Shown here in pieces: positions 1-64,000 of a stretch of DNA of 64,000 nucleotides (the first letter of the stretch is position 1; each line of letters opens with the position of its first letter). Source of the stretch: Candidatus Lutacidiplasma silvani (GTDB taxonomy: Archaea; Thermoplasmatota; Thermoplasmata; Lutacidiplasmatales; UBA184); assembly GCA_022750295.1 (NCBI GenBank), contig JAKIVZ010000002.1, forward strand, positions 1 to 64,000, read 5' to 3'. The position numbers and the translations under genes are program-made. Below the pieces are notes generated by a model that did not search any database, was not told where the DNA came from, and saw only the letters and a list, made by a program, of their open reading frames with translations.

Positions 1-53
1 CATCACAGAGGCCTCCGGAGCCTCGAACCCGGGTTCGAATCCCGGCGGGCCCG
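1..53 (+). tRNA. 3' part of a class II tRNA, probably tRNA-Ser
   Basis: The window opens inside a tRNA. A T-arm is clear: stem CCGGG (32-33 region), loop TTCGAAT at 34-40, stem CCCGG, then acceptor strand CGGGCCC (46-52) and discriminator G at 53, with no encoded CCA. Before the T-arm lies a hairpin, GAGGC (8-12) with GCCTC (20-24), which fits the long variable arm of Ser or Leu tRNAs. Archaeal tRNA-Ser carries G73 and tRNA-Leu carries A73, so Ser is favoured. The anticodon lies at or before the window edge and cannot be read with certainty. Confidence 0.7.
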
Positions 54-280
54 TAACCATTTCCTTATGGATCCCAGGCCGCGGACCGCCTGCAACCTAT
101 CGGGTCCTCTCCCCTCGAGGCAAGCGGAACCCGGGTCCAAGAGGGGGCGACTCGCGCCTGCGTCCCACCGATCCAGAAGCATTGTCTCAGGCCGGAGACG
201 GGACCATATCGGCATCGGACCAGCCCCGGTACAGTCGGACTGTCCTAGTCCCCTGCGGCTCGGCTCGAGGATCGATCGGC

Positions 281-1126
281 TCAGACCAACAATCGTTCGA
301 ACTCCTGCACCACTTGGAACGCGCGTTGAGCCGCCCTCTCGAGGGCATCCCGCTCCCCACCAAGGAATTCGGCGTACCAGATCGGACCCTCGGATCGCTG
401 GGTACGGAACTTGTTCCTGAGAACGTCGAGCGCCTCCGCGAGTAGGGGCTCCTTCGAAGATGGGTGAACCAGGCCCGCCACCTCCGGAATGCCACCACCG
501 TAGCGGTCGATTACTGAGACGATGTCGTAAGCGTCCTTTTGCTTGTAGCGGTCGCCGAGCGCGATGGCCTTGGTTCCCAAGCAGCCCGTGACATCCAGCA
601 TCAGAAGGTCAGCGGTCGAGTCAGCACCGTCCGGAAGTGTGCCGGATAGGTGGATCGAATTCCGGTGAGCCAGTGCCAACTCCGCTCCACGCATTGTTCG
701 CGCCTGCAAGTCCGCCTGTATCGGCCGATGCCGATGAGGTCGGTCAGTTCCGCCGGGTGCCGGTGTGAGAAAGTCGACCTGAATGTCGTATGCCTTCCCA
801 TCTGAACCAATCACGGTCCGCTCGAAACTGAATCGTTTGCCTTCGCAAGGTTTCCATCCGGCACCGGAAATCAACTCGACGATGGTCGCATACTCCTCCT
901 CACCAATCCGGTCGGGATCGACGACGAAGTCGATGTCGATCGATCCCACGTGTAGGAACTCTGAGGCCGCCGGACCATGGCGTTCAATGAGCAGGTACGG
1001 GACCCAGCCCCCGACCAAGATTAGCGACTCTCGATAGGCGCGGAGGGTACGACCGAGCTCAAGCAACGCAATCTTGGAAGCGCCGGTCAGCTCAGTCGTG
1101 TACTCGACCGCAAGGCGATGGGTCAT
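281..1126 (-). CDS. AbiEii-like nucleotidyltransferase toxin
   Basis: A 281-residue protein that looks like the toxin of a type IV (AbiE) toxin-antitoxin pair. It carries the nucleotidyltransferase signature: VGG at residues 38-40, then G-S-I-D-I-D at 61-66 with the two metal-binding acidic residues D64 and D66, a third candidate acid D118 in QVDFL, and a K-D-A-Y-D-I segment near 197-202 resembling the conserved KDxxDL motif of AbiEii proteins. Its start overlaps the stop of the upstream gene by four bases, so the two are very likely translated from one mRNA, antitoxin first as in known AbiE systems. The family is known to inhibit growth by modifying RNA or tRNA with nucleotides; the substrate here is unknown. 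It could instead be a housekeeping nucleotidyltransferase, but the partner gene argues against that. Confidence 0.72.
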   Translation of the reverse strand: MTHRLAVEYTTELTGASKIALLELGRTLRAYRESLILVGGWVPYLLIERHGPAASEFLHVGSIDIDFVVDPDRIGEEEYATIVELISGAGWKPCEGKRFSFERTVIGSDGKAYDIQVDFLTPAPGGTDRPHRHRPIQADLQARTMRGAELALAHRNSIHLSGTLPDGADSTADLLMLDVTGCLGTKAIALGDRYKQKDAYDIVSVIDRYGGGIPEVAGLVHPSSKEPLLAEALDVLRNKFRTQRSEGPIWYAEFLGGERDALERAAQRAFQVVQEFERLLV

Positions 1127-2205
1127 CGCGTCCTCACCAGCGGGCGCGTCTTCTCAAGGAGTCGTTCGGCCTGCTCTCTCCCTCGTCCCGGGAACTTCAA
1201 TAGGTCCACATAGAGCTGGACATCGCTCACGACCCGCGCCCCCCCTAGGTCCCTCGCTCCTTGGAACACACCTTGGTCGTACGGTTCCAAGAGGACGACA
1301 TTCGCCCCACTCGAGACGGGGCGGAGGTCGAGTGCCCGAACGAGGCGGTCGGCCCCGCTTTTCACGTACGCCCAAATCTCTTCGGACCGCACGAACGGCG
1401 CAACGAGGTAGGCACCAGCAATCCCCGTGAGAGCGTAGTCGATCCCTTGCTCCTTGGAGGCCCTCGCGATGCTGGAGATAATGTCCCTAGAGTCCCGTCC
1501 GAACGAGAAGTATCTCGAGACTTTGTTTCGTTCGATCGACCAGTTCTCTGCCCAATCTCGGAGCAGACGCTCGGGCTCTTCAAGCAGAATCGAACGGTCC
1601 TTCTCTCGCGCGACGTACCCTTTCGCTTCGAGCAATTGGGCCACCAGGTAAACCCCCGCCGGACTCATCTGGCAGGCCGAGGCAAGTTTCGAGATCGTCG
1701 TCGGCTCGTTCGGCGCCAGCAGCAGGGCGCGAACGACTCGAGTTGCCTTGGGGGCGAGAATGGAACGTAGTCCTCGCTGCTCCTTGCTCTTCGACTCCTT
1801 GCCTACCCGATCCACGAGCACCGAAGCGAACCGGAGAAAGGAGTCACCTGCGAGGTCCACGTAGCCGATTCCCTCTGCCTTGCAGAGTTCTCGAGACCGC
1901 TCGCTGATGTAGGGTGCTGCGAAGACCCCGTACGATCCGGGCCTTAGCTTCGCGAGCCTTCGAAGCTGGGTGATCGCTTGTTCCGCGATGCGCGGCTCCC
2001 CGCTGGACTTGACTTCGATGACGAGCTCCTTGCGGAGATCTCCCACTCGCACTTCCGCGATCGCGTCGGCTGTGGGATTGCTCGCGGACCGTACTTCTCG
2101 ACGGACTCGCTCAATCTTGAGGTTCGGCCACAGCCGAGGCAACTCCTCCAGGATTCGACGGATCGCCTCTGCCTCAGTCCGAGGGGAATTCATTGATTCT
2201 ACCAT
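1123..2205 (-). CDS. AbiEi-like antitoxin/repressor with nuclease-like N-terminal domain
   Basis: A 360-residue protein upstream of, and overlapping by four bases, the AbiEii-like toxin gene. Residues about 25-130 resemble a PD-(D/E)xK restriction-endonuclease fold: a candidate D47, then I-E-V-K at 63-66, followed by a conserved-looking YVDLAGD at 115-121. Residues about 155-205 look like a winged helix-turn-helix, and the remainder may be the toxin-neutralising region. Position and partner suggest an antitoxin that also represses the operon. The ATG at 2205 lies about 29 bases after a TATA-like box, which favours leaderless translation from there; a second ATG at 2193 (MNSPRT) is possible. 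Whether the nuclease-like domain is catalytic is unknown. Confidence 0.65.
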   Translation of the reverse strand: MVESMNSPRTEAEAIRRILEELPRLWPNLKIERVRREVRSASNPTADAIAEVRVGDLRKELVIEVKSSGEPRIAEQAITQLRRLAKLRPGSYGVFAAPYISERSRELCKAEGIGYVDLAGDSFLRFASVLVDRVGKESKSKEQRGLRSILAPKATRVVRALLLAPNEPTTISKLASACQMSPAGVYLVAQLLEAKGYVAREKDRSILLEEPERLLRDWAENWSIERNKVSRYFSFGRDSRDIISSIARASKEQGIDYALTGIAGAYLVAPFVRSEEIWAYVKSGADRLVRALDLRPVSSGANVVLLEPYDQGVFQGARDLGGARVVSDVQLYVDLLKFPGRGREQAERLLEKTRPLVRTR

Positions 2206-2225
2206 ATTTAGCGAGTGCTAAATAT
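2204..2225 (-). promoter_or_regulatory. Perfect inverted repeat, probable operator of the AbiE-like operon
   Basis: ATATTTAGC (2204-2212), four-base spacer, GCTAAATAT (2217-2225): nine-base perfect arms in an AT-rich patch within GC-rich DNA. It lies between the TATA-like box and the start codon at 2205, overlapping the first bases of the gene, so a bound protein would block initiation. AbiEi antitoxins are known to bind inverted repeats in their own promoters; autoregulation here is inferred. Confidence 0.65.
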
Positions 2226-2229
2226 ACCA

Positions 2230-2241
2230 TTATACTAAAAG
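2230..2241 (-). promoter_or_regulatory. TATA-like box of the AbiE-like operon
   Basis: On the minus strand the sequence reads TTTTAGTATAAT, centred about 29 bases before the ATG at 2205, the usual spacing for a leaderless archaeal mRNA. It is in one of the few AT-rich stretches of the window. Confidence 0.5.
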
Positions 2242-2470
2242 TCTTCGAGAGGCAGAGCAGGGAGAGCTCCCGGGTCGGAGTCTGGGGAGGGAGGGGGGCA
2301 CGAGGGGGATGCTGCTCCGGCGCGCCAGATAGAGCGCCCTACGAAGAGAATCGTGACCGGAGACGGGGACTCGGCGGTGACGACCGCTAAATCCCGGCGA
2401 GCCCGTCTCGTCCCCCCCCCACTCTCTCCCTCGGAGAGGAGGGCATCCGGCCGTCCTGGCGGAGGGACGT

Positions 2471-2878
2471 TCAACCGAGCCATACCGTCTCGGTTAAGCC
2501 CCGAAAGTGCGGGTCTCCCGTCAGTACCCGAGAACCGGCGGCCCGTGCGGTGGCCAATACGATACCGTCCCCGAGTCCCGCCAAGGGACGCCCTTGGGCC
2601 TTGGCCCGTTCCCGAAGTTCCGCGGTGGCGCGCGCGGCCGCCACCGAGATTTCCGGCCGTATCGGAACGACGGTCGCCGACTCCCCGATTGCCCGCAGCT
2701 CCTCGGCCACTTGACGATCGTCAAATCCGTCCCGGGCGCAACGATACGCCACTTCGGCCAGGACGAACGACGGGGTGAAGCAGGCCGCGGCCGACCGGAT
2801 GGCCAGCTGAGCCTCGGCTCCGAGAGGGGTTCCCCGGATCATCTCGACCCACGCGAACGAGTCAATCGTGAGCCGCAA
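2471..2878 (-). CDS. vapC: VapC-type PIN-domain ribonuclease toxin
   Basis: A 135-residue PIN-domain protein. The four acidic residues expected of the active site are visible: D6 (LTIDSF), E42 (VLAEVA), D104 (GLGDGIVLATA) and D122 (VLTGDPHF). PIN toxins of this type cleave RNA with divalent metal ions. The gene begins with TTG and overlaps the end of the upstream antitoxin gene by 17 bases, the usual antitoxin-toxin order of vapBC. Target RNA cannot be predicted. Confidence 0.88.
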   Translation of the reverse strand: MRLTIDSFAWVEMIRGTPLGAEAQLAIRSAAACFTPSFVLAEVAYRCARDGFDDRQVAEELRAIGESATVVPIRPEISVAAARATAELRERAKAQGRPLAGLGDGIVLATARAAGSRVLTGDPHFRGLTETVWLG

Positions 2879-3074
2879 TCCGATCCTCCTCGAGGAACGG
2901 GGTAACGATCCCTTTCCCGCTTCCGAACATCCGGCCGAGCGCCCGGGATCGCCGCTCCCGAATCAGCTTCCGAATCGTTTCGTCCGCGCTCTGGGTTTGG
3001 AAGACCTCGCGCAATCCTTCGAGTTGCTGCATCGTCTCGCGGGAGACCCTCACCGACGTGTCCGTTGAGGCCAT
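2862..3074 (-). CDS. vapB: VapB-type antitoxin
   Basis: A 70-residue protein beginning MASTDTSVRVSRET. The first 45 residues fit a ribbon-helix-helix DNA-binding domain (strand SVRVS, then two helices through LIRERR), and the tail would bind the PIN toxin encoded by the overlapping downstream gene. The open frame extends further upstream, but the ATG at 3074 is chosen because a TATA-like box lies about 29 bases before it and the protein then matches the usual antitoxin length. It probably represses its own promoter through the inverted repeat at 3087-3100. Confidence 0.78.
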   Translation of the reverse strand: MASTDTSVRVSRETMQQLEGLREVFQTQSADETIRKLIRERRSRALGRMFGSGKGIVTPFLEEDRIAAHD

Positions 3075-3086
3075 CGACCCGAATGT

Positions 3087-3108
3087 ATGCAGGCATGCAT
3101 TAAGAAAC
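3087..3108 (-). promoter_or_regulatory. vapBC promoter with short inverted repeat
   Basis: ATGCA, four-base spacer GGCA, TGCAT (3087-3100) forms a small inverted repeat directly next to a TATA-like element reading TTTCTTAATGC on the minus strand (3098-3108), about 29 bases from the ATG at 3074. The layout, operator between TATA box and start, matches that of the neighbouring AbiE-like operon. Operator function is inferred. Confidence 0.45.
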
Positions 3109-3214
3109 TTGGTCCCTCCTCGAACGGTGGCCAGTGGACGTCGGTGGCTCCCCCCCGGCGGAGGGCCGGCGGAGGTGCGATTGGCCTTGGGGGACTCCGT
3201 TGAGTGTCGCGTCG

Positions 3215-3754
3215 TCAGACGGGCGCCGCGTGCCGCGACTGCCAAACCGCGAGCGCCGCGACGATCGCGGTCAGCACGAACAGGGCTAGCATGAGGTCGT
3301 AGAGCCAAGGAATGTAGGAGAGCACGCCCGGATAGTCGGACGTCCCGAACAGGTACGTCGAGAACTGGTTCGCCGTCATGAACCCGACCTCCTGGTACGA
3401 TTCGACGATCCCGACCATCGCCAGGATCGCGAGGATCGGCCACGCGAGGGCGCCAAGCGGGGTGTAGCGACGAAGAAGCGACGGCATCCGGGGTCGCATC
3501 GACGGCATCGAGTACCCCAGCACGACAAGCGCCGCGACGAGGTCCACCAGCGCCAGGACGAGGACGCCGTACCAGTGGGCGTAGTACCCCGAGGAGAGCG
3601 CCCCGAAGTCGGTCTGGAGGTTCTTGTCCGTCGCCAGCATTACGACCGCGAGAACGAAGTCGACGAGGAGCAAGAGCGCGAGCCCCACGGCGATGCGATC
3701 GACCTCCGGGGCAGCGGCGGAGTGCACAGTGGGGCTCCCGGTGGGGGCAGACAT
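3215..3754 (-). CDS. Four-helix membrane protein of unknown function
   Basis: A 179-residue protein with four predicted membrane segments: about 21-42 (AVGLALLLLVDFVLAVVML), 58-82, 99-117 and 150-170. A short hydrophilic N-terminus rich in Ser, Pro and Ala precedes the first helix. No family motif is recognised. A TATA-like element (CTATCA on the minus strand near 3784) lies about 30 bases before the ATG, so it is probably transcribed alone; the gene upstream on the same strand is the kelch protein, separated by 166 bases that contain a strong hairpin. Confidence 0.7.
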   Translation of the reverse strand: MSAPTGSPTVHSAAAPEVDRIAVGLALLLLVDFVLAVVMLATDKNLQTDFGALSSGYYAHWYGVLVLALVDLVAALVVLGYSMPSMRPRMPSLLRRYTPLGALAWPILAILAMVGIVESYQEVGFMTANQFSTYLFGTSDYPGVLSYIPWLYDLMLALFVLTAIVAALAVWQSRHAAPV

Positions 3755-3830
3755 ACCCGGGTCGGACCGTCGACCCCCTGATAGACGCGACGGTTCGCTC
3801 CCATCCGCTGGGGGCGAGGGTTTCGTCGAG

Positions 3831-3853
3831 CCCCTCGGGAGTGACCCGAGGGG
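3831..3853 (-). terminator. Strong hairpin downstream of the kelch/PKD gene
   Basis: CCCCTCGGG (3831-3839), five-base loop, CCCGAGGGG (3845-3853) is a perfect nine-pair stem about 70 bases past the stop codon of the kelch/PKD gene and upstream of the next gene's promoter. There is no T-run after it, so termination is only a possibility; it could instead protect the mRNA 3' end. Confidence 0.3.
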
Positions 3854-3920
3854 TTGGGGAGCTCAGACCCTCGGGGACGCGCCGGCGGCAGGACGCCGTT
3901 CGGCGCGGCGCCCCGAATCC

Positions 3921-5753
3921 CTACGATGGTGGCGGAGGGGTCGGAGTCGCGGCGGGTAGGGATTGTTCCGGCTTCCGTTTCCGCCGCCAGGCGAAGAACA
4001 CCACGAAGACGATCACGATGACGAGCAGGACCCCGAGCACAATCTCGAGCGTCTTCGACGGGCTCGAGGAGGAGGGCGGGGTGTTGGGGGGCGGGACGGA
4101 CACCGCGGAGACGGTCACCGTCACCGTCTTCGTGACCGAGCCGCCGACCGAGTCGTTGACGAGGAATGTGACGTCGTAGGTTCCGACCGCCGCGTACTCA
4201 TGCGTGGCGTTGGCGGTCTGGGCCGAGGAATGGTCGGCGAACTCCCAGAGGAACGTGTACGGGCGGGTCCCCCCGCTGACGTCGGACGCGAACGTCACCG
4301 TGGTGGTGGTCAGGGCCGACTGGGGGGTCGCGGAGATCGTTGCGGTCAGAGCCGGTGGACCATTCGGCGACGTGACCGTGATGGTCCAGCTCTTGCTGGC
4401 CATCGCCGACGCGTCGTCGGTCACCACGAGGTTCGCCGAGTACGCGTCCGCGGTCTCGTACGTGTGTTCCGGGTTCCGAACGGTGCTCGTTCCCCCGTCC
4501 CCGAACGTCCAGGCGAACGAGTACGGGGGCGTCCCGCCCGACGCCGTCGCGGTGAAATTCACCGAGAGGGGGGCGGTGCCGGTCTGCGGAGTCGCGTTGG
4601 CCACAAGCTCGAGCGGGGTCGACACGTTGGCCGAGAAGCTCAGCTCCCAGGTCGAATTCCAGCTGCCGTCGCCCTGGAAGAGGACCACGTACTCGTCGGC
4701 GGCGTCGTAGGTCATCTGACCCCAGATCGTGCCGGCGGCCGGGGTGAGATTGAGCGTGTACGGAGTCCAAATCCCGGCTTGAAGGACCCACGTCGTGTAG
4801 AAGTAATCGTTCGCCGGGTAGCCGCCGAACATCACGGCCGCCCCTTCGGCGGCGTCGTACGCCATCCCCGGGCCGGCCCGGGTATCCGGCCCGGTCGCCG
4901 TCGTGAGGAGCGACCAGCTCCCCCCGGCGAACAGCCACGTGTCGTTGAGGTCGCTGGACGAGTTCAGCCCGCCGAACATCACGACTCCCCCGGCCCCGAC
5001 GTCGTCCACCTGATTCTGGTCGTCGCGACCCGGCGGAGAGGTGGGGGGCGCGAGTTCCGTCCAGACCCCCGCGTGGTACGACCAGGTGTCGTTCGAGTAC
5101 TCGGTCGAGGCGTTTCCCCGCGCGTTCCCCCCGAAGAGGATCACCGTTCCCGTTCCCGAATCGTACGACATCGACCCCCAGAACGCCCCGGGCGGAGCGA
5201 CGGTTGAGGTGACGTTGGTCCAGACCCCGGCGTGGTAGGTCCATGTGTCGTTCTCGAGGACCCCGCGGTACCCCTGCTGTCCGCCGAAGAGGACGACCAC
5301 GTGGTCCGCCGGGTCGTCGGCGAGGTAGAATCCGAAGCGGGGCGAGGGAGCGGCGCCGCTGGTCCGGTTCGTCCAGACGCCGCCCACGAACGACCAGGTA
5401 TCGTTGTAGTAGTGGAACGGGATCCCGGTCAGCTCACCCCCGAAGAGGAGGACGTACCCGTCGGTCGAATCGTAGACCATCCCGCCGCTCTCGCGCGGCG
5501 GGGGGGAGTTCGCCGATTGGCTCGAGATGTTCGTCCACGACGGGGTCCCGGCCAGTGGATGGACAGACCGCGCGGCCGCGCTCGGAGCGACGGGCCGGGC
5601 ATCGGGGGCCGGTGGTCCGGACGCGGTCACCGGGTCCGGCCGCGGAGCGGCGGGACCGTGGGCGGCGCCGACGGCGAGCCCGCTTAGCAGGAGCACGGCG
5701 ACGACCGCGAGGGCGCGCCACGCACGACCGAGGGGCTGGGGGACGGCGACCAT
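3921..5753 (-). CDS. Secreted kelch-repeat/PKD-domain surface protein
   Basis: About 610 residues. A signal peptide (basic start, then RALAVVAVLLLSGLAVGAA) is followed by a long Pro/Ala-rich segment, then five to six kelch-type repeats with the pattern Y-D-x-x-x-x-x-V-x-x-F-G-G and N-D-T-W-x-x-x-x-G-x-W, forming a beta-propeller. Two PKD domains follow (T-F-G-D-G-G and W-E-F-A-D-H motifs), then a Pro/Ser linker, one membrane helix (about VLGVLLVIVIVFVVFFAW) and a basic cytoplasmic tail. This is a membrane-anchored exported protein for adhesion or surface structure. The frame allows a GTG start at 5765, but the ATG at 5753 is 26 bases from a TATA-like box and gives a cleaner signal peptide. 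Many N-x-S/T sequons suggest glycosylation. Confidence 0.85.
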   Translation of the reverse strand: MVAVPQPLGRAWRALAVVAVLLLSGLAVGAAHGPAAPRPDPVTASGPPAPDARPVAPSAAARSVHPLAGTPSWTNISSQSANSPPPRESGGMVYDSTDGYVLLFGGELTGIPFHYYNDTWSFVGGVWTNRTSGAAPSPRFGFYLADDPADHVVVLFGGQQGYRGVLENDTWTYHAGVWTNVTSTVAPPGAFWGSMSYDSGTGTVILFGGNARGNASTEYSNDTWSYHAGVWTELAPPTSPPGRDDQNQVDDVGAGGVVMFGGLNSSSDLNDTWLFAGGSWSLLTTATGPDTRAGPGMAYDAAEGAAVMFGGYPANDYFYTTWVLQAGIWTPYTLNLTPAAGTIWGQMTYDAADEYVVLFQGDGSWNSTWELSFSANVSTPLELVANATPQTGTAPLSVNFTATASGGTPPYSFAWTFGDGGTSTVRNPEHTYETADAYSANLVVTDDASAMASKSWTITVTSPNGPPALTATISATPQSALTTTTVTFASDVSGGTRPYTFLWEFADHSSAQTANATHEYAAVGTYDVTFLVNDSVGGSVTKTVTVTVSAVSVPPPNTPPSSSSPSKTLEIVLGVLLVIVIVFVVFFAWRRKRKPEQSLPAATPTPPPPS

Positions 5754-5774
5754 CCGTTCCGTCACTTTGGGAGC

Positions 5775-5783
5775 CTACTTAGA
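5775..5783 (-). promoter_or_regulatory. TATA-like box of the kelch/PKD gene
   Basis: TCTAAGTAG on the minus strand, centred 26 bases from the ATG at 5753 but only about 14 from the upstream GTG at 5765. The spacing therefore decides the start in favour of 5753. Confidence 0.45.
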
Positions 5784-5825
5784 GCGTCCGGTATCGGGCC
5801 CACGCGCGCCGGCGATCGCGCCCTG

Positions 5826-7460
5826 TCAACCGACCCCGACGATCCGCCCGTCGGGGAGGACGTCCATCTGCTCGGCCCGAGGTCGCTTCGGAAGTCCCGG
5901 CATGGTTTCGATTTCCCCGAGGAACACCACGGTGAAGCCCGCCCCTGACGACCGGTCGACCCGGCGGACCGACACTCGGAACCCGGTTGGCCGACCGAGC
6001 TTCTTGGGGTCATCGGAGAGCGAGAGGGCCGTCTTCGCGACGCAGATCGGAACCGTCCCTTCGCCGGCCCGAACGAGGTCGTCGAGCTGGCGACGGGCCT
6101 CGTCGGACCAGTCCGCTCCGGCTCCGCCGTAGAGGGTCCGCACGAGGGTATCGAGCGCCTCCGGGACCCGACAATCGCTCGGATAGAGGGGAGCGCTTCG
6201 CCCGCCGGACCTGGCGGCCTCGACCGCGCGGTCCGCCACGTCCGACGCCCCGCTCGCCCCGTCGGAGAACGCGGTCGATTGGGCAAATCCCGCCTTCTCC
6301 CCGGCCGCGAGCGCCGCGACGAGCGCGACCTCCGCGTCCGAGTCGTCGGGGAACCGGTTGAGAACGACGACCGGGGAGACTCCGAGCGCCCGGAGGTTGG
6401 CGAGGTGCGCCCGGAGGTTCTCGAGACCACGGCCGACCGCGGCCGGGTCGGGAGTCGAAAGCAGCGCCTCCTCGACCCCCCCCTGGCGGCGAAGACCGCG
6501 GACGGTCGTCACCAGCATCCCAGCGTCGACGGCGAGGCCGGCCTGCCGGCAGACGATGTCAACGAACTTCTCCGCCCCAAGGTCGGTCGCGAATCCCGCC
6601 TCGACGACGCAGTACTCGGCGGAGGCGAGCCCGAACTCGATCGCGAGCCGGCTGGCGGTCCCATGGGCGATGTTCCCGAACGGCCCGCCGTGGACGATCG
6701 CGGGGGTGCCGTCCGCACACTGAACCAGGTTCGGCTCGAGGGCGTCGCGGAGGAGGGCGGCCATCGCTCCCTCCGCGTGCAGGTCCCGCGCCCGAACCGG
6801 GACGCCCGAGCCGTTGACCCCTACGATGATCCGCCCGAGCCGGTCCTTGAGGTCCGGGTAATCCCGCGCGAGGCCGAGGACCGCCGTGACCTCCGAAGCG
6901 GCGGTGATCACGAACCGTCCGTCCCGCTCGACGGTCCTCCGGACGCCCCCGCTCTTCGCCACGACTTGGCGGAGCGCCCGGTCCTCCATGTCGACCGTCC
7001 ACGGCCAGCGGATCCGGGCCGGATCGAGGCCGAGCTCGTTCCCGAAGTACAAGTGATTGTTGACCAGCGCCGAGAGGAGATTGTGCGCGGCGGCCGCGGC
7101 GTGGAGGTCGCCCGTGAACCCGAGGTTGATCTGGTCCGCGGGTTCGACCGTCGCCTTCCCGCCGCCAGTCGCCCCACCCTTCACCCCGAAGACCGGTCCG
7201 AGGGACGGCTGCCGGAGGACGGCCACCGCCGTGTGACCGGCCCGCCGGAGAGCCATCGCGGTCGCGATCGTGGTGACCGTCTTCCCCTCGCCGTGGGACG
7301 TCGGGGTCATCCCCGTGATCAGGACGAGCTTCCCCTTGCGACCGGAGTCGACCCGGTCCCGAATCATCGGGACCGAAAGCTTCCCGATTCCGCGTCCGAC
7401 CGTTCGGACATCCCCAGGGCCGACCCGAAGGTCGGCGCACACCTCCTCGAGCGATCGCAC
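5826..7460 (-). CDS. fhs: Formate-tetrahydrofolate ligase
   Basis: A 544-residue protein with the hallmarks of formyltetrahydrofolate synthetase: the phosphate-binding loop ITGMTPTSHGEGKT at about 48-61, the segment LRQPSLGPVFGVKGGATGGG at about 84-103, and FTGDLHAAAAAHNLLSA near 124-140. It makes 10-formyl-tetrahydrofolate from formate, tetrahydrofolate and ATP in the cytoplasm, feeding purine synthesis and one-carbon metabolism. Length agrees with the family (about 550). The start is a GTG. The gene stands alone; no other folate gene is adjacent, so the wider pathway cannot be judged here. The enzyme is widespread in bacteria and patchy in archaea. Confidence 0.93.
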   Translation of the reverse strand: MRSLEEVCADLRVGPGDVRTVGRGIGKLSVPMIRDRVDSGRKGKLVLITGMTPTSHGEGKTVTTIATAMALRRAGHTAVAVLRQPSLGPVFGVKGGATGGGKATVEPADQINLGFTGDLHAAAAAHNLLSALVNNHLYFGNELGLDPARIRWPWTVDMEDRALRQVVAKSGGVRRTVERDGRFVITAASEVTAVLGLARDYPDLKDRLGRIIVGVNGSGVPVRARDLHAEGAMAALLRDALEPNLVQCADGTPAIVHGGPFGNIAHGTASRLAIEFGLASAEYCVVEAGFATDLGAEKFVDIVCRQAGLAVDAGMLVTTVRGLRRQGGVEEALLSTPDPAAVGRGLENLRAHLANLRALGVSPVVVLNRFPDDSDAEVALVAALAAGEKAGFAQSTAFSDGASGASDVADRAVEAARSGGRSAPLYPSDCRVPEALDTLVRTLYGGAGADWSDEARRQLDDLVRAGEGTVPICVAKTALSLSDDPKKLGRPTGFRVSVRRVDRSSGAGFTVVFLGEIETMPGLPKRPRAEQMDVLPDGRIVGVG

Positions 7461-7701
7461 GTCCGTTCGCCTCGGATTCCCGAGATGCGACGTCCCCTTT
7501 GAGACCGCCCGTTCGCCGGGACCCCTCGTCGCGGTCGCGGCGTGGCCCGGACCGGCCGCCGGCCTCCCGATGGGTGGATTGGCGAGGAGCCCCCGAACTC
7601 ATGGCGTCTCGCCGCCCCGGGGCGGGCCGCGGACGGTCCCGAGCCCTAGCTCCCTCGGGACGCCGCTGTGGGGGAATCGGCGTCCGGAGAATCGCGCCAG
7701 A

Positions 7702-8241
7702 CTAGGGCGGCGTCGAGGGGCCGCTCGGAGGACTCGGAACGACCGCCGGCGCCTCCTGCGGTGGCTTGCGGATGGCGATCCCGGCGACGCAGACGATGAC
7801 ACCGACGCCCAGGAGCCCGACGCCCGCCAACCCACCCGCGACCGGCTCGGTGTAATGGACGGTGATGTTCGCGGTCACGTTCGGAACGAGGAGGAAATAT
7901 CGGCCGGCCGAGCTCGACCAGCTCATCGACCCGGAGGCCCCATGGCCCTGGGCCACGACCGGGTCGAACGAATAGTTGGGGCACCCCGAATCGGTCCCGC
8001 AGCTGTAGAGAGTGACGTTGGCCGATACGGGGGCCGACCAGTCGGCGGAGTACGGCACCGACCCGATCAGCACGCCGCTCGGTAGGCCGAAGTCGTAGCC
8101 GTCTCCATACGGGACCAAAATGCTCGACGACGCCGGGGTGACCGGGACGACCCAGAGCACCGCGCCGAGCACGACCAAAACGGCGCCGAGAACCGCGATC
8201 CAGGCCCGCACGACGGTTTCCCGGGGGGCCGACGGTCTCAT
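7702..8241 (-). CDS. Small exported or membrane-anchored protein with two membrane helices
   Basis: About 179 residues starting MRPSAPRET at 8241. An N-terminal hydrophobic helix (about WIAVLGAVLVVLGAVLWVV) is followed by an extracellular domain with strand-like segments, sequons (NVT, NYS, NIT) and two nearby cysteines (CGTDSGC) that may form a disulfide, then a second helix (GLAGVGLLGVGVIVCVAGIAI) and a Pro/Ser tail. Similar short N-out-C proteins are common among archaeal envelope proteins; no named family is recognised. A TATA-like CTTATCTA lies only about 8 bases before this ATG, so initiation at the GTG at 8211 is also possible. It is divergent from the winged-helix gene that follows. 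Confidence 0.65.
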   Translation of the reverse strand: MRPSAPRETVVRAWIAVLGAVLVVLGAVLWVVPVTPASSSILVPYGDGYDFGLPSGVLIGSVPYSADWSAPVSANVTLYSCGTDSGCPNYSFDPVVAQGHGASGSMSWSSSAGRYFLLVPNVTANITVHYTEPVAGGLAGVGLLGVGVIVCVAGIAIRKPPQEAPAVVPSPPSGPSTPP

Positions 8242-8360
8242 GGTAGATAAGCGCCGGAGTCGGCCCCCGACGGCCGGCCCGCAACGGTCCGGCCGGACGG
8301 GACGCACAATCTGGCCGACAATGTTGAAGTAACCGGGCCCGGTGCCGGAGACGGTGTAAC

Positions 8361-8756
8361 ATGCCCTTCCCCAAGGCCCCGACCGCTCCCCCCGAACCCG
8401 AACCCCCGGGCATCGGCGACCAGCCCCATCTGATTGACCGGATCGCCGGCGAGCTCGACCTCCTCGCCCGGAACGTCGACATCGTCGAGCGGCTCGCCGG
8501 GAACCCGCCAATGGGGATCATCCGCCTGAGCGAGGCGATGCACCTGCCGATCCACAAGGTTCGCTACTCCCTGCACCTGCTCGAGCGCGAAGGGGTCATC
8601 CAACCGTCCGCGGACGGGGCCGTCGTCACCGACCGCGCCAAGGAGTACTTCGCGGCCCTTGATTCGTCCCTGAATCGGATGACCGCGACCATTCAGCACC
8701 TCCAGGAGCGGGCGACGGAGTACAAAGGACGCTCCGCGGCCCGGAAAGGCTATTAG
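8361..8756 (+). CDS. Winged helix-turn-helix transcriptional regulator
   Basis: A 131-residue basic-tailed protein. After a Pro-rich N-terminus, residues about 25-95 read as a winged helix: helices DRIAGELDLLARNVDIVERLA and IIRLSEAMHLPIHKVRYSLHLLEREGVI, then the wing IQPSADGAVVTDRAKEY. A C-terminal helix (about 98-125) could mediate dimerisation. It likely binds DNA and may control the divergent envelope gene, from which it is separated by 119 bases; this is inference from position. The start fits a TATA-like TTGAAGTAA about 33 bases upstream. Confidence 0.75.
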   Translation: MPFPKAPTAPPEPEPPGIGDQPHLIDRIAGELDLLARNVDIVERLAGNPPMGIIRLSEAMHLPIHKVRYSLHLLEREGVIQPSADGAVVTDRAKEYFAALDSSLNRMTATIQHLQERATEYKGRSAARKGY

Positions 8757-8782
8757 AGCCGCCCCACGTCGGCGCCGCCGGT

Positions 8783-8887
8783 GCCGCCGTAGCTCAGCGG
8801 TAGAGCGATCGGCTGTTAACCGAAAGGTCAGCGGTTCGAACGGGCGTCCGGCTCGTCCGGGGCGCCCCGGAACTCCGCTCGGCGGCG
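8783..8887 (+). tRNA. tRNA-Asn (GUU) interrupted in the T-loop
   Basis: The acceptor strands GCCGCCG (8783-8789) and CGGCGGC (8880-8886) pair perfectly, with discriminator G at 8887. The D-arm, the anticodon GTT at 8815-8817 and a five-base variable loop are normal. The T-stem AGCGG (8830-8834) pairs with CCGCT (8875-8879), but the loop between them is 40 bases instead of 7. Removing 33 bases (8841-8873) restores a normal TTCGAAT loop, placing the intron at position 59/60. The insert contains GGGCG (8842-8846) pairing with CGCCC (8863-8867), as expected for a structure cut by the archaeal splicing endonuclease. Exact splice sites are inferred, and the A-A at the base of the anticodon stem is unpaired. 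Confidence 0.85.
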
Positions 8888-8917
8888 CCTCCCTCGCCTT
8901 TTCTGAGCCGCTTCCGC

Positions 8918-8991
8918 GGGCCCGTAGCTTAGCGGACTAGAGCGTCCGGCTCATAACCGGTCGATCGACGGTTCGAATCCGTCCGGGCCCA
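8918..8991 (+). tRNA. tRNA with CAU anticodon, probably tRNA-Ile2
   Basis: A complete cloverleaf: acceptor GGGCCCG (8918-8924) with CGGGCCC (8984-8990), discriminator A at 8991, anticodon CAT at 8952-8954, T-arm GACGG-TTCGAAT-CCGTC (8967-8983). No CCA is encoded and there is no intron. Acceptor and D-arm resemble haloarchaeal tRNA-Ile2, whose C34 is changed to agmatidine to read AUA; elongator tRNA-Met cannot be excluded. It lies 30 bases after tRNA-Asn on the same strand. Confidence 0.9.
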
Positions 8992-9107
8992 GTCCCGCCG
9001 CGACAACGAACCGATTGGACGTTCCGCGGGTCAGTCCTTCCACCGACTGGGCTCGGGGCGAGTCGGTCGGGTGAGGGTCACGTGGCGGGAGAGGTGAGCC
9101 CGGGAGT

Positions 9108-9662
9108 TCAGCGACGGATTGCCGCGCTTCCGGCTTGGGCTCCGGCATCGCGGCTCCCGGGGGTGGGAGTCGGCGGGCCAGAGGAACCGGCCGAGTTCTT
9201 TCGGAGGTCGCGGGCGACCGACTCCCCGAGGGGGGTGAGAGTGTACACCATGAGACGGCGGGGTCGACCGGTCACGTGGCGCCGGTCACTCACGAGCACA
9301 CCAGCGGCCGTCAAGCGACCAACCACCCGGGCGACGGTTCCCTGCCGGAGCCCGAGCGCGCGGCCAATCCCTTCCTGAGTGAACTCCGGGTCCGCAACCT
9401 CGTGGGGCGCGAGGCGTCCCTGAGCGTAGAGCTGAAGTATGACGCGACCGGCCATGGTCGCCCCTTCGGACACGTTCTTAGAAGGTGGCGGCCCCGGCCC
9501 TGGGCCGGTCGGATGGGGCGTTGGAACTGGAATCGTGACCGGCGTCGGTTCTGCCGCCGGAGGTGTCGTGCGTTCCATACGGGTCCGCCGGTAAAGCGCG
9601 TGACCTGCCCAACCGACGACTCCGCCCGTCGCGGCCGCCACCACGAGCTCGAGGACCGTCAC
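9108..9662 (-). CDS. Membrane-anchored winged-helix protein
   Basis: A 184-residue protein with an N-terminal membrane helix (residues about 3-22, LELVVAAATGGVVGWAGHAL), a basic and Pro-rich linker (about 24-66), then a MarR-like winged helix at about 70-150: helices VILQLYAQGRL, TQEGIGRALGLRQGTVARVVGRL, and a wing around VSDRRHVTGRPRRLMVYTLTP. A DNA-binding domain tethered to the inner face of the membrane suggests a one-component sensor-regulator. It lies 37 bases downstream of the large repeat surface protein on the same strand and probably shares its mRNA. Initiation at the internal ATG (MAGRVI) would give a soluble regulator, which should be kept in mind. Confidence 0.7.
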   Translation of the reverse strand: MTVLELVVAAATGGVVGWAGHALYRRTRMERTTPPAAEPTPVTIPVPTPHPTGPGPGPPPSKNVSEGATMAGRVILQLYAQGRLAPHEVADPEFTQEGIGRALGLRQGTVARVVGRLTAAGVLVSDRRHVTGRPRRLMVYTLTPLGESVARDLRKNSAGSSGPPTPTPGSRDAGAQAGSAAIRR

Positions 9663-9699
9663 GCGCGCGGGGTCCTGCGTCGCGCCGTTCGGATCGGAC

Positions 9700-12600
9700 T
9701 CACGGTTTCGGGGTCGTGCCCAGCTCGGATCCGGGTTCGGTCAGTTCGCGAACCCATGCGGTGCCCTCGCGACGTGCGGCGCGGCTCCTCCACGTCGCGA
9801 CGACGACGCCGAACGCGATAGCTGCGAGGAGCAGCGCGCCAACGAGCTCCGCGAGGACTCCGGAAATTGCGCCCCCACCTCCTGGCCCGCCCGGGGGAGC
9901 CGGGGCGCTGAACCGAACCGTCGGCGAACTCCCCAGTAACTTGCCGGCGATCGTGAATGTCGGGGAGGAGAGATTCGCCCCGTACCCGCCGGCGCGCACG
10001 CTCAAGGCGTACGTGCCATTCGGCAAGTCGAAGATCAGCGCGTTGCCGTTCGTGGAGTAGGTGGTGTTGAACCCAGTGCTCGCGTCCGTCACGAGAATGC
10101 TCCAGGTCGTGCCGTTCGGGAGGCCGAACTCGACGACGATGACCGGATACGACTGCGGGGTGAACACGACCGCCACAGAACGGTTGCTCCCCGTGACGAC
10201 GACGAATCCGGAGTCGTTGGTCGTGAAGCCGGCGACGGGGAGGACCAGGTATCCGAACGTCCCGTTCGTCTCGAGAAGGGTCACGTTCGGGCCGAGCGAA
10301 CTGTCGAGCTGGCTCCCAATCGACACGGCCCACCCGGTCCCTAGGGGAAGACCCGTTTCGACGAAGGAGACGGCGTAGAGGTCGGTTGAGACGAATTCGA
10401 CATCCACCGCCGGAGGCGCCGAGCCGTTGACTGACACTGTCCCGCTTGAATCGGCGATTCGGTATCCGACCACCGGCGGCACTCCGTACGGGAACGACCC
10501 GTTCGGCTCGGAAAACACGATCGACGGTGCCGTCGCCGTCAATGTCGAACCCAAGCTCACGGTCCACGGAGTCCCGGTTCCAAGGCCAGACTCGAGGAAG
10601 GTGACTGCATAGAACCCGGCGGCGAGAGTAAAATTGACCTCGACGTACACTGGGGCGCCGGCCACCGTCACGGTTCCCGATGCCGGGCTCGGATCGTACC
10701 CGAACGCCCCACCCGTAGTGAAGGCGTACGTGCCGTTCAGCTCGGGGGCGACAATGGTCGAACCCCTGGTCTCGATCCCGGCTCCACCGACTCCGATGCT
10801 CCAGTCGGTCCCGTCAGGAAGACCGTTCGCCCGGAAGGTGAGATTGTGGAATCCACCCACGAGGGAGAAGCGAACCTCAACCGACTCGGCAGCCCCGTTG
10901 ATCTGCACAGAGCCGTTGGCCGGAGTGGCGACATACTCCGACCGGCCGTATTCCAAAATCGGGGAAACTTGGAACTGGTAGGAGCCGTTCGGCTCGGACC
11001 AGGTCACGGACGGCGTCGTCGAGTCTTGCGACGCGGGGCCGGAGGCTCCGGCGAGCGTCACGCTCCAGGACGTCCCGTTGACGAGCCCGCTCTCTTGGAA
11101 CGTCAGGGCGTACGCCACCGTGACGGTCCATTGAACCGAGACCGTCACTGCGCTCCCATTCACGGTCACGGTCTGGTTCGTCGTGCTTGCCGTGTATCCG
11201 CTGATCTGGACGATGACGAACGGATAGGTCCCATTCGATTCATCGAGGACGATCGAGGGGGTGTCGGACCAGTTGGAGACTTCGCCGATGTCCACGCCCC
11301 ACAGCGTCCCGTTGGGGAGCCCCATCTCGGTGAAGGTTACCGGGTAGAATCCTACCCAAACCCAGCTGATGTCGATCGTCGCGGAGACGTTCCGGATGAC
11401 GATGGTACCGCTGCCGTTGACGGCGTACCAGCCGACCGGAGCGTCGGTCGCATAGAAGTAGGTCCCGGGATAGACATCGGCCTCGAAGTTCTCGGGCGCA
11501 AAGTCGCTTCCGCCGAACCCGTCTGTCGAGTTGTTCATATCGTAGCCCCAGCGGGTCCCGTTTGGAAGTCCGGATTCGTCCAGTGAAATCGTGTAGACGC
11601 CCCCGCCACCGCCGGTCGAGGAGCGAGTCCAGTACAGGGTCAGGTTGACCGACTTGCCCACGACCGTCACATTTCCCGAGCCCGGCGAGCTTGTCCAGCC
11701 CGATAGGCCGGTCGTCGCCGAGAATGGATAGGTCCCGTTGATTTCCTCGAACTGAAGGACTGCGCCGGTCGAGCCTTCGCTGAACCCCCCGAGCGACGCC
11801 CACCAAGGGTCCCCCGAAGGGAAGCCGGTTTCGTTGAACCGGACGACGTAGACGCTCCCGGTGGCGAACGTGACGTTGACGCGGCCGGGTCCGGCGCCGA
11901 GGTTGGTGACGTACCCTTGGAGGGGACTCGGCGCCTCGCCGGCGGCGGGGAAGATGGTGAATGAGTAGTTGTAGCTGGCCTGGTGGGACCCGGCGTCGAC
12001 CCCAAAAACGAACGATGTGCCGGTAATCGCCTCGGTCACGCCGTCAGCCGTGAATCCCTCGGGAAAGAGCGTCACGTTCCACGACGTTCCCCGGGGTAGT
12101 CCCGTCTCCGAGAAGGTCACATTGGCGTCCGGCCGTAGCTCACCGAAGGTGAAGCAGCCGAAGGTCACATTCGCGCTATTCGTCAGGCAGACGTCCCCGT
12201 TCGTCGGGTCGTAGGCGATTCCCGAGGGATCGTAGGGGATTTCGTCGACCGCCCGCTGCTCCGAGGTGTTGATCACTACGGTGCTGAAACCGGCCGTGAC
12301 CCAAATCAGCTGGTTAGCGCTGTCGTAGGCGACCCCCTGTAAGTCCGGGGCGAACCCCGTCGTCGCGATCGGAACGGTCGCATTGAGGGTGGCGGAGGCG
12401 GCGGCGATGACGCTGACGTTGTCGGACCCCTCGTTGGCGACGTAGACGGTATCCGTCGCGTTGTCGACGGCGAGGCCGTCGGGTGCTGAACCGACCGAGA
12501 CGTTCCCGAGGGGGTTCCCCGAGGACCCGTTCAGGACGCTGACTTGGTTGGAAGTCCGGTCCGATACGAACACCCGGTTCGAAGCTCCGTCGTACGCCAC

Positions 12601-13329
12601 TCCAATCGGACCATCACCCACGGATACATTCGCGAGGACGGCGTGGGAGGTCGCGTCAATCACGCTCGTCTGGTTCGTCCCGTTCGAGGCAACGAACACC
12701 CGCGCCTGACCAGGATTGACCGCGATACCGAGCGGCTCACTCGGCACTGGGATGTTCGCGACCACGGCCTGAGTTGTGCCGTTGATCACGGTGACGTTGC
12801 TCGAGCCGAAGTTGGTGACCCACACCTGGTCGGTGGAGCTGTCCACGGCGACCCCGAATGGGTCGATGCCCACCGCGATCACCGCGGTGGCGGTCGTCGA
12901 TCCTGCTGGGATCTCGTCCACGCTCGAAGGCGGGGCGGCGACGTAGAATGCCTGGTCCCATGGCGCGTAGGCAAGCCAACCGACACCTGAGGCGTAGGCG
13001 TACCCCGCTCCTCGGTTTGCGACGAGACTCGCCACTTTGGTCTGGTGCTCGAGGAGTTGCGCGACGTCTGGTTGTGCCGCCCAGCCGATGGCAGGCTCCG
13101 GCTCGCCGCGAGGTGCCGGAAAGTCCGTTCCCAACTCGGTAGCCCGCGCCACCTGGTCACGGGCCGTACCCGCGAGCGAAGGGATGGGGGCGGGATTCCC
13201 CCCTCCCCTGGGCGAGCCGACGGTCAAGGTTGGGAGGACCGCAATGAGTAGCACTACCAGCAGGGTCGCGGCCGTCAAGCCTCGCCAAACTGGAAAGCTC
13301 GGATCACCTAGGCGCCGATATCGAGACAT
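9700..13329 (-). CDS. Giant surface protein: YVTN propeller plus nine ESGLP-type repeats
   Basis: A 1209-residue exported protein. A signal peptide (about LTAATLLVVLLIAVLPTLTVG) precedes a region of about 110 residues, then a beta-propeller of six or so YVTN/NHL-like blades (pattern V-x-V-x-x-x-P-x-G-[IV]-A-[VY]-[DN]). Nine consecutive immunoglobulin-like units of about 80 residues follow, each opening with a variant of F-x-E-[ST]-G-L-P-x-G-T-x-W and containing a second hallmark, E-x-N-G-[ST]-Y. The protein ends with a Gly/Pro linker, a membrane helix (about VLAELVGALLLAAIAFGVVVAT) and a charged tail. N-x-S/T sequons are dense. Probable role: glycosylated cell-surface or adhesion layer. The ATG at 13329 lies 28 bases from a good TATA box. 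Confidence 0.88.
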   Translation of the reverse strand: MSRYRRLGDPSFPVWRGLTAATLLVVLLIAVLPTLTVGSPRGGGNPAPIPSLAGTARDQVARATELGTDFPAPRGEPEPAIGWAAQPDVAQLLEHQTKVASLVANRGAGYAYASGVGWLAYAPWDQAFYVAAPPSSVDEIPAGSTTATAVIAVGIDPFGVAVDSSTDQVWVTNFGSSNVTVINGTTQAVVANIPVPSEPLGIAVNPGQARVFVASNGTNQTSVIDATSHAVLANVSVGDGPIGVAYDGASNRVFVSDRTSNQVSVLNGSSGNPLGNVSVGSAPDGLAVDNATDTVYVANEGSDNVSVIAAASATLNATVPIATTGFAPDLQGVAYDSANQLIWVTAGFSTVVINTSEQRAVDEIPYDPSGIAYDPTNGDVCLTNSANVTFGCFTFGELRPDANVTFSETGLPRGTSWNVTLFPEGFTADGVTEAITGTSFVFGVDAGSHQASYNYSFTIFPAAGEAPSPLQGYVTNLGAGPGRVNVTFATGSVYVVRFNETGFPSGDPWWASLGGFSEGSTGAVLQFEEINGTYPFSATTGLSGWTSSPGSGNVTVVGKSVNLTLYWTRSSTGGGGGVYTISLDESGLPNGTRWGYDMNNSTDGFGGSDFAPENFEADVYPGTYFYATDAPVGWYAVNGSGTIVIRNVSATIDISWVWVGFYPVTFTEMGLPNGTLWGVDIGEVSNWSDTPSIVLDESNGTYPFVIVQISGYTASTTNQTVTVNGSAVTVSVQWTVTVAYALTFQESGLVNGTSWSVTLAGASGPASQDSTTPSVTWSEPNGSYQFQVSPILEYGRSEYVATPANGSVQINGAAESVEVRFSLVGGFHNLTFRANGLPDGTDWSIGVGGAGIETRGSTIVAPELNGTYAFTTGGAFGYDPSPASGTVTVAGAPVYVEVNFTLAAGFYAVTFLESGLGTGTPWTVSLGSTLTATAPSIVFSEPNGSFPYGVPPVVGYRIADSSGTVSVNGSAPPAVDVEFVSTDLYAVSFVETGLPLGTGWAVSIGSQLDSSLGPNVTLLETNGTFGYLVLPVAGFTTNDSGFVVVTGSNRSVAVVFTPQSYPVIVVEFGLPNGTTWSILVTDASTGFNTTYSTNGNALIFDLPNGTYALSVRAGGYGANLSSPTFTIAGKLLGSSPTVRFSAPAPPGGPGGGGAISGVLAELVGALLLAAIAFGVVVATWRSRAARREGTAWVRELTEPGSELGTTPKP

Positions 13330-13354
13330 GTCAAGCGTTCGGGGCCTTCCGCGC

Positions 13355-13362
13355 TATATGAA
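13355..13362 (-). promoter_or_regulatory. TATA box of the giant surface protein gene
   Basis: TTCATATA on the minus strand, centred about 29 bases before the ATG at 13329, typical for leaderless transcription. The 228 bases up to 13557 separate two divergent surface-protein genes and contain further AT-rich patches (AATATAC near 13372, AAAATATT near 13384), which could serve either direction. Confidence 0.55.
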
Positions 13363-13557
13363 CCCTCGGCGAATATACGGCCAAAATATTCCACGTGCCC
13401 TCGATGAGCGACTTACCTCCGTCCAGCGCGGAACCATGCGGGGAGGTCCCGATGTCCAGTCAGCTATTCCCGTTAGGGGTTGCGACCAGTCCCAGGGCCG
13501 GACCGGCCCCCCCCGGGTCGGGGGAGGGCTAATTTCCGTGGTTCGCTTCCGCGGAGT

Positions 13558-15735
13558 GTGTCGGTCTGGGGCTCCCGGGGCGTGCCATGGTCGCTCGTCG
13601 TGTTCGGCGGCTTAGTGCTAATCCTGCTCCTCCCGACCTCCGCAATCCCTCACGGCGCAGGCGGAGCGCTTCCACTACCCACCGCGGGATCTAGCGCAGG
13701 TCCGTCCGCTCGCGAATCAGGCGCCGCGGAGACCGAAGCGCGGGCCCATGGGGTTGGGCTATCTCCGCCGAACACTCGACACCGTGTCTCGGGGGGCGAA
13801 CCTCTGAGCCAAGCGCCCCAATTCCCCCCGCACCCCTCCATCGTGAACCCCCTCCAGTATTACACACGGGAACCGGCCCCGACGGGAATCGCCGACTTCG
13901 GCGTCACGGGGCCCTCCCCGGGGGCAAGCGCCTACGAATACTCCACGCCGAGCTTCCAAGGACAAGCGGTCGTCCGGTCGCTCTCGGTCTCGATCAGCGG
14001 CACGTCGTCGAAGGTGACCGCGTTCGAGTTGAACGAAGTGGTGGTGTTCGAACGGAATGGTACGAACTATTCGTATTGGATCCAGAACGGGCTCCATTTG
14101 GACGCGGCGTCCGACGAATTCACGATCGGGGGGGCGTACGTTTGGAACTTCTCGTCCCCCGGAGCGACGCTGGGCACCGGCGAGCTGACGGGGAACTCCG
14201 GCTCGGTCCTTTCGGGCGACACCTACTACGACATTCCCGGTTGCGGGCCGACGTACGCCGGGCAGTGCACCACGTTCAGCCTGCCCGCCACCCTCACCGG
14301 CCGCGTGGTGACCGCCACGAGCGCCGGGGTCCCCTACGTCGCGTATCAGTATGACCTCGGCTCGGGTTGGGTCACGTTCGATAACGTGTCGTTCTCTCAC
14401 CTGGCCAACGCCACCGACGCGGGATTCCGGGTGGACGGGTTCGAGACGACCCCGCGCGCGTCGGACCTTTACTACGACGCCGAGTGGGTCTGGGTCGGCG
14501 CGGGCGGCGGCTCAGCGAGCACGGACGAGGGGTCCGACATCAACCTCACCCTCTCGTGGTGGAACGGGCACAACTACCAGGCGGTCCCGACTGCGTGGAA
14601 TTTCGGCAGCAACACGGGGGAGACGTCGTCCAACGTGACGGACGTCGCGGCCGACCCTCTCGGGGGCTACCTTACAAGCGGTGCCGGAACGCTCGGCCTC
14701 CTGTACAATCTCACGAGCGTGGGATTCCTGAACCTGTCGGTTCCCACGCGGAGTCCGGCCACGGTCCTGGTGGACGGGCTCGCGACATCGTTCCGTGCCG
14801 GCTGGGCGAACCTCACCCTCCCGGTCGGCGCGCACTCGCTCTACTTGCAGAACTTCACGAACGCCTCGGACTCGTTCGACATCGTCGCGGGCGCGACCAC
14901 CGAGGTCAATCTCTCGGGGGCGGGCGAATTGACCGTGAACGAAAGCGGCCTCCCGACGGGGACCCCGTGGGGGATCGACGTCAACGGTTCCGCTCTCACG
15001 ACCAATGGAACGGCGCTGGCGGTCCATCTCGCGAACGGAACCTACCCGGTGACCTACGCGGCGGTCCCGGGGTACTCCCATGTCGGCTCGAGCCCGGCGA
15101 GCGTTACGCTCCCCGGAACGTCCCAGATCCCTCTCCTCTTCGTGCCGTTCACGTTCGCCGTCCCCGTCACGGAGTCCGGCCTGCCGTCCGGCACTTCCTG
15201 GTGGGTCATCGCGAGCGGGAGCACGGCCACGGGGACCGGGGCGTCGCTGCAGGTGATGGCCCCGAACGGATCGACGCCGTACGAGGTCGGGTCCCTCTAC
15301 GAATTCGTCGCGAGCCCCCGGGCCGGGACGATCGTGGTGGTGGCGGGGGCGGCCTCTCCCGTGACGGTGGCGTTCTCGTACCGGCCGACGTTCATCGCGG
15401 GAACGGTCGTTCCCGCCGACGCCAATGTTTCGATCGAAGGCGTGGCCCAGGCAGTGGCCGACGGGAGTTTCAACGATTCGGTCCTCCCGGGTTCTTACGC
15501 CCTCGTCGCGAGCGCCCGAGGATACGCGACCCAGCAGGTCACGGTCGGGGCCACCGCCGGAAACGTCACGTGGGCGAATCTGACCCTCGTGGCCAATCAA
15601 TCCACCGCCCCCCACCCGGCCCCTTCGGCCTCCGGAGGGGGCGGGATCCCCGCGCTCACCGCCGTCCTGGTCGTGGCGGTGGTTGCGGCCGTCGCAATCG
15701 GGGCCGTGATCGTGTTGGCCCGCCGACGGCGCTAG
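13558..15735 (+). CDS. Thermopsin-family (peptidase A5) surface protein with repeat domains
   Basis: About 725 residues. After a signal peptide (SLVVFGGLVLILLLPTSA) and a variable region comes a thermopsin-like domain, recognised from L-Q-Y-Y-T-R-E-P-A-P-x-G-I-A-D-F-G and the later segments around WIQNGLHLD and VWNFSS. Thermopsins are acid proteases secreted by acidophilic archaea; whether this one is catalytic cannot be judged. Two ESGLP repeats follow (ESGLPTGTPW and ESGLPSGTSW), then a carboxypeptidase-regulatory-like segment (FIAGTVVPADANVSIEG), a linker, a membrane helix and a basic end. The frame is open back to 13480, but those residues look non-coding; the GTG at 13558 directly before the signal peptide is preferred. 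Confidence 0.83.
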   Translation: MSVWGSRGVPWSLVVFGGLVLILLLPTSAIPHGAGGALPLPTAGSSAGPSARESGAAETEARAHGVGLSPPNTRHRVSGGEPLSQAPQFPPHPSIVNPLQYYTREPAPTGIADFGVTGPSPGASAYEYSTPSFQGQAVVRSLSVSISGTSSKVTAFELNEVVVFERNGTNYSYWIQNGLHLDAASDEFTIGGAYVWNFSSPGATLGTGELTGNSGSVLSGDTYYDIPGCGPTYAGQCTTFSLPATLTGRVVTATSAGVPYVAYQYDLGSGWVTFDNVSFSHLANATDAGFRVDGFETTPRASDLYYDAEWVWVGAGGGSASTDEGSDINLTLSWWNGHNYQAVPTAWNFGSNTGETSSNVTDVAADPLGGYLTSGAGTLGLLYNLTSVGFLNLSVPTRSPATVLVDGLATSFRAGWANLTLPVGAHSLYLQNFTNASDSFDIVAGATTEVNLSGAGELTVNESGLPTGTPWGIDVNGSALTTNGTALAVHLANGTYPVTYAAVPGYSHVGSSPASVTLPGTSQIPLLFVPFTFAVPVTESGLPSGTSWWVIASGSTATGTGASLQVMAPNGSTPYEVGSLYEFVASPRAGTIVVVAGAASPVTVAFSYRPTFIAGTVVPADANVSIEGVAQAVADGSFNDSVLPGSYALVASARGYATQQVTVGATAGNVTWANLTLVANQSTAPHPAPSASGGGGIPALTAVLVVAVVAAVAIGAVIVLARRRR

Positions 15736-15767
15736 GGTCCGCCCGAGAGCCGCCCCGTCGTCCGCGC

Positions 15768-16610
15768 CTACGCGGCGGGGCCCGGGAGACTCTCGACGAA
15801 CTCCGACAGCGCGGCGTCGAACGCGTCCGGTCGGGAGAGGTTGAGGAGGTGGTCCGCCCCGGGGACCAGTTGCACGGTGGCGCCCGGGATCCCTCGGGCG
15901 AGGAAGTTGGAGGTGTGCGGGATCACGGGGTTGTCCCGGTCCCCGACGAGGATTCGCGTGGGGACCCGAACCTCGCGAAGTCGCCCGGCGGCCGGCTCTC
16001 CCTCGGGGGTATCGAACCGAGCCGAGCGGTCCGTGAACACCTCCTCCGGATTCTCGCGGACCATCCGCTCGAACAGCTCGCGGGCGCGACCCGTGATCGC
16101 CGAGGCCCACAACTGCCGGACCTGCTCGGTGGCGTCCGCCAGGTTTCCCGCCGCCCAGGCGTCGGCGGCCGCCTTGGAGAGCCGCTCGTCCCGCTCGAAC
16201 GTCGCCTTCCCGGCCGGGACGTGGTCGTAGTCCATCCCCGAATACCCGGGGGCGACGAGCAGCAGGGCTCCCACCTTCTCGGGATGCGCGAGGGCGAGGT
16301 CGAGCGAGATCCTTCCGCCCATGCTCGGACCGACGATCAGGGGTCGGTTGACCTGGAGGTGGTCGAGCAAGGCCAGGAGGTCCCGCACGGAGGAATACTC
16401 CGACGTCGCCGGGGTCGAGCCGCCGTACCCGCGGAGATCGTAGCGAACGACATGGTGGTCGCGGGCGAGCCGGGGAAACTCGCGATCCCACATCCGGCGG
16501 TCCGCGATCCCCTCGTGGAGGAGGACGATCGTCCGGCCGCTGCCGGCCACCTCGTAGGAAATCGCTCCACCGAGAACCGAGAGAGTCTTCGAGCCAACCG
16601 CGTCGGTCAT
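15768..16610 (-). CDS. Alpha/beta-fold hydrolase
   Basis: A 280-residue alpha/beta hydrolase. The catalytic triad is visible: nucleophile S96 in GPSMGG, an acid D224 or D226 in LVGDRDNP, and H254 in GADHLLNL. The HEGIADRRMW segment near 32-41 supplies the oxyanion-hole region in the position of the usual HG motif. The fold and lid (about 125-190) resemble small esterases and 3-oxoadipate enol-lactonase-like enzymes; the substrate is not predictable. Soluble, no signal peptide. It stands alone between a surface-protein gene and an aminopeptidase gene. Confidence 0.88.
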   Translation of the reverse strand: MTDAVGSKTLSVLGGAISYEVAGSGRTIVLLHEGIADRRMWDREFPRLARDHHVVRYDLRGYGGSTPATSEYSSVRDLLALLDHLQVNRPLIVGPSMGGRISLDLALAHPEKVGALLLVAPGYSGMDYDHVPAGKATFERDERLSKAAADAWAAGNLADATEQVRQLWASAITGRARELFERMVRENPEEVFTDRSARFDTPEGEPAAGRLREVRVPTRILVGDRDNPVIPHTSNFLARGIPGATVQLVPGADHLLNLSRPDAFDAALSEFVESLPGPAA

Positions 16611-16697
16611 CGATGGGCGAGCCGCTCCTCCCCTGATAAACGGGCTAGGAGGGGCTGAAACGGCTCGCGCCTGAGGGGGGACCCCGATGGGGCCGGA

Positions 16698-17804
16698 CTA
16701 GACGACGCGCCCGTCCTGCACGACCGGCTTCCCGTCGATCGAGACGGTCGCCCCCTTGACGACCATCCAGACGCCGAACGGCGACTTGACCGTCCCGCCG
16801 CGGAACGTGTTGTTGCCCAGCTGGAGGAGGACCGCGCCCAGTTCCTGGTCCTCCATTTGCGGAAGGTTGGTGATCTCTGGGTTCAACCCGATCGAGAAGT
16901 AGCCGAGCCGGTCACGGCCGTTCTTCGGCGCCTTCGCGTACGCCTTCAAGATCGGTTCGCCCCCGGCCTCGTACGATTGTTCCGTGAGGTGGCCGTCGGA
17001 GAACTCCCAGTGGGTCCCACGGACCGGACCGCTGTCCGGATAGGTGACGTGGTTGCCCGTGACGGTGCCGTTCGGAGAGGCCGGGTCGACGCAGATCCCG
17101 ACGACCCCGCCGGGGATGGCCGCCATGTTCTGGCCCAACTTCAGGTCGGCGTCGTCGACCAGCCCGTCGTCGAGCTGGACGGGGGTCCGAGCGAGCCGGA
17201 ACGAGAGGTCCGTTCCATTGGGGTGCGAGACGGTGACCCGCTTCCCCTTCTGCATCCGGGTGCCGATCCGCTTCCCCATCCGGTTCATGTCGGCGGGCGG
17301 CACGAGGCTGGCGCGGACGAGTTCGTCGCGCCACGCGTCGAGGTCCAGCTTCCACCGGTCGGCCGAGAGTTGGCTCGTCCGGCCGAGGTACATCCGGGCG
17401 CCTCGGACCTTGACTTTCGCGGAACGCTGGTACCATTCGCGGTTGTACGCCGCGACTCCCGCCCGATTCTTCGCCGGAAGGTCGTCGGCCCTCGGCCACT
17501 CGGACGGACCGAAGAAGAACACGTAGGCGGCGCTGTTGGCGAGCGTCGCCCACTCGTGCTGGCCGACCCGGCCGGTGCTCTTCCCGTTCCCGGCCGCGAG
17601 CGCGGCCCAGAACGACTCCTCGTCCTCGTACAGCAGCATCGGGTTCGCGCCCATCTTCCGGGCCTCGACGACGAACGGCTTCGCCCAGGGGAGCGACTCC
17701 GACCACGCCTCGATGACGACGTCCTCGCCTTTCCGCACCCGGAGGGACTTCGAGAGGACGTTCCGCGCAAGTGAGGTGGCCATTTCGGGAGAAGGGTCGG
17801 ACAT
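16698..17804 (-). CDS. M29-family aminopeptidase
   Basis: A 368-residue protein of the M29 metallopeptidase (aminopeptidase T/S) family, which removes N-terminal residues from peptides using two metal ions. Recognised from the overall layout: N-terminal Rossmann-like domain with K-G-E-D-V-V-I-E-A near 25-33, the central N-G-T-D-L-S segment, and the metal-binding region P-V-R-G-T-H-W-E-F-S-D-G-H followed by E-P-I-L-K-A. Length is slightly below the usual 370-410. A TATA-like element lies 26 bases before the ATG (GTAAGTAGG on the minus strand). Cytoplasmic peptide turnover is the likely role. Confidence 0.82.
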   Translation of the reverse strand: MSDPSPEMATSLARNVLSKSLRVRKGEDVVIEAWSESLPWAKPFVVEARKMGANPMLLYEDEESFWAALAAGNGKSTGRVGQHEWATLANSAAYVFFFGPSEWPRADDLPAKNRAGVAAYNREWYQRSAKVKVRGARMYLGRTSQLSADRWKLDLDAWRDELVRASLVPPADMNRMGKRIGTRMQKGKRVTVSHPNGTDLSFRLARTPVQLDDGLVDDADLKLGQNMAAIPGGVVGICVDPASPNGTVTGNHVTYPDSGPVRGTHWEFSDGHLTEQSYEAGGEPILKAYAKAPKNGRDRLGYFSIGLNPEITNLPQMEDQELGAVLLQLGNNTFRGGTVKSPFGVWMVVKGATVSIDGKPVVQDGRVV

Positions 17805-17904
17805 GCCGGGGGAATCGGCTGGTCCTACTTACGAACAGCGAGAACCCGAAGCCGCCGGGCAGCGGGAGATTGATGAAGGGAGCCGAATCTGACCATTTCC
17901 CGGA

Positions 17905-18642
17905 ATGGCGGGCAATCCGTCCGCGGCGCCGGCCCCCCCGGCCGTAGCCACCGGGCCCGGCCCGGACACGCGGACGCGCGACGGCCTTCTGATCGGCCTC
18001 ACGTTCGCCGCGGGGGTCGTCGATGCGGTGAGCTACCTCGGCCTCGGGAAGATTTTCACCGCGAACATGACGGGGAACATCGTGTTTCTCGCCCTCGCTG
18101 TCGGCGACCGGAGTCTCGTCACCGCGCTGTACTCCGTCGGCGCCCTGCTCGGCTTCTCGGTCGGCGCGCTCTTGGCCGGCCAGGTGGTGGGTCGGGTGAG
18201 GCCGCCGGGGCCGTGGCCCCGCCGGGTGACCTGGCTCCTGCTCGCGGAGCTGGCGTGCCTGGCCGCGTTCGCCGTAGGGTGGGCAACCGTCTCCGGTCGC
18301 CCGAACGGCCCCATGCCGTACGTCCTCATCGGGCTGAGCTCCTTCGGGATGGGGATCCAGAACGCGGCGGCCCGTCACCTCGCCGTGCCGGGGCTGACGA
18401 CCACGGTCATCACGACTGCGCTGACGGGGTTCATGGTCGACCTCCCGGCCCTCGGTGTTTCCGGTCCGACCCAACATCGCGCCGGGCTTGCGGTGGCCGC
18501 TCTCTTTTCGGGGGCCGCGATCGGAGCGGCCGTTCTCGAGCTCGCGCCCTCCGTCCCGCCGCTTTTCACGGTCGCGATCGTACTGGTCGTCCTGCTCGTC
18601 GCCCACGTACGGTGGGGCGAGCGCACGCCGGCCCCGGGGTAG
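17905..18642 (+). CDS. DUF1275 (YoaK-like) membrane protein
   Basis: A 245-residue integral membrane protein with about six helices. It shows the family signature: G-L-T-F-A-A-G-x-V-D-A-V-S-Y-L-G-L-G-K-I-F at the N-terminus followed by A-N-M-T-G-N, and the later F-x-M-G-I-Q-N-A-A-A segment with T-T-x-I-T-x-x-L-T-G. DUF1275 proteins are widespread and their transport or other function is not established. A TATA-like patch (GATTGATGA) lies about 32 bases before the ATG. Transcribed alone and divergently from the aminopeptidase. Confidence 0.9.
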   Translation: MAGNPSAAPAPPAVATGPGPDTRTRDGLLIGLTFAAGVVDAVSYLGLGKIFTANMTGNIVFLALAVGDRSLVTALYSVGALLGFSVGALLAGQVVGRVRPPGPWPRRVTWLLLAELACLAAFAVGWATVSGRPNGPMPYVLIGLSSFGMGIQNAAARHLAVPGLTTTVITTALTGFMVDLPALGVSGPTQHRAGLAVAALFSGAAIGAAVLELAPSVPPLFTVAIVLVVLLVAHVRWGERTPAPG

Positions 18643-18859
18643 GACCGGCGCTCCCCCCGCCGCCGGACGAGTCGGGGCCCTTGGGGGTTGCCGCCGCCTC
18701 TCGCGAGCGTTGGGAGCGGAGGTCGAGCCGGGGTCCCAGTTCGGCATCTTCGGGTGTCGGAGGATCGAGTGGACGGGTTGCCCCCTCCTCTCCCGGAATC
18801 GCTACTCTCGATTGAGTCGTGGGCACGCGTCCGCGCGGAGAGCGTCCGACGGTTCGCGG

Positions 18860-21007
18860 TCAGGGGTGGGCGGCGATTGGCGCAGGCGGAGCCTCCGGGT
18901 GAACCGAAGTCCCCGGCATGGCGCTTCGGGGACGGGCCATCGGGATCGGAACGCCCCGGTCCCGGGTCTCGGGGCGTCCAAGCCGGCGCCGGACCCAGTG
19001 GCGCACATCGTGGACGTAGAGGTTCCCGTACGGACACGCCTCCACGCAGTCGCCGACGCCGCAACACTTCGTGCTCCGGAATTCGCCCTTGGTCCGGAAG
19101 TGGCCGGGCATGTCGACGAGGCCGACGGGGCACCCCTTCGCGCAATCGAGCGTCGTGCAGGCCTTGCAGACGTCCTTCGACCGGACCTTCAGCTTGAAGA
19201 AACTGACCTTCTGGAACGCCTGGGCAATCGTCCCCGTGTAGCACCAGCCCATCGTGACGCAATTGTAATTCCCGGTGTACGGGATCGTGACGAACATCAC
19301 GTACCAGAGGATGCTGAACGACAGCACGAACAGGAAGACGGTCGGATCGACGCCGTCGACCGTGACGTGGAGCACGCCGGCCTGGTCGAAGTAGGAGACG
19401 AACGAAGCGACCACGAGCGAGCCCATCGTGACGGCCGTCGTGGCGCTGTACGCCGTCGAGAACCGGCTGCCGAGATACTTGCGGCCGACCGGGCTCGTGC
19501 GGTTGAACGATTTCATCGCGTCGATCGTCGTGCCCTGGTACATCAACGACGCCGTGCAGAACACCGAGCAGACCACCCGCCGCCCGAACAGGACGACGAG
19601 CGACCCCGTGATCGCGTAGGTCGCGAACAGCACGAGGAACACCGACGGCCCGATCGGGGCCGACCCGATCCCCATGCTCCAGCCGAGCACCGGGACCGCC
19701 GACCCCTGCGGCGCGTGGGGGAACAAGGCGGCGTAGTACACGCTCGGGAAGAACGTCGCGAACGCCGCGTACGAGCCGAGCATGAGCCCGAGCCGGATCC
19801 GGGTCTCGACGCTCCGGGTCTCCCGGAACTTGTAGAGGACCAGGACCCCCATCTCGGCGCCCATCATCGCAAGGAACCACGTCGAGCCCGCGACGTCGGC
19901 AAAGAACCAGAACCCGTTCGAGATCGCGTTCCCGATCGCGACCGCCGGCGCCCCCGCGACGGGGAGCGCGAAGAACGCGCCCCCGAACTGGGCGGGTTGG
20001 AGCTGGAGGTCGAGCACCGCCCCCATGAACAATTCCCCGACGAGGACGAGGGTCAGCAGCCCGAACGCCCACTCCGGACGGAGTTGCCAGGAGAACCGGT
20101 CACCGGAGTCGAACCGGTCCGGCGTCAGCGCCACCCCGAAGTAGACGACCATCTCGACGACGATCGAGACGCCGAGCCACACCGGCGTCCCGTAGACGAG
20201 CCAGAGCAGGAGACCGGCCATCATCAGGGCGTACGCGGCGAGGAGTTGCAGGAGGTACCGGCCGAGGGCGACCGGGATCTCCCGGTGGCGGTAGATGTGC
20301 TCCATCGCGTAGACGATCACCGCGATCATCCCGGCGCTCCCGAGGAGGATCGTGCCGGTCAGCCAGTCCGGCGTTCCGATGGCAGTCGGCGTGAGGAGCA
20401 TCACCCCGGCCTGGATCGGCAGGATGACGCGGAGCGGGCGGGAGAGGCGGGGCCAGAGGAGGAGGGTCGCGACGCCCATCTCGAGGGCCATCGGGAAGAC
20501 GAACCACGGGGAGACGACGACCGAGGCCACGGTCCCGGCGGCACCGCCGATCCCCGTCTCAAGGAACGGGGTCGCCGTCGCGAGCTGGAACGCGTACGCC
20601 ATCAGACCCTCGCTCGCGAGAACGATGCCGACGGCGAGCGCCCGGTACCCCGCCGACGGCTCGGCGGCCGCATCCGGGCGGACGGAGGCGCCCGCCGCCG
20701 GGCGGGACCGGATTAGGGCCACGAAGAGGACGGCGACCGTCGCGGCCATGAGCGCCCCGGTGGCCGCGAGGGCACGGACCACCCCGGCGTCGGTGGGGCC
20801 GCTCGCGTAGAGGGCCGCCCCCACCCACATCTCTCCCATCATCGCGAGGAGGAACAGCGTCACCCACGCCTGGGCCCGGGTCCGGGCCTCCACCGACAGC
20901 CGGACGAGGTAGCCGGTGGGGATCGCCATCACCAAGGCGACGAGCCCGAGGAGAATCTCTGTCGCGTTCACCGCTCTCCGAACCGGCGGGGCGCCCGCCG
21001 CCCCCAA
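18860..21007 (-). CDS. Polytopic membrane polyferredoxin (NapH/NosR-like) with extra N-terminal membrane domain
   Basis: A 715-residue protein with roughly thirteen membrane helices and a C-terminal Fe-S region. The C-terminal third resembles NapH/NosR-type quinol-linked electron carriers: CSVFC near 455, CVTMGWCYTG, then C-K-A-C-x-x-x-D-C-x-x-x-C-P and C-C-x-x-x-x-C-x-x-x-C-P, enough cysteines for two 4Fe-4S clusters on the cytoplasmic side. The first 330 residues are a separate membrane domain that is homologous to the adjacent downstream-numbered gene at 21101-22039. It probably moves electrons between the quinone pool and an unknown partner. The start is TTG at 21007; a GTG at 20971 (MNATEILL) with GGAGAG just before it is an alternative. 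Confidence 0.78.
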   Translation of the reverse strand: MGAAGAPPVRRAVNATEILLGLVALVMAIPTGYLVRLSVEARTRAQAWVTLFLLAMMGEMWVGAALYASGPTDAGVVRALAATGALMAATVAVLFVALIRSRPAAGASVRPDAAAEPSAGYRALAVGIVLASEGLMAYAFQLATATPFLETGIGGAAGTVASVVVSPWFVFPMALEMGVATLLLWPRLSRPLRVILPIQAGVMLLTPTAIGTPDWLTGTILLGSAGMIAVIVYAMEHIYRHREIPVALGRYLLQLLAAYALMMAGLLLWLVYGTPVWLGVSIVVEMVVYFGVALTPDRFDSGDRFSWQLRPEWAFGLLTLVLVGELFMGAVLDLQLQPAQFGGAFFALPVAGAPAVAIGNAISNGFWFFADVAGSTWFLAMMGAEMGVLVLYKFRETRSVETRIRLGLMLGSYAAFATFFPSVYYAALFPHAPQGSAVPVLGWSMGIGSAPIGPSVFLVLFATYAITGSLVVLFGRRVVCSVFCTASLMYQGTTIDAMKSFNRTSPVGRKYLGSRFSTAYSATTAVTMGSLVVASFVSYFDQAGVLHVTVDGVDPTVFLFVLSFSILWYVMFVTIPYTGNYNCVTMGWCYTGTIAQAFQKVSFFKLKVRSKDVCKACTTLDCAKGCPVGLVDMPGHFRTKGEFRSTKCCGVGDCVEACPYGNLYVHDVRHWVRRRLGRPETRDRGVPIPMARPRSAMPGTSVHPEAPPAPIAAHP

Positions 21008-21100
21008 ATTGAGGGGGGTGGATAGATGACTCCTCGGTTCATACTACGCCCGCCGTAGGATGGGGGCGCGGCCGGCCCGCTTGGTCCGGCGCTCGGAAGA

Positions 21101-22039
21101 TCAACCGGACGCGCTCGACGGGGACGCTGGGGTGGGCGGCTCGGGAAGGGCATCGGGAACGCCCGCCGAATACGCTTCGGGCACGACGACCGCACCGAAG
21201 AACACGGCCGTCTGGGCGACCACCGCGACGGCGAACAGGAGCGCCGAACCGTACGCGGCCCAGACGAACAGGCCGGCCCCCATCAGCGCGAACGTCCCGA
21301 CCACCCGGACGGCGTAGCCGGTCACCGGCCGGGAAAGGAATCTCCCTTGGTACTCGAGAAAGACCAGGTACCCGACAATGAGGGCCATCACGGCGCTCGA
21401 CGCCGCGGCGCTCCCGACGACCCAGAGCGAGGAGGCGATCGCCGGGGGCGAGAACGCCATCACCCCGGCTTGGGCGAGGAGCATCGCGAACATCGGTCGG
21501 GGGAGCTTCCGGCCGACGCAGATCGCGGCCAATCCCATCTCGAGCGCCATCGGGAACAGGAACCAGGGGGAGCGGACGGTCGCACCGAACCAGTTCAGGG
21601 CGCTCCCGACGGTTCCCACCGTCGGTCCGCCGAGGGCGCCCGCGGCCGTGGCGAAGCTCCGCCCCATCAGCACCTCGGCGAGCAGGACGAGCACGGTCAC
21701 CAGGACCGCGAGGACCGTCGGCGAGCCGAGCCGGCGAGGGGGGTGGGGTTCCGTCGGGTCGAGCTGGTCCCGGGCGTCCCGGAGCGCGAGGGCGGTCACC
21801 GGGAACACGCTGACCGACATGGTGGCCCCCGCCGCCCAGAGCCCGAGTACGAGCGAGTTGGAGGCGGGCCACGCGACGTACACCAGGGCGCCGAGGAACA
21901 TCGCGACCATCATCGCGAGGAGAAAGAGGACGAACGCGGCGCCGACCACGGTCCGCGCCGAGCCGCTCCAGCGGACGAGCCACGCGATGATGGCCGCCAT
22001 GCCGGCCGCCACCGGCCACAGGACCCAGGCGACGTCCAT
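21101..22039 (-). CDS. Membrane protein paralogous to the N-terminal domain of the polyferredoxin
   Basis: About 312 residues, seven to nine membrane helices, no cysteine clusters. It matches the N-terminal half of the polyferredoxin at 18860-21007: both carry S-P-W-F-x-F-P-M-A-L-E-M-G (residues 157-169 here, 166-178 there), F-L-L-A-M-M followed by G-A-x-x-Y, and Q-A-G-V-M with a later P-x-A-I. It lies immediately upstream of that gene on the same strand, 93 bases apart. It may form a heteromeric membrane unit with it. The ATG at 22039 (MDVAWVLW) is 26 bases from a TATA-like CAGATACC; the longer frame reads as non-coding. Confidence 0.75.
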   Translation of the reverse strand: MDVAWVLWPVAAGMAAIIAWLVRWSGSARTVVGAAFVLFLLAMMVAMFLGALVYVAWPASNSLVLGLWAAGATMSVSVFPVTALALRDARDQLDPTEPHPPRRLGSPTVLAVLVTVLVLLAEVLMGRSFATAAGALGGPTVGTVGSALNWFGATVRSPWFLFPMALEMGLAAICVGRKLPRPMFAMLLAQAGVMAFSPPAIASSLWVVGSAAASSAVMALIVGYLVFLEYQGRFLSRPVTGYAVRVVGTFALMGAGLFVWAAYGSALLFAVAVVAQTAVFFGAVVVPEAYSAGVPDALPEPPTPASPSSASG

Positions 22040-22140
22040 TCCAGGGTCCGGAAACCGTGCAGGTATCTGACGTTCCCCCCGGGTTCGCCCGGGCGGCCGC
22101 CCTCGGGGCCGGGAGGCCCGAACAATCGCTCGGGGTAACA

Positions 22141-22147
22141 CTATAAT
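22141..22147 (+). promoter_or_regulatory. TATA box of the transhydrogenase operon
   Basis: CTATAAT preceded by GGGGTAACA, centred about 32 bases before the ATG of pntAA at 22177; it would drive the three overlapping pnt genes as one transcript. Confidence 0.55.
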
Positions 22148-22176
22148 CTCGTCCGGTTCGAGGCCGACGGTTCCCG

Positions 22177-23313
22177 ATGGGCACTGTCGTAGCCGTTCCG
22201 AAGGAGCTGGCCCCGGGGGAGCGGCGCGTGGCGCTCGTTCCCGAGGTCGTACAGAAGCTCACCAAGAGCGGGGTCACCGTCCGGGTCGAGACGGGCGCGG
22301 GGGTGGCCTCGAACTACGTGGACGAGGCGTACACGGCCGCCGGCGCGGTCGTCGGGGACCGGGCCCCCACGCTGGCCGGCGCCGCCATCGTGCTCACGGT
22401 CGTTCCGCCCGCTCGGGCCGAGCTCCAGACGCTGGCCCCAGGGACGATCGTGGTCGGATTCCTCAACCCGGGGCGGAACCTCGACGCGGCGGCCGGGCTC
22501 CGAGACGGGAAGCTGACGGGCTTCTCGGTCGAGCTCATCCCGCGGATCTCCCGCGCCCAGAGCATGGACGCCCTGAGTTCGCAGGCGACGGTCGCGGGAT
22601 ACCGGGCCGCCCTGATCGGCGCGACCCAGTCCTCGAAATTCCTTCCGATGCTGACCACGGCCGCCGGGACGATCCGGCCGGCGAAGGTCCTCATCCTGGG
22701 CGCAGGGGTCGCCGGCCTCATGGCGATCGCGACCGCGCGCCGGATGGGCGCGGTCGTCGAGGGGTACGACGTCCGCCGGGCCGCGGGCGAGCAGGTCCGG
22801 AGCCTCGGCGCGAAGTTCCTCGAACTCCAAATCAATGCGGAGGGTCAGGGCGGCTACGCCCGCGAGCTCACCGACGCCGAGAAGGCGCAGGAGCGGGAGA
22901 TGGTCGCGAAGGCGGTCGCCGAGGCGGACATCGTGATCACGACCGCCAACATCCCGGGCAAGAAGGCCCCGCGGCTCGTGACCGCCGAGATGGTCGCCCG
23001 GATGCGGCCCGGGTCGGTCATCGTCGACCTGGCGGCCGAAACCGGCGGAAACTGTGAGGTGACGAAGGCCGGCGAGGTCGTCGTCGACCACGGCGTTTCG
23101 GTCGTCGGCCCCCTCAACCTTGCGAGCGACCTCGCCTTCCACGCGAGCCAGATGTACGCGAAGAACCTCTCCTCGTTCCTCGGCCTCCTCGTCGACGCGA
23201 AGGGCGAGCGGGTCCCGACGTTCGACGACGAGATCCTGAAGGCGAGCGTCCTCGTCGAGGCGGGCGAGGTCCGGCACGAGCCGACCCGGGCCGCCCTGGG
23301 GGCGAGCGGATGA
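22177..23313 (+). CDS. pntAA: NAD(P) transhydrogenase subunit alpha, part 1 (NAD-binding domain I)
   Basis: A 378-residue soluble subunit that binds NAD(H). It follows the alanine dehydrogenase/PntA fold: N-terminal V-P-K-E-x-x-x-G-E-R-R-V-A-L-V-P, a central Rossmann motif G-A-G-V-A-G-L-M-A near 176-184 followed by G-Y-D-V-R, and V-D-L-A-A-E-x-G-G-N-C-E near 284-295. With the two following genes it forms proton-translocating transhydrogenase, which reduces NADP+ with NADH using the proton gradient. The alpha subunit is split into two genes, as in Rhodospirillum. Its stop overlaps the next start (ATGA). Confidence 0.95.
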   Translation: MGTVVAVPKELAPGERRVALVPEVVQKLTKSGVTVRVETGAGVASNYVDEAYTAAGAVVGDRAPTLAGAAIVLTVVPPARAELQTLAPGTIVVGFLNPGRNLDAAAGLRDGKLTGFSVELIPRISRAQSMDALSSQATVAGYRAALIGATQSSKFLPMLTTAAGTIRPAKVLILGAGVAGLMAIATARRMGAVVEGYDVRRAAGEQVRSLGAKFLELQINAEGQGGYARELTDAEKAQEREMVAKAVAEADIVITTANIPGKKAPRLVTAEMVARMRPGSVIVDLAAETGGNCEVTKAGEVVVDHGVSVVGPLNLASDLAFHASQMYAKNLSSFLGLLVDAKGERVPTFDDEILKASVLVEAGEVRHEPTRAALGASG

Positions 23314-23612
23314 CGAGCGACTACTGGCCGTACCTGTACGTCGCGGTGCTGGCGGCGTTCGCCGGCTACGAGGTGATCCGACGCGTGCCGGTCCTTCTCC
23401 ACACCCCGCTGATGAGCGGCTCGAATTTCATCCACGGGATCGTCCTTGTCGGGGCGATGTTCGCCCTCGGCACGGCGACGACCGTTCCCGAGCAGATCCT
23501 CGGCTTCGTCGCCGTCGTGATGGGCGCGATGAACGTCACCGGTGGCTACGTCGTCACCGAGCGGATCCTCGAGATCTTCGACCGGTCGAAGTCGAAGCAG
23601 GGGCCGCCGTGA
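23310..23612 (+). CDS. pntAB: NAD(P) transhydrogenase subunit alpha, part 2 (membrane domain)
   Basis: A 100-residue protein with three membrane helices (about 8-24, 43-63 and 66-84) and the family segment V-P-x-L-L-H-T-P-L-M-S-G-S-N-F-I-H-G. It supplies part of the proton channel of transhydrogenase. Both ends overlap neighbours by four bases (ATGA with pntAA, GTGA with pntB), indicating translational coupling. Confidence 0.93.
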   Translation: MTSDYWPYLYVAVLAAFAGYEVIRRVPVLLHTPLMSGSNFIHGIVLVGAMFALGTATTVPEQILGFVAVVMGAMNVTGGYVVTERILEIFDRSKSKQGPP

Positions 23613-24982
23613 TCTCGTTCTCGGTCTCCGACGCGATCGAGGGGGTCTACCTCCTCACGATCGTGTTCTTCGTCCTCGGGCTCCAGCGGATGAGCTCGCC
23701 GGCGACGGCGCGCAGCGGCATCGTCGCGGCGGGCGTCGCGATGCTGATCGCGACGATCGTCACGTTCCTCACCCCGGGGCTCTCGAACCTCCTATGGATC
23801 GCCGCGGGGATCGCGATCGGTGGGGCCCTCGGCTTCGTCGCGGCGAAGAAGGTCGCGATGACCGACATGCCCCAGATGGTCGCGATCTACAACGGGATGG
23901 GCGGCGGGGCGGCGGCGGGGATCGCCGGCGTCGAGCTCCTCACCGGGCCGCACTATTCGGTGACCGGGGGCCTCTCGGTCGCGGGCGGCCTCATCGGCGC
24001 CGTCTCGTTCGCGGGGAGCGTCATCGCGTTCCTCAAGCTGCAGGGCTGGATGCGCCAGCGGCCGGTCACCTACCCGCTCCAGCAGCCGACGAATCTCATC
24101 GTCCTCGGGGCCGCCGTGGTCGCGGGGGCGCTCGTCGTCGGGTACAACGGCGTGTTCCTCCTGCCGTTCTTCCTTCTCGCCCTCGGCTTCGGTCTCCTGA
24201 TGACGCTCCCGATCGGCGGGGCCGACATGCCGGTCGTGATCTCCCTCTACAACGCCCTCACCGGCATCGCGGTCGCGATGGACGGGCTCGCGCTCGGCAA
24301 CTACGCGATGGTCGTCGCCGGGACCCTCGTCGGCGCCGCCGGTTCGCTCCTGACCCTCGTGATGGCGAAGGCGATGAACCGCTCGATCTCGAACGTCCTC
24401 TTCTCCGCGTTCGGGGCGACCGAGGAGACCGGGGTCGCGGTCGCCGGCTCGATGAAACCGATCGACGCCGACGACGTCGCGGTGATGATGGCGTACGCCC
24501 AGAAGGTCGTCATCGCCCCGGGGTACGGGATGGCGGTCGCCCAGGCCCAGGGGAAGGTCAAGGAGCTGATGGACCAGCTCGAAGCCCGCGGGGTCCAGGT
24601 CAAGTTCGCGATCCACCCGGTCGCCGGGCGGATGCCCGGCCACATGAACGTCCTCCTCGCCGAGGCGGGGGTCCCGTACGACCGGCTCTTCGACCGGGAC
24701 GAGATCAACCCCGAGTTCCCGGCCGCCGACGTCGTGCTGGTCATCGGGGCGAACGACGTCGTGAACCCGGCGGCCCGCCGGGCCGGGAGCCCGCTCCAGG
24801 GGATGCCGATCCTCGACGTCGACCAGGCGAAGAACGTCGTCGTCCTCAAGCGGGGGCAGGGGAAGGGATTCGCCGGGATCGAGAACGATCTGTTCTACAA
24901 GGACAACGCGCGGATGCTCTACGGCGACGCGCAGGCGACCGTCGGCAAGCTCGTCCAGTCCCTGAAGCAGCTCAAAGAGTGA
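23609..24982 (+). CDS. pntB: NAD(P) transhydrogenase subunit beta
   Basis: A 457-residue subunit with eight to nine N-terminal membrane helices (proton channel, residues about 10-260) and a C-terminal NADP(H)-binding domain III, seen in P-G-Y-G-M-A-V-A-Q-A near 307-316, F-A-I-H-P-V-A-G-R-M-P-G-H-M-N-V-L-L-A-E-A-x-V-P-Y and the N-D-V-V-N-P-A-A segment. The start is GTG and overlaps the pntAB stop. Complete and standard in length. Confidence 0.95.
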   Translation: MISFSVSDAIEGVYLLTIVFFVLGLQRMSSPATARSGIVAAGVAMLIATIVTFLTPGLSNLLWIAAGIAIGGALGFVAAKKVAMTDMPQMVAIYNGMGGGAAAGIAGVELLTGPHYSVTGGLSVAGGLIGAVSFAGSVIAFLKLQGWMRQRPVTYPLQQPTNLIVLGAAVVAGALVVGYNGVFLLPFFLLALGFGLLMTLPIGGADMPVVISLYNALTGIAVAMDGLALGNYAMVVAGTLVGAAGSLLTLVMAKAMNRSISNVLFSAFGATEETGVAVAGSMKPIDADDVAVMMAYAQKVVIAPGYGMAVAQAQGKVKELMDQLEARGVQVKFAIHPVAGRMPGHMNVLLAEAGVPYDRLFDRDEINPEFPAADVVLVIGANDVVNPAARRAGSPLQGMPILDVDQAKNVVVLKRGQGKGFAGIENDLFYKDNARMLYGDAQATVGKLVQSLKQLKE

Positions 24983-25048
24983 GTCCGTCGCCGCGGGACC
25001 GGCGCGAGATTCGCACGCCCCGGAGGGCGGGAAGAGGTTGGTTGGGGC

Positions 25049-25477
25049 TCAGCAGCAGCCGCCGCCACCGCCCGCGCCGCACCCGCAGCCACCACCGCCC
25101 CCCTCTTCGGAGTGGGGGGAGGGGGCCGGGGCGTTGGCCGGGACGATCGTGAACCCGCTCGTGTCGAGCTCCTGGACGAAGTCGATCCTCGCCCCCTCGA
25201 GCGCCGGAGCGCTCGACGGGTCGACGACGACCTGGAACCCGTCGACCGGGACCACGACGTCGCCCGAGCGGGGCCGGTCGAACGCGAGTCCGAACGACGA
25301 GCCGGAGGACCCTCCGCCCCCGTCGCCGCACCCGCATCCGCCGCCGGAGCCGCCGCCGCAACCCCCGCCCCCGCCCGCTTGGGCGAAGACGCGGACCGCG
25401 GTGCCGGGCTTCTGCGACTTGATGAGTTCCCGAACCTGGGTTTTGGCTTCTTCCGTGACTTCCAATTTCAGCTGCAT
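25049..25477 (-). CDS. A-type Fe-S carrier-like protein with Cys/Gly-rich insertions
   Basis: A 142-residue member of the HesB/IscA superfamily: N-terminal M-Q-L-K-L-E-V-T-E-E-A-K-T-Q-V-R-E-L-I and the later V-V-D-P-S-S-A-P-A-L-E-G-A-R-I-D-F-V and S-G-F-T-I segments align with the canonical paralog beside it. The usual first ligand region (G-C-S-G) is replaced by a Gly/Cys stretch (residues 35-58, Cys 40, 48, 50) and the C-terminal C-x-C is expanded to a Gly-rich tail with Cys 131, 133, 141 and 142. Seven cysteines suggest altered metal or cluster binding. It lies 85 bases downstream of the canonical gene, same strand, and probably arose by duplication. Confidence 0.82.
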   Translation of the reverse strand: MQLKLEVTEEAKTQVRELIKSQKPGTAVRVFAQAGGGGGCGGGSGGGCGCGDGGGGSSGSSFGLAFDRPRSGDVVVPVDGFQVVVDPSSAPALEGARIDFVQELDTSGFTIVPANAPAPSPHSEEGGGGGCGCGAGGGGGCC

Positions 25478-25562
25478 CCCTGGGGCCCTCCTTGAGCACC
25501 CCGAATCATCGAGGGGTGGGGGGATATTTGAGCTCCCTGTCGCAGGGCCCGCGACCCCCGCG

Positions 25563-25892
25563 CTACGCCGAGAACGACTTCCCGCAGGAGCACGTCTCTT
25601 TCGCGTTGGGGTTGAAGATCTTGAACCCGGATTGGTCGAGCCCGAGGAGGTAGTCGACCTTGAGTCCCTCGAGGAGCGGGGCGCTCGCCTTGTCGACGAC
25701 GACCGTCACGCCCTGGTGGGCGAACGCGACCTCGTCGCCGGTCTCCTGGTGGTCGAACGTCATCCCGTAGGTGAGGCCGGAGCAGCCGCCGCCCTGGACG
25801 TACAGACGGAGCGCCTGCCCGTCCTTCCCCTGGCGTTCCATGATCTTGCGCACCTGCTCCTCCGCCGCGGGGGTGACTTCGACTGCGACCAT
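25563..25892 (-). CDS. A-type iron-sulfur carrier protein (IscA/ErpA family)
   Basis: A 109-residue protein with the full family pattern: three conserved cysteines C37 (GGGCSGLTY), C101 and C103 (ETCSCGKSF). A-type carriers receive Fe-S clusters from a scaffold and pass them to target enzymes. Length is typical. It precedes the Cys/Gly-rich paralog on the same strand. The exact subtype (IscA, ErpA or SufA) cannot be decided from sequence alone. Confidence 0.93.
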   Translation of the reverse strand: MVAVEVTPAAEEQVRKIMERQGKDGQALRLYVQGGGCSGLTYGMTFDHQETGDEVAFAHQGVTVVVDKASAPLLEGLKVDYLLGLDQSGFKIFNPNAKETCSCGKSFSA

Positions 25893-25975
25893 GGTTCCTC
25901 CCCCTATTCACCGGCGGGGCCCCGTAAAAGCATTGCCGGGGTCGGTGGCACGAACGCCACTCCCTCCCGGGGAGG

Positions 25976-25983
25976 CTTAACTA
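25976..25983 (+). promoter_or_regulatory. TATA-like box of the glutamine amidotransferase gene
   Basis: CTTAACTA centred 30 bases before the ATG at 26010. It fixes that ATG as the start, which puts cysteine at position 2 as the enzyme family requires. Confidence 0.5.
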
Positions 25984-26009
25984 GCCGGTCCCCGCTCCGC
26001 CGTCCGCCT

Positions 26010-26870
26010 ATGTGTCGGTTGTTCGGGCTCCTGGGGAACGGGGTGACCCCGGCCGAGCCGTGGCTTCTCGACACCGACCGGTCGCTCCTGAACCAGTCGA
26101 ACGTGACGGCCGAGGAGGCGCAGAACGACGGCTGGGGGATCGGATGGTTCACCGAACGCCGGACCCCTCGCGTCGAGAAGGGGATCGGCGGGGCGTCGAG
26201 CCCGGACGAGGTCGACCGGTTCCGCGCCGCCGCCCGGGCCGCCCACGGTCCGCTCGCGATCGCCCACCTCCGCAAGGCGAGCAACCCGCTGCGCCTCCCG
26301 AAGGAGCGGCTGATCGCCCTCGAGAACTGTCAGCCGTTCATCCACGGCAGCACGATGTTCGCCCACAACGGCATGATCCCGTTCCCGCGGGAGACCCGGG
26401 CGTTCCTGGGCGAGTACGAGTCGATGGTCAAGGGGGTCAACGACAGCGAGGTCCTGTTCTGGTTGCTGATTCGCCATCTCGAATCCGACTCGGACCCCGT
26501 CCAGGCGTTCGACGGGACGGTCGCCGACCTCGTCCGGGTCTGGCGGGAGAAGGGGTCCCCCAGCGGAGGTCCGTACACCGGGCTCAACGTACTCTTCTCC
26601 CGGGGCCCGAACGAGCTCTGGGCGTTCTGCCAGTCGCTCGGCGAGCACGGGACCGGCCTCCTCGACCGGAGCCGCCCGTACTACCAGATGACCTACCTCG
26701 CCGACGCGAAGCAACTCGTGGTCGGCAGCGAGCCGTTCGATGGCACGCGGAACGACTGGCGGACCCTCCCGAACGGCCACTACCTCTACGCCCAGTCGTC
26801 CCACGGGCTGGTCGCGGTGAAGACCGGGGTCCTTCCGGCGCCGACCTCCGCGCCGCGCGCCATCGCGTAA
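26010..26870 (+). CDS. Class II glutamine amidotransferase (YafJ/EgtC-like)
   Basis: A 286-residue protein with an N-terminal nucleophile Cys2 (M-C-R-L-F-G), which is exposed when Met is removed. Supporting motifs are N-D-D-G-W-G-I-G-W-F-like NDGWGIGWF near 46-54, A-H-L-R-K-A-S, and F-A-H-N-G-M-I, the glutaminase-site residues of class II amidotransferases. It should release ammonia from glutamine or a gamma-glutamyl compound. No synthetase domain is attached, so the acceptor is unknown; stand-alone members include the ergothioneine hydrolase EgtC and YafJ. The open frame extends upstream but the ATG at 26010 is decisive. Confidence 0.88.
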   Translation: MCRLFGLLGNGVTPAEPWLLDTDRSLLNQSNVTAEEAQNDGWGIGWFTERRTPRVEKGIGGASSPDEVDRFRAAARAAHGPLAIAHLRKASNPLRLPKERLIALENCQPFIHGSTMFAHNGMIPFPRETRAFLGEYESMVKGVNDSEVLFWLLIRHLESDSDPVQAFDGTVADLVRVWREKGSPSGGPYTGLNVLFSRGPNELWAFCQSLGEHGTGLLDRSRPYYQMTYLADAKQLVVGSEPFDGTRNDWRTLPNGHYLYAQSSHGLVAVKTGVLPAPTSAPRAIA

Positions 26871-26919
26871 CGGCCTCCGCGCGCCCTTTATCGACCCAGC
26901 CGGCCTCTCCGACCGGCCG

Positions 26920-27189
26920 ATGGTCGCCGTTCGTCTCGACGCGATGCTGAAGGAGTTCATCCCGCGCCGGGCGGTCACGACCGACGCGCCGACCGTGCGG
27001 GCGATGCTCGAGGACCTCGAGACCCGGTATCCGCGCGTCCGATGGCGGCTCCGCGACGAGACCGGGGCGCTCCGGCGGTACGTTAAGGTGTTCGTGAACG
27101 GCGAGCCGGTCGACGGGCGGACGGGACTCGCGACCCGGCTCGCTCCGACCGACACGGTCGACATCCTGCACTCGATCCAGGGAGGGTAA
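26920..27189 (+). CDS. MoaD/ThiS-like ubiquitin-fold protein
   Basis: An 89-residue beta-grasp protein ending in Gly-Gly (SIQGG), the hallmark of sulfur carriers and of archaeal ubiquitin-like modifiers (SAMPs), which are activated at that C-terminus by an E1-like enzyme. The central K-V-F-V-N-G-E-P-V-D and D-T-V-D-I-L-x-x-I-Q-G-G fit the family. No E1 or molybdopterin gene is nearby. A TATA-like CTTTATC is about 31 bases before the ATG. The next gene starts only six bases after its stop, so the pair is probably an operon. Confidence 0.85.
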   Translation: MVAVRLDAMLKEFIPRRAVTTDAPTVRAMLEDLETRYPRVRWRLRDETGALRRYVKVFVNGEPVDGRTGLATRLAPTDTVDILHSIQGG

Positions 27190-27195
27190 CCGAAG

Positions 27196-28320
27196 ATGGC
27201 GAAGCCGAAGGTGACGGTCTGGCTGGGAACGCGGAAAGGGTCGTACGGGCTCACGAGCGATGCGAGCCGGAAGAAATGGTCGGTCCGCGGACCGTACCAC
27301 GTCGGGAACGACGTCTTCCACGTCGTCGCTGACCCCAGGGAGCCGCGGTCGGTGTACGCGCTCGTGAACTCGGGATGGTTCGGCCCCCGGGTGTTCCGGT
27401 CGAAGGACGGCGGCACGAAGTGGAACGAGGTCGCCCCGCCGATGATGGCGCTCGGGAAGGATCGCCAGCACGACGAGACCGGCGCGGCCGAGCGAGGTCC
27501 GATCGTCAACCTCTGGCATCTCACCCCGGGCCCGGAGAACGAGCCGGGGTCGTGGTTCCTCGGGATCGACCCGGCCGCGCTGTTCCGGTCCGACGACCGG
27601 GGCGCGAGCTGGACCGGGATGGACGGCCTCAACCAGCACCGGACCCGCCCGAAGTGGAATCCGGGCGCCGGCGGGATGTGCCTCCACTCGATCGTCCTCG
27701 ACCCGACGCGTCCGAAGCGGATGTACGCCGGGATCTCCGCCGCGGGCGTCTTCCGCAGCGACGACGGGGGGGAGCACTGGACGCCGAAGAACGTCGGGGT
27801 CCAGGTGGGCTTCCAGCCGGAGAAGAACCCCGAGGTCGGGCAGTGCGTCCACAAGATCGTCCTCGACCCGGCCGACCCGACGACGGTGTACCGGCAGGAC
27901 CACGACGGGATCCACGTGAGCCACGACTCGGCCGACACGTGGAAGCGGGTCGGCAAGGTCCTCGACCACGACTTCGGGTTCGTCGTCACCGCGCCGAAGG
28001 CGCTTCCGGGGGAGGCGTTCTTCGCCCCCCTCGAGCCGATGTCCCGGCTCGGGGCCGGGGGCCAGCTGCAGGTGTACCGTTGGTCGGAGCGGACCCGGAA
28101 GTTCACCCCGACCGTGAAGGGCCGCCCGTTCCCCGGCGACCTCGGGACCCACCGGGACGCGCTCGACTCCGACGGGCTCGACCCGGCCGGGCTCTACCTC
28201 GGCACGACGACCGGCCAGCTGTTCGTCTCCCCCGACGGGGCGAAGAGCTGGCTCGAGGTCCCGTACCGGTTCCCGGCGATCCACTCCGTCAGCGTGGCGC
28301 CGGCGCCCGCGGGCGTGTAA
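27196..28320 (+). CDS. Asp-box (BNR) beta-propeller protein, sialidase/VPS10-like
   Basis: A 374-residue soluble propeller with at least five Asp-box motifs, S-x-D-x-G-x-x-W, for example RSKDGGTKW, RSDDRGASW, RSDDGGEHW, SHDSADTW and SPDGAKSW, spaced through the chain. Such propellers occur in sialidases and photosystem assembly factors, but the catalytic residues of sialidases are not evident, so no enzymatic activity is proposed. There is no signal peptide, which is unlike the exported propellers elsewhere in the window. It follows the ubiquitin-like gene by six bases and probably works with it. Confidence 0.8.
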   Translation: MAKPKVTVWLGTRKGSYGLTSDASRKKWSVRGPYHVGNDVFHVVADPREPRSVYALVNSGWFGPRVFRSKDGGTKWNEVAPPMMALGKDRQHDETGAAERGPIVNLWHLTPGPENEPGSWFLGIDPAALFRSDDRGASWTGMDGLNQHRTRPKWNPGAGGMCLHSIVLDPTRPKRMYAGISAAGVFRSDDGGEHWTPKNVGVQVGFQPEKNPEVGQCVHKIVLDPADPTTVYRQDHDGIHVSHDSADTWKRVGKVLDHDFGFVVTAPKALPGEAFFAPLEPMSRLGAGGQLQVYRWSERTRKFTPTVKGRPFPGDLGTHRDALDSDGLDPAGLYLGTTTGQLFVSPDGAKSWLEVPYRFPAIHSVSVAPAPAGV

Positions 28321-28336
28321 GCGGCGGACCTCCCCG

Positions 28337-29239
28337 ATGGCGTCGGCACCGGGGGGCGGCGGGTTCGAGCTCGTCAGCGGGCCTGACCTCGGGGGCGGCT
28401 TCCTCCACCAGCTGACCGTCGAGCGGTTCTCCGGCGTCCACCGGTTCGTTTACCATGCCCAGGACGGCGGGCAAGACGCGAACGGCCCTCCCAAGGGCAC
28501 CCCCGAGCCGTTCGGCTGGCAGCGGGCGACCGCGATGTGCCCGGTCGGAGGCCGGACGTGCTGGCACCGGGAGTTCACGCTCCCCATCGAGGAGTCGCTC
28601 CGGGTGAAGACCGCGTACAACCGGACCCGGTTCGTGATGGAGGCGATGCTCGGTCACGAGTACGGGGGCGTCCCGGTGCCCCTCGACGCCGCGTTCGAGG
28701 AGCTCGCCGACCGCCTGAACGCCGTCGACGGACTCCCCTGGTACGTCGGGGGCTCCGCGGGACTCTGGCTCCGGGGCGCGCCGGTCGTCCCGCACGACGC
28801 CGACGTCGGAACGACCCCGGCGGCGGTGGGGACGATCGCCGACACCCTCCGCGACTACGTCACCGAACCCGCGGCGCCGACCGAGTGGGCCGGACATTCG
28901 ATGCTCGCCGGCCGGGCGTTCGTCGGGACCGTCCGGAACGGCCTTCGCGTCGAGTGGGGCGTTCCGACCGACCCGGGCGAGCGGGAGCGGACCGGCGAGT
29001 GGACGATCCTCGGACACCGGGAGTCGCCCGAACGGCTCGAGTGGCACGGCCGGACAATCCCGGTCGTCCGACTCGAGCGGAGCGTGGTCCGGTGGGCCGA
29101 AGCCGGGCGGACCGACCGGCTCGACCCCGCGGTCGATTGGATGCGGGCGCACGGGGTCGACCGCCCGTACCTCGAGCGGGCCCTCGGCGACTCGACGCTC
29201 CCTCCGGACGCCCGCCGGGCGCTCCTCGCGCGGGTCTGA
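28337..29239 (+). CDS. Nucleotidyltransferase-fold protein, function unknown
   Basis: A 300-residue protein. Residues about 135-160 read W-Y-V-G-G-S-A-G-L-W-L-R-G-A-P-V-V-P-H-D-A-D-V, which matches the nucleotidyltransferase pattern (GGS, then paired acids D154 and D156). The N-terminal 130 residues hold C68 and C75 and a region of uncertain fold; the C-terminus is helical. It may modify a small molecule or RNA, or be inactive. It begins 16 bases after the propeller gene and may belong to the same transcript. Not recognisably a toxin, since no antitoxin-like gene adjoins it. Confidence 0.6.
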   Translation: MASAPGGGGFELVSGPDLGGGFLHQLTVERFSGVHRFVYHAQDGGQDANGPPKGTPEPFGWQRATAMCPVGGRTCWHREFTLPIEESLRVKTAYNRTRFVMEAMLGHEYGGVPVPLDAAFEELADRLNAVDGLPWYVGGSAGLWLRGAPVVPHDADVGTTPAAVGTIADTLRDYVTEPAAPTEWAGHSMLAGRAFVGTVRNGLRVEWGVPTDPGERERTGEWTILGHRESPERLEWHGRTIPVVRLERSVVRWAEAGRTDRLDPAVDWMRAHGVDRPYLERALGDSTLPPDARRALLARV

Positions 29240-29311
29240 CGGCCCGCCCGTCCCGGCCCGGGTGCCCGTCGAGGCTCAGGTTCATAGCCGAAGCCGCCGG
29301 GGTCGCATCCG

Positions 29312-30094
29312 ATGGCCGCAGTCGCCCTTCCCGCGCTCGAGCACATGACCCCGCACGACCTCGTCACGTACTCGCGGTGCCCCCACGAGATGGAGCTTCA
29401 CCGGTCCGAGCGGGCGAGCCAGCTCACCGGGTCTCCCGTCGCGCCGAAGACGCCGCCCGGCACCCACCCGGAGCGAACCTCGCCGCTCTTCTCCCCGCCG
29501 CTCCACTCGGTGCAGGTGTTCGAGGGCCGGATCGACTTCGGTCCACTCGACCGCCTCGTGTACGTCGACGCCGGGGAGCGGGGGCTCCCGGTCCTGTTCT
29601 CTCCCGAGCAGACCCAACTCGAGCCGAAGCTCGCCGGACGGAACGGGACGCTCGTCGACGACGAACTCGGGTTCGCGGGCCGTCCCGACCTCGTGATCCG
29701 ACGGGTCGATGGGGACCTCGTCCCGGTCGAGTACAAGGCGACCCACCTCTTCCACGACCTCCACGGCTTCCACGGCCGGACGTTCGACACGATCCAGGCG
29801 ATCGCCGAGTGCCGGCTCGTCCACGCGGCGACCGGCCGGCGGCCCAGCCACGGGATCGTTCTCTACGGGGACTCCGGCGGGGACGGCGGACGGGAGGGAT
29901 GGGTCGAGGTCGCGTACGGCGAGAGCGAGGAGCACTGGCTCCGCGCCGCGCTCGCCCAGGTCCGGTCCGACCGGATCCGCGCCCCGGTCCCGGCCGAGCG
30001 GAACTGCGCGACGTGCGAGCCGAACGGCCTCGGTCGGTGCTCCTACGCGGCCCGGAAGTACGACCCGTCGATCCGGGCCCACTCCGTCGCCTAA
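29312..30094 (+). CDS. Cas4-like PD-(D/E)xK nuclease with Fe-S cluster cysteines
   Basis: A 260-residue protein of the Cas4/RecB nuclease family. Active-site residues: D125 in GRPDLVI, then E139 and K141 in VPVEYKA, followed by a helix with Q161. Four cysteines would bind a 4Fe-4S cluster as in Cas4: C23 near the N-terminus and C231, C234, C242 at the C-terminus. There is no CRISPR array or other cas gene in the window, so this is a solitary Cas4-like nuclease, probably in repair or processing of DNA ends. A TATA-like TTCATAG lies 28 bases before the ATG. Confidence 0.83.
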   Translation: MAAVALPALEHMTPHDLVTYSRCPHEMELHRSERASQLTGSPVAPKTPPGTHPERTSPLFSPPLHSVQVFEGRIDFGPLDRLVYVDAGERGLPVLFSPEQTQLEPKLAGRNGTLVDDELGFAGRPDLVIRRVDGDLVPVEYKATHLFHDLHGFHGRTFDTIQAIAECRLVHAATGRRPSHGIVLYGDSGGDGGREGWVEVAYGESEEHWLRAALAQVRSDRIRAPVPAERNCATCEPNGLGRCSYAARKYDPSIRAHSVA

Positions 30095-30158
30095 GGCGGG
30101 GCCGCGGCGCGCTCGGGAGAAATAGGGCCGGCCGATCCCGGACCGAGGCCGATCGCCC

Positions 30159-31340
30159 GTGGGTTCGACCGCCGCCGGACGGGGACGGGTCGCGGTCGTC
30201 TCCCACGGATTCTTCCCCACGGTGGGCGGAAGCGAGCGGTACCACCAGCTGACGGCGACGGCGCTTACCGACGAGGCCGACGTGACGGTGTTCACCGCCG
30301 ACCTGAACCTCCCCGAACCGCGCGCGGACGCCGCGAAGCGGACGACCCTCGGACCGCTCCCCGTCGCGTACCTCCCGTCCCGGTGGCGCGCGACCGAGCG
30401 TCTTCTCCGCGCCCTCCCGCTGTGGCGGGCGCTCCGGTCGTTCGACCCCGACGTCGTGTGGGGCAACCATCCGTCGCCGTCGGCCGACCTCGGGGCGCTC
30501 TATGCGATCGTGACCGGACGACCGTGGGTCGCCACCTACCATGCCGATGTCTCGACCGGGTCGTGGAGAAATCGACGGTACCTCGGATGGGAGATGTGGC
30601 TCCTCCGGCGCGCCCGCGCGGTCGTGGTCACGAGCGACCGGTACCGGGACCGACTGGCCGCTCGCGGAGTCCCGGCGGACCGGATCGTCGTCGTTCCCCT
30701 CGGACCGTTCCTCGGGGGCGGGGTTCCTCCCCCCGCGACCGCTGTGCCTCCGCCGGACGGGGGCCGGCCGTTCCTCGTGGTCGCCGCCCTCGACCGGGCT
30801 CACGCGTACAAGCGCGTCGACCGGCTCCTCGAGGCGGTCGCCACGCTCGCGCGGGGAGGGACCTCCGTCCGTCTCGAGGTGATCGGCGACGGGGACCGGA
30901 GGTCGGAGCTCGCCGCCCTCGCGACCAGCCTCGGGATCGCCGACCGGGTCCAGTTCCTCGGGACCGCCACCGATGCCCAGCTCGCCGCGCGGTACGCGAA
31001 CGCGCTCGCGCTTGTCGTCCCCTCGCCGGACGAGACCGAGGGATTCGGCGTCGTCGCGGTCGAGGCGGTCCAGTACGGGTGCCCGGTGATCGTCAGCACG
31101 CGGGTCGCGGTCGGTGACGTCCTCGGCCCGGCGGCCGCCCGGTTCGACCCGGCGCGCCCGGAGTCGCTCGCCGAGACGATGCGGCGGGTCGTCACCGACC
31201 CGGCCGGGCGGGACGACCTCGCGGCGAAGAGCCGGGCGATCGCGCCGTCGGTCCGTTGGGAGTCGCTGCTTCCCCGCCACACCGCGCCCGTGCGGGCGCT
31301 CCTCCGCACTCGAAGTCCCCGTCGTTCCGCGGCCCCGTGA
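30159..31340 (+). CDS. GT4-family glycosyltransferase
   Basis: A 393-residue GT-B fold enzyme. N-terminal acceptor domain: V-V-S-H-G-F-F-P-x-V-G-G-S-E-R-Y-H. C-terminal nucleotide-sugar domain: V-A-A-L-D-R-A-H-A-Y-K-R-V-D-R-L-L-E-A, I-G-D-G-D-R-R-S-E-L, and the E-x(7)-E motif in S-P-D-E-T-E-G-F-G-V-V-A-V-E-A. It transfers a sugar from an activated donor onto a lipid or glycan on the cytoplasmic side of the membrane. The GTG start lies about 38 bases after a TATA-like GAAATAG. Convergent with the giant GT-C-like gene, suggesting a shared glycosylation locus. Confidence 0.9.
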   Translation: MGSTAAGRGRVAVVSHGFFPTVGGSERYHQLTATALTDEADVTVFTADLNLPEPRADAAKRTTLGPLPVAYLPSRWRATERLLRALPLWRALRSFDPDVVWGNHPSPSADLGALYAIVTGRPWVATYHADVSTGSWRNRRYLGWEMWLLRRARAVVVTSDRYRDRLAARGVPADRIVVVPLGPFLGGGVPPPATAVPPPDGGRPFLVVAALDRAHAYKRVDRLLEAVATLARGGTSVRLEVIGDGDRRSELAALATSLGIADRVQFLGTATDAQLAARYANALALVVPSPDETEGFGVVAVEAVQYGCPVIVSTRVAVGDVLGPAAARFDPARPESLAETMRRVVTDPAGRDDLAAKSRAIAPSVRWESLLPRHTAPVRALLRTRSPRRSAAP

Positions 31341-31346
31341 GCCCGG

Positions 31347-34300
31347 CTATCGGGCGCCGTCGGGCGCCGACTCCGGCTCGGTCCGGCGCCGACGGAGGAA
31401 TCGACGGATCCTCGGCCCGCCAATCGCGAGGACCCCCACGGCGGGGACGGCCACGACGACGGAGGCGACGAACCCGACCTGGGTCGCGGCGATCACCGTC
31501 GGGAGGTCGACCTCCACGTGGGTGACCCCGGCCCGGGCGAGGTAGCCGCACGCCCATCCGTCGACGAGGAACGGTACGGAGCCGAGCCCGGACCCTTGGG
31601 CCGACCACGGCGCATCGCACGTGACGAGATGGACAAGGACCGAGGGACGGGCGAGGGGAGCGAACGTCGCGCTCACGGTCGGCCCTCCCACGTTGCCGGT
31701 CACGGACGAGGGAGCCTCGGCGGAGCCCCCGCAGAGCCAGTCGGTCGACGCCCCGCCGGCGCACGGCCCGAGGAGGGACGCCGGGTCGGGGGTCAGTACC
31801 AGCTGGTCGAGAAGCACCGATTGGGTCGCCCCGTAGACCGTCACCCGGACCACCCCGGGGCCGACCGTGAGATTGGAGGTCCCCGCCTCCCAGGTGGACG
31901 CGTTCTGGTCGAACGAGACCAGGGCGTGCTCCGGGCACGGCTCGAACGAGCGGTCGGTGACCGAGGTGTCCGGGCACGCCGAGACGTAGAGCGACCCGGT
32001 CCCCGACGCCCGGGCCAGGACCCCCACCGTCGCCGCCTCGGGGAGGAGGAAGGTGGTCGTGAACGCCCCGTCCGGGTTGACCACGCTTCCCCACCCCTGC
32101 GAATCGTTCGCGCCGGTGGCGACCGGGGTCCACGTCCCGGAGCCGAGCCCTTCGTCCCCCTTCACCCACAGGATCGGGGCCTGCCCGGGTCCCGCGCCGT
32201 TCGAGGCGAGCCAGGCGCGGGTCGCGTTCACGGCGGTCGAGAGCCCTCCGGGGGGAACGACCGCGACCTCGGCGATCGTGCTCCACCCCGCCCCCACGTG
32301 AACGAACGACACCGACGACGCGTTCCCGAGGGCCCCGACCCGGGTCCAGTGGAATCCGTCGGGGAACGGCGCGTACCCATCGAGCGTCGTCGGAGGCTGG
32401 GAGCCGATCGTCGCCTGGACGCTCCCTTCCGACGAGCCGTAGAACAGGTCGACCCAGACCTCCGAGCCGGCGCCGCCGGTCCTCGGGAGTGGTACGGTCA
32501 GCGGCTGGAGACCGTTGTTCGTCGCGCCGTAGCCGACGAGCGCCGCGAGCGGCCGCCCGGCCTCGAGGTCGTAGTGCTTCTCCCACGGAGTCCAGTCTCC
32601 GGGGCTCTCCAGCCCTCCGTTCTCGATCGTCGACCAGACGATCGGTTCGACCGGGACCACCGACCCCGTCGGGAGGTTGGCGAACACCGCGTCGAGGACC
32701 CCCTCGGGGGTCTCGACGTACGGGGCCGTCGAGTTCGCCGCCGCATTCGGCCCAGCGAGCGTGCCCGGGTCGAGGACGAACGGAGTCGATCCGACCCAAG
32801 CGTCGCCGTTCGGCAGGTACGCGGCGTCGAGAAGGAACTCTCGGTCGGCCAGCGCGAGGACGGCGGGTCCTTGGAGGGTCAGCGGCCCGGCGGTCCCGTT
32901 GCCCACCGAGTAGATCCGGGTCGGTCCGTACGAAACGCTCGGCCCGAGGTCCACCTGGGCGGCGAGGGCGCTCCGGAGCGCGCCCGGACTATCGAACTCG
33001 TAGAGCCCGCCCAACGGCGACTGGGGGGCCGCGCGGTCGACGTCGAAGCTGGTCGTGTCGAGGAGGCCGAAGAGGTTCCCGGCGTGTGACGTCGAGTTGG
33101 TGTACAGTGACACGTACGACCAGATCGCCGCCCGCGTGGCCAGGTTCAGCGGCTCGGTTCCGGGGAGGGCGGGGATGTAGATCGCGCTCCCCGGGGGGTA
33201 CGTGGCGAGCGGGTTCGTGGGCGGTTGTCCCCGACCGACGTACTGGCTCGGGTCGGGAGGAAAGAGGGCCACCCGACCGAGCGGCGGGACCGTCGCGTCG
33301 AGCGCATTGGCCGCGGGCAGAGCCCCCGGTGCGTCGGCGACGTGGGACACTTGCCGGTTGAAGTTCCCGCTGGCGAACGGGAGCGCGGTGATGACCACCA
33401 TCAGGACCGCGGCCGGCACCACGACCCGGCCGAACCGCCGCTCGAGCCGGCGCCACCGGGGAGCCCGCCGGTCGAGCGTACCGGTCGGTCGGACCGGGAA
33501 TCGGACCGACCACGCCTGGAGGGCCCGGCCCAGGAGGAGGCAAAGGCACGGGGTGAGGATGACATCGAACTTCGCGGGGTCGTCGTTGACCGCGAAGAAC
33601 GGCACGGTGTGCACGAGGAACAGGTAGAGTCCCCCGGGAACGACGGCCGCCGTCGAGAGGACCACCATCACGATGGCGACGAGGAGGAGCGTGTCGCTCG
33701 GACGGCTCCGGTGGGTGGCGGTCCAGAAGAGGACCCCGACGAAGAGGATCGAGAGGAGGGAGCTCACGAGGAGCCCGATCGAAAACCCGTGGTACGACCC
33801 CCAGGCCATCGTGTAGAGTTGGCCCCAGTAGATGTTCGACGCGAACACCGTCGTAGGCTTGATCGCCCCCTGGGTGTAGTTCAGGATCCCGAGGACCGTG
33901 GCCGTGCTCGTGTTCGCGGCCGAGCTGCCGGCGCCGGCCGTCTCGGCGGGAATCAACCAGACAAGGTTGACGCCCACCGCCACCAGAAGGGCGAGGACCA
34001 AGTCGCGGGCCCGCGGGGCCCCCGCGGCGAGCCGTTCCCGGAACGACGTAGTTCGGGGGTAGGGAATGATCCGAAGCAGGACCGTGACGAATCCGACGGC
34101 CCAGACGATCCCGACCATGTAGAAGACGTGGTACTCGAGGAGTCCGATGACCCCCCAGAGGAGACCGAGGACCACGACCACGCGCGCCGAGACCGGACGG
34201 GACGTCACCTCGCCCAGCAGCACCAGAAAGGGGGGGACGAAGATCGCCGCGGCGAGGACGAGCTCATGGCCGGCCGTCGTCCGGTCGAAGACGACCGGGC

Positions 34301-34859
34301 TCGCCGCGGAGGCGACACCGGCCACGACGGCCCATCGGGGGTCGACTCCGAGCCGACGCGACGAAACGTAGAGCGAGAAACCGAGGGCGGCCTGCACGAG
34401 GAGCATGACCGCCAGCATCCCGGTCCCGAGCGACCCGAGGAGGACGGAGAACGCTCCGACGACGCTCAGCAGGACGAGGTCGTTCGTGAAGAACGGATTG
34501 AAGCCGAAGACGATCGACCCCGGATTCCACGGGCCCGAGAACTCTTCGAGATAGTACCGGAGGTCGGGGAACGTCGTCGGGGTGGCGAAGTCGCCGTCGT
34601 AGAACCGGCCGCCATATGGGGTCAGGAGGGCGTGGTAGGCGGCGAGGGCCCCGACCAGGAAGAGGCTCCAGACGACGAGGGGTCGGGTCCTGGGCGACGC
34701 GACCAGCCGGGCCCAGAGCGCCTGGGCCGACTGCAGACGAGCCCGTAGCGCCCCGGGGGTCGGTCCGGGGCCATGTGTCGACGGGCCGGCGGCCGTGGGT
34801 CTCGTGTCCGGACCGCCGATGGGGGGGGGCTCGTCGGGGTCCAGACTCAGGGACGGCAC
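31347..34859 (-). CDS. Giant GT-C-like membrane protein with large extracellular domain
   Basis: A 1170-residue protein. The first 60 residues are Pro-rich and cytoplasmic; about twelve membrane helices follow (residues about 60-490), with an acidic first outer loop (Y-D-G-D-F) as in GT-C glycosyltransferases that use lipid-linked sugars. The remaining 650 residues form an extracellular part with beta-rich, jelly-roll-like segments rich in sequons, and a last membrane helix near 1130-1150 (IAATQVGFVASVVVAVPAVGVLAI). The layout recalls arabinofuranosyltransferase AftD, which carries carbohydrate-binding modules, but identity cannot be claimed. Start GTG; the GT4 gene lies 71 bases upstream on the same strand, so they are probably cotranscribed. 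Confidence 0.65.
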   Translation of the reverse strand: MPSLSLDPDEPPPIGGPDTRPTAAGPSTHGPGPTPGALRARLQSAQALWARLVASPRTRPLVVWSLFLVGALAAYHALLTPYGGRFYDGDFATPTTFPDLRYYLEEFSGPWNPGSIVFGFNPFFTNDLVLLSVVGAFSVLLGSLGTGMLAVMLLVQAALGFSLYVSSRRLGVDPRWAVVAGVASAASPVVFDRTTAGHELVLAAAIFVPPFLVLLGEVTSRPVSARVVVVLGLLWGVIGLLEYHVFYMVGIVWAVGFVTVLLRIIPYPRTTSFRERLAAGAPRARDLVLALLVAVGVNLVWLIPAETAGAGSSAANTSTATVLGILNYTQGAIKPTTVFASNIYWGQLYTMAWGSYHGFSIGLLVSSLLSILFVGVLFWTATHRSRPSDTLLLVAIVMVVLSTAAVVPGGLYLFLVHTVPFFAVNDDPAKFDVILTPCLCLLLGRALQAWSVRFPVRPTGTLDRRAPRWRRLERRFGRVVVPAAVLMVVITALPFASGNFNRQVSHVADAPGALPAANALDATVPPLGRVALFPPDPSQYVGRGQPPTNPLATYPPGSAIYIPALPGTEPLNLATRAAIWSYVSLYTNSTSHAGNLFGLLDTTSFDVDRAAPQSPLGGLYEFDSPGALRSALAAQVDLGPSVSYGPTRIYSVGNGTAGPLTLQGPAVLALADREFLLDAAYLPNGDAWVGSTPFVLDPGTLAGPNAAANSTAPYVETPEGVLDAVFANLPTGSVVPVEPIVWSTIENGGLESPGDWTPWEKHYDLEAGRPLAALVGYGATNNGLQPLTVPLPRTGGAGSEVWVDLFYGSSEGSVQATIGSQPPTTLDGYAPFPDGFHWTRVGALGNASSVSFVHVGAGWSTIAEVAVVPPGGLSTAVNATRAWLASNGAGPGQAPILWVKGDEGLGSGTWTPVATGANDSQGWGSVVNPDGAFTTTFLLPEAATVGVLARASGTGSLYVSACPDTSVTDRSFEPCPEHALVSFDQNASTWEAGTSNLTVGPGVVRVTVYGATQSVLLDQLVLTPDPASLLGPCAGGASTDWLCGGSAEAPSSVTGNVGGPTVSATFAPLARPSVLVHLVTCDAPWSAQGSGLGSVPFLVDGWACGYLARAGVTHVEVDLPTVIAATQVGFVASVVVAVPAVGVLAIGGPRIRRFLRRRRTEPESAPDGAR

Positions 34860-34930
34860 CTCACTAGAACCTCATTCGGGTACCTGGATCCGGCGGCGCC
34901 GGACCTCCCTCGGGGGTACCAGGGCCGCGA

Positions 34931-36229
34931 TTACGTCTGCGCTTCGGTCTCCCCGGCGAACTCACCGGAGAACGAAACGAACTGGGTGCGCCGGGCCGCG
35001 ATCGCCGAGGCATACACCTCGGCGGTGCGGTCGACCAGTTCCGCCCAATGGCGAACGGATCCGGGCGCGGTCGACCTGGGGGGCCGCGGGACGAATCGTC
35101 CCTCGGCGACAGTCCGGAGCGTCTCGGTCATCGCATGCGCGTCCCCCGGGGCGATGACTCGGCTGTGGGGGTACCCGTTCAACTGCCCCACGAGCGGGGG
35201 GAGGTCCGAGACCAGCACCGCTCGATTGTGCCCCATGGCCGAGGCGAGGGTGCCGCTGACCCCGGTGGCGCGGAGGTACGGGAGGACGACCAACGAGCTG
35301 GTGTGGAAGAGCGCCTGGGAGGTGGTTTCGTCCACGTACCCGGGGAATTGAACGTCGTCGGGACCGAGGCCCAGCCGGGTCGCCTCCGAGCGCAGCGTCG
35401 CGGCGTAATCGAAGTCGAGCCGGGGGTGGTTCGTCCCCGCCACGACCAAGCGCATCGCGCGGTCCGGCGAGGTCGCGCGGGCCCGCGCGAACGCCTCGAG
35501 GAGTAGCTCGACCCCCTTGTAGGGGGCCAGGAACCCGTAGTAGAGGATCGTGGGTCGAGGCGCCTCTCCAGGCGTCGGGCGGGCGACGGCGGACGAACGG
35601 GCCGCGGCCGGGTAGCCGGGAAGTTCGGTCACGACGACCTTCCCGCTCGGAAGGCCGTAATCGTCCACGAGGATCGACTGGATGGCGCGGCTTTGGACGA
35701 CAATCCGGTCGGCGGTTCGGGCTAAGAACCGGAGGATCGACTGGACCATGATCCGGGCCAGCCGCGGGGGGGTCCGGATGTGGTAGAGCCGGAGGGTTTC
35801 GGCCGTGAGGTCTCGCTTCGGGAGGACGTCAAACAGGGTCACGACGACGGGCCGGCTCCGTGCGAGCCGGGCGATCTGGGCCAGCGCCACCATCCCGGCG
35901 ACCCCCCCGCCATACATGGTGAACGAGTAGTTGATGTGAATCACGTCGGCGGAGTCGGAATAGGCCGCCCGGTACAGTTGTCGAAGGCCCGAGAGGGAGG
36001 GCGTCCAAACCGGGTCGATCTCGACGCCTGGTGCCGGCGCCGCGAGAGGGGGCGCACCAGAGACGACTTCCGACAAGACCCGTACGTCGAAGCCCCGCGC
36101 CGCGCACTGGGCCGAGAACACGGCGGCATACTCGGCGGGTCCGGTCCGAGAGGGGGGGTACGGGGAGACGAGCAGGAGCCGACGGCCCTGGTGAGGTCGG
36201 TCGACGCGCTGGAGGAGCGGGGGAGTCAT
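34931..36229 (-). CDS. GT4-family glycosyltransferase
   Basis: A 432-residue GT-B glycosyltransferase. It opens with L-L-V-S-P-Y-P-P-S-R-T-G-P-A-E-Y-A, has the hinge and donor domain starting near I-L-Y-Y-G-F-L-A-P-Y-K-G-V-E-L-L-L-E-A-F, and the nucleotide-sugar site around L-R-A-T-G-V-S-G-T-L-A-S-A-M-G-H-N. It would add a sugar to a cytoplasmic lipid-linked or protein-bound glycan. It is upstream of, and probably cotranscribed with, the giant GT-C-like gene. The 271 bases upstream hold no recognised gene. Confidence 0.88.
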   Translation of the reverse strand: MTPPLLQRVDRPHQGRRLLLVSPYPPSRTGPAEYAAVFSAQCAARGFDVRVLSEVVSGAPPLAAPAPGVEIDPVWTPSLSGLRQLYRAAYSDSADVIHINYSFTMYGGGVAGMVALAQIARLARSRPVVVTLFDVLPKRDLTAETLRLYHIRTPPRLARIMVQSILRFLARTADRIVVQSRAIQSILVDDYGLPSGKVVVTELPGYPAAARSSAVARPTPGEAPRPTILYYGFLAPYKGVELLLEAFARARATSPDRAMRLVVAGTNHPRLDFDYAATLRSEATRLGLGPDDVQFPGYVDETTSQALFHTSSLVVLPYLRATGVSGTLASAMGHNRAVLVSDLPPLVGQLNGYPHSRVIAPGDAHAMTETLRTVAEGRFVPRPPRSTAPGSVRHWAELVDRTAEVYASAIAARRTQFVSFSGEFAGETEAQT

Positions 36230-36482
36230 GGGGCACCGAGACCCAGGGCGGTGGGGGCGGGCGCTCGGCCGGTCGAATCAAGACTCCGCGAGTCGAGGGA
36301 CGCGGGGCCGAGGGCGAACTCTCGCGTCGCGGGACTGTCGGTCGTAACGAGACACCAGGTCGAACGACCCAAGTTACCCTACAAAATGCTGATGGAACAA
36401 CGGTCGAACCCGAGTGGGTCTGTCGCACGCCGAGAACCGACGGGCCCGCGAGCCCGTTCCAAGGTCCGGATGCGGCGCTGGG

Positions 36483-36508
36483 ACCCGCCAAGGCTTTGAA
36501 TCAAAACC
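36483..36508 (+). repeat. Left end of the TnpB element
   Basis: Direct repeat ACCCGCCAAGG (36483-36493), one base, then inverted repeat TTTGAATCAAAACC (36495-36508). The stop codon of tnpB (TGA on the minus strand, 36501-36503) lies inside the inverted repeat. The core TTTGAATCAAA is itself almost palindromic. Confidence 0.7.
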
Positions 36509-37850
36509 CCCCACCGTCTCGGGGGGCGACTTCGATCCTCCTTTCCCGTCCGCTCCGCCCGTGCGCCCCGGCGTGACCCGGGGAGTAGAGGAGCTTCATC
36601 GCATCCTTGGGAAGGGCGTCGGGGCTTAGCCAAAGGCCCCCAAGTCCTGAGTTCGACGGCCCTTTCGGGGCCTCCCGCAGGACGATTTGGCAGATGTTCA
36701 GCCCGGCGTTGAGCTGACGGTCGCACCGCCAGCCGCAACTCGCGCAGACGAACACCCGACCCACCCTGCTTCGGCGTTCCTTGATCTCGCCAAATCTCGG
36801 GCAGGTTTTCGACGTGTTGCGTGGGTTCACTTTGAGAACGGGGACCCCTTGCTCCTCCGCCTTGTACTCGAGTTGACGATGGAGCTCCCGCTGGGGCCAG
36901 GAGGAGAGGCGCCGACGCATTCGACGTCCGTGTCCTCCGCCCCGGGGAAGATGCAAGTCCTCGAGGGAGAGGGCCGCCCCGCGGGAGTTCGCTTGGGCCA
37001 CGAGCATCTTGGTGAGGAGGTGGAGTCGCTGGACGATCCGCCGATGCTCCCTCCGCCCTTCTCTTCCCAGAAGCTTTCGGCCGACCCGACGGTCGTGAGC
37101 CTTCTTTCGACCGAGCCTCCGTCGGCGGGCGAAGTGTCGGTGTTGGATTGTGGCGACGTCCGGGTACGGGACGACGAGCGGGGTCGTGGCGTCCGGTTCG
37201 AGGAGGACCCCATCGAGCGAGCGTTCGTTGGTGTCCAGGGCAAGGATGGCCTGAGGGGTGTAGGGCTCCGGGGTGTCCAGCTCGAGGACGAGGACAGCAC
37301 GGTTCGCGTTGAGGCGGAGCTGCTTGATCCGACGGTCGGCGAGAACGGAGCGATGCCAATCGGACTGCCGGAGGTCGAGTCCGGCCCACTCGCTGTTCCG
37401 TAGGGAGAGGCGGAGGTGTCCGGTGTCGGGGTTCAGGTGGAAGGTCGAATCGTCGGCGACGAGAAACGGGCTTCGGACGTAGGGGACGCGGGATCGGGCG
37501 CCCTTCCGAAGGCGGCGGCGGTGCCCTGCGTCGAGGGAGAGCGCGGTGTCCATGGGGGTGCGGGAGTGGACGCCGTTGACACGGAGTTCACGAGCGAGGC
37601 CTTGGGAGTACTTTGTGAGCGAGCCTTGGGCGGTGAGCCCCTGTTCGATTGCCTCACGGATTCCGCGATTGACCATCAATCGAAAGTCGGAGAGGAGGGC
37701 GAGGGCAGGATGGGGAAGGGGTCCGGCGAGATTGCAGACGAGGCTCCGACGCGCCAGCACGTGGCGAAGAAGGCGGGACGTTGGCCATCGGGCTTTACCG
37801 ACTGCCGAACGGTGGAACGTGCGGGAACTCTGAGGCGGGGCCGCCGTCAT
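36501..37850 (-). CDS. tnpB: TnpB-type RNA-guided nuclease/transposon protein
   Basis: About 449 residues from the ATG at 37850. RuvC-like catalytic residues are present: D206 (LALDTNE), E297 (LSLEDL) and D377 (RCDRQLNAGLNI). The C-terminal zinc ribbon is C350-P-R-F then C369-A-S-C372, so the partner of C350 is Phe353 where Cys is usual. TnpB proteins are ancestors of Cas12 and cut DNA under guidance of an RNA from the element end, but lack transposase activity. The open frame continues to 38042, through the right inverted repeat and the rRNA promoter, which cannot be the native start. Whether activity survives the lost cysteine is unknown. Confidence 0.88.
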   Translation of the reverse strand: MTAAPPQSSRTFHRSAVGKARWPTSRLLRHVLARRSLVCNLAGPLPHPALALLSDFRLMVNRGIREAIEQGLTAQGSLTKYSQGLARELRVNGVHSRTPMDTALSLDAGHRRRLRKGARSRVPYVRSPFLVADDSTFHLNPDTGHLRLSLRNSEWAGLDLRQSDWHRSVLADRRIKQLRLNANRAVLVLELDTPEPYTPQAILALDTNERSLDGVLLEPDATTPLVVPYPDVATIQHRHFARRRRLGRKKAHDRRVGRKLLGREGRREHRRIVQRLHLLTKMLVAQANSRGAALSLEDLHLPRGGGHGRRMRRRLSSWPQRELHRQLEYKAEEQGVPVLKVNPRNTSKTCPRFGEIKERRSRVGRVFVCASCGWRCDRQLNAGLNICQIVLREAPKGPSNSGLGGLWLSPDALPKDAMKLLYSPGHAGAHGRSGRERRIEVAPRDGGGF

Positions 37851-37873
37851 GTCGCCCGGCCGACACGGGTCTC

Positions 37874-37901
37874 GGTTTTGATTCAAAACAACCCGCCAAG
37901 G
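37874..37901 (+). repeat. Right end of the TnpB element
   Basis: Complement of the left inverted repeat (37874-37887), three bases, then the direct repeat ACCCGCCAAGG (37891-37901). The inverted repeat sits 24 bases upstream of the chosen tnpB ATG. Confidence 0.7.
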
Positions 37902-37905
37902 AGTC

Positions 37906-37915
37906 GTTAAATAAT
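37906..37915 (+). promoter_or_regulatory. Probable promoter (TATA box) of the 23S rRNA gene
   Basis: GTTAAATAAT is the best TATA-like sequence upstream of the 23S gene. It would place the transcription start near 37940, giving a leader of about 100 bases before the processing stem at 38040. The sequence is nearly symmetric and could also serve tnpB on the other strand. Confidence 0.5.
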
Positions 37916-38039
37916 CGGCGTAGGTCCAACCCGTTCGCTCGCGCCAAGCGGGCAATCGATGCACCCGTCGAGGCACACGCCTCGCCGGGGAAGGGCGAGG
38001 GTACCGTCGCCCCCTGGACGACGGACCGATGAAGCCAAT

Positions 38040-38075
38040 CACACGCGTTCTGGACGCTTGTCAAGTGCAATTAGT

Positions 38076-38082
<7 letters not shown>
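38040..38082 (+). repeat. 5' half of the 23S rRNA processing stem
   Basis: CACACGCGTTCTG (38040-38052) pairs perfectly with 41035-41047; TGTC plus AAGTGCAA (38059-38070) pairs with 41017-41028; GTAGCTG (38076-38082) pairs with 41001-41007. Between the first two helices, six bases on each side can form a short helix flanked by three-base bulges, resembling the bulge-helix-bulge cut by the archaeal splicing endonuclease. Confidence 0.7.
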
Positions 38083-41000
<2,918 letters not shown>

Positions 41001-41007
<7 letters not shown>

Positions 41008-41047
41008 GTCAACTGGTTGCACTTGGCAGTTAAACAGAACGCGTGTG
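41001..41047 (+). repeat. 3' half of the 23S rRNA processing stem
   Basis: Contains CAGCTAC (41001-41007), TTGCACTTGGCA (41017-41028) and CAGAACGCGTGTG (41035-41047), which pair with the segments described for 38040-38082. The outermost 13 pairs are perfect, so the whole 23S sequence would be looped out and excised. Confidence 0.7.
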
Positions 41048-41213
41048 GAACCCATTTTCCAGGGACCCTACTCCCGGGCCGACCGGCTCGCCCCCTCCGC
41101 ATCCTTTACGGTCGGCGCGGGAGTAGCGGGGCGTGCCCTCCCTTGGCGCTCCCGCAACGCATTGGCCCGTCGTGGCCTGGATCCGTCTCCGCCTCCCTCC
41201 GATGGAGGCGCCC

Positions 41214-41510
41214 ATGACGCTGGCCGGACCGCCGCTCCCGCCCGACCCTCCTCTGGACTTTCTTGAGAAGAACCCGGTCGCGACCGACCCACGGAAGCGG
41301 GCGTACGCGTACGAGGAGGAGCGGGGTGGGAATGTACTGCGGCTCGTCTGGGACGCGGACGACCCCGAATTCCTGGAGGCCGAGCTCCGCGCGCCACTTT
41401 ACAGCGGCCGACTCCCGAAGGAGCAGGTCGCGCCGTTCTGGGCGGCCGTCAAGAAGCTGATCGCGCCGCTCGGCCCATTGCCCGTCGACGGAGCGGATCC
41501 GCGGCCATGA
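41214..41510 (+). CDS. Small protein of unknown function
   Basis: About 98 residues from the ATG at 41214 (MTLAGPPLPPDPP); another ATG at 41202 (MEAPMTL) is possible. It has a Pro-rich N-terminus, an acidic/basic middle (KRAYAYEEERGGNVLRLVWDADDPEFLEAELRAP patterned as alternating strands and a helix) and a C-terminal helix with W and KK. No family is recognised. Its stop overlaps the start of the following surface-protein gene (ATGA), suggesting translational coupling. Codon use is like that of its neighbours, which supports its being real. It lies about 165 bases after the 23S gene. Confidence 0.6.
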   Translation: MTLAGPPLPPDPPLDFLEKNPVATDPRKRAYAYEEERGGNVLRLVWDADDPEFLEAELRAPLYSGRLPKEQVAPFWAAVKKLIAPLGPLPVDGADPRP

Positions 41511-44500
41511 ACGGATTGAGTGCCCGAGGCCGGACCGTCGGCTGCGCCGGGATCCTGGTTCTGCTGCTCTGCAGTCTCCTCGGATCCGTGGCCGCTCCCC
41601 CAGCGGCCGCGTCGACGGCGGCGCTCCCCCCACCGGGACCTATCCCCGCCGGTGTCGCGTCGACCCTCCCGGTCCACTCGATTGCGAACCCCCTGGTCCA
41701 CCCGGCCGGCCCGGGTTCGTCCATCGTCGACGGTGCCACGATCCTCGGCGAAGCGACGGTGATGAGCCAGCCGTCGACCGCCACCTACGACAGTGACGAC
41801 AACGACCTGTACGTGACGAACTTCGGGGCGCCCCTGCTCGGCGGCAACACGGTGAGTATCGTCGCCGACCGGAACGACACGGTCCTGGCGACCGTTCCCG
41901 TCGGGGACGACCCGCTCTTCTCCGTGTATGCGCCGAGCACCGGAAACGTCTACGTGCTCAACTTCGGGACGTCGAACAACCTCACTGTCTTGCACGGTCT
42001 CAAGATCATCAAGTGGATTCCGACCGGAGGCACCCCCGTGTCGGCGCTCTACGACCCGGACAACCAGTGGGTCTACGTCACGAATCAGGCCACCGGCAAC
42101 CTGACCGTGATCAACGGGACGACGACGGTCGGCTCCGTCCCCACCGGCTCGTACCCGGGTCTTGCGGCGTTCGACAATCAAACGGGGTGGGTGTACGTTC
42201 CGAACACCGGCACGAACAACGTCACCATCGTCAACGGCACCGCCGGCAGTGGCACCGCCACCGTGGCCACCGTCAACGTCGGCTCCGGACCGACGTCCGC
42301 GATCTACGATTCGGGCAACGGCTGGACGTACATTGCCAATCCCGGGTCGAACAACGTGACGGTCCTGAATCGGACCTCTGTCGTCGCGTCGGTCCCGGCG
42401 GGGGGCGCTCCGTCGTTCGGCGCCTACGACCCCCAGGATGGCTTCGTCTACGTCGCGGACGGCTCCTCGAACTCCGTCTCGATCCTGAACGGGACGTCGG
42501 TGGTCGGCAATGTCTCGGTCGGGGTCTTCCCTCAGACCGCCGCGTATGATCCGGCGGACGGATTGATCTACGTCGCGAACTGGGGCTCGGACACGGTCTC
42601 GGTCTTCAACGGCACGACCGTCGTCGCGACGATCGGGGTCGGGATCAATCCCCGCGCGTTCGGTTACGACCCCCACGTCCGGTCGATCTACGACCTCAAC
42701 TTCAACTCCAACAACTTGAGCCAGATCGGCACGCCCAGTCCCGCCTACCCGGTGACGTTCGCGGAGACCGGATTGCCGGGAGGGACGAACTGGACCGTCC
42801 AGCTGAATTCCACGGAGTATCCGACCAACGGGACGCAGATCGGCTTCCCCGAGGCGAACGGGACGTACAACTACACGATCTCGACGGTGCCGGGATTCAG
42901 CGCGGTCGTCTCGTCCGCGCAGGTGACCGTCACCGGGGGTCCCATCGTGGTCAACGTGACGTTCGAGAGCGCCTACCCGGTCACGTTCCATCAGTCCGGC
43001 CTCGCGCCGGAGACGTTCTGGTCGGTGGGGATCCGACCGGTCACGAACGGCACCCTGAACGCGACCCTCGAGCTTTGGGAGCCGAACGGGACGTACACCT
43101 ATCTCGTGACCCCGGTGGCGGGGTATGAGACCACTTGGAACGGGAGCGTCACCGTCGCCGGTGCCGCCCGCGAGGTCAACCTCACGTTCGTCGTCACCAC
43201 CTACCCCGTGACGTTCCAGGAGACGGGGCTCCCGAACGGGACCCTCTGGGGGTCGACGCTCGGGCCGTACGAGGCCAATTCGACGAACGCCTCGTTCGCG
43301 ATCGAGGCGCCGAACGGAACGTACGATTACGCGCTCGCCCCGGTCGCCGGCTTGGCCGGATCGCCGCCCCTGGGCCGGGTCAGCGTCACCGGCCAAGCGG
43401 TGGTCGTTCGCGTGGCGTTCGTTCCCGCCTACCCGGTCGAGTTCGTCGAGACCGGACTCCCCGCCGGGACGAATTGGACGACCACCCTGGGAACCGGTCC
43501 GGTCACGACCAACGCGTCGAGCGTTTCCGTCGCCCGGCCGAACGGCTCGTACTCGTTCTCCGTGTCGACGCCGGTGTTCCAATACATTCCCTCCACGCCC
43601 CACGGCTCGTTCAACGTCTCGGGGGCGGCGGTGGTCGTCAACGTCACTTTCGTCCCGCGAAGTTCGGTCGGTGGCGCCTTTTGGCTCCACTTCGACGAGA
43701 CCGGACTGCCCGGTGGGACAATCTGGAACGTGACCCTCGGCAACACGACCAACTCGAGTACCACTCCGTCGATCGGCTTCCTCGTCACGAACGCGTCGTA
43801 CCCGTTCTTCGACGCGGCGGCGGGGTACCTCGGAGACCCTTCCGCCGGAGTCGTCGTCGCGAACGGGGCGGCCAGCGTCGCGACGCCGATCCCCATCGCG
43901 TTCACCCGGACCCCGTCGCCGAAGGTCACGTTCTACCCCGTGACGTTCACCTCGGCCGGGCTCCCCGCTTCCGAAGCCTGGCAGGTCGCGATCGGCTCCA
44001 ACGTGTCCTCGGGCGTGACGACGAGCCTCCTGCTGAGTGAGCCGAACGGCACGTACTCCTACGCGGTCGACCCGGTCCCGGGATTCGTCGCCAACCTCAC
44101 GGGATCCGCGACGGTCGCCGGGGGGCCGGTCCTCGTCGTTGTCGACTTCCATCCGTTCCTGACGACCGTCGTGTTCCGGGAGACCGGACTCACGACCGGG
44201 GTCGGCTGGAACGTCACCCTTGGTTCCGTCGTGAATTCCTCGACGGGCTCGCTCGTGGACTTCGCCGTACCGAACGGCACGTACTCCTTCACGGTCGGGG
44301 GAGGCGGCGGTTCGGCCCCCCCGGGCGGCGGGACGGTCGTCGTGAACGGCACCGGCCCGACGATCGTGGAACTCCGGTTCGGTTCCGCGGGGAGCGGAGC
44401 GGGCACGGTGTTCGGGCTCTCTCCCCTCGAGGCGGTCGGTGTCGCGGTCCTCGTGGCCGTCGTGCTGGTCGTGGTCGGGACCTTGACCCCCACGGGCTCC

Positions 44501-44599
44501 AGTTCGACTCCGGAATCCGAGCCGGGGACTGCACGTCGGTCGGCGGAGGAGGACGAGCCAACGCCGCGCGACGAGCCCACCCCGCCCTCCGGAAGCTAG
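41507..44599 (+). CDS. Surface protein: YVTN propeller plus seven ESGLP-type repeats
   Basis: A 1030-residue exported protein. A signal peptide (about GCAGILVLLLCSLLGSVAAPPAAA) leads to a beta-propeller of about seven YVTN-like blades (recurring Y-D-x-x-x-x-x-[IV]-Y-V-x-N with N-x-V-[ST]-[IV]-x-N-G-T), then seven repeat units each opening with a form of F-x-E-T-G-L-P-x-G-T-x-W (one reads HQSGLAPETFW, another TSAGLPASEAW). A Gly-rich linker, a membrane helix (about LEAVGVAVLVAVVLVVVGTL) and an acidic tail end the protein. It is the same architecture as the protein at 9700-13329 and probably a paralog. Sequons are frequent. Confidence 0.87.
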   Translation: MNGLSARGRTVGCAGILVLLLCSLLGSVAAPPAAASTAALPPPGPIPAGVASTLPVHSIANPLVHPAGPGSSIVDGATILGEATVMSQPSTATYDSDDNDLYVTNFGAPLLGGNTVSIVADRNDTVLATVPVGDDPLFSVYAPSTGNVYVLNFGTSNNLTVLHGLKIIKWIPTGGTPVSALYDPDNQWVYVTNQATGNLTVINGTTTVGSVPTGSYPGLAAFDNQTGWVYVPNTGTNNVTIVNGTAGSGTATVATVNVGSGPTSAIYDSGNGWTYIANPGSNNVTVLNRTSVVASVPAGGAPSFGAYDPQDGFVYVADGSSNSVSILNGTSVVGNVSVGVFPQTAAYDPADGLIYVANWGSDTVSVFNGTTVVATIGVGINPRAFGYDPHVRSIYDLNFNSNNLSQIGTPSPAYPVTFAETGLPGGTNWTVQLNSTEYPTNGTQIGFPEANGTYNYTISTVPGFSAVVSSAQVTVTGGPIVVNVTFESAYPVTFHQSGLAPETFWSVGIRPVTNGTLNATLELWEPNGTYTYLVTPVAGYETTWNGSVTVAGAAREVNLTFVVTTYPVTFQETGLPNGTLWGSTLGPYEANSTNASFAIEAPNGTYDYALAPVAGLAGSPPLGRVSVTGQAVVVRVAFVPAYPVEFVETGLPAGTNWTTTLGTGPVTTNASSVSVARPNGSYSFSVSTPVFQYIPSTPHGSFNVSGAAVVVNVTFVPRSSVGGAFWLHFDETGLPGGTIWNVTLGNTTNSSTTPSIGFLVTNASYPFFDAAAGYLGDPSAGVVVANGAASVATPIPIAFTRTPSPKVTFYPVTFTSAGLPASEAWQVAIGSNVSSGVTTSLLLSEPNGTYSYAVDPVPGFVANLTGSATVAGGPVLVVVDFHPFLTTVVFRETGLTTGVGWNVTLGSVVNSSTGSLVDFAVPNGTYSFTVGGGGGSAPPGGGTVVVNGTGPTIVELRFGSAGSGAGTVFGLSPLEAVGVAVLVAVVLVVVGTLTPTGSSSTPESEPGTARRSAEEDEPTPRDEPTPPSGS

Positions 44600-44667
44600 G
44601 ACGATCGGCGGATCCCGCTGGACCGGCGGGCCGAAGCCCTTAGACGTACGGCCGGTTCCGTCGGGGC

Positions 44668-45426
44668 GTGATCCGCTCCACGTTCCTCCACCTCCCCGGG
44701 GTCGGCCCGGTGACCGAAGCGGAGCTCTGGCGCCAGGGGGTGCGGGATTGGCGAGAGGTGGACGGGTTGTCGCCCACGGCGGGGCTCGCCCCGGCCCGTC
44801 GGGAGCGGCTCCGCGTCGAGCTCCAGGCCAGCGAGCGGGCCCTTGCCGAACGGCGCGTCGACTACTTTGCCACCCGCCTCCCGGACGCGGAGCACTGGCG
44901 CCTGTATCCGTCGTTCCGGGCCGAGACCGCGTTCCTCGACATCGAGACGACGGGCCTCAGCCCGTACGAGGGGATCGTCACCGTCGTCAGCATCCACGGC
45001 GGGGGCCGGACCCGGACGTTCGTGGCCGACGAGGACCTCGAGGAGCTTCCCGCGTACCTGCGGAAGTTCCAGCTGCTTTCCACGTTCAACGGCTCCCTCT
45101 TCGACGTGCCATTCCTGGAGTACCGGTTCCCGGGGCTCGTCGTCCCACCGGTCCACATCGACCTCCGGTTCCTCCTCTACCGGCTCGGGTACTCCGGGGG
45201 GCTGAAGCGGATCGAGCAGACGCTCGGCCTCGGCGACCGGTCCGGCGTGGAGGGGATCCATGGGCTCGACGCCGTCCGGCTCTGGGAGGCGTTCCGGCGT
45301 GGGGACAACGACTCGCTGGCGCGACTCGTCCGCTACAATCGGGCCGACACGGTCAATCTCGAACCCCTCCTCGAATTCGCGGTCGGGAAGCTCTCCGAGC
45401 GCCTGTTGCCCCACGGCGGTGTCTAA
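44668..45426 (+). CDS. YprB-like RNase H-fold 3'-5' exonuclease
   Basis: A 252-residue protein. The exonuclease motif I is D91-I-E93-T-T-G-L; motif II is the S-T-F-N-G-S-L-F-D segment near 142-150, and motif III the Y-N-R-A-D-T-V-N-L near the C-terminus (D is catalytic). The N-terminal L-P-G-V-G-P-V-T-E-A-E-L-W resembles a helix-hairpin-helix, as in other archaeal members. It probably trims DNA or RNA 3' ends; the physiological substrate of the YprB family is not established. Start GTG. Its stop overlaps the end of the convergent methyltransferase gene by four bases. Confidence 0.83.
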   Translation: MIRSTFLHLPGVGPVTEAELWRQGVRDWREVDGLSPTAGLAPARRERLRVELQASERALAERRVDYFATRLPDAEHWRLYPSFRAETAFLDIETTGLSPYEGIVTVVSIHGGGRTRTFVADEDLEELPAYLRKFQLLSTFNGSLFDVPFLEYRFPGLVVPPVHIDLRFLLYRLGYSGGLKRIEQTLGLGDRSGVEGIHGLDAVRLWEAFRRGDNDSLARLVRYNRADTVNLEPLLEFAVGKLSERLLPHGGV

Positions 45427-46262
45427 GGGACCCCGCCGAGTTCGACCATCTGCGGCGGTAGGATGGCGGGCGCGTCCGGAACGGGTTTCGCCTCCCGGAT
45501 CCGGCGTTCGGCGAGCGTGCAGTACTCGAGGGAGGAGTCGACGCTGACGTAGTGCCGCCCGTTGCGGCGCGCGACGGCGCCGACGGTCCCCGTTCCCCCG
45601 AACATGTCGAGCACGGTATTCCCCCGGTAACTGTAGAATTTCACCAGCCGCTCGATGAGCGCCTCCGGGAACGGGGCCGGGTGGCCGCGGCGGGTCCGTT
45701 CCGGGGGGATCGCCCAGAACCCGTCGGAGATCGTCTGGAACTCGGGGCCGGTGATGTCGATGTCCTCCTTCCGTCCCGGCAACTTCCACTGTCCTTTCGA
45801 GAACACGAGAACGTACTCCCACGACGGAATGATGTGGGGGTTGGATGGGCTCTTCCAACTCCCCCACGCCGTGCGGCGGCCCATCGTCTGCTTGTACCAG
45901 ATCACCTCGGTCCGCATGATGTAGCCGAGCGCGCGCAGGTCGTGGGTCAGGTCGTGGTGGATCGGCCGGAACGCCTTGATCGAGGTGGGGGCGACGTTGA
46001 GCGCGAAGCGACCCCCATCGACCAGGACGCGGGCGAGGTCGCGCCAGACGTCCTTCAGCCATCCGAGGTATTCGGCGTGCGCCCGGTCGTCGGAGTACCC
46101 GGCGTACGGGAGACGCAGGTTGTAGGGAGGCGACGTCACGGCGAGATGCACCGAACGGGCGGGGAGGCGTCGGAGCGCCGCTTGGGCATCGCCGTGCACG
46201 ACGATGTCGACCCCAAGCGACGGGGGGGACACCGCCTTGGCCCGGACTCCTTGCGACCCCAC
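45423..46262 (-). CDS. DNA methyltransferase, beta class (N4-cytosine or N6-adenine)
   Basis: A 279-residue enzyme. The catalytic motif T-S-P-P-Y (residues 43-47) comes before the S-adenosylmethionine motif D-M-F-G-G-T-G-T (near 220), the beta-class order; S-P-P-Y often marks N4-cytosine methylation. The central target-recognition part includes WGSWKSPSNPHIIPSWEY. No restriction endonuclease gene adjoins it, so it is an orphan methyltransferase, possibly epigenetic. GTG start at 46262; the TATA-like CTATTC lies about 40 bases upstream. Confidence 0.9.
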   Translation of the reverse strand: MGSQGVRAKAVSPPSLGVDIVVHGDAQAALRRLPARSVHLAVTSPPYNLRLPYAGYSDDRAHAEYLGWLKDVWRDLARVLVDGGRFALNVAPTSIKAFRPIHHDLTHDLRALGYIMRTEVIWYKQTMGRRTAWGSWKSPSNPHIIPSWEYVLVFSKGQWKLPGRKEDIDITGPEFQTISDGFWAIPPERTRRGHPAPFPEALIERLVKFYSYRGNTVLDMFGGTGTVGAVARRNGRHYVSVDSSLEYCTLAERRIREAKPVPDAPAILPPQMVELGGVP

Positions 46263-46376
46263 CTCACGAACCTGCCCTCCCCGAACGCCGTTCCGGGGGA
46301 ATAGCGATTCCGGTCGCCGCTCGGCGACGGTCGCCGACGGGGGCCGTCCTCGGTGAGCCGGGGAAGTTCCGGGAAC

Positions 46377-46384
46377 GTCTATAC
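46377..46384 (+). promoter_or_regulatory. TATA-like box of a GT4 glycosyltransferase gene
   Basis: GTCTATAC, centred about 25 bases before the GTG at 46406 but only 13 before the ATG at 46394. It favours the GTG as a leaderless start. Confidence 0.45.
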
Positions 46385-46405
46385 CCGGGGGGAATGGGGT
46401 CGGGC

Positions 46406-47581
46406 GTGCGACTCGGGATCGTCGTTCCGACCTTTCCGACCGGCGTCGCCTCCTCCGAACTCTGGATGGCGAAGGGGCTCGTCGAGCTCGGTCACGAGGT
46501 CATCGTCTTCTCCTCGGATCGCGCGGGGGCCCGGGACCGGGGGTGGCGCCAGGGAGCTCCTACGGTCACGGACGGCGATGCCACCTACCGGGTCCGACGG
46601 CTCTCGACGCTCGCCTTCGGGTACGCGGAGGCCGCCGTTCCGCTCCGATTCTCCGAGGTATTCTCCGAGCCGCTCGATGCGTGCCTGCTGGCCGAAGACT
46701 ACCCGCCGCTCTCCCAACTCGTGGCCCGGGGGGCCCGCGCGCGGGCCATCCCGTACTTCGTGACGAGCGAGCGGTACGAATCGGCCGGGCCGCTCCTCGT
46801 TCGGTCGAGCGTACGCGTCCTCGACCGCGCGGTTCTCCCCCGGATGTGGCGGTCGGCCGCCGCCTTGACCTTTCACTCGCGGGCCTCGATGCGCTACTTT
46901 GCCGCCCGGGGCGCGCCGCCCGACCGACTGCATTACATTCCCGGAAGCACCGACACTGGTCTCTTCACGGACGGGCCTCGCGCGGCGGCCGAGGCCGAGG
47001 CGGGATTCTGGCCGGGCGCTCCGGAGCAGGTCCGACTGCTCACGGTCGCCCGGCTCCATCCGGCGAAGGGGCTCGACATCCTGGCGGAGGCGATGGCCCA
47101 GCTCCGGACGACGGAAGCCACCGCGGTCTCCGTCGTCCGGGGCCGTGGCGCCGCCGAGGCCGACCTGCGCGGCCGCGTCGCGAAGCTCGGCCTCGGGTCG
47201 TCGCTCCGCATCGACACGGGATCCACCCCGGTCGGGCGCATGCCGGACCTCTACCGGTCGTCCGACGTCTACGTGCAGCCGAGCCTCACCGAGCCGTTCG
47301 GGATGGCCGTCCTCGAGGCGATGGCGTGCGGCCGACCGATCGTGGCGTCCGCGACGGGCGGCCTCGCGGACCTCGTCCAGGACGGCGAGAACGGCTTCTT
47401 GGTTCCGCCGGGGGATGCCTCCGCGTTGGCGGCCGCCCTGAACCGGCTGGTCGCCGACCCCCGCCTCCGCGAGCAGATGGGACGGGCGTCTCGCCGCCGC
47501 GCGGAATCACAGTTCGGAATCCGACCCGTCGCCCAGTCGTACGTCGACTTGCTCACGGCGGCCCTCCCTCGTGCGGGATGA
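46406..47581 (+). CDS. GT4-family glycosyltransferase
   Basis: About 391 residues. N-terminal domain begins V-R-L-G-I-V-V-P-T-F-P-T-G-V-A-S-S-E; the donor domain begins near L-L-T-V-A-R-L-H-P-A-K-G-L-D-I-L-A-E-A; the E-x(7)-E motif is in S-L-T-E-P-F-G-M-A-V-L-E-A-M-A-C-G-R-P-I-V-A. It is a retaining sugar transferase acting in the cytoplasm on a membrane glycan. The ATG at 46394 would add four residues. It ends 40 bases before the convergent surface protein, fitting a role in surface glycosylation. Confidence 0.9.
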   Translation: MRLGIVVPTFPTGVASSELWMAKGLVELGHEVIVFSSDRAGARDRGWRQGAPTVTDGDATYRVRRLSTLAFGYAEAAVPLRFSEVFSEPLDACLLAEDYPPLSQLVARGARARAIPYFVTSERYESAGPLLVRSSVRVLDRAVLPRMWRSAAALTFHSRASMRYFAARGAPPDRLHYIPGSTDTGLFTDGPRAAAEAEAGFWPGAPEQVRLLTVARLHPAKGLDILAEAMAQLRTTEATAVSVVRGRGAAEADLRGRVAKLGLGSSLRIDTGSTPVGRMPDLYRSSDVYVQPSLTEPFGMAVLEAMACGRPIVASATGGLADLVQDGENGFLVPPGDASALAAALNRLVADPRLREQMGRASRRRAESQFGIRPVAQSYVDLLTAALPRAG

Positions 47582-47620
47582 TCGAACCCCCGGGGAACCC
47601 CGGGCGTCCGATCCGGTCGC

Positions 47621-49357
47621 TCAGGGGTTCGGTGGAACCCTCGGAGGGGGCCGACGCGAACGGATCACGAGGGCCACCACGATTCCCCCCAGCACGAGCA
47701 CTCCGACCACCACGGCCACGAACAGTTCGAGGAGACCGGCCGAGAGAGCCGGAGACGAGGGGAGCGCCGTGAACAGGACGGTTTGGTTCGCCGGGGAACT
47801 GCCATTCACGACCACCGAATACGACCCGGACGGCGTGGTGTATCCGGGGGCGGAGAACTCCACCTGGTACGTCCCATTCGCGAGCCCCAGGACCAAGTTC
47901 GTGGTCGAGGCCGAGTCGTTCAGCCCGTTCGCGGGGCCGGAGACCACCGAAGCGCTCCAACGGAAGCCGGCCGGCAGGCCGAGCTCCAGGAACGTTACGG
48001 GAAATCGGAACGGCACGAACGCCACCGCCATCGAGGTCGTGGGTCCGTCGACCCGAATCGTCCCGGAATAGGTCGTGGTCTCCCCGGGGACGGGGGTGAC
48101 CCCGTACGAGTAGCTCCCGTTCCACGCCAGGAACCCGATCGTGGACGTCGACGAACTGTTCGATAGGGCCGAGTTGGCCAACTCGACGTTCCAGGCAGTC
48201 CCGCTCGGCAACCCCGTTTCGACGAACGACACGGGGACCAACGCCGTATCCTGGACCGCCTCGATCGCGTTCGGAGGGCGACCGGGCTCGGTCCCCGGCG
48301 CGAGGAGGAGGAGCCAGCCGGAGGCGGGGTCGAGCGCCGCCGGTTCCCCCGGGGCGGCAAGGGGAGCGGAGGCGAACGAGTCCGTCGCCGTATCGAACGC
48401 CCGGGGGGGTCCGTCGTCGGAGCCGAAGTAGACCCAACCGAGGTTTCCCGCGACGACGACCGATCCACCGTTGAGACTGGCGTTCGGCAGGGTGCTCGTG
48501 TTCTCGGTGGTCCCGTTGATGGCCACGATGGGCGATGCCAGACCCAACGTCGATTGGTATCCGGTCTCGTAGATCTGCTGATTCTTGGGATCGTAGGCGA
48601 GGGATGTGGGACCGAGGCCCGAACCCACCGAGACGTTCTGCAGGGTCCAATTCGCGATGTTGACGAGGGCTACACTGCCGCCGGAGTACATTCCGGGGGC
48701 CACGGTGTCCCAGAGGCCGACGTAGAGGATCCCCGTGCGTTGGTCGAATGCGAGCGTCGTTGGGGACTGCGCGTCCCCGAGGAAGATCGAGTCGTCTTGG
48801 ACCCTCTGGTCGATCCCGTTGACCTCGGAGAGGTTGTGGGTCCCGTAGTTCGCCACGAACAGAAGGTTGTCCCGGGCGTCGAAGGCGATCGCCTGGGGGT
48901 CGCCCCCCACGACGATCCTCGAGGGCACGATCGCGTCCGTCGTCCCGTTGATCACGGTGACTCCCCCCCCTCCGCCCGGTCCGGCACTCACGACGTAGAC
49001 GTACCCGTTGTCGGTGTCGAAGACGCTCGGGCCCGCGGACCCGACGGAGATCGGCCGCCCGATCATCTGGCGCGTCGACCCGTTCACGACGAGGACCGTG
49101 TCGTTGGCGGGGTTGGAAACGAAGAACTCGTGATTGTCCGAATCGTACGTCACTGCCGTCCCATTCACCCCGAGGGCCCAGGGGGCCGACTGGTTCGAGT
49201 TCGCGAGCGCGCGGAGACCCGCGACGGCGTGCGCGGGCAGGTGCGGACCTCCCGCGCCGGCGGCGGGGACGAGAAGGAGACCGCCCACCAGGAGCGGCAG
49301 GACCACGACGATCGCCGGGGACTTCCGGTTCCGAGTCGGTCGCCACGCCCGATCCAT
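47621..49357 (-). CDS. Surface protein: YVTN propeller plus two ESGLP-type repeats
   Basis: About 578 residues from the ATG at 49357 (MDRAWRPT). The signal peptide is SPAIVVVLPLLVGGLLLVPAAGAGG. A propeller of about six YVTN-like blades follows, then two repeat units (ETGLPSGTAW and ELGLPAGFRW), and a C-terminal membrane helix (LLELFVAVVVGVLVLGGIVVALVI) with a basic tail. It is a shorter paralog of the proteins at 9700-13329 and 41507-44599. The frame is open to 49438 but the extra residues precede no signal peptide. A TATA-like AACGTTCAT lies about 35 bases upstream of the chosen ATG. Confidence 0.83.
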   Translation of the reverse strand: MDRAWRPTRNRKSPAIVVVLPLLVGGLLLVPAAGAGGPHLPAHAVAGLRALANSNQSAPWALGVNGTAVTYDSDNHEFFVSNPANDTVLVVNGSTRQMIGRPISVGSAGPSVFDTDNGYVYVVSAGPGGGGGVTVINGTTDAIVPSRIVVGGDPQAIAFDARDNLLFVANYGTHNLSEVNGIDQRVQDDSIFLGDAQSPTTLAFDQRTGILYVGLWDTVAPGMYSGGSVALVNIANWTLQNVSVGSGLGPTSLAYDPKNQQIYETGYQSTLGLASPIVAINGTTENTSTLPNASLNGGSVVVAGNLGWVYFGSDDGPPRAFDTATDSFASAPLAAPGEPAALDPASGWLLLLAPGTEPGRPPNAIEAVQDTALVPVSFVETGLPSGTAWNVELANSALSNSSSTSTIGFLAWNGSYSYGVTPVPGETTTYSGTIRVDGPTTSMAVAFVPFRFPVTFLELGLPAGFRWSASVVSGPANGLNDSASTTNLVLGLANGTYQVEFSAPGYTTPSGSYSVVVNGSSPANQTVLFTALPSSPALSAGLLELFVAVVVGVLVLGGIVVALVIRSRRPPPRVPPNP

Positions 49358-49464
49358 GAACTTCGGCTCCCCTCGGTCGGCAGAGGCATGAACGTTTTGG
49401 AACGGCACGGGCCGAGAACCTCGTCGGAGGGCGACCAACCTCGCTCACATTCCGCGGGCGGAGA

Positions 49465-49908
49465 CTACGGGCCCGGCTCGTCCGATTTCGCGGGTCCCAG
49501 GGGGGCGGGACCGGTTCCGCTCGGAAGCTGGTACTCGAACACGTACGAGTGCTCGCCATCGACGATCTCGATCTGCATCGCGCCCTCGAGGCCCTCGAGC
49601 TCGCCGCACCCGGAGTCCGGGACGACCACGAGCACGAGCTTCGGCGCCCCGCGGGTCATCGTGCCGCTGTGGTGAAGGACGAAGGCGCCGGTACGCCCGC
49701 CGAGGGTCCCGTTGACCTGCTCGAGGGCCACGTAGGCCGCCGAACCCTCGACATCGGTCATCGCCGTGAGCATCTCCCCGCGGGACGTCGCCTCGAGGTC
49801 GCCGTGGAAGTTCTTGCGGATCGACATGCGACCCAACGTGGACCCCGGCGCCTTGTGCTCGGCCCCCTGCGGCTCCATCTTCACCTCGAACCCTCCCCTT
49901 GCCTCCAC
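49465..49908 (-). CDS. DUF3224-family protein
   Basis: A 147-residue protein starting at the GTG at 49908 (MEARGGFEVKMEPQ). It shows the DUF3224 pattern: G-x-F-E-V-K-M-x-P-Q, H-G-D-L-E-A-T-S-x-G-E-M-L-T-A, G-x-A-x-Y-V-A-L-E, G-T-L-G-G-R-T-G-A-F-V-L-H-H-S-G-T-M, V-V-P-D-S-G-x-G-E-L-x-G-L-x-G. The family adopts a small beta-barrel and its function is unknown. The start is chosen because the family needs the F-E-V-K-M segment and because AAGGAGA, a Shine-Dalgarno-like sequence, lies just upstream, which is unusual among the leaderless genes here. Confidence 0.83.
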   Translation of the reverse strand: MEARGGFEVKMEPQGAEHKAPGSTLGRMSIRKNFHGDLEATSRGEMLTAMTDVEGSAAYVALEQVNGTLGGRTGAFVLHHSGTMTRGAPKLVLVVVPDSGCGELEGLEGAMQIEIVDGEHSYVFEYQLPSGTGPAPLGPAKSDEPGP

Positions 49909-50106
49909 CGTCTCCTTCCCCCGCGAGGTCTCGAGGACTCCCCGGCCCCGCGAGCGGTGGCTGCCACGCGCGTGCCGACAAGAGGGTATCCCTCGGGCGC
50001 GAGTCGACTCCACCGCCCGGCCGCCGCCGACCCCGTTCTCACCGGAACGAGCCGGGAAAAAGACGGCCCGGAAACGGCCCCCGCTCCGATTGGAAGCGGG
50101 AGGAGG

Positions 50107-50179
50107 TGGGCGCGGCCAGATTCGAACTGGCGGTCTTCACCGTGTCAGGGTGACGTCATAACCACTAGACTACGCGCCC
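50107..50179 (-). tRNA. tRNA-Val (GAC)
   Basis: A complete 73-base cloverleaf on the minus strand: acceptor GGGCGCG with CGCGCCC, discriminator A, D-arm TAGTCTAGTGGTTATGAC, anticodon GAC in loop CTGACAC, T-arm GCCAG-TTCGAAT-CTGGC. No intron and no encoded CCA. Confidence 0.96.
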
Positions 50180-50263
50180 GCTCGGGCGGCCACCTGAGTC
50201 CCGTTCATAGCGGTTCCGATTGACCCGCGTCGTCGTCTCGCGCGGGGGGCGGAAACGGCGGGC

Positions 50264-51826
50264 TCAGCCGTACCCACCGGGGAAGCTTCCGGAGTCCGGG
50301 TGCTCGTTCCAGTGGTAGTACCCCATGCTCTGGCGCTGGGCCTCGGTGACGTCCTGGCGGATCCCCCCCTGGAGCGACCCGTAGGCCGAACGGATCTGCT
50401 CCTCGATCGATCGGGCCCGCTGGAGCGCTTCCCGCACATGGGACGCTTCGAGGTACTGGCTCCCGGCCACCGTCGCGAGGTCGCCCGCCGTCCGGATGAG
50501 CCCGCCGAGCTCGCGGAGCCGGAGGGTGAGGGCGTTGCGGCGACCGTCGTTCGCCTCGGCCCGGCGCCGCCCCTCCCGGATCAGCTCGAGGATCGCCTCG
50601 CGGGTCGCGGGGCGGAGCCGCCCGTCGGTGGCGATCTCCTGCGCCGTGAACTGGGCGAGCTTCAACTGGTTCCCCTCGGTGTCCGGCATCGTCGTCTCGA
50701 GGAGGACCTCGTAGCCGCCGCCGGCGATGCGCGACCGGAGCGGCGAGAGGATCCCGTGGATGTCCTGGATGTTCGAGGCGGCGACGAGGATGAAATCGCA
50801 CGGGACATTGTCGACCCGCACGGCGGCGCCGCCGGATTGCGGGTTCCGGCCGGTGATCGGGAACCGCTTCTCCTGCATCGCGGTCAGAATGTGACGCTGG
50901 ATGGGGCCCAGGTGGGGCAGCTCATCGATGAACAGGACCCCCTCGTGGGCCTCGTGGATCGCCCCGGTGACCGTCCGCTCGTACGGCTGGGTCCCGAGCT
51001 GGGGGTGACCCCCGTACGGGTCGTGCCGGACGTCGCCAAGAAGCTCGGTCTCGCTGGCGCCGGTCGCCATCACGAACGGGTTCCGGTCGATCTTGACGAG
51101 TACCTTCCGCGGGCTCTCCTTCTGGAGCGTCCGCCGGCGTTCGAGCGCCCGCTGGTCGAGGACCGTGATCTTGTCGCCCGCCCTCTCGTACGCGACGACC
51201 TCCTCGACCCCGTTCCGCAGGCGGGTCGTACGGACCGACTCCATCGGGTTCCCGCCGGGGCTGACCGTGAGCTCCAGGATCCCGCCGACGAGGTCGCGGA
51301 ACGGGTTCCCGCTGCCCGCGGCGATGCCGGGGACGACCTGCTTGACGTTGCCGCAGCTCGGGCAGTACCGTTCGGTCGGAAGGGAGTAGAAGCTGCACCG
51401 CGGGCACCGGTACCCCAGCCGCTCGGCGACGGAGGCCGGGGCGTCGGCCGGGGAGATCAGCTCCCCCTCGATCGTCCGGAGCGCCTCCCGCTCCCGGTAG
51501 ACCTCCTCGCGGCTCGCGACCTCGACGCTCGGCCGCTCGGGGTTCTCGGGGTTGTGGACGATCCGGATCTCCGACCGGGGCCGTTCGAGGTGGAGGGCGA
51601 GCGCCTGGGCGGTCATCGACTTTCCGACGCCGGGCGGGCCCACGAGGAGGAGGTGCCGGTGCTGGTACGCCGCGATCCGGGCGAGTTCGACGGCCTTCTC
51701 CTGCCCGATCACCCGCCCGAGCGGGTCGGAGGGGATCGGGATGTCGTCGCTCGTCTGGATCTCGTCGAGGCTCGTGAACTTCCGCCGGGTCGGTTCGCTG
51801 GCCGCCGACGGGGACGTCTCGCTCAC
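50264..51826 (-). CDS. LonB-like AAA+ ATPase with zinc ribbon, no protease domain
   Basis: A 520-residue protein related to the ATPase half of archaeal LonB and to Mg-chelatase-like AAA+ proteins. Walker A is GPPGVGKS (63-70), Walker B is GVLFIDE (296-302), and a zinc ribbon with C141, C144, C155, C158 is inserted between them. No Ser-Lys protease domain and no membrane helices follow, unlike true LonB. The C-terminal 100 residues are helical, with a low-complexity Gly/Ser/Tyr end. It may remodel a protein or DNA complex, possibly with RecA-like machinery. GTG start, 31 bases after a TATA-like box. Confidence 0.78.
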   Translation of the reverse strand: MSETSPSAASEPTRRKFTSLDEIQTSDDIPIPSDPLGRVIGQEKAVELARIAAYQHRHLLLVGPPGVGKSMTAQALALHLERPRSEIRIVHNPENPERPSVEVASREEVYREREALRTIEGELISPADAPASVAERLGYRCPRCSFYSLPTERYCPSCGNVKQVVPGIAAGSGNPFRDLVGGILELTVSPGGNPMESVRTTRLRNGVEEVVAYERAGDKITVLDQRALERRRTLQKESPRKVLVKIDRNPFVMATGASETELLGDVRHDPYGGHPQLGTQPYERTVTGAIHEAHEGVLFIDELPHLGPIQRHILTAMQEKRFPITGRNPQSGGAAVRVDNVPCDFILVAASNIQDIHGILSPLRSRIAGGGYEVLLETTMPDTEGNQLKLAQFTAQEIATDGRLRPATREAILELIREGRRRAEANDGRRNALTLRLRELGGLIRTAGDLATVAGSQYLEASHVREALQRARSIEEQIRSAYGSLQGGIRQDVTEAQRQSMGYYHWNEHPDSGSFPGGYG

Positions 51827-51851
51827 GGTCCGATAGAATCAGGGGCCGCGG

Positions 51852-51860
51852 AAAGATAAA
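51852..51860 (-). promoter_or_regulatory. TATA-like box of the AAA+ ATPase gene
   Basis: TTTATCTTT on the minus strand, about 30 bases before the GTG at 51826, supporting that start. Confidence 0.45.
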
Positions 51861-51899
51861 GGGCGGTGGGGGCCGGCAGCGCCGGCCCCCGGAAACGGT

Positions 51900-53270
51900 T
51901 CAGTGGGGGGCGGTCGGGGGGGCGGCGTCCATCCGCGTGACGACGCGGACGCTCTCGGGGATCTTCCCCACGGCTCCGATCCGGTTCGCGACGACGAGAC
52001 TGATTCCCTTCTCCTGCGCGACGTCGAGGAGCCGCTGGCTGACGACCCCGTCGAAGACGAGGGTCTTCGCCGGCTGGCCGAGGGCCGCGAGGGCGTCGAT
52101 CATCTCTTTGACCGGAACCTCGCCGACCACGGCGTCGTCCGGTCCCAGGAAGACGCTCTTCGAGGTGTTCTCGATCCCGCCGAGGATCCCGAAGTACTTC
52201 TGGAGCTCCGGCGAAAGCGGCGCGGCGGGGGGCGGGGGCGGTGGGGGAGGTGCCCGGCGCTCGAAGTCGCGGGGAGGCGGCGGGGGCGGCATCCGGTCCC
52301 GGTCTCCTTCCGGCTCGCGGCGCGGGGGTCGGTCGTCCCGGCGGTCCTCGCGCCGGTCGTCCCGCCGCGGCTCGTTCCGCATCGGCGGGGCTCCCTCGCC
52401 CCGCTCCTCCATCGGCTGGCGGGTCGCGCCGGTCGACTCGAACCCGCTCATCTCGAGGAACTGGTTGATGGGGATCTTGTTCCGCAGGCACTTGACGAGC
52501 TGCTTCTGCGTGAGCTCCTCGACCTCGCTGCCGCGCGGGGCGCGGGCGACGAAGTCGATGTCCATCGTCTGGAGCATCTCGCGGAGGATCAGCTCCCCGG
52601 CCCGGTCGCCATCGGTGAACACCGTGACGGTCTTGCCGCGGGAGAGGTCCTTCACGGTCTGCGGGACGCTCGTCCCCTCGACCGCGATGCAGTTCTTGAT
52701 CCCGCACCGCAGAAGGTTCAGGATGTCGCTCCGCCCTTCGACGACGATGAGCGCTTCCGCCTGGTCGATGTTGGGCCCCGCGGGCAGGTGCTCCGGCCCG
52801 TAGGTCGTGATCTCGTCGACCTGGAACGATTTCCGGACCGACTCGGTCAGGTCGACGCCGACGCCCTTCGACCCTTCCTGGAGCTTCTGGAGGATCTCCT
52901 TCGCCCGCTCGACGACCTTCTGGCGCTTGGAGATCCGGATGTCCTCGACCGAGATCACCTCGATCTTGGCCCGGCACGGGCCGATCCGGTCGACGGTCTC
53001 GAGCCCCGAGGCGAGGATCGCCGTCTCGACCTGGTCGAGCGACGAAGGGATCGTGATCTCGCCCTCGCTCTTTCCCTTCCGGGAGTCGATGTCGACCTCG
53101 ATCCGGCCGATCCGACCGGATTTCTGCAGGTCGCGCAGGTCGAGTTCGTCGCCGAGGAGCCCCTCGGTCTGGCCGAATACGGCCCCGACGACGTCGGGTT
53201 TGTCGATGACGCCTTCGGCCATAATTCGGGCTTTGATCTGGTACTTTGCGGCGCTTGGGTCGTTGGTCAT
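51900..53270 (-). CDS. dnaG: Archaeal DnaG-type primase/exosome-associated protein
   Basis: A 456-residue archaeal DnaG. The TOPRIM domain has E178 (VVEGRSD) and D220/D222 (TVFTDGDRAGELI). The N-terminal A-E-G-V-x-x-x-D-V-V-G-A-V-F-G-Q-T-E-G-L-L-G is characteristic. The protein makes RNA primers in some assays and is a subunit of the archaeal exosome. Unusually, residues about 282-352 form a long linker of alternating Arg/Asp (R-R-D-D-R-R-E-D-R-R-D-D-R) and poly-Pro runs before the C-terminal helical domain. GAGGAAG about ten bases upstream could act as a ribosome-binding site. Confidence 0.95.
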   Translation of the reverse strand: MTNDPSAAKYQIKARIMAEGVIDKPDVVGAVFGQTEGLLGDELDLRDLQKSGRIGRIEVDIDSRKGKSEGEITIPSSLDQVETAILASGLETVDRIGPCRAKIEVISVEDIRISKRQKVVERAKEILQKLQEGSKGVGVDLTESVRKSFQVDEITTYGPEHLPAGPNIDQAEALIVVEGRSDILNLLRCGIKNCIAVEGTSVPQTVKDLSRGKTVTVFTDGDRAGELILREMLQTMDIDFVARAPRGSEVEELTQKQLVKCLRNKIPINQFLEMSGFESTGATRQPMEERGEGAPPMRNEPRRDDRREDRRDDRPPRREPEGDRDRMPPPPPPRDFERRAPPPPPPPPAAPLSPELQKYFGILGGIENTSKSVFLGPDDAVVGEVPVKEMIDALAALGQPAKTLVFDGVVSQRLLDVAQEKGISLVVANRIGAVGKIPESVRVVTRMDAAPPTAPH

Positions 53271-53303
53271 GTTGGTTTCTTCCTCCGTGGGGGGTTGGAT
53301 TGG

Positions 53304-53323
53304 ACGCCGCCCATTGGCGGCGT
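53304..53323 (-). other. Hairpin in the dnaG leader
   Basis: ACGCCGCC (53304-53311), four-base loop, GGCGGCGT (53316-53323), eight perfect pairs about 34 bases before the dnaG start. It may be a leader hairpin or protein-binding site; the remaining 233 bases between dnaG and the kelch gene hold no gene that I can recognise. Confidence 0.35.
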
Positions 53324-53503
53324 GCGACTCGTTGGAGGACCGACGGAGGCGAAACCTAGCGGTCGATCGCGGATGCGCGGAGCGTACGACAGAGTCGAGG
53401 GAGGTGGATCATGAGTCGTCAGTCCGTGAGGCGCGGCGACGCGAGGAGTTGCCTCCGTCGGTCTCCGGGAGTCCTTCCAATCGTCGAAAGGGGGGGTGCG
53501 TAT

Positions 53504-55768
53504 TTAAGAGCTGGCTCCCCGGCTCCGCCGCAAGAACCAGACGGCTGCGGCGGCGACCGCGCCCGCCGCGAGGATCCCAACCGACGCGTCCGTCGCGGGC
53601 ACGTCCGTCGTGGTTCCCCCGCTCGTGCTGCCGAGGGACGAGGAGCTCTGGACGTCGAGGGTTACCGACCCAGTCGAATGGGCGCCGAGCGCGTCGGTGA
53701 CCGTGACGGAGACCGTCACGTTCCCGGCCGAGGAGAACGTCGGGGTGGGGGACGGGACGTTCGAGGTCTGTCCGTTCCCGAAATCCCAGGCGTAGGAGAA
53801 CGGAGCCGTGCCGCCCGCGACCCCGGCCGAGACGTTCACCGGCTGCCCGGCGATCGGCACGGTGGTCCGGGACCCAGTCGGGTTGACCGCGAGCGGGGCG
53901 TGGACCAGAACGGAGACCGTACCGGAGGTCGTGGCTCCCAACAGGTCGACGGCCGATACGGTCGCGGTGAAATTCCCCGGGGTGAGGTACGTGTGGACCG
54001 GGTCGAAGCTCCCCGCCGAGCCCCCATCCCCGAACTCCCAGTCGAGGACGAGCGGGGCGACCCCTCCGGTCCGGTTCGCCTCGAACTGGACCGGGTAGCC
54101 AACGTCGGTCACGGTCCGGTTGGCGGAGACGGCCAGCGTGGGGGGAGCGGTCACGGCGACGGTCAACGTCGTCGACCAGACGTTCTGCGCGGCATCGGTG
54201 ACCGTGAGGCGCACCGGAAACAGGCCCGCCGATGGGAAGGTGGTGGCAAAATTCGGGGTGGTCCGGGTCGATTGGCCCGGGACCTGCCAGAGGATCGAGT
54301 AAGGCGTGGTCCCCCCCGAGACGTTGGTGAAGAACACGACGGGGAGACCGGCGCTGGCGAAACTCGGGCTCGCATACGCCGAAGCCCCGAGGGCCGGGCG
54401 GACCGTCAGCGGGAGGGTCGCGGGGAGAAGGAACCCCCGGACATCCCGGGCGTCGACGCTGAGGTCGAACGTCCCGGTCTTCGTCATCACGCACTCGACC
54501 GAACTCTCGTTCGAGGCGTTGCTCACCGGGCCGCACCCGGCCGGGACCCCGAGGACATCCACCGTGTACGGCGAGATCCCCCCGGACGCCGTGATGTCGA
54601 GCGTCGCCGGCTGGCCCACGTCCCGGATCCCGATCGTATCGTTCAGCCGCAGGGTGAACGGGTCGTGGAGGATCCAGGTCTGGACGTCCCGGATCGACGC
54701 TCCGATGTCTTCCTCGGCCAGGACGTAGCCGTCGGACGTGTCGAACGCGATTGCGAGCGGCGTAACCGTCGGCGGGCCGGCCGAGACGTTCGCGGTCACG
54801 TTCTTCCACGTGCCGTTCGCGAACGTCCAGGTCGACCGGTCGGTGTCGGTCGGCGCGTACAGGACCCCGTAGCCGAACGCGGAGTCGTAGCCGCCCCCGG
54901 CGGGTAGTCCCCCCGCGGTGGGCGGAGCCGTCCCCGTCGCCACCGAATGCCAACTTCCGCCTGTGAACTCCCAGGTACCCGACGGCTCGTCCCAGAGCAC
55001 ATCGGCGGCGAGGTTCGGGTCGTACCACATCGGCTGGAGATCGCCGACCGACGGAGTGCCGGCGCCGGTGACCAACGTCCAACCGGACGGTCCAAACTCC
55101 CAGGTCGAACCGACGAAGTCGGTGGTGGTGATCAGGAGGACGCCGCCCGCGGCGTCGGTCGCCACGGGGAGGCTGTCGCCCGGTGGAGGAGCGACGCCAC
55201 TGGTGACGTTCTTCCAGCTCCCGTTGACGAACAGCCAGGTGTCGTTGACGTCGTAGAAACTCTTGGCGCCGCCGAAGAGCACGACGGCCGAGCGCGCCGG
55301 GTCGTACGCGAGCTGAGCGGCCACTCGCGGGGAGGGCGAGGTCGGGCAACTGGGGGGAGCGGCCGTCCCGCTGCAGAGCTCGGTCCAGCTCCCGCCCCGG
55401 AAGAGCCAGGTATCGTTCAAGATCGCCGCGTTCGCGAGGCTCGTGCCGCCCCAGAGGAGCACCCCGTGCTCGGCCGGGTCATCGACCATCATCGGTTCGT
55501 CGCGCGGCGACGGGCCGACCCCGGTGCTCCACTGCGTCCACGACCAGTCGTCGCTGACGTTGACGACGGTCGACGTGCTGGTCGCGGGTTGGACTTCGGA
55601 GGCCACGATTCCGGCCGATCGTACCTGCGAACGTTCTACGGAGGGTCCGACGGCCGAAATCGGGGAGGCCGGTGGGATCGCGGTCAGGAGCCCGACGGCC
55701 AGGAGGATCGCCACGGCCAGCCAAACCCCCGGATGGAGCGTCGTCCGTCCTGACGCCCCGACGGTCAT
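53504..55768 (-). CDS. Secreted kelch-repeat/PKD-domain surface protein
   Basis: About 754 residues from the ATG at 55768 (MTVGASGRT). Signal peptide: VWLAVAILLAVGLLTAIPPASP. Kelch-type repeats (about 90-330; pattern N-D-T-W-L-F-x-x-G-S-W and A-V-V-L-F-G-G) form a propeller with some degenerate blades. Four Ig-like/PKD-like domains follow, the third with W-E-F-G-D-G-G and the fourth with W-D-F-G-N-G. The protein ends with a Ser/Thr-rich stretch, one membrane helix (VGILAAGAVAAAAVWFL) and RRSRG. It is a longer counterpart of the protein at 3921-5753. The reading frame is open to 56023 but that part lacks a coding look and overlaps the divergent gene. Confidence 0.84.
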   Translation of the reverse strand: MTVGASGRTTLHPGVWLAVAILLAVGLLTAIPPASPISAVGPSVERSQVRSAGIVASEVQPATSTSTVVNVSDDWSWTQWSTGVGPSPRDEPMMVDDPAEHGVLLWGGTSLANAAILNDTWLFRGGSWTELCSGTAAPPSCPTSPSPRVAAQLAYDPARSAVVLFGGAKSFYDVNDTWLFVNGSWKNVTSGVAPPPGDSLPVATDAAGGVLLITTTDFVGSTWEFGPSGWTLVTGAGTPSVGDLQPMWYDPNLAADVLWDEPSGTWEFTGGSWHSVATGTAPPTAGGLPAGGGYDSAFGYGVLYAPTDTDRSTWTFANGTWKNVTANVSAGPPTVTPLAIAFDTSDGYVLAEEDIGASIRDVQTWILHDPFTLRLNDTIGIRDVGQPATLDITASGGISPYTVDVLGVPAGCGPVSNASNESSVECVMTKTGTFDLSVDARDVRGFLLPATLPLTVRPALGASAYASPSFASAGLPVVFFTNVSGGTTPYSILWQVPGQSTRTTPNFATTFPSAGLFPVRLTVTDAAQNVWSTTLTVAVTAPPTLAVSANRTVTDVGYPVQFEANRTGGVAPLVLDWEFGDGGSAGSFDPVHTYLTPGNFTATVSAVDLLGATTSGTVSVLVHAPLAVNPTGSRTTVPIAGQPVNVSAGVAGGTAPFSYAWDFGNGQTSNVPSPTPTFSSAGNVTVSVTVTDALGAHSTGSVTLDVQSSSSLGSTSGGTTTDVPATDASVGILAAGAVAAAAVWFLRRSRGASS

Positions 55769-56001
55769 GTGAGGTTCTCCGTGCGAACGGTGGACGCCCG
55801 GTGGGCGCACGACGGTCGCTGGCGCGCGTTCAACGGTCCTCGCCTCAAAGCTCCTTCGAGAGGTCGAGGGGACGCGTGCGGCTCGGGCCGGTCGAACGCG
55901 ACCGAACACCGGCGGCGGGTCGCTCGGCGCGACCTTCCTCGTCGCAATTCCACAAAAACTTTGAATAGACGACCCCGCTTCGCCGCCCTCGGAGCATCCA
56001 C

Positions 56002-56676
56002 ATGCCCAAGCGTAAGGCCGCACCCGCCGCGCCCCCCGCGACTCCCGATGAGGTCCAGGCCGCGCCGCTCGCGGACGACAACTTCGTCACCTCGCTGCGC
56101 GAGGAACTCTCGCGGTCGCAGAAGTCGGCCGGGGAGAAGGGCGGAGAAGACCTCGCGCACCGGGGCGAGTTGAACAAGCGGCTCCTTCAGGACCTCTGGG
56201 AGGTCCACAACCAATTCGAGCAGATCTCGGTCCATCTCACCATCGAGCCGTCGCAGACGCTGTTCGCCACGTTCGTCGAGTACCCCGAGAAGTGGGCGTT
56301 CCGCGACAGCTTCGACTTCGGCGCGGTGAAGACGATCGAGCTCCACGACCGAACGCCGGGATGGGTCGGCTTCACGCTCCGCTTCTGGTATTACCGGACG
56401 CCCGAGGGGACGTCCCACCTCCGCGGGATCTACGAGTGGTGCGAGGGCGAATCCTACCACAAGTACACCGGCTGGATGCGGATGATGAACCAGGCGGTCC
56501 TCTACGACAGCCGCGAGGAGGCGGTCAATCTCCGGGAGCTCCACGCCGCGCTCCGGGACCTTGTCGTCCGCTGGTACACCGCCCACCTCGAGCGGAGTTC
56601 CGAGTCGTTGATCGCGCACCTGAAGGAGAAGTTCCCGAAGGGCGTGACCTACGCGAAGGAATCGTACCGCGACTGA
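56002..56676 (+). CDS. Conserved-looking protein of unknown function
   Basis: A 224-residue soluble protein. Residues 1-55 are Pro/Ala-rich then charged; residues 60-224 look like a compact alpha/beta domain rich in aromatic residues (WEVHNQFEQISVHL, FVEYPEKWAFRDSF, WVGFTLRFWYYRTPEGTSHL, YEWCEGESYHKYTGWMRMM). No nucleotide-binding or catalytic motif is recognised. A TATA-like CTTTGAATA lies about 39 bases upstream and GGAG 8 to 11 bases upstream of the ATG. It precedes the DP1 gene by 89 bases on the same strand, so a link with replication is possible but unproven. Confidence 0.7.
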   Translation: MPKRKAAPAAPPATPDEVQAAPLADDNFVTSLREELSRSQKSAGEKGGEDLAHRGELNKRLLQDLWEVHNQFEQISVHLTIEPSQTLFATFVEYPEKWAFRDSFDFGAVKTIELHDRTPGWVGFTLRFWYYRTPEGTSHLRGIYEWCEGESYHKYTGWMRMMNQAVLYDSREEAVNLRELHAALRDLVVRWYTAHLERSSESLIAHLKEKFPKGVTYAKESYRD

Positions 56677-56765
56677 CGGTTGCGTTCGGTCGGGCCGGCC
56701 CCGTCGCGGGCCCGACCAGCGGGTTCATCTGCCCGGGGACTCTCGAGCGGCCGGGATCGGCGGCG

Positions 56766-58340
56766 ATGTCGTCCGTGGGTTCCTCCGCATCGGCTCCGAG
56801 CGGGGTGGCGGTCGCCGTCCGGGACCAGCTCGTCGCCTACTTTGAGTCCCGGCACAAGCTCGTCGCGGCCGACGCGCTCCGTTTGCTGGTCGCCCAGCCC
56901 TGGCCGCTCGCGATCTCCCAGAAGGTCATCGAGGAGGTCGGCCCGGACGAGTCGTTCGTCACGATCCAGATGGTCCAGCGGATCGTCGCCGTCACCGAGG
57001 TCGCGTCGGGCGGCGAGCGGCCGAATTCGACTCCCGAGGTTCGGCCGCTCGAACTCGTGGCTCCGTCCGCCTCCGCCCCTCCCTCGACCGCGACGGCGTC
57101 GTTCTCGGTCGTCTGCCAGGGGTTCTCCGACCCGCCGACCACCGATGAACCGCTCGCGGCGTACGGGACCCTGTTCGCGTCCCGGTACAAGGCGCTCGCG
57201 CGGCTCCTGCGGGGCCGCTCGACGCTCCCCAACCTCGTCCCCGTCGCCGAGGCCGTCGAGCGACCCGGCACGGCGTCGGTCATCGGGATGGTCCGGGACG
57301 TCCGGACGACGCCGGAGAAGCATCACATCATCGTCCGCGTCGAGGACGACACCGGGGCGCTGGAGTGCTTCGTCCCGAAGGACAGCCCGGCCGCGAAGAC
57401 CACGTTCCTCCCCGACGAGGTCGTCGGCCTCCAGCTCGCGGTCGGCGCCGACCGGAGCCGGGCGCCGCGGGTGGCCGGGGTCGAACGACCGGAGAGTTCG
57501 CGGGGCCGGGTCGAGCACCGGTCGTCCGGCCCGAGTCGGGTCCTGTTCCTCTCCGACCTCCACATCGGGAGCCGGTCGTTTCTGTCCGGGCCGTGGTCGG
57601 AACTCGCCGAATTCCTCCACGGCCGGGGGGCGGCCCCCGAGCTCGCCCGCGAGATCGAGTTCGTCGTGGTCGCGGGAGATCTCGTCGACGGAATCGGGAT
57701 CTATCCGAACCAGGAGCGGGACCTCGCCCTGAACGACGTCTTCCAGCAGTACGAGGAGCTCGGACGCCGGCTGCGCGACCTTCCCGAGCGGCTTCGCCTG
57801 ATCCTGATCCCCGGCAACCACGACGCGGTGTGCCCGGCGGAACCCCAACCGTCGCTCACCCCAGAAGTCGCGGGGCTCCTCCCGCCGAACGCAACGTGCC
57901 TTTCGAACCCCTCGACCGTCGCGCTCGAAGGCGTGGTCGTCACCGCCTACCACGGCCGGAGCTTCGACGACCTCATCCCGGCGATCCCGGGGGCGAGCTA
58001 CTCCCGGCCGACCGACGTGATGAAGCGGATGCTCGCCATGCGGCATCTCGCCCCCATGTATGGGGGCCGGACGCCGCTCGCCCCGCTCGCCCGCGACGGC
58101 CTCGTCATCGAGCCCCCGCCCGACATCCTCGTGACCGGTCACGCCCACACGTTCGGCGTCGACCAGCACAACGGGACGCTCCTGCTGAACGCGTCGACGT
58201 GGCAGGCGGAGACGGAGTACCAGCGGATGCGGAACATCACGCCGGTCCCGGCCCACGCCGCGGTCGTCGACCTCCGGACGCTCGCGGTCGCCACCCTCGA
58301 CTTCCGTTCGGGGCATCCCGAGGAGGTCGGGGCCGCATGA
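56766..58340 (+). CDS. polB: DNA polymerase D small subunit (DP1), MRE11-like exonuclease
   Basis: A 524-residue subunit of the archaeal replicative polymerase D. An N-terminal helical domain (30-90) and an OB-fold (about 165-240, from SVIGMVRDVRTTPEKHHIIVRVEDDTG) precede the calcineurin-like phosphoesterase: S-D-L-H-I-G-S, V-V-A-G-D-L-V-D-G, I-P-G-N-H-D and V-T-G-H-A-H-T-F-G-V-D, which hold the metal ligands for 3'-5' proofreading. It pairs with the large subunit DP2, not in this window. Its stop overlaps the CutA start (ATGA). Confidence 0.95.
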   Translation: MSSVGSSASAPSGVAVAVRDQLVAYFESRHKLVAADALRLLVAQPWPLAISQKVIEEVGPDESFVTIQMVQRIVAVTEVASGGERPNSTPEVRPLELVAPSASAPPSTATASFSVVCQGFSDPPTTDEPLAAYGTLFASRYKALARLLRGRSTLPNLVPVAEAVERPGTASVIGMVRDVRTTPEKHHIIVRVEDDTGALECFVPKDSPAAKTTFLPDEVVGLQLAVGADRSRAPRVAGVERPESSRGRVEHRSSGPSRVLFLSDLHIGSRSFLSGPWSELAEFLHGRGAAPELAREIEFVVVAGDLVDGIGIYPNQERDLALNDVFQQYEELGRRLRDLPERLRLILIPGNHDAVCPAEPQPSLTPEVAGLLPPNATCLSNPSTVALEGVVVTAYHGRSFDDLIPAIPGASYSRPTDVMKRMLAMRHLAPMYGGRTPLAPLARDGLVIEPPPDILVTGHAHTFGVDQHNGTLLLNASTWQAETEYQRMRNITPVPAHAAVVDLRTLAVATLDFRSGHPEEVGAA

Positions 58341-58804
58341 CCCCGTACCCGCTCGACCCGGTCGAGGCGACCGGCCCGATGCGGCTCGTGGTCACGACCT
58401 TCCCCTCGGCGGCGGCCGCCGACCGGGCGGTCGATGCGATCCTGCGGGCCCGGCTCGCCGCGTGCGCCCAGTCCACCGCGATCCGGTCCCGGTACTGGTG
58501 GGACGGTCGGCTCCGGTCCGAGGACGAGGTCCTTGTCGTCTTCAAGACCGTGCCGAAGCGGGTCGGGGAGCTCTTCCGACGGCTCGGCGAGCTCCATCCG
58601 TACGACGTTCCCGAGGTGATCGAGCTCGACGTCGCGCGGGTCCACGGCCCGTACCTCGAGTACCTCGCCGCGACGATCGACGCGGACGCTCCCCCTCCGC
58701 CGTTGGGCGGAGGGGTCGTCCCGTCTAGGCGTCGGGGATCGCCGCGAGCCCGGGGAGCTCGGTCCCCTGGACGAACTCGAGCGCGGCCCCGCCACCGGTA
58801 CTGA
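58337..58804 (+). CDS. cutA: CutA-type divalent ion tolerance protein
   Basis: A 155-residue frame; residues 15-118 are the CutA1 domain: V-V-T-T-F-P-S-A-A-A-A-D-R-A-V, A-R-L-A-A-C-A-Q, Y-W-W-D-G, D-E-V-L-V-V-F-K-T and H-P-Y-D-V-P-E-V-I-E-L. CutA forms trimers and is linked in the literature to metal tolerance, though the role in archaea is uncertain. The last 35 residues are basic and overlap the convergent phosphoglycerate kinase by 80 bases; they may be a true tail or an artefact of a late stop. Translationally coupled to polB. Confidence 0.9.
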   Translation: MTPYPLDPVEATGPMRLVVTTFPSAAAADRAVDAILRARLAACAQSTAIRSRYWWDGRLRSEDEVLVVFKTVPKRVGELFRRLGELHPYDVPEVIELDVARVHGPYLEYLAATIDADAPPPPLGGGVVPSRRRGSPRARGARSPGRTRARPRHRY

Positions 58805-59906
58805 CGTACTGGAACGCGCCCACGACCCCGAGCGCCTCGGCGACCCGGGCGGAGTCGCCGCCCGCGCAGACGTGGAACCCGGGAACCGAGGCGAGGCCGG
58901 CCAGGACCTCGCGCGTTCCGGCCGCGAACCGGGGGTCCTCGGCGAATCCGAGCGGCCCGTTCCAGAAGACGGTCTTCGACCCCCGGAGGACCTCCCCGAA
59001 CCGGGCCCGCGTGGCGGGTCCGATGTCGTACGCCCGGGCGGTGTCGGGGAGGAGGTTCGCCGGTCCGACCTCGCCCTCGGCCCCTTCGGTCCGCTCGAAC
59101 ACGAGGTCGGTGGGAACGACGAGGTCGGTCCCGGCCGCGAGCGCCGCGGTCCGGAACTCGGCGACGGCCTCCCCCAATCCGGGTTCGACCTGGGTCGCCC
59201 CGAGCTGGGCCCCGTCGGCGGCCAGGAACGGGAAGGCGATCGCCCCCCCGAGGAGAAGCGAATCGACCCGACCGAGGAAGCTCGCGAGGAGCGGGAGCTT
59301 GTCGGCCACCTTCGCGCCCCCCAGAAGCGCCGCGTACGGCCGCTCGGCGCCGTGGACGAGTGGCGACAGGGCCCGAACCTCCTTCTGGACGAGGAACCCC
59401 GCATACGCCGGGAGCCGGTGCGGGACGCCCACGGTCGAGGCGTGGGCCCGATGGAGGGTGCCGAACGCTTCCTCGACGAACACGTCCCCGAGCCGGGCCA
59501 ACTGGGCGGCGAACGCCGGGTCGTTCGCCTCCTCGCCGGGGTGGAATCGCAGGTTCTCGAGCATGAGGAATCCGCCGTTCTGGAGTCGCGTCACGCCTTC
59601 GATGGCGTGGATCCCGACGATATCGTCGGCGAGCGGGACCGGTTGGCCGAGGAGCGCGCTCAGACGGTGGACGACGGGTCGGAGCGTGTACTTCGGGTCC
59701 CGTTTCCCGTCGGGACGGCCGAGGTGGGAGAGGAGGACCGTCTTCGCGCCGGCGGCCTCGAGATGCTTCAGGGTCGGCAGCGCCTCCACGATCCGGCGGT
59801 CGTCGGCGACCGACCCGTCGGGCCGCTGCGGAACGTTGAAGTCGACGCGGACGAGGACGCGGCGCCCCTTCACCGAGGCGTCCGTGAAGCTCCGCTTCTC
59901 CGCCAT
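58725..59906 (-). CDS. pgk: Phosphoglycerate kinase, bacterial type
   Basis: A 393-residue phosphoglycerate kinase that interconverts 1,3-bisphosphoglycerate with ADP and 3-phosphoglycerate with ATP. The start V-R-V-D-F-N-V-P and the C-terminal S-T-G-G-G-A-A-L-E-F-V-Q-G-T-E-L-P-G are bacterial-style, whereas archaeal enzymes usually have D-x-N-S-P-I-D at the first site. Lysine and Gly-rich nucleotide contacts (G-G-A-K-V-A-D-K) are present. The ATG at 59906 is about 28 bases from a TATA-like GGCTTTAC. It overlaps the end of cutA convergently. Confidence 0.94.
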   Translation of the reverse strand: MAEKRSFTDASVKGRRVLVRVDFNVPQRPDGSVADDRRIVEALPTLKHLEAAGAKTVLLSHLGRPDGKRDPKYTLRPVVHRLSALLGQPVPLADDIVGIHAIEGVTRLQNGGFLMLENLRFHPGEEANDPAFAAQLARLGDVFVEEAFGTLHRAHASTVGVPHRLPAYAGFLVQKEVRALSPLVHGAERPYAALLGGAKVADKLPLLASFLGRVDSLLLGGAIAFPFLAADGAQLGATQVEPGLGEAVAEFRTAALAAGTDLVVPTDLVFERTEGAEGEVGPANLLPDTARAYDIGPATRARFGEVLRGSKTVFWNGPLGFAEDPRFAAGTREVLAGLASVPGFHVCAGGDSARVAEALGVVGAFQYVSTGGGAALEFVQGTELPGLAAIPDA

Positions 59907-59930
59907 CCGGGGTTCCGGAGGGGGCCCTCC

Positions 59931-59938
59931 GTAAAGCC
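59931..59938 (-). promoter_or_regulatory. TATA-like box of pgk
   Basis: GGCTTTAC on the minus strand, about 28 bases before the ATG at 59906. Confidence 0.4.
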
Positions 59939-59953
59939 GTTGCGAGCGGGCCG

Positions 59954-60889
59954 TCAGCCGCGGGCGGCCCGTTCCGCTTCGCGGGTCCGGATCCGCTCGA
60001 TCGCCCGCCCGGTCGCCGGCATCGGAATCCCGTGGCGGTGACCCGCGGCGGCGATCGCGCCGGAGATCGCGTCGACCTCGGTCCGGCGGCCGTGGTCGAG
60101 GTCCTCGAGCATGCTCGAGCGGTTCTGCGCGGTCGCCCGGGCCACGGAGAACACCGTCCGCTCGGCCTCGCCCGCGTCGAATTCGTACCCCTCGGCCGCC
60201 GCCGCCCGCAGCGCTTCGCGGAGGAGGGCGAGGGCCTGGCCCCGCCAAGGCTCGTCGACGAGACGTCCGTTCGGGATCCCGTGGTCGGCGGTGACCGGGT
60301 TGATCGCGGCGTTCACGAGCGCCTTCCGCCACACCTCGCGATCGATCGAGCCCGCGATCCGGGCGGGGAGCCCGGCCCGCTCGAACGCGGCGCGAAGTCG
60401 CTCCGGCCAATCCGGCATCGACGGGTTCTGGCCGAGGACGATCTCTCCGGTCCCCGTGGCCCGGACGACCCCCGGACCGATGTGGCGGGCCGGAACGGTG
60501 TGGACCGCCCGGAGGATCCACGCCATGGGCTCCGCCCAGCCCTCCGCCCGGAGCCCGTCGGCGAGCGCCCCCTCGATCCCCAGTCCGTTCGACATGGCGA
60601 CCACCGGGACCGGGTCCGGGATCGCCTTCGCGATCGCCTCCCCCGCGGCCGCCACGTCGTAGCTCTTCACGGTCAGCAGAATCACGTCGGCGGCCGTCCG
60701 GGGGGAGAGGACCTCGACCGCGGACACGACCGCGGGCGGCCCCGGCTCGCCCTCGACGACGAGCCCGTGCGAAGCGATCGCGGCGACGTGGGACGCCCGG
60801 CCGACGACGGTGACCGAGAGACCCGAGCGGGCCAGGGCCGAGGCGAACCGACTGCCGACGGCACCGGCGCCGAACACCACGACGCGCAC
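59954..60889 (-). CDS. panE: 2-dehydropantoate 2-reductase (ketopantoate reductase)
   Basis: A 311-residue NADP-dependent reductase that makes pantoate for coenzyme A. Visible motifs: G-A-G-A-V-G (7-12) for the dinucleotide, K75 in T-V-K-S-Y, the catalytic K189 in W-R-K-A-L-V-N-A-A-I-N-P-V-T-A, and S-S-M-L-E-D-L-D-x-G-R-x-T-E-V-D near 257-272. Length fits. It is the last gene of a short co-oriented run with two coiled-coil proteins 12 bases upstream, perhaps one transcript. Confidence 0.92.
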   Translation of the reverse strand: MRVVVFGAGAVGSRFASALARSGLSVTVVGRASHVAAIASHGLVVEGEPGPPAVVSAVEVLSPRTAADVILLTVKSYDVAAAGEAIAKAIPDPVPVVAMSNGLGIEGALADGLRAEGWAEPMAWILRAVHTVPARHIGPGVVRATGTGEIVLGQNPSMPDWPERLRAAFERAGLPARIAGSIDREVWRKALVNAAINPVTADHGIPNGRLVDEPWRGQALALLREALRAAAAEGYEFDAGEAERTVFSVARATAQNRSSMLEDLDHGRRTEVDAISGAIAAAGHRHGIPMPATGRAIERIRTREAERAARG

Positions 60890-60900
60890 GGCGTCGTCCG

Positions 60901-61146
60901 TCAGCCGAGCCGCCGGACGATCTCGGTCAGTCGGGGGGCGCCGCCCCAGTCGCGCCGGAGCTCGACGAGAAGTCCCTCGTAGTGGCGGACCTGCTCCTGG
61001 GCCTGCCGGACCTGTCCCACGAGATACTCGGCCTCGCGCCGCAGCCGCGCCGCCTCCGCCTCGGCGTCGGCGCGGGCGGTGAGCAACGCCTCGAGCCTAT
61101 CGTGGAGCGAGCTGGGGGTCCGCCGCCGACCGGCCACGGCCCGCAC
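60901..61146 (-). CDS. Small coiled-coil protein
   Basis: An 81-residue protein; residues about 14-65 are a long amphipathic helix (HDRLEALLTARADAEAEAARL and VRQAQEQVRHYEGLLVELRRD) typical of coiled coils. No family recognised. It begins within the upstream gene (overlap of 50 bases) and ends 12 bases before panE, suggesting translational coupling. Confidence 0.55.
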   Translation of the reverse strand: MRAVAGRRRTPSSLHDRLEALLTARADAEAEAARLRREAEYLVGQVRQAQEQVRHYEGLLVELRRDWGGAPRLTEIVRRLG

Positions 61147-61351
61147 CTCCGGAAAAATGGTGGCGGTTTTCGTCGAGGATCGCGTCGGAGACCTTTCCGA
61201 GCTGGGCGAGCTCGCGTTTGATGCGACGGAGCCGCTTCTGGAGGCGGACCTCCCGGGAGCGGATCTCCTTCAGCGACTCCTGGAGGAGCGTCAGGCGGCC
61301 CCGCCACTTGTCGCGTTCCTGCACGCTTTGAAGGACCGTATCGACGTCCAT
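61097..61351 (-). CDS. Small coiled-coil protein
   Basis: About 84 residues from the ATG at 61351 (MDVDTVLQSV). Residues about 8-52 are helical with heptad character (VQERDKWRGRLTLLQESLKE, EVRLQKRLRRIKRELAQLGKV), followed by a Gly/Arg-rich end. It could pair with the next protein as a heterodimer. The frame is open further upstream, but the sequence before this ATG overlaps the antiporter remnant and looks non-coding. Unknown function. Confidence 0.55.
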   Translation of the reverse strand: MDVDTVLQSVQERDKWRGRLTLLQESLKEIRSREVRLQKRLRRIKRELAQLGKVSDAILDENRHHFSGGAGRGRSAADPQLAPR

Positions 61352-61479
61352 CGGCCCGTCGGCGGGAGCGGCCCTCCCGTGAATGAAGGTTTCGGCCGGG
61401 AGGGGACGCGGGGACGGAGGCGAAGTCGGGCCGGAGCGCCGCGCCCGCTCCCCCGATCCGGCCGGCCTTCCCATCGGGG

Positions 61480-62580
61480 CCCGGGGACACAGCTCGCCAC
61501 GGGGTTCGGTCGGAACCCGGTCCGGGCGACCACGGTCGGGACGATCGCGCTCGCGATGACGACCGTGAGGAGGACCGAGAGTGGGAAGCAGTCGATGATC
61601 TCAGTCCCGAGCCCGGAGAGGGCCCAACTCGTCCCGAACCTCACCCCCCTGCTCATCCGAAGGGCGATGTCCGTGGCGTCGTGGCCGACGAACCTTCGGA
61701 CAGTCGAGAGGACGCCGAGGAGCTTCGCGCCGAGCTCCACGCCGGAGAGGACGACGATGGGTCCGATGCCCGCGATGAGGCCGCGACCGAGATGTTCCGC
61801 CCCGCGGGGATGAAGAAGAACGGGGTCAGGAACGCGAGGGTGAGGGTCCGGAGCTTGAGCCACATCACGGGGTTCCGGTCGAGAACGCGGGCGGGCCCAA
61901 GTCCGAGGGCGTACGCGGGCAGGACCGCTTGCGTTCCCGCCCGTCGGGCGCTCGGGCCCGGGTTCACCACCGAGAAGAACAGGAGCTTCACCTCCGGCTC
62001 ACCCGCCCGGCCCCGGAGGGGAGCGAACAGCCACTCGAACGGGCGCGGGAGCGTCCGCGTCCAGGCGATCACGGCCGCGAGGAGGAGGAAGATGTACTCG
62101 ATCGGCCGAGCGAACCGGAGGCTGACGGTGAGGGCGGTACCGAGGTCGGTGATGAAGCACGCCGAGAGGATCAGCTTCCCCGTCGCGGTCCGGCTCGCGC
62201 CGGTCTCAATGAGCACGACATCGACGACGGCGACCGAGGTCGTGGAGAGCGCGACCCCGGTCCGGAGCGATGTTTCGCACGCCCAGCCGAGGACGGCGAA
62301 CGTGAACCCCCAGGCGGCCCGGAACGGGGCGAGGAACGCCACGTGGCCGGTGCTCGCCGACGTCTTCCACGTCTTCGGCATCGCGACCGGGTCGATCTCG
62401 GCCCCGGAGAGGAACACCCGGACCGCGCTCCCGATCCGCGCGATGAACGGGAGCCAGGTCTCGCCGGCCGCCTAGGTACTTGCCCGCGACGATCCCGACC
62501 GAAACGCCCAGCCGGATCGAGACCCGTGAGGCGAGGACGGCGAGCGCCAGGATCACCGCCCACAGCGCCCATTCGACCAT
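61480..62580 (-). pseudogene. Na+/H+ antiporter (CPA2-like), disrupted by two frameshifts
   Basis: Three consecutive pieces of one monovalent cation/proton antiporter. Piece 1 starts at the ATG at 62580 (MVEWALWAVILALAVLASRVS, first helix) and stays in frame to about 62470 (KYLGG). Piece 2 runs in a different frame to about 61810, with A-V-V-D-V-V-L-I-E-T-G, F-I-T-D-L-G-T-A-L-T-V and F-F-F-I-P-A-G. Piece 3 returns to the first frame (GLIAGIGPIVVLSGVELGAKL to about 61480). The two shifts compensate, so either sequence errors or true decay is possible. About 360 residues would be restored. If intact it would exchange Na+ or K+ for H+ across the membrane. Confidence 0.72.
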
Positions 62581-62819
62581 CGCTTCCGCCCTTGGGCCGG
62601 CGCGGTTCGTCGAGGGAGAATCTATCGGCCCGCGCCGGGCGGTCGAAGGGGAGCTTCATCCCCCGCGACCGAACCAGTTCGCCGGCGGAGAGGAAGGGTC
62701 CGAAGACCCGATGTCCGCGTTCGTCGAGCGCTCAGCGACGGATCGGTCGGTCGTTCGGAGCCCCGCCCCAGTCACGCTAAAGACCGCAGGCCGCTCGCCG
62801 GTCCCCGTAGGTCCGGACA

Positions 62820-63767
62820 ATGTCGGGAGTTCGCAAGATCACGGTGCTCGGGGCGGGGAACGTCGGCGGCACGCTCGCCCAGCGGCTCGCCGAGCTCGAC
62901 GTGGCGGACGAGGTCGTCCTGATCGACATCGTCGATGGCCTTCCCCAGGGGAAGGCGCTCGACATCCAGGAATCGGCCCCGATCCTCGGATTCTCCACCC
63001 GGATCACGGGCTCGACGTCCCTCGAGGCGATCGCCGGCTCCGACATCGTCGTGGAGACCGCGGGGCTCGCCCGGAAGCCTGGCATGAGCCGATCCGACCT
63101 CCTGACGAAGAACGCCGACATCCTCCGCGACCACGCGCTCGCGGTCAAGGCCCACGCGCCGGAAGCGACCGTGATCGTGGTGACGAACCCGGTCGACGTG
63201 ATGACCTACTGGTTCCGCAAGGTCTCGGGACTACCGGCCGCGCGAGTCTTCGGCGAGTCGGGCACGCTCGACACGGCCCGGTTCCGCTGGTTCGTCGCCG
63301 AGGCGCTCCACGTGGCCCCCCGGGATGTCACCGGATTCGTGCTCGGCACCCACGGGGACACGATGGTCCCGGTCCTCTCGCATACGAACGTCTCGGGCGT
63401 CCCGCTCACCACGCTCCTCCCGGCGCCCCAGCTCGAGGCGATCGTCGCCCGGACCAGGGCCGGCGGCGCCGAGATCGTGAACCTCCTGAAGATGGGGAGC
63501 GCGTTCTACGCCCCCTCGGCGGCCCAGGCCGAGATGGTCGCCGCGGTCGCCCGGAACGAGCATCGCGTGGTCGGCGTCACCGCCCACCTCGCGGGCGAGT
63601 ACGGCCTCCATGACGTTTGCCTCGGCGTCCCGGTCGTCCTCGGGCGGGCCGGGGTCGAGAAGGTCGTCCAAGTGACGCTCACCCCCTCCGAGCGACAGGC
63701 GTTCGAGGCGAGCGCGGCGGCGGTCCAGGCCGACCTGGCCGTCCTCCCGACGCTGGCGAAGGCGTAA
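62820..63767 (+). CDS. mdh: Malate dehydrogenase
   Basis: A 315-residue NAD-dependent dehydrogenase. G-A-G-N-V-G (11-16) and D36 bind NAD; R85 in A-R-K-P-G-M-S-R, R91, N123 and R154 contact the substrate, and H178 in G-T-H-G-D is the proton acceptor. Arg at 85 rather than Gln indicates malate over lactate. It interconverts malate and oxaloacetate in the citric acid cycle. A TATA-like GCTAAAG lies about 40 bases upstream, giving a short leader. Confidence 0.94.
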   Translation: MSGVRKITVLGAGNVGGTLAQRLAELDVADEVVLIDIVDGLPQGKALDIQESAPILGFSTRITGSTSLEAIAGSDIVVETAGLARKPGMSRSDLLTKNADILRDHALAVKAHAPEATVIVVTNPVDVMTYWFRKVSGLPAARVFGESGTLDTARFRWFVAEALHVAPRDVTGFVLGTHGDTMVPVLSHTNVSGVPLTTLLPAPQLEAIVARTRAGGAEIVNLLKMGSAFYAPSAAQAEMVAAVARNEHRVVGVTAHLAGEYGLHDVCLGVPVVLGRAGVEKVVQVTLTPSERQAFEASAAAVQADLAVLPTLAKA

Positions 63768-63814
63768 GCCCCCGGCTCCGAACTCCTCATACCCTCGGCC
63801 GACGTTTCGTTGCC

Positions 63815-64000
63815 ATGGCCGCCGACGCCCCCGCCAGCGACCATGGCGCCCCCGTCGGGTACGTCGAGATCAAGCGGAGGCTCGCGACGCTCCGGTACCA
63901 GACCGACTCCAGCGACCACGCCCACATCACCGTCAAGCCCGAGATCTGCGCCAAGTGCCCGCACTCGTTCTGCACCAACGTCTGCCCGGCCCAATGCTAC
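63815..64000 (+). CDS. fixX: FixX-like ferredoxin, 5' part
   Basis: The window ends inside this gene after 62 residues. The segment V-K-P-E-I-C-x-x-C-P-H-S-F-C-x-x-V-C-P-A-x-C is the ferredoxin pattern of FixX, which passes electrons from ETF:quinone oxidoreductase (FixC-type) proteins toward quinone. The N-terminus before the cysteines is hydrophilic, as in other FixX proteins. It begins 47 bases after mdh, with a TATA-like TCATACC about 25 bases before the ATG. The partner fixC would be expected beyond the window edge. Confidence 0.8.
   Translation, partial: MAADAPASDHGAPVGYVEIKRRLATLRYQTDSSDHAHITVKPEICAKCPHSFCTNVCPAQCY

What the first reader, a model, noticed from the sequence alone, without database searches (positions are those of the whole stretch)
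36483..37901. TnpB unit bounded by 14-base inverted repeats and 11-base direct repeats
Perfect TTTGAATCAAAACC inverted ends and ACCCGCCAAGG direct repeats enclose a single tnpB. IS200/IS605 elements, the usual home of tnpB, transpose as single strands, lack terminal inverted repeats and do not duplicate targets. This layout could mean a DDE-type element captured tnpB, or an unusual class of TnpB carrier mobilised in trans. The tnpB stop codon lies inside the left repeat.
Basis: seen in the sequence. Interest (0 to 1): 0.75.

Follow-up and report, generated by a model that had tools for sequence, protein, structure and literature searches.

The report
TnpB riding promoter-spaced IS5-like transposons
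In Thermoplasmata archaea, a gene for an RNA-guided DNA-cutting enzyme (TnpB) sits inside a transposon of a kind not expected to carry it, and such elements lie at a fixed distance from promoter-like sites of host genes, here that of the large ribosomal RNA.

Summary
In 18 tnpB elements with both ends recognised, 15 have 9-mers matching at 7/9 or better in one register, against 4 of 306 cross-pairs. Related genomes have uninterrupted sites. Similar ends follow some IS5-like, SWIM-finger DDE transposase genes (6 of 37 places examined), bound a deletion derivative of one, and bound elements without tnpB. This is therefore a non-autonomous DDE-type element, probably moved in trans, and not IS200/IS605 or IS607. 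Its RNA side looks intact: 15 of 23 predicted omegaRNA pairs show two-sided changes, and one helix uses the inverted repeat. A regularity not in the finding: 24 of 27 tnpB left ends lie about 17 bp from a TATA-like box (control 0.95%), here the 23S rRNA promoter; nine divergent neighbours tested are recognisable host genes. Eukaryotic Fanzors in DDE transposons are known; my searches found no prokaryotic case. No intact transposase element with both ends was recovered, movement was not shown, and the TnpB step is inferred.

The parts
36492..37890 (-). whole tnpB element (1,399 bp, including the one non-matching base X/Y outside each 16-bp repeat)
   Evidence: TIR plus TSD register shared with relatives; coordinates checked
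36493..36508 (-). right-end terminal inverted repeat (3' side of tnpB), also predicted 3' end of the omegaRNA scaffold
   Evidence: helix 5 of the consensus structure pairs into it
37874..37889 (-). left-end terminal inverted repeat (5' side of tnpB), 15/16 to the right-end repeat
36483..36491 (.). 9-bp target-site duplication, copy 1 (ACCCGCCAA)
37891..37899 (.). 9-bp target-site duplication, copy 2 (ACCCGCCAA)
36501..37850 (-). tnpB (449 aa from ATG; frame is open further upstream), Cas12f1-like_TNB domain, RuvC D/E/D residues present, one zinc-finger cysteine replaced by Phe
36493..36615 (-). predicted omegaRNA scaffold (structured 3' part; true 5' end unknown), overlaps the end of tnpB
   Evidence: A2, 17 sequences
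36472..36491 (-). predicted guide: begins with the TSD and runs on into the flank
   Evidence: inference from TnpB biology plus element boundary
37907..37915 (+). TATA-like box TTAAATAAT upstream of the 23S rRNA gene, 17 nt from the element's left-end repeat
38071..41012 (+). archaeal 23S rRNA gene, divergent from tnpB
   Evidence: Rfam RF02540

Best explanation
A TnpB nuclease gene and its omegaRNA form the cargo of a non-autonomous transposon of IS5 type. A DDE transposase encoded elsewhere in the cell (best candidate: the L148-like SWIM-finger DDE_Tnp_1 group, some of whose genes end in the same GCTTTG-type repeat) recognises the 16-17-bp inverted repeats, inserts the element with a 9-bp staggered cut, and uses sites about 17 bp from a TATA-like box, with the tnpB left end facing the box. 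The right-end repeat does double duty: it is a transposase-type end and it forms the 3' end of the omegaRNA, so the guide read out beyond it starts with the target duplication and matches the uninterrupted site. Shown: TIRs, TSDs, uninterrupted sites in relatives, similar ends at DDE genes and on a deletion derivative, TATA spacing, omegaRNA covariation. Inferred: the identity of the active transposase, movement in trans, TnpB cutting of empty sites to favour copying or retention of the element, and transcription of tnpB from or near the host promoter.
For: TIR and TSD: 15 of 18 tnpB elements have 9-mers matching at 7/9 or better at one fixed register, cross-pairs 4 of 306. Some ends had been picked with the TSD in view; in the 16 whose ends fit GCTTTG/CAAAGC with at most one mismatch it is 13 of 16 against 3 of 240. 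TIR letters differ between elements yet stay paired within each, 11/16 to 16/16. Partner: the SWIM+DDE_Tnp_1 gene of L148 (G025) ends at ...GAATAAAATCCCAAAGT, in a genome with several tnpB elements ending GAATAAAATCCCAAAGC or a one-base variant; clear CCCAAAG-type ends also follow the DDE genes of L142, L169, L173, L136 and L196. SWIM is over its Pfam cut-off in L148 and in 8 of 10 further L148-like proteins, below it in the other 2. L196 keeps a DDE C-terminus between GCTTTGGGAT-type repeats (12/17) with a 9/9 TSD. IS5 type: five such proteins score 111-137 bits with NF033579 (cut-off 140); L161, a plain IS5 transposase by the same model (151 bits; no tblastn match to L148 at 1e-6), has TIR TGCTSTGTTGAATGAA and a 9/9 TSD. 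tnpB-less elements with the same kind of ends and 8/9 or 9/9 duplications: L101, L103, L106, L115, and L105, read by eye. Uninterrupted sites. TATA spacing: 24 of 27 left ends against 0.95% of 9,180 windows; nearer control 2.1% of 846, with 16 of 18 left ends; right ends 0 of 18. omegaRNA: 95.9% of 391 cells paired, 15 of 23 pairs with both-side changes, 0 of 500 shuffles as high on any measure (that control does not remove relatedness).
Against: Only 6 of 37 L148-like DDE places (my count of distinct places) have a clear CCCAAAG-type end nearby; two more in the own genome have looser ones (L163, L172). No intact such element with both ends and a TSD was recovered; the link rests on right ends and on L196. 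Of 26 genomes with this tnpB clade (one search matches of about 42% identity or more, my selection) 13 have an L148-like match, against 24 of the other 77 (Fisher p = 0.07). The own genome has 4 L148-like matches, none shown to have the window's TTTGAATC-type end; a GCTTTGAATCGG sequence lies about 770 bp from one (G000:C26). L010, L011 and L119 have TIRs without matching 9-mers, L005 a TIR without a TSD. Seven of 25 two-flank tnpB loci are not in the 18. Uninterrupted sites match the 9-mers only at 5/9 to 6/9. The window TnpB lacks one zinc-finger cysteine, L023 lacks that cysteine and the third RuvC Asp, so single copies may be dead. No conserved TAM was seen by eye before the TSDs (listing).
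Confidence: 0.8

Rival explanations
1. An IS200/IS605 or IS1341-type element whose subterminal palindromes happen to look like inverted repeats; the direct repeat is coincidence.
For: tnpB is usually found there (established knowledge); the end motif TTTGAATCAAA is nearly palindromic on its own (one search shows both strands matching with 2 mismatches).
Against: The repeats are at the boundaries and differ in sequence between elements while staying paired; 15 of 18 have duplications in one register versus 4 of 306 cross-pairs; some DDE genes end in such a repeat. Seven distant TnpB loci gave no combination of a TIR of 13/16 or better with a TSD of 8/9 or better, though some of these loci lack part of a flank.
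Confidence: 0.04
2. A TnpB carrier moved by a DDE transposase of another family (for example IS1, IS256 or an unrecognised one) rather than by the L148-like SWIM-finger group.
For: Half of the tnpB-clade genomes show no L148-like match (13 of 26 do); only 6 of 37 L148-like places have a clear matching end; 9-bp duplications are recalled also for IS1 and IS256, which were not searched: only PF01609 and an uninformative PF13737 search were run.
Against: L148-like genes sit directly against ends of the same sequence in several genomes, and L196 is a deletion derivative with such ends and a TSD.
Confidence: 0.14
3. The elements insert widely, and mainly copies lying upstream of promoters survive; the TATA spacing is selection for tnpB expression or for harmlessness, not targeting.
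For: Insertions into coding sequence would be lost; in 24 of 27 cases the tnpB left end faces the box, and no right end does (0 of 18); many other ends lack the box (33 of 42 without either gene, 4 of 7 with DDE inside; these include chance matches and far ends).
Against: Spacing is held within a few bases (window starts -25 to -21 make up the peak), and some ends of DDE-bearing and other elements show it too (3 of 7 and 9 of 42). Tandem insertions put the AT-rich repeat of one element at nearly the same distance from the next (L104, L105, L111, L114), which suggests that the AT-rich site itself is read.
Confidence: 0.2
4. tnpB is a domesticated host gene (a regulator of the neighbouring promoter) and the ends are fossils.
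For: Single copy in the own genome; zinc cysteine lost in this copy; the predicted guide begins close to the host promoter.
Against: Different neighbours at the loci read, several similar copies in G025, and a site where G043 keeps only a remnant: mobile-element behaviour, not conserved synteny.
Confidence: 0.05

Closest known systems
Fanzor1 in IS4-type elements of Ectocarpus siliculosus and its virus (PMC3627910, passages seen)
   Same: TnpB-type nuclease inside DDE elements with 18-bp TIRs and (8-bp) TSDs; related copies carry either the nuclease or the transposase
   Different: Eukaryotic and viral, Fanzor rather than prokaryotic TnpB, two families carry transposase and nuclease together; no promoter spacing mentioned in the passages seen
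Fanzor2 captured by TIR/TSD transposons and the SfAV Fanzor1 element (PMC10711439, section 28 and passages seen)
   Same: reRNA end overlaps the TIR and TSD
   Different: Eukaryotes and viruses; there the TSD is described as incorporated into the scaffold, here the 9-bp TSD varies and more likely starts the guide (inference)
IS5 family, IS903-like group (TIR GGCTTTGTTGAATAAATC and 9-bp TSD recalled, not from a call)
   Same: GCTTTG-type ends, 9-bp TSD, NF033579-type transposase as candidate partner
   Different: Candidate transposases carry an N-terminal SWIM finger and fall below the family cut-off; this element carries tnpB and no recognised transposase
IS200/IS605, IS1341 and IS607 tnpB elements
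   Same: tnpB with an omegaRNA at the right end
   Different: Those have no terminal inverted repeats and make no TSD (for IS607: abstract of PMC6188088 in the listing; otherwise recalled); Y1 and serine recombinases were not searched for here

Membership tests
TnpB RNA-guided nucleases | RuvC/TNB domain and D-E-D residues | tested here: met
   PF07282 E 1.1e-20; NF040570 99.7 bits against a cut-off of 100; D174 and E265 invariant, D345 nearly invariant in 12 sequences (their role as the catalytic triad is recalled)
TnpB RNA-guided nucleases | four-cysteine zinc finger | tested here: not met
   Window copy has Phe in place of the second cysteine (CPRFG); 10 of 11 relatives aligned have the cysteine, L023 has Trp
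TnpB RNA-guided nucleases | omegaRNA at the element's right end | tested here: met
   Covarying structure ending in the TIR; expression not testable
IS200/IS605 (IS1341) | no terminal inverted repeats, no target duplication | tested here: not met
   TIR 15/16 and a 9-bp duplication here; 15 of 18 in the set compared
IS200/IS605 (IS1341) | Y1 transposase TnpA | not tested
   No TnpA search was run on the element or the genome
IS607 | no TIR, no TSD | tested here: not met
   TIR and TSD present
IS607 | serine recombinase | not tested
   No search was run
IS5-family element | terminal inverted repeats | tested here: met
IS5-family element | 9-bp TSD (as in the IS903 group, recalled) | tested here: met
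   also the IS5 element of L161
IS5-family element | own IS5-type transposase | tested here: not met
   PF01609 search of the own genome lists no match inside the element
IS5-family element | IS5-type transposase with the same ends elsewhere | tested here: inconclusive
   L148-like genes with matching right ends at 6 of 37 places, below the NF033579 cut-off (111-137 vs 140); no intact two-ended copy found

The most novel reading that the evidence does not exclude
A promoter-seeking transposon system in archaea: an IS5-like transposase with a SWIM finger reads TATA boxes (or TBP/TFB bound to them) and inserts TnpB units about 17 bp upstream of host-gene promoters in a fixed orientation; the guide then matches the uninterrupted promoter allele, so TnpB homes the element into, or holds it at, promoters that the host cannot easily lose.
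Probability: 0.35. Interest if true: 0.88.

Novelty: new variant of a known kind. Interest (0 to 1): 0.76.

Why it matters
TnpB is regarded in prokaryotes as a partner of Y1 or serine recombinases. A clade that has moved to a DDE-type element, as Fanzors did in eukaryotes, lets one ask what TnpB contributes when the transposase chemistry is different, and how one short sequence serves both as transposase end and as omegaRNA scaffold. The fixed TATA spacing would make integration at basal promoters, familiar from Ty elements in yeast (recalled), testable with an archaeal insertion sequence.

Tried and rejected
PF13737 (recalled as the IS903-type DDE model) found nothing in 103 genomes and also nothing in its 14 controls, so it says nothing. 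A search for TTTGAATCAAAACC in the own genome, up to 2 mismatches, gave 7 hits, 4 of them at the window's own ends; the others were looked at and revealed no autonomous element. Looking for the left end of intact L148-like DDE genes by TIR, by TSD from the right flank, and by both gave chance-level pairs apart from L196; one search also showed other repeat types (L149, L153, L160), not followed. A TAM upstream of the TSDs was looked for by eye in the listing and not seen. Co-occurrence of tnpB clade and L148-like DDE is weak (13 of 26 vs 24 of 77, p = 0.07).

Rows dropped before counts. I took 25 full-length or nearly full-length two-flank tnpB loci of this clade, de-duplicated between collections, (my own tally; the partial genes L219 and L236 are not among them). 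18 entered; L004, L005, L008, L199, L213, L223 and L228 did not. By eye L213 (8/9) and L228 (GGTTCTG ends, 9/9) also have duplications; L199 has TIR-like ends without one; L005 has a 15/16 TIR without a TSD. One search added 9 one-sided left ends, chosen because the end could be recognised; L021 was recognisable and left out by oversight. The TATA window was chosen; a correction for about 60 positions does not change the conclusion. Neighbour genes: one search read 17 loci; I sent nine that I recognised as likely genes, plus one arbitrary piece from L009, to Pfam.

Paper searches (8 of 10 used) showed, in their listings, no paper on a prokaryotic tnpB in a DDE element and none on TATA-spaced archaeal insertion sequences; most listed papers were seen only as title and start of abstract, passages were seen of PMC10711439, PMC9956272 and PMC3627910. 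Subscription papers and preprints are largely absent from that library. The PNAS 2023 census of TnpB (recalled) was not among the papers listed and was not read.

Full report
What is there. The window comes from a 2.1-Mb draft genome in 29 contigs with an archaeal 23S rRNA gene at 38071-41012. The 44 named loci encoding relatives of its TnpB are labelled Thermoplasmata archaeon (31), Euryarchaeota archaeon (5), Methanomassiliicoccaceae archaeon (4) and bacteria (4, distant) (my count). A single tnpB on the minus strand (36501-37850) lies just upstream of the 23S gene.

Refined boundaries. Comparing relatives in one register gives an element of 36492-37890, inverted repeats of 16 bp (15/16; 36493-36508 and 37874-37889) and a 9-bp duplication ACCCGCCAA (36483-36491 and 37891-37899). 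The tnpB stop codon lies inside the right-end repeat, which is on the left in window coordinates.

The pattern recurs in this TnpB clade. A search of 103 genomes of the same family found TnpB matches at E <= 1e-10 in 32; a scan of genome contigs gave 44 loci, many the same contigs judged by length. In 18 elements with both ends recognised, the 9-mers beside the ends match at 7/9 or better in 15; among 306 cross-pairs between different elements 4 do. Some ends were picked with the TSD in view; for the 16 elements whose ends fit GCTTTG/CAAAGC within one mismatch the count is 13 of 16 against 3 of 240. The end sequences differ (TTTGAATC type here, GGGATTTTATTC in many, GTTCTGTCC in L220) but stay paired within each element, 11/16 to 16/16. 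Seven of 25 two-flank loci are outside the 18; two of those show duplications by eye. Seven distant TnpB loci gave no strong TIR+TSD combination.

Uninterrupted sites. For the window locus, L032 has both flanks without the element, but they are only about 68-86% identical; L033 has the promoter side. For L002, genome G028 (L250) has the whole 241-bp region uninterrupted at 87% identity; for L013, G026 (L256) has it at 80%. The 9-mer itself has diverged in all four (5/9 to 6/9), so a clean single copy was not seen. Genome G043 (L255), with flanks 94-96% identical to those of L002, keeps about 130 nt with a recognisable piece of tnpB at that same site: a decayed copy of the insertion (the tnpB piece was recognised by eye).

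The DDE connection. A search with PF01609 in 24 chosen genomes found matches in 13. The gene in L148 (G025) has a SWIM finger and a DDE_Tnp_1 domain and ends at GAATAAAATCCCAAAGT; tnpB elements of the same genome end in GAATAAAATCCCAAAGC or a one-base variant. A search with this protein found matches in 37 of 103 genomes. SWIM is over the Pfam cut-off in 8 of 10 further such proteins. Of 37 distinct L148-like places, six have a clear CCCAAAG-type end nearby (L148, L142, L169, L173, L136, L196), and L163 and L172, in the own genome, have looser ones. L196 is a 1,106-bp element with GCTTTGGGAT-type ends (12/17) and a 9/9 duplication that keeps only the C-terminal part of the DDE gene: a deletion derivative, which ties ends and transposase together. 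Elements with neither gene but with such ends and duplications of 8/9 or 9/9 are 589, 3,287, 48 and 105 bp long (L101, L103, L106, L115); L105 holds another of 970 bp, read by eye. Five L148-like proteins score 111-137 bits with the NCBIfam IS5 model (cut-off 140). L161 passes it (151), though it has no tblastn match to L148, and its element has TIR TGCTSTGTTGAATGAA and a 9/9 duplication. From memory, IS903 of the IS5 family has ends GGCTTTGTTG and a 9-bp duplication.

Promoter spacing. In tnpB orientation, 24 of 27 left ends have at least 5 A/T in the six bases at -23 to -18; in control windows 60-400 nt upstream of the same loci, 0.95% of 9,180 do, and nearer the ends 2.1% of 846. On the right-end side 0 of 18 do. 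At the window locus this is TTAAATAAT (37907-37915), conserved before the 23S gene in L032 and L033. Nine divergent neighbours sent to Pfam all gave a family: an AAA protein (LonB-like among its matches), a phenylalanyl-tRNA synthetase core, CTP synthase, ribosomal protein S12, Cpn60/thermosome, enoyl-CoA hydratase, a kumamolisin-type protease, a B12-binding protein and TauE. In seven the first listed start lies beyond the box; in L002 and L016 the frame is open through it and a later start is likely. A tenth, arbitrary 57-aa piece gave nothing. Ends with DDE inside and ends with neither gene show the box in 3 of 7 and 9 of 42 cases (the 42 include chance matches and far ends). Where two elements abut with 11 bp between them (L104, L105, L111, L114), the AT-rich repeat of one lies at nearly the same distance from the other (4 of 6 A/T in the window, 5 of 6 one base away), which suggests that the sequence itself may be read. 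In four genomes (L097, L103, L135, L136) an end sits beside a similar TACACC-bearing sequence without a TATA-like box at that distance; in L097 and L103 the neighbouring gene looks like tfb (by eye).

The RNA side. The last 150 nt of 17 elements fold into a consensus with 23 pairs, 15 with changes on both sides; 95.9% of 391 cells are paired, and no measure was reached in 500 shuffles. The structure was derived from the same alignment and some sequences are close relatives, so both controls lean its way, but the margin is large (slid structures pair 38-57%). Helix 5 pairs a conserved GGGA with the inverted repeat and changes with it in three elements. The repeat is therefore probably both transposase site and scaffold end, as described for the SfAV Fanzor reRNA (PMC10711439, section 28 read).

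Mechanism. Best supported: a DDE transposase acting in trans cuts at the repeats and inserts with a 9-bp stagger close to a promoter; TnpB-omegaRNA reads a guide that begins with the duplication, matches the uninterrupted site, and could cut it so that repair copies the element in. The second half is inferred from general TnpB biology; no TAM was seen, and the window copy lacks one zinc cysteine.

Known and new. Fanzors in DDE transposons are known (PMC3627910 and PMC10711439; passages seen). The listings of eight paper searches showed no prokaryotic tnpB in a DDE element and no TATA-spaced archaeal insertion sequence. I call it a new variant of a known kind: TnpB cargo of a non-autonomous IS5-like transposon, with an unusual promoter-spaced insertion pattern.

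Noticed in passing
L097, L103, L135, L136 (G069, G072, G087, G077): In four genomes an element end with a GCTTTG-type repeat lies beside a similar sequence (TACACC...), possibly the same insertion site; in two of them the neighbouring gene looks like transcription factor B.
   Followed up: partly
L242 (G051:C1) 2074-16567: A GCTTTG-type left end and the right end following an L148-like DDE gene lie 14.5 kb apart beside near-identical GGGTGGTCC sequences: a possible large composite element with cargo.
   Followed up: partly
L104 1621-1665, L105 2149-2193, L111 2551-2595, L114 2480-2524: Two elements abut head to tail with exactly 11 nt between the repeats, as if one had inserted at the target duplication of the other.
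   Followed up: partly
L106 2556-2603 (G027:C4): A 48-bp mini-element consisting of little more than the two inverted repeats, with an 8/9 duplication.
   Followed up: no
L103 5786-5815 and some other non-tnpB right ends: A second copy of the end motif (CCTTGTGATT-type) about 29 nt inside the repeat, not noticed in tnpB elements; perhaps a second transposase site.
   Followed up: no
L255 (G043:C4:37851-37986): About 130 nt with a piece of tnpB remain at the site occupied by a full-length tnpB element in G101: a record of loss of the insertion.
   Followed up: yes
window:31347-36229: Two long open frames on the minus strand beyond the element's right end (1,170 and 432 aa, the latter glycosyltransferase-like by eye); not examined further.
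   Followed up: no
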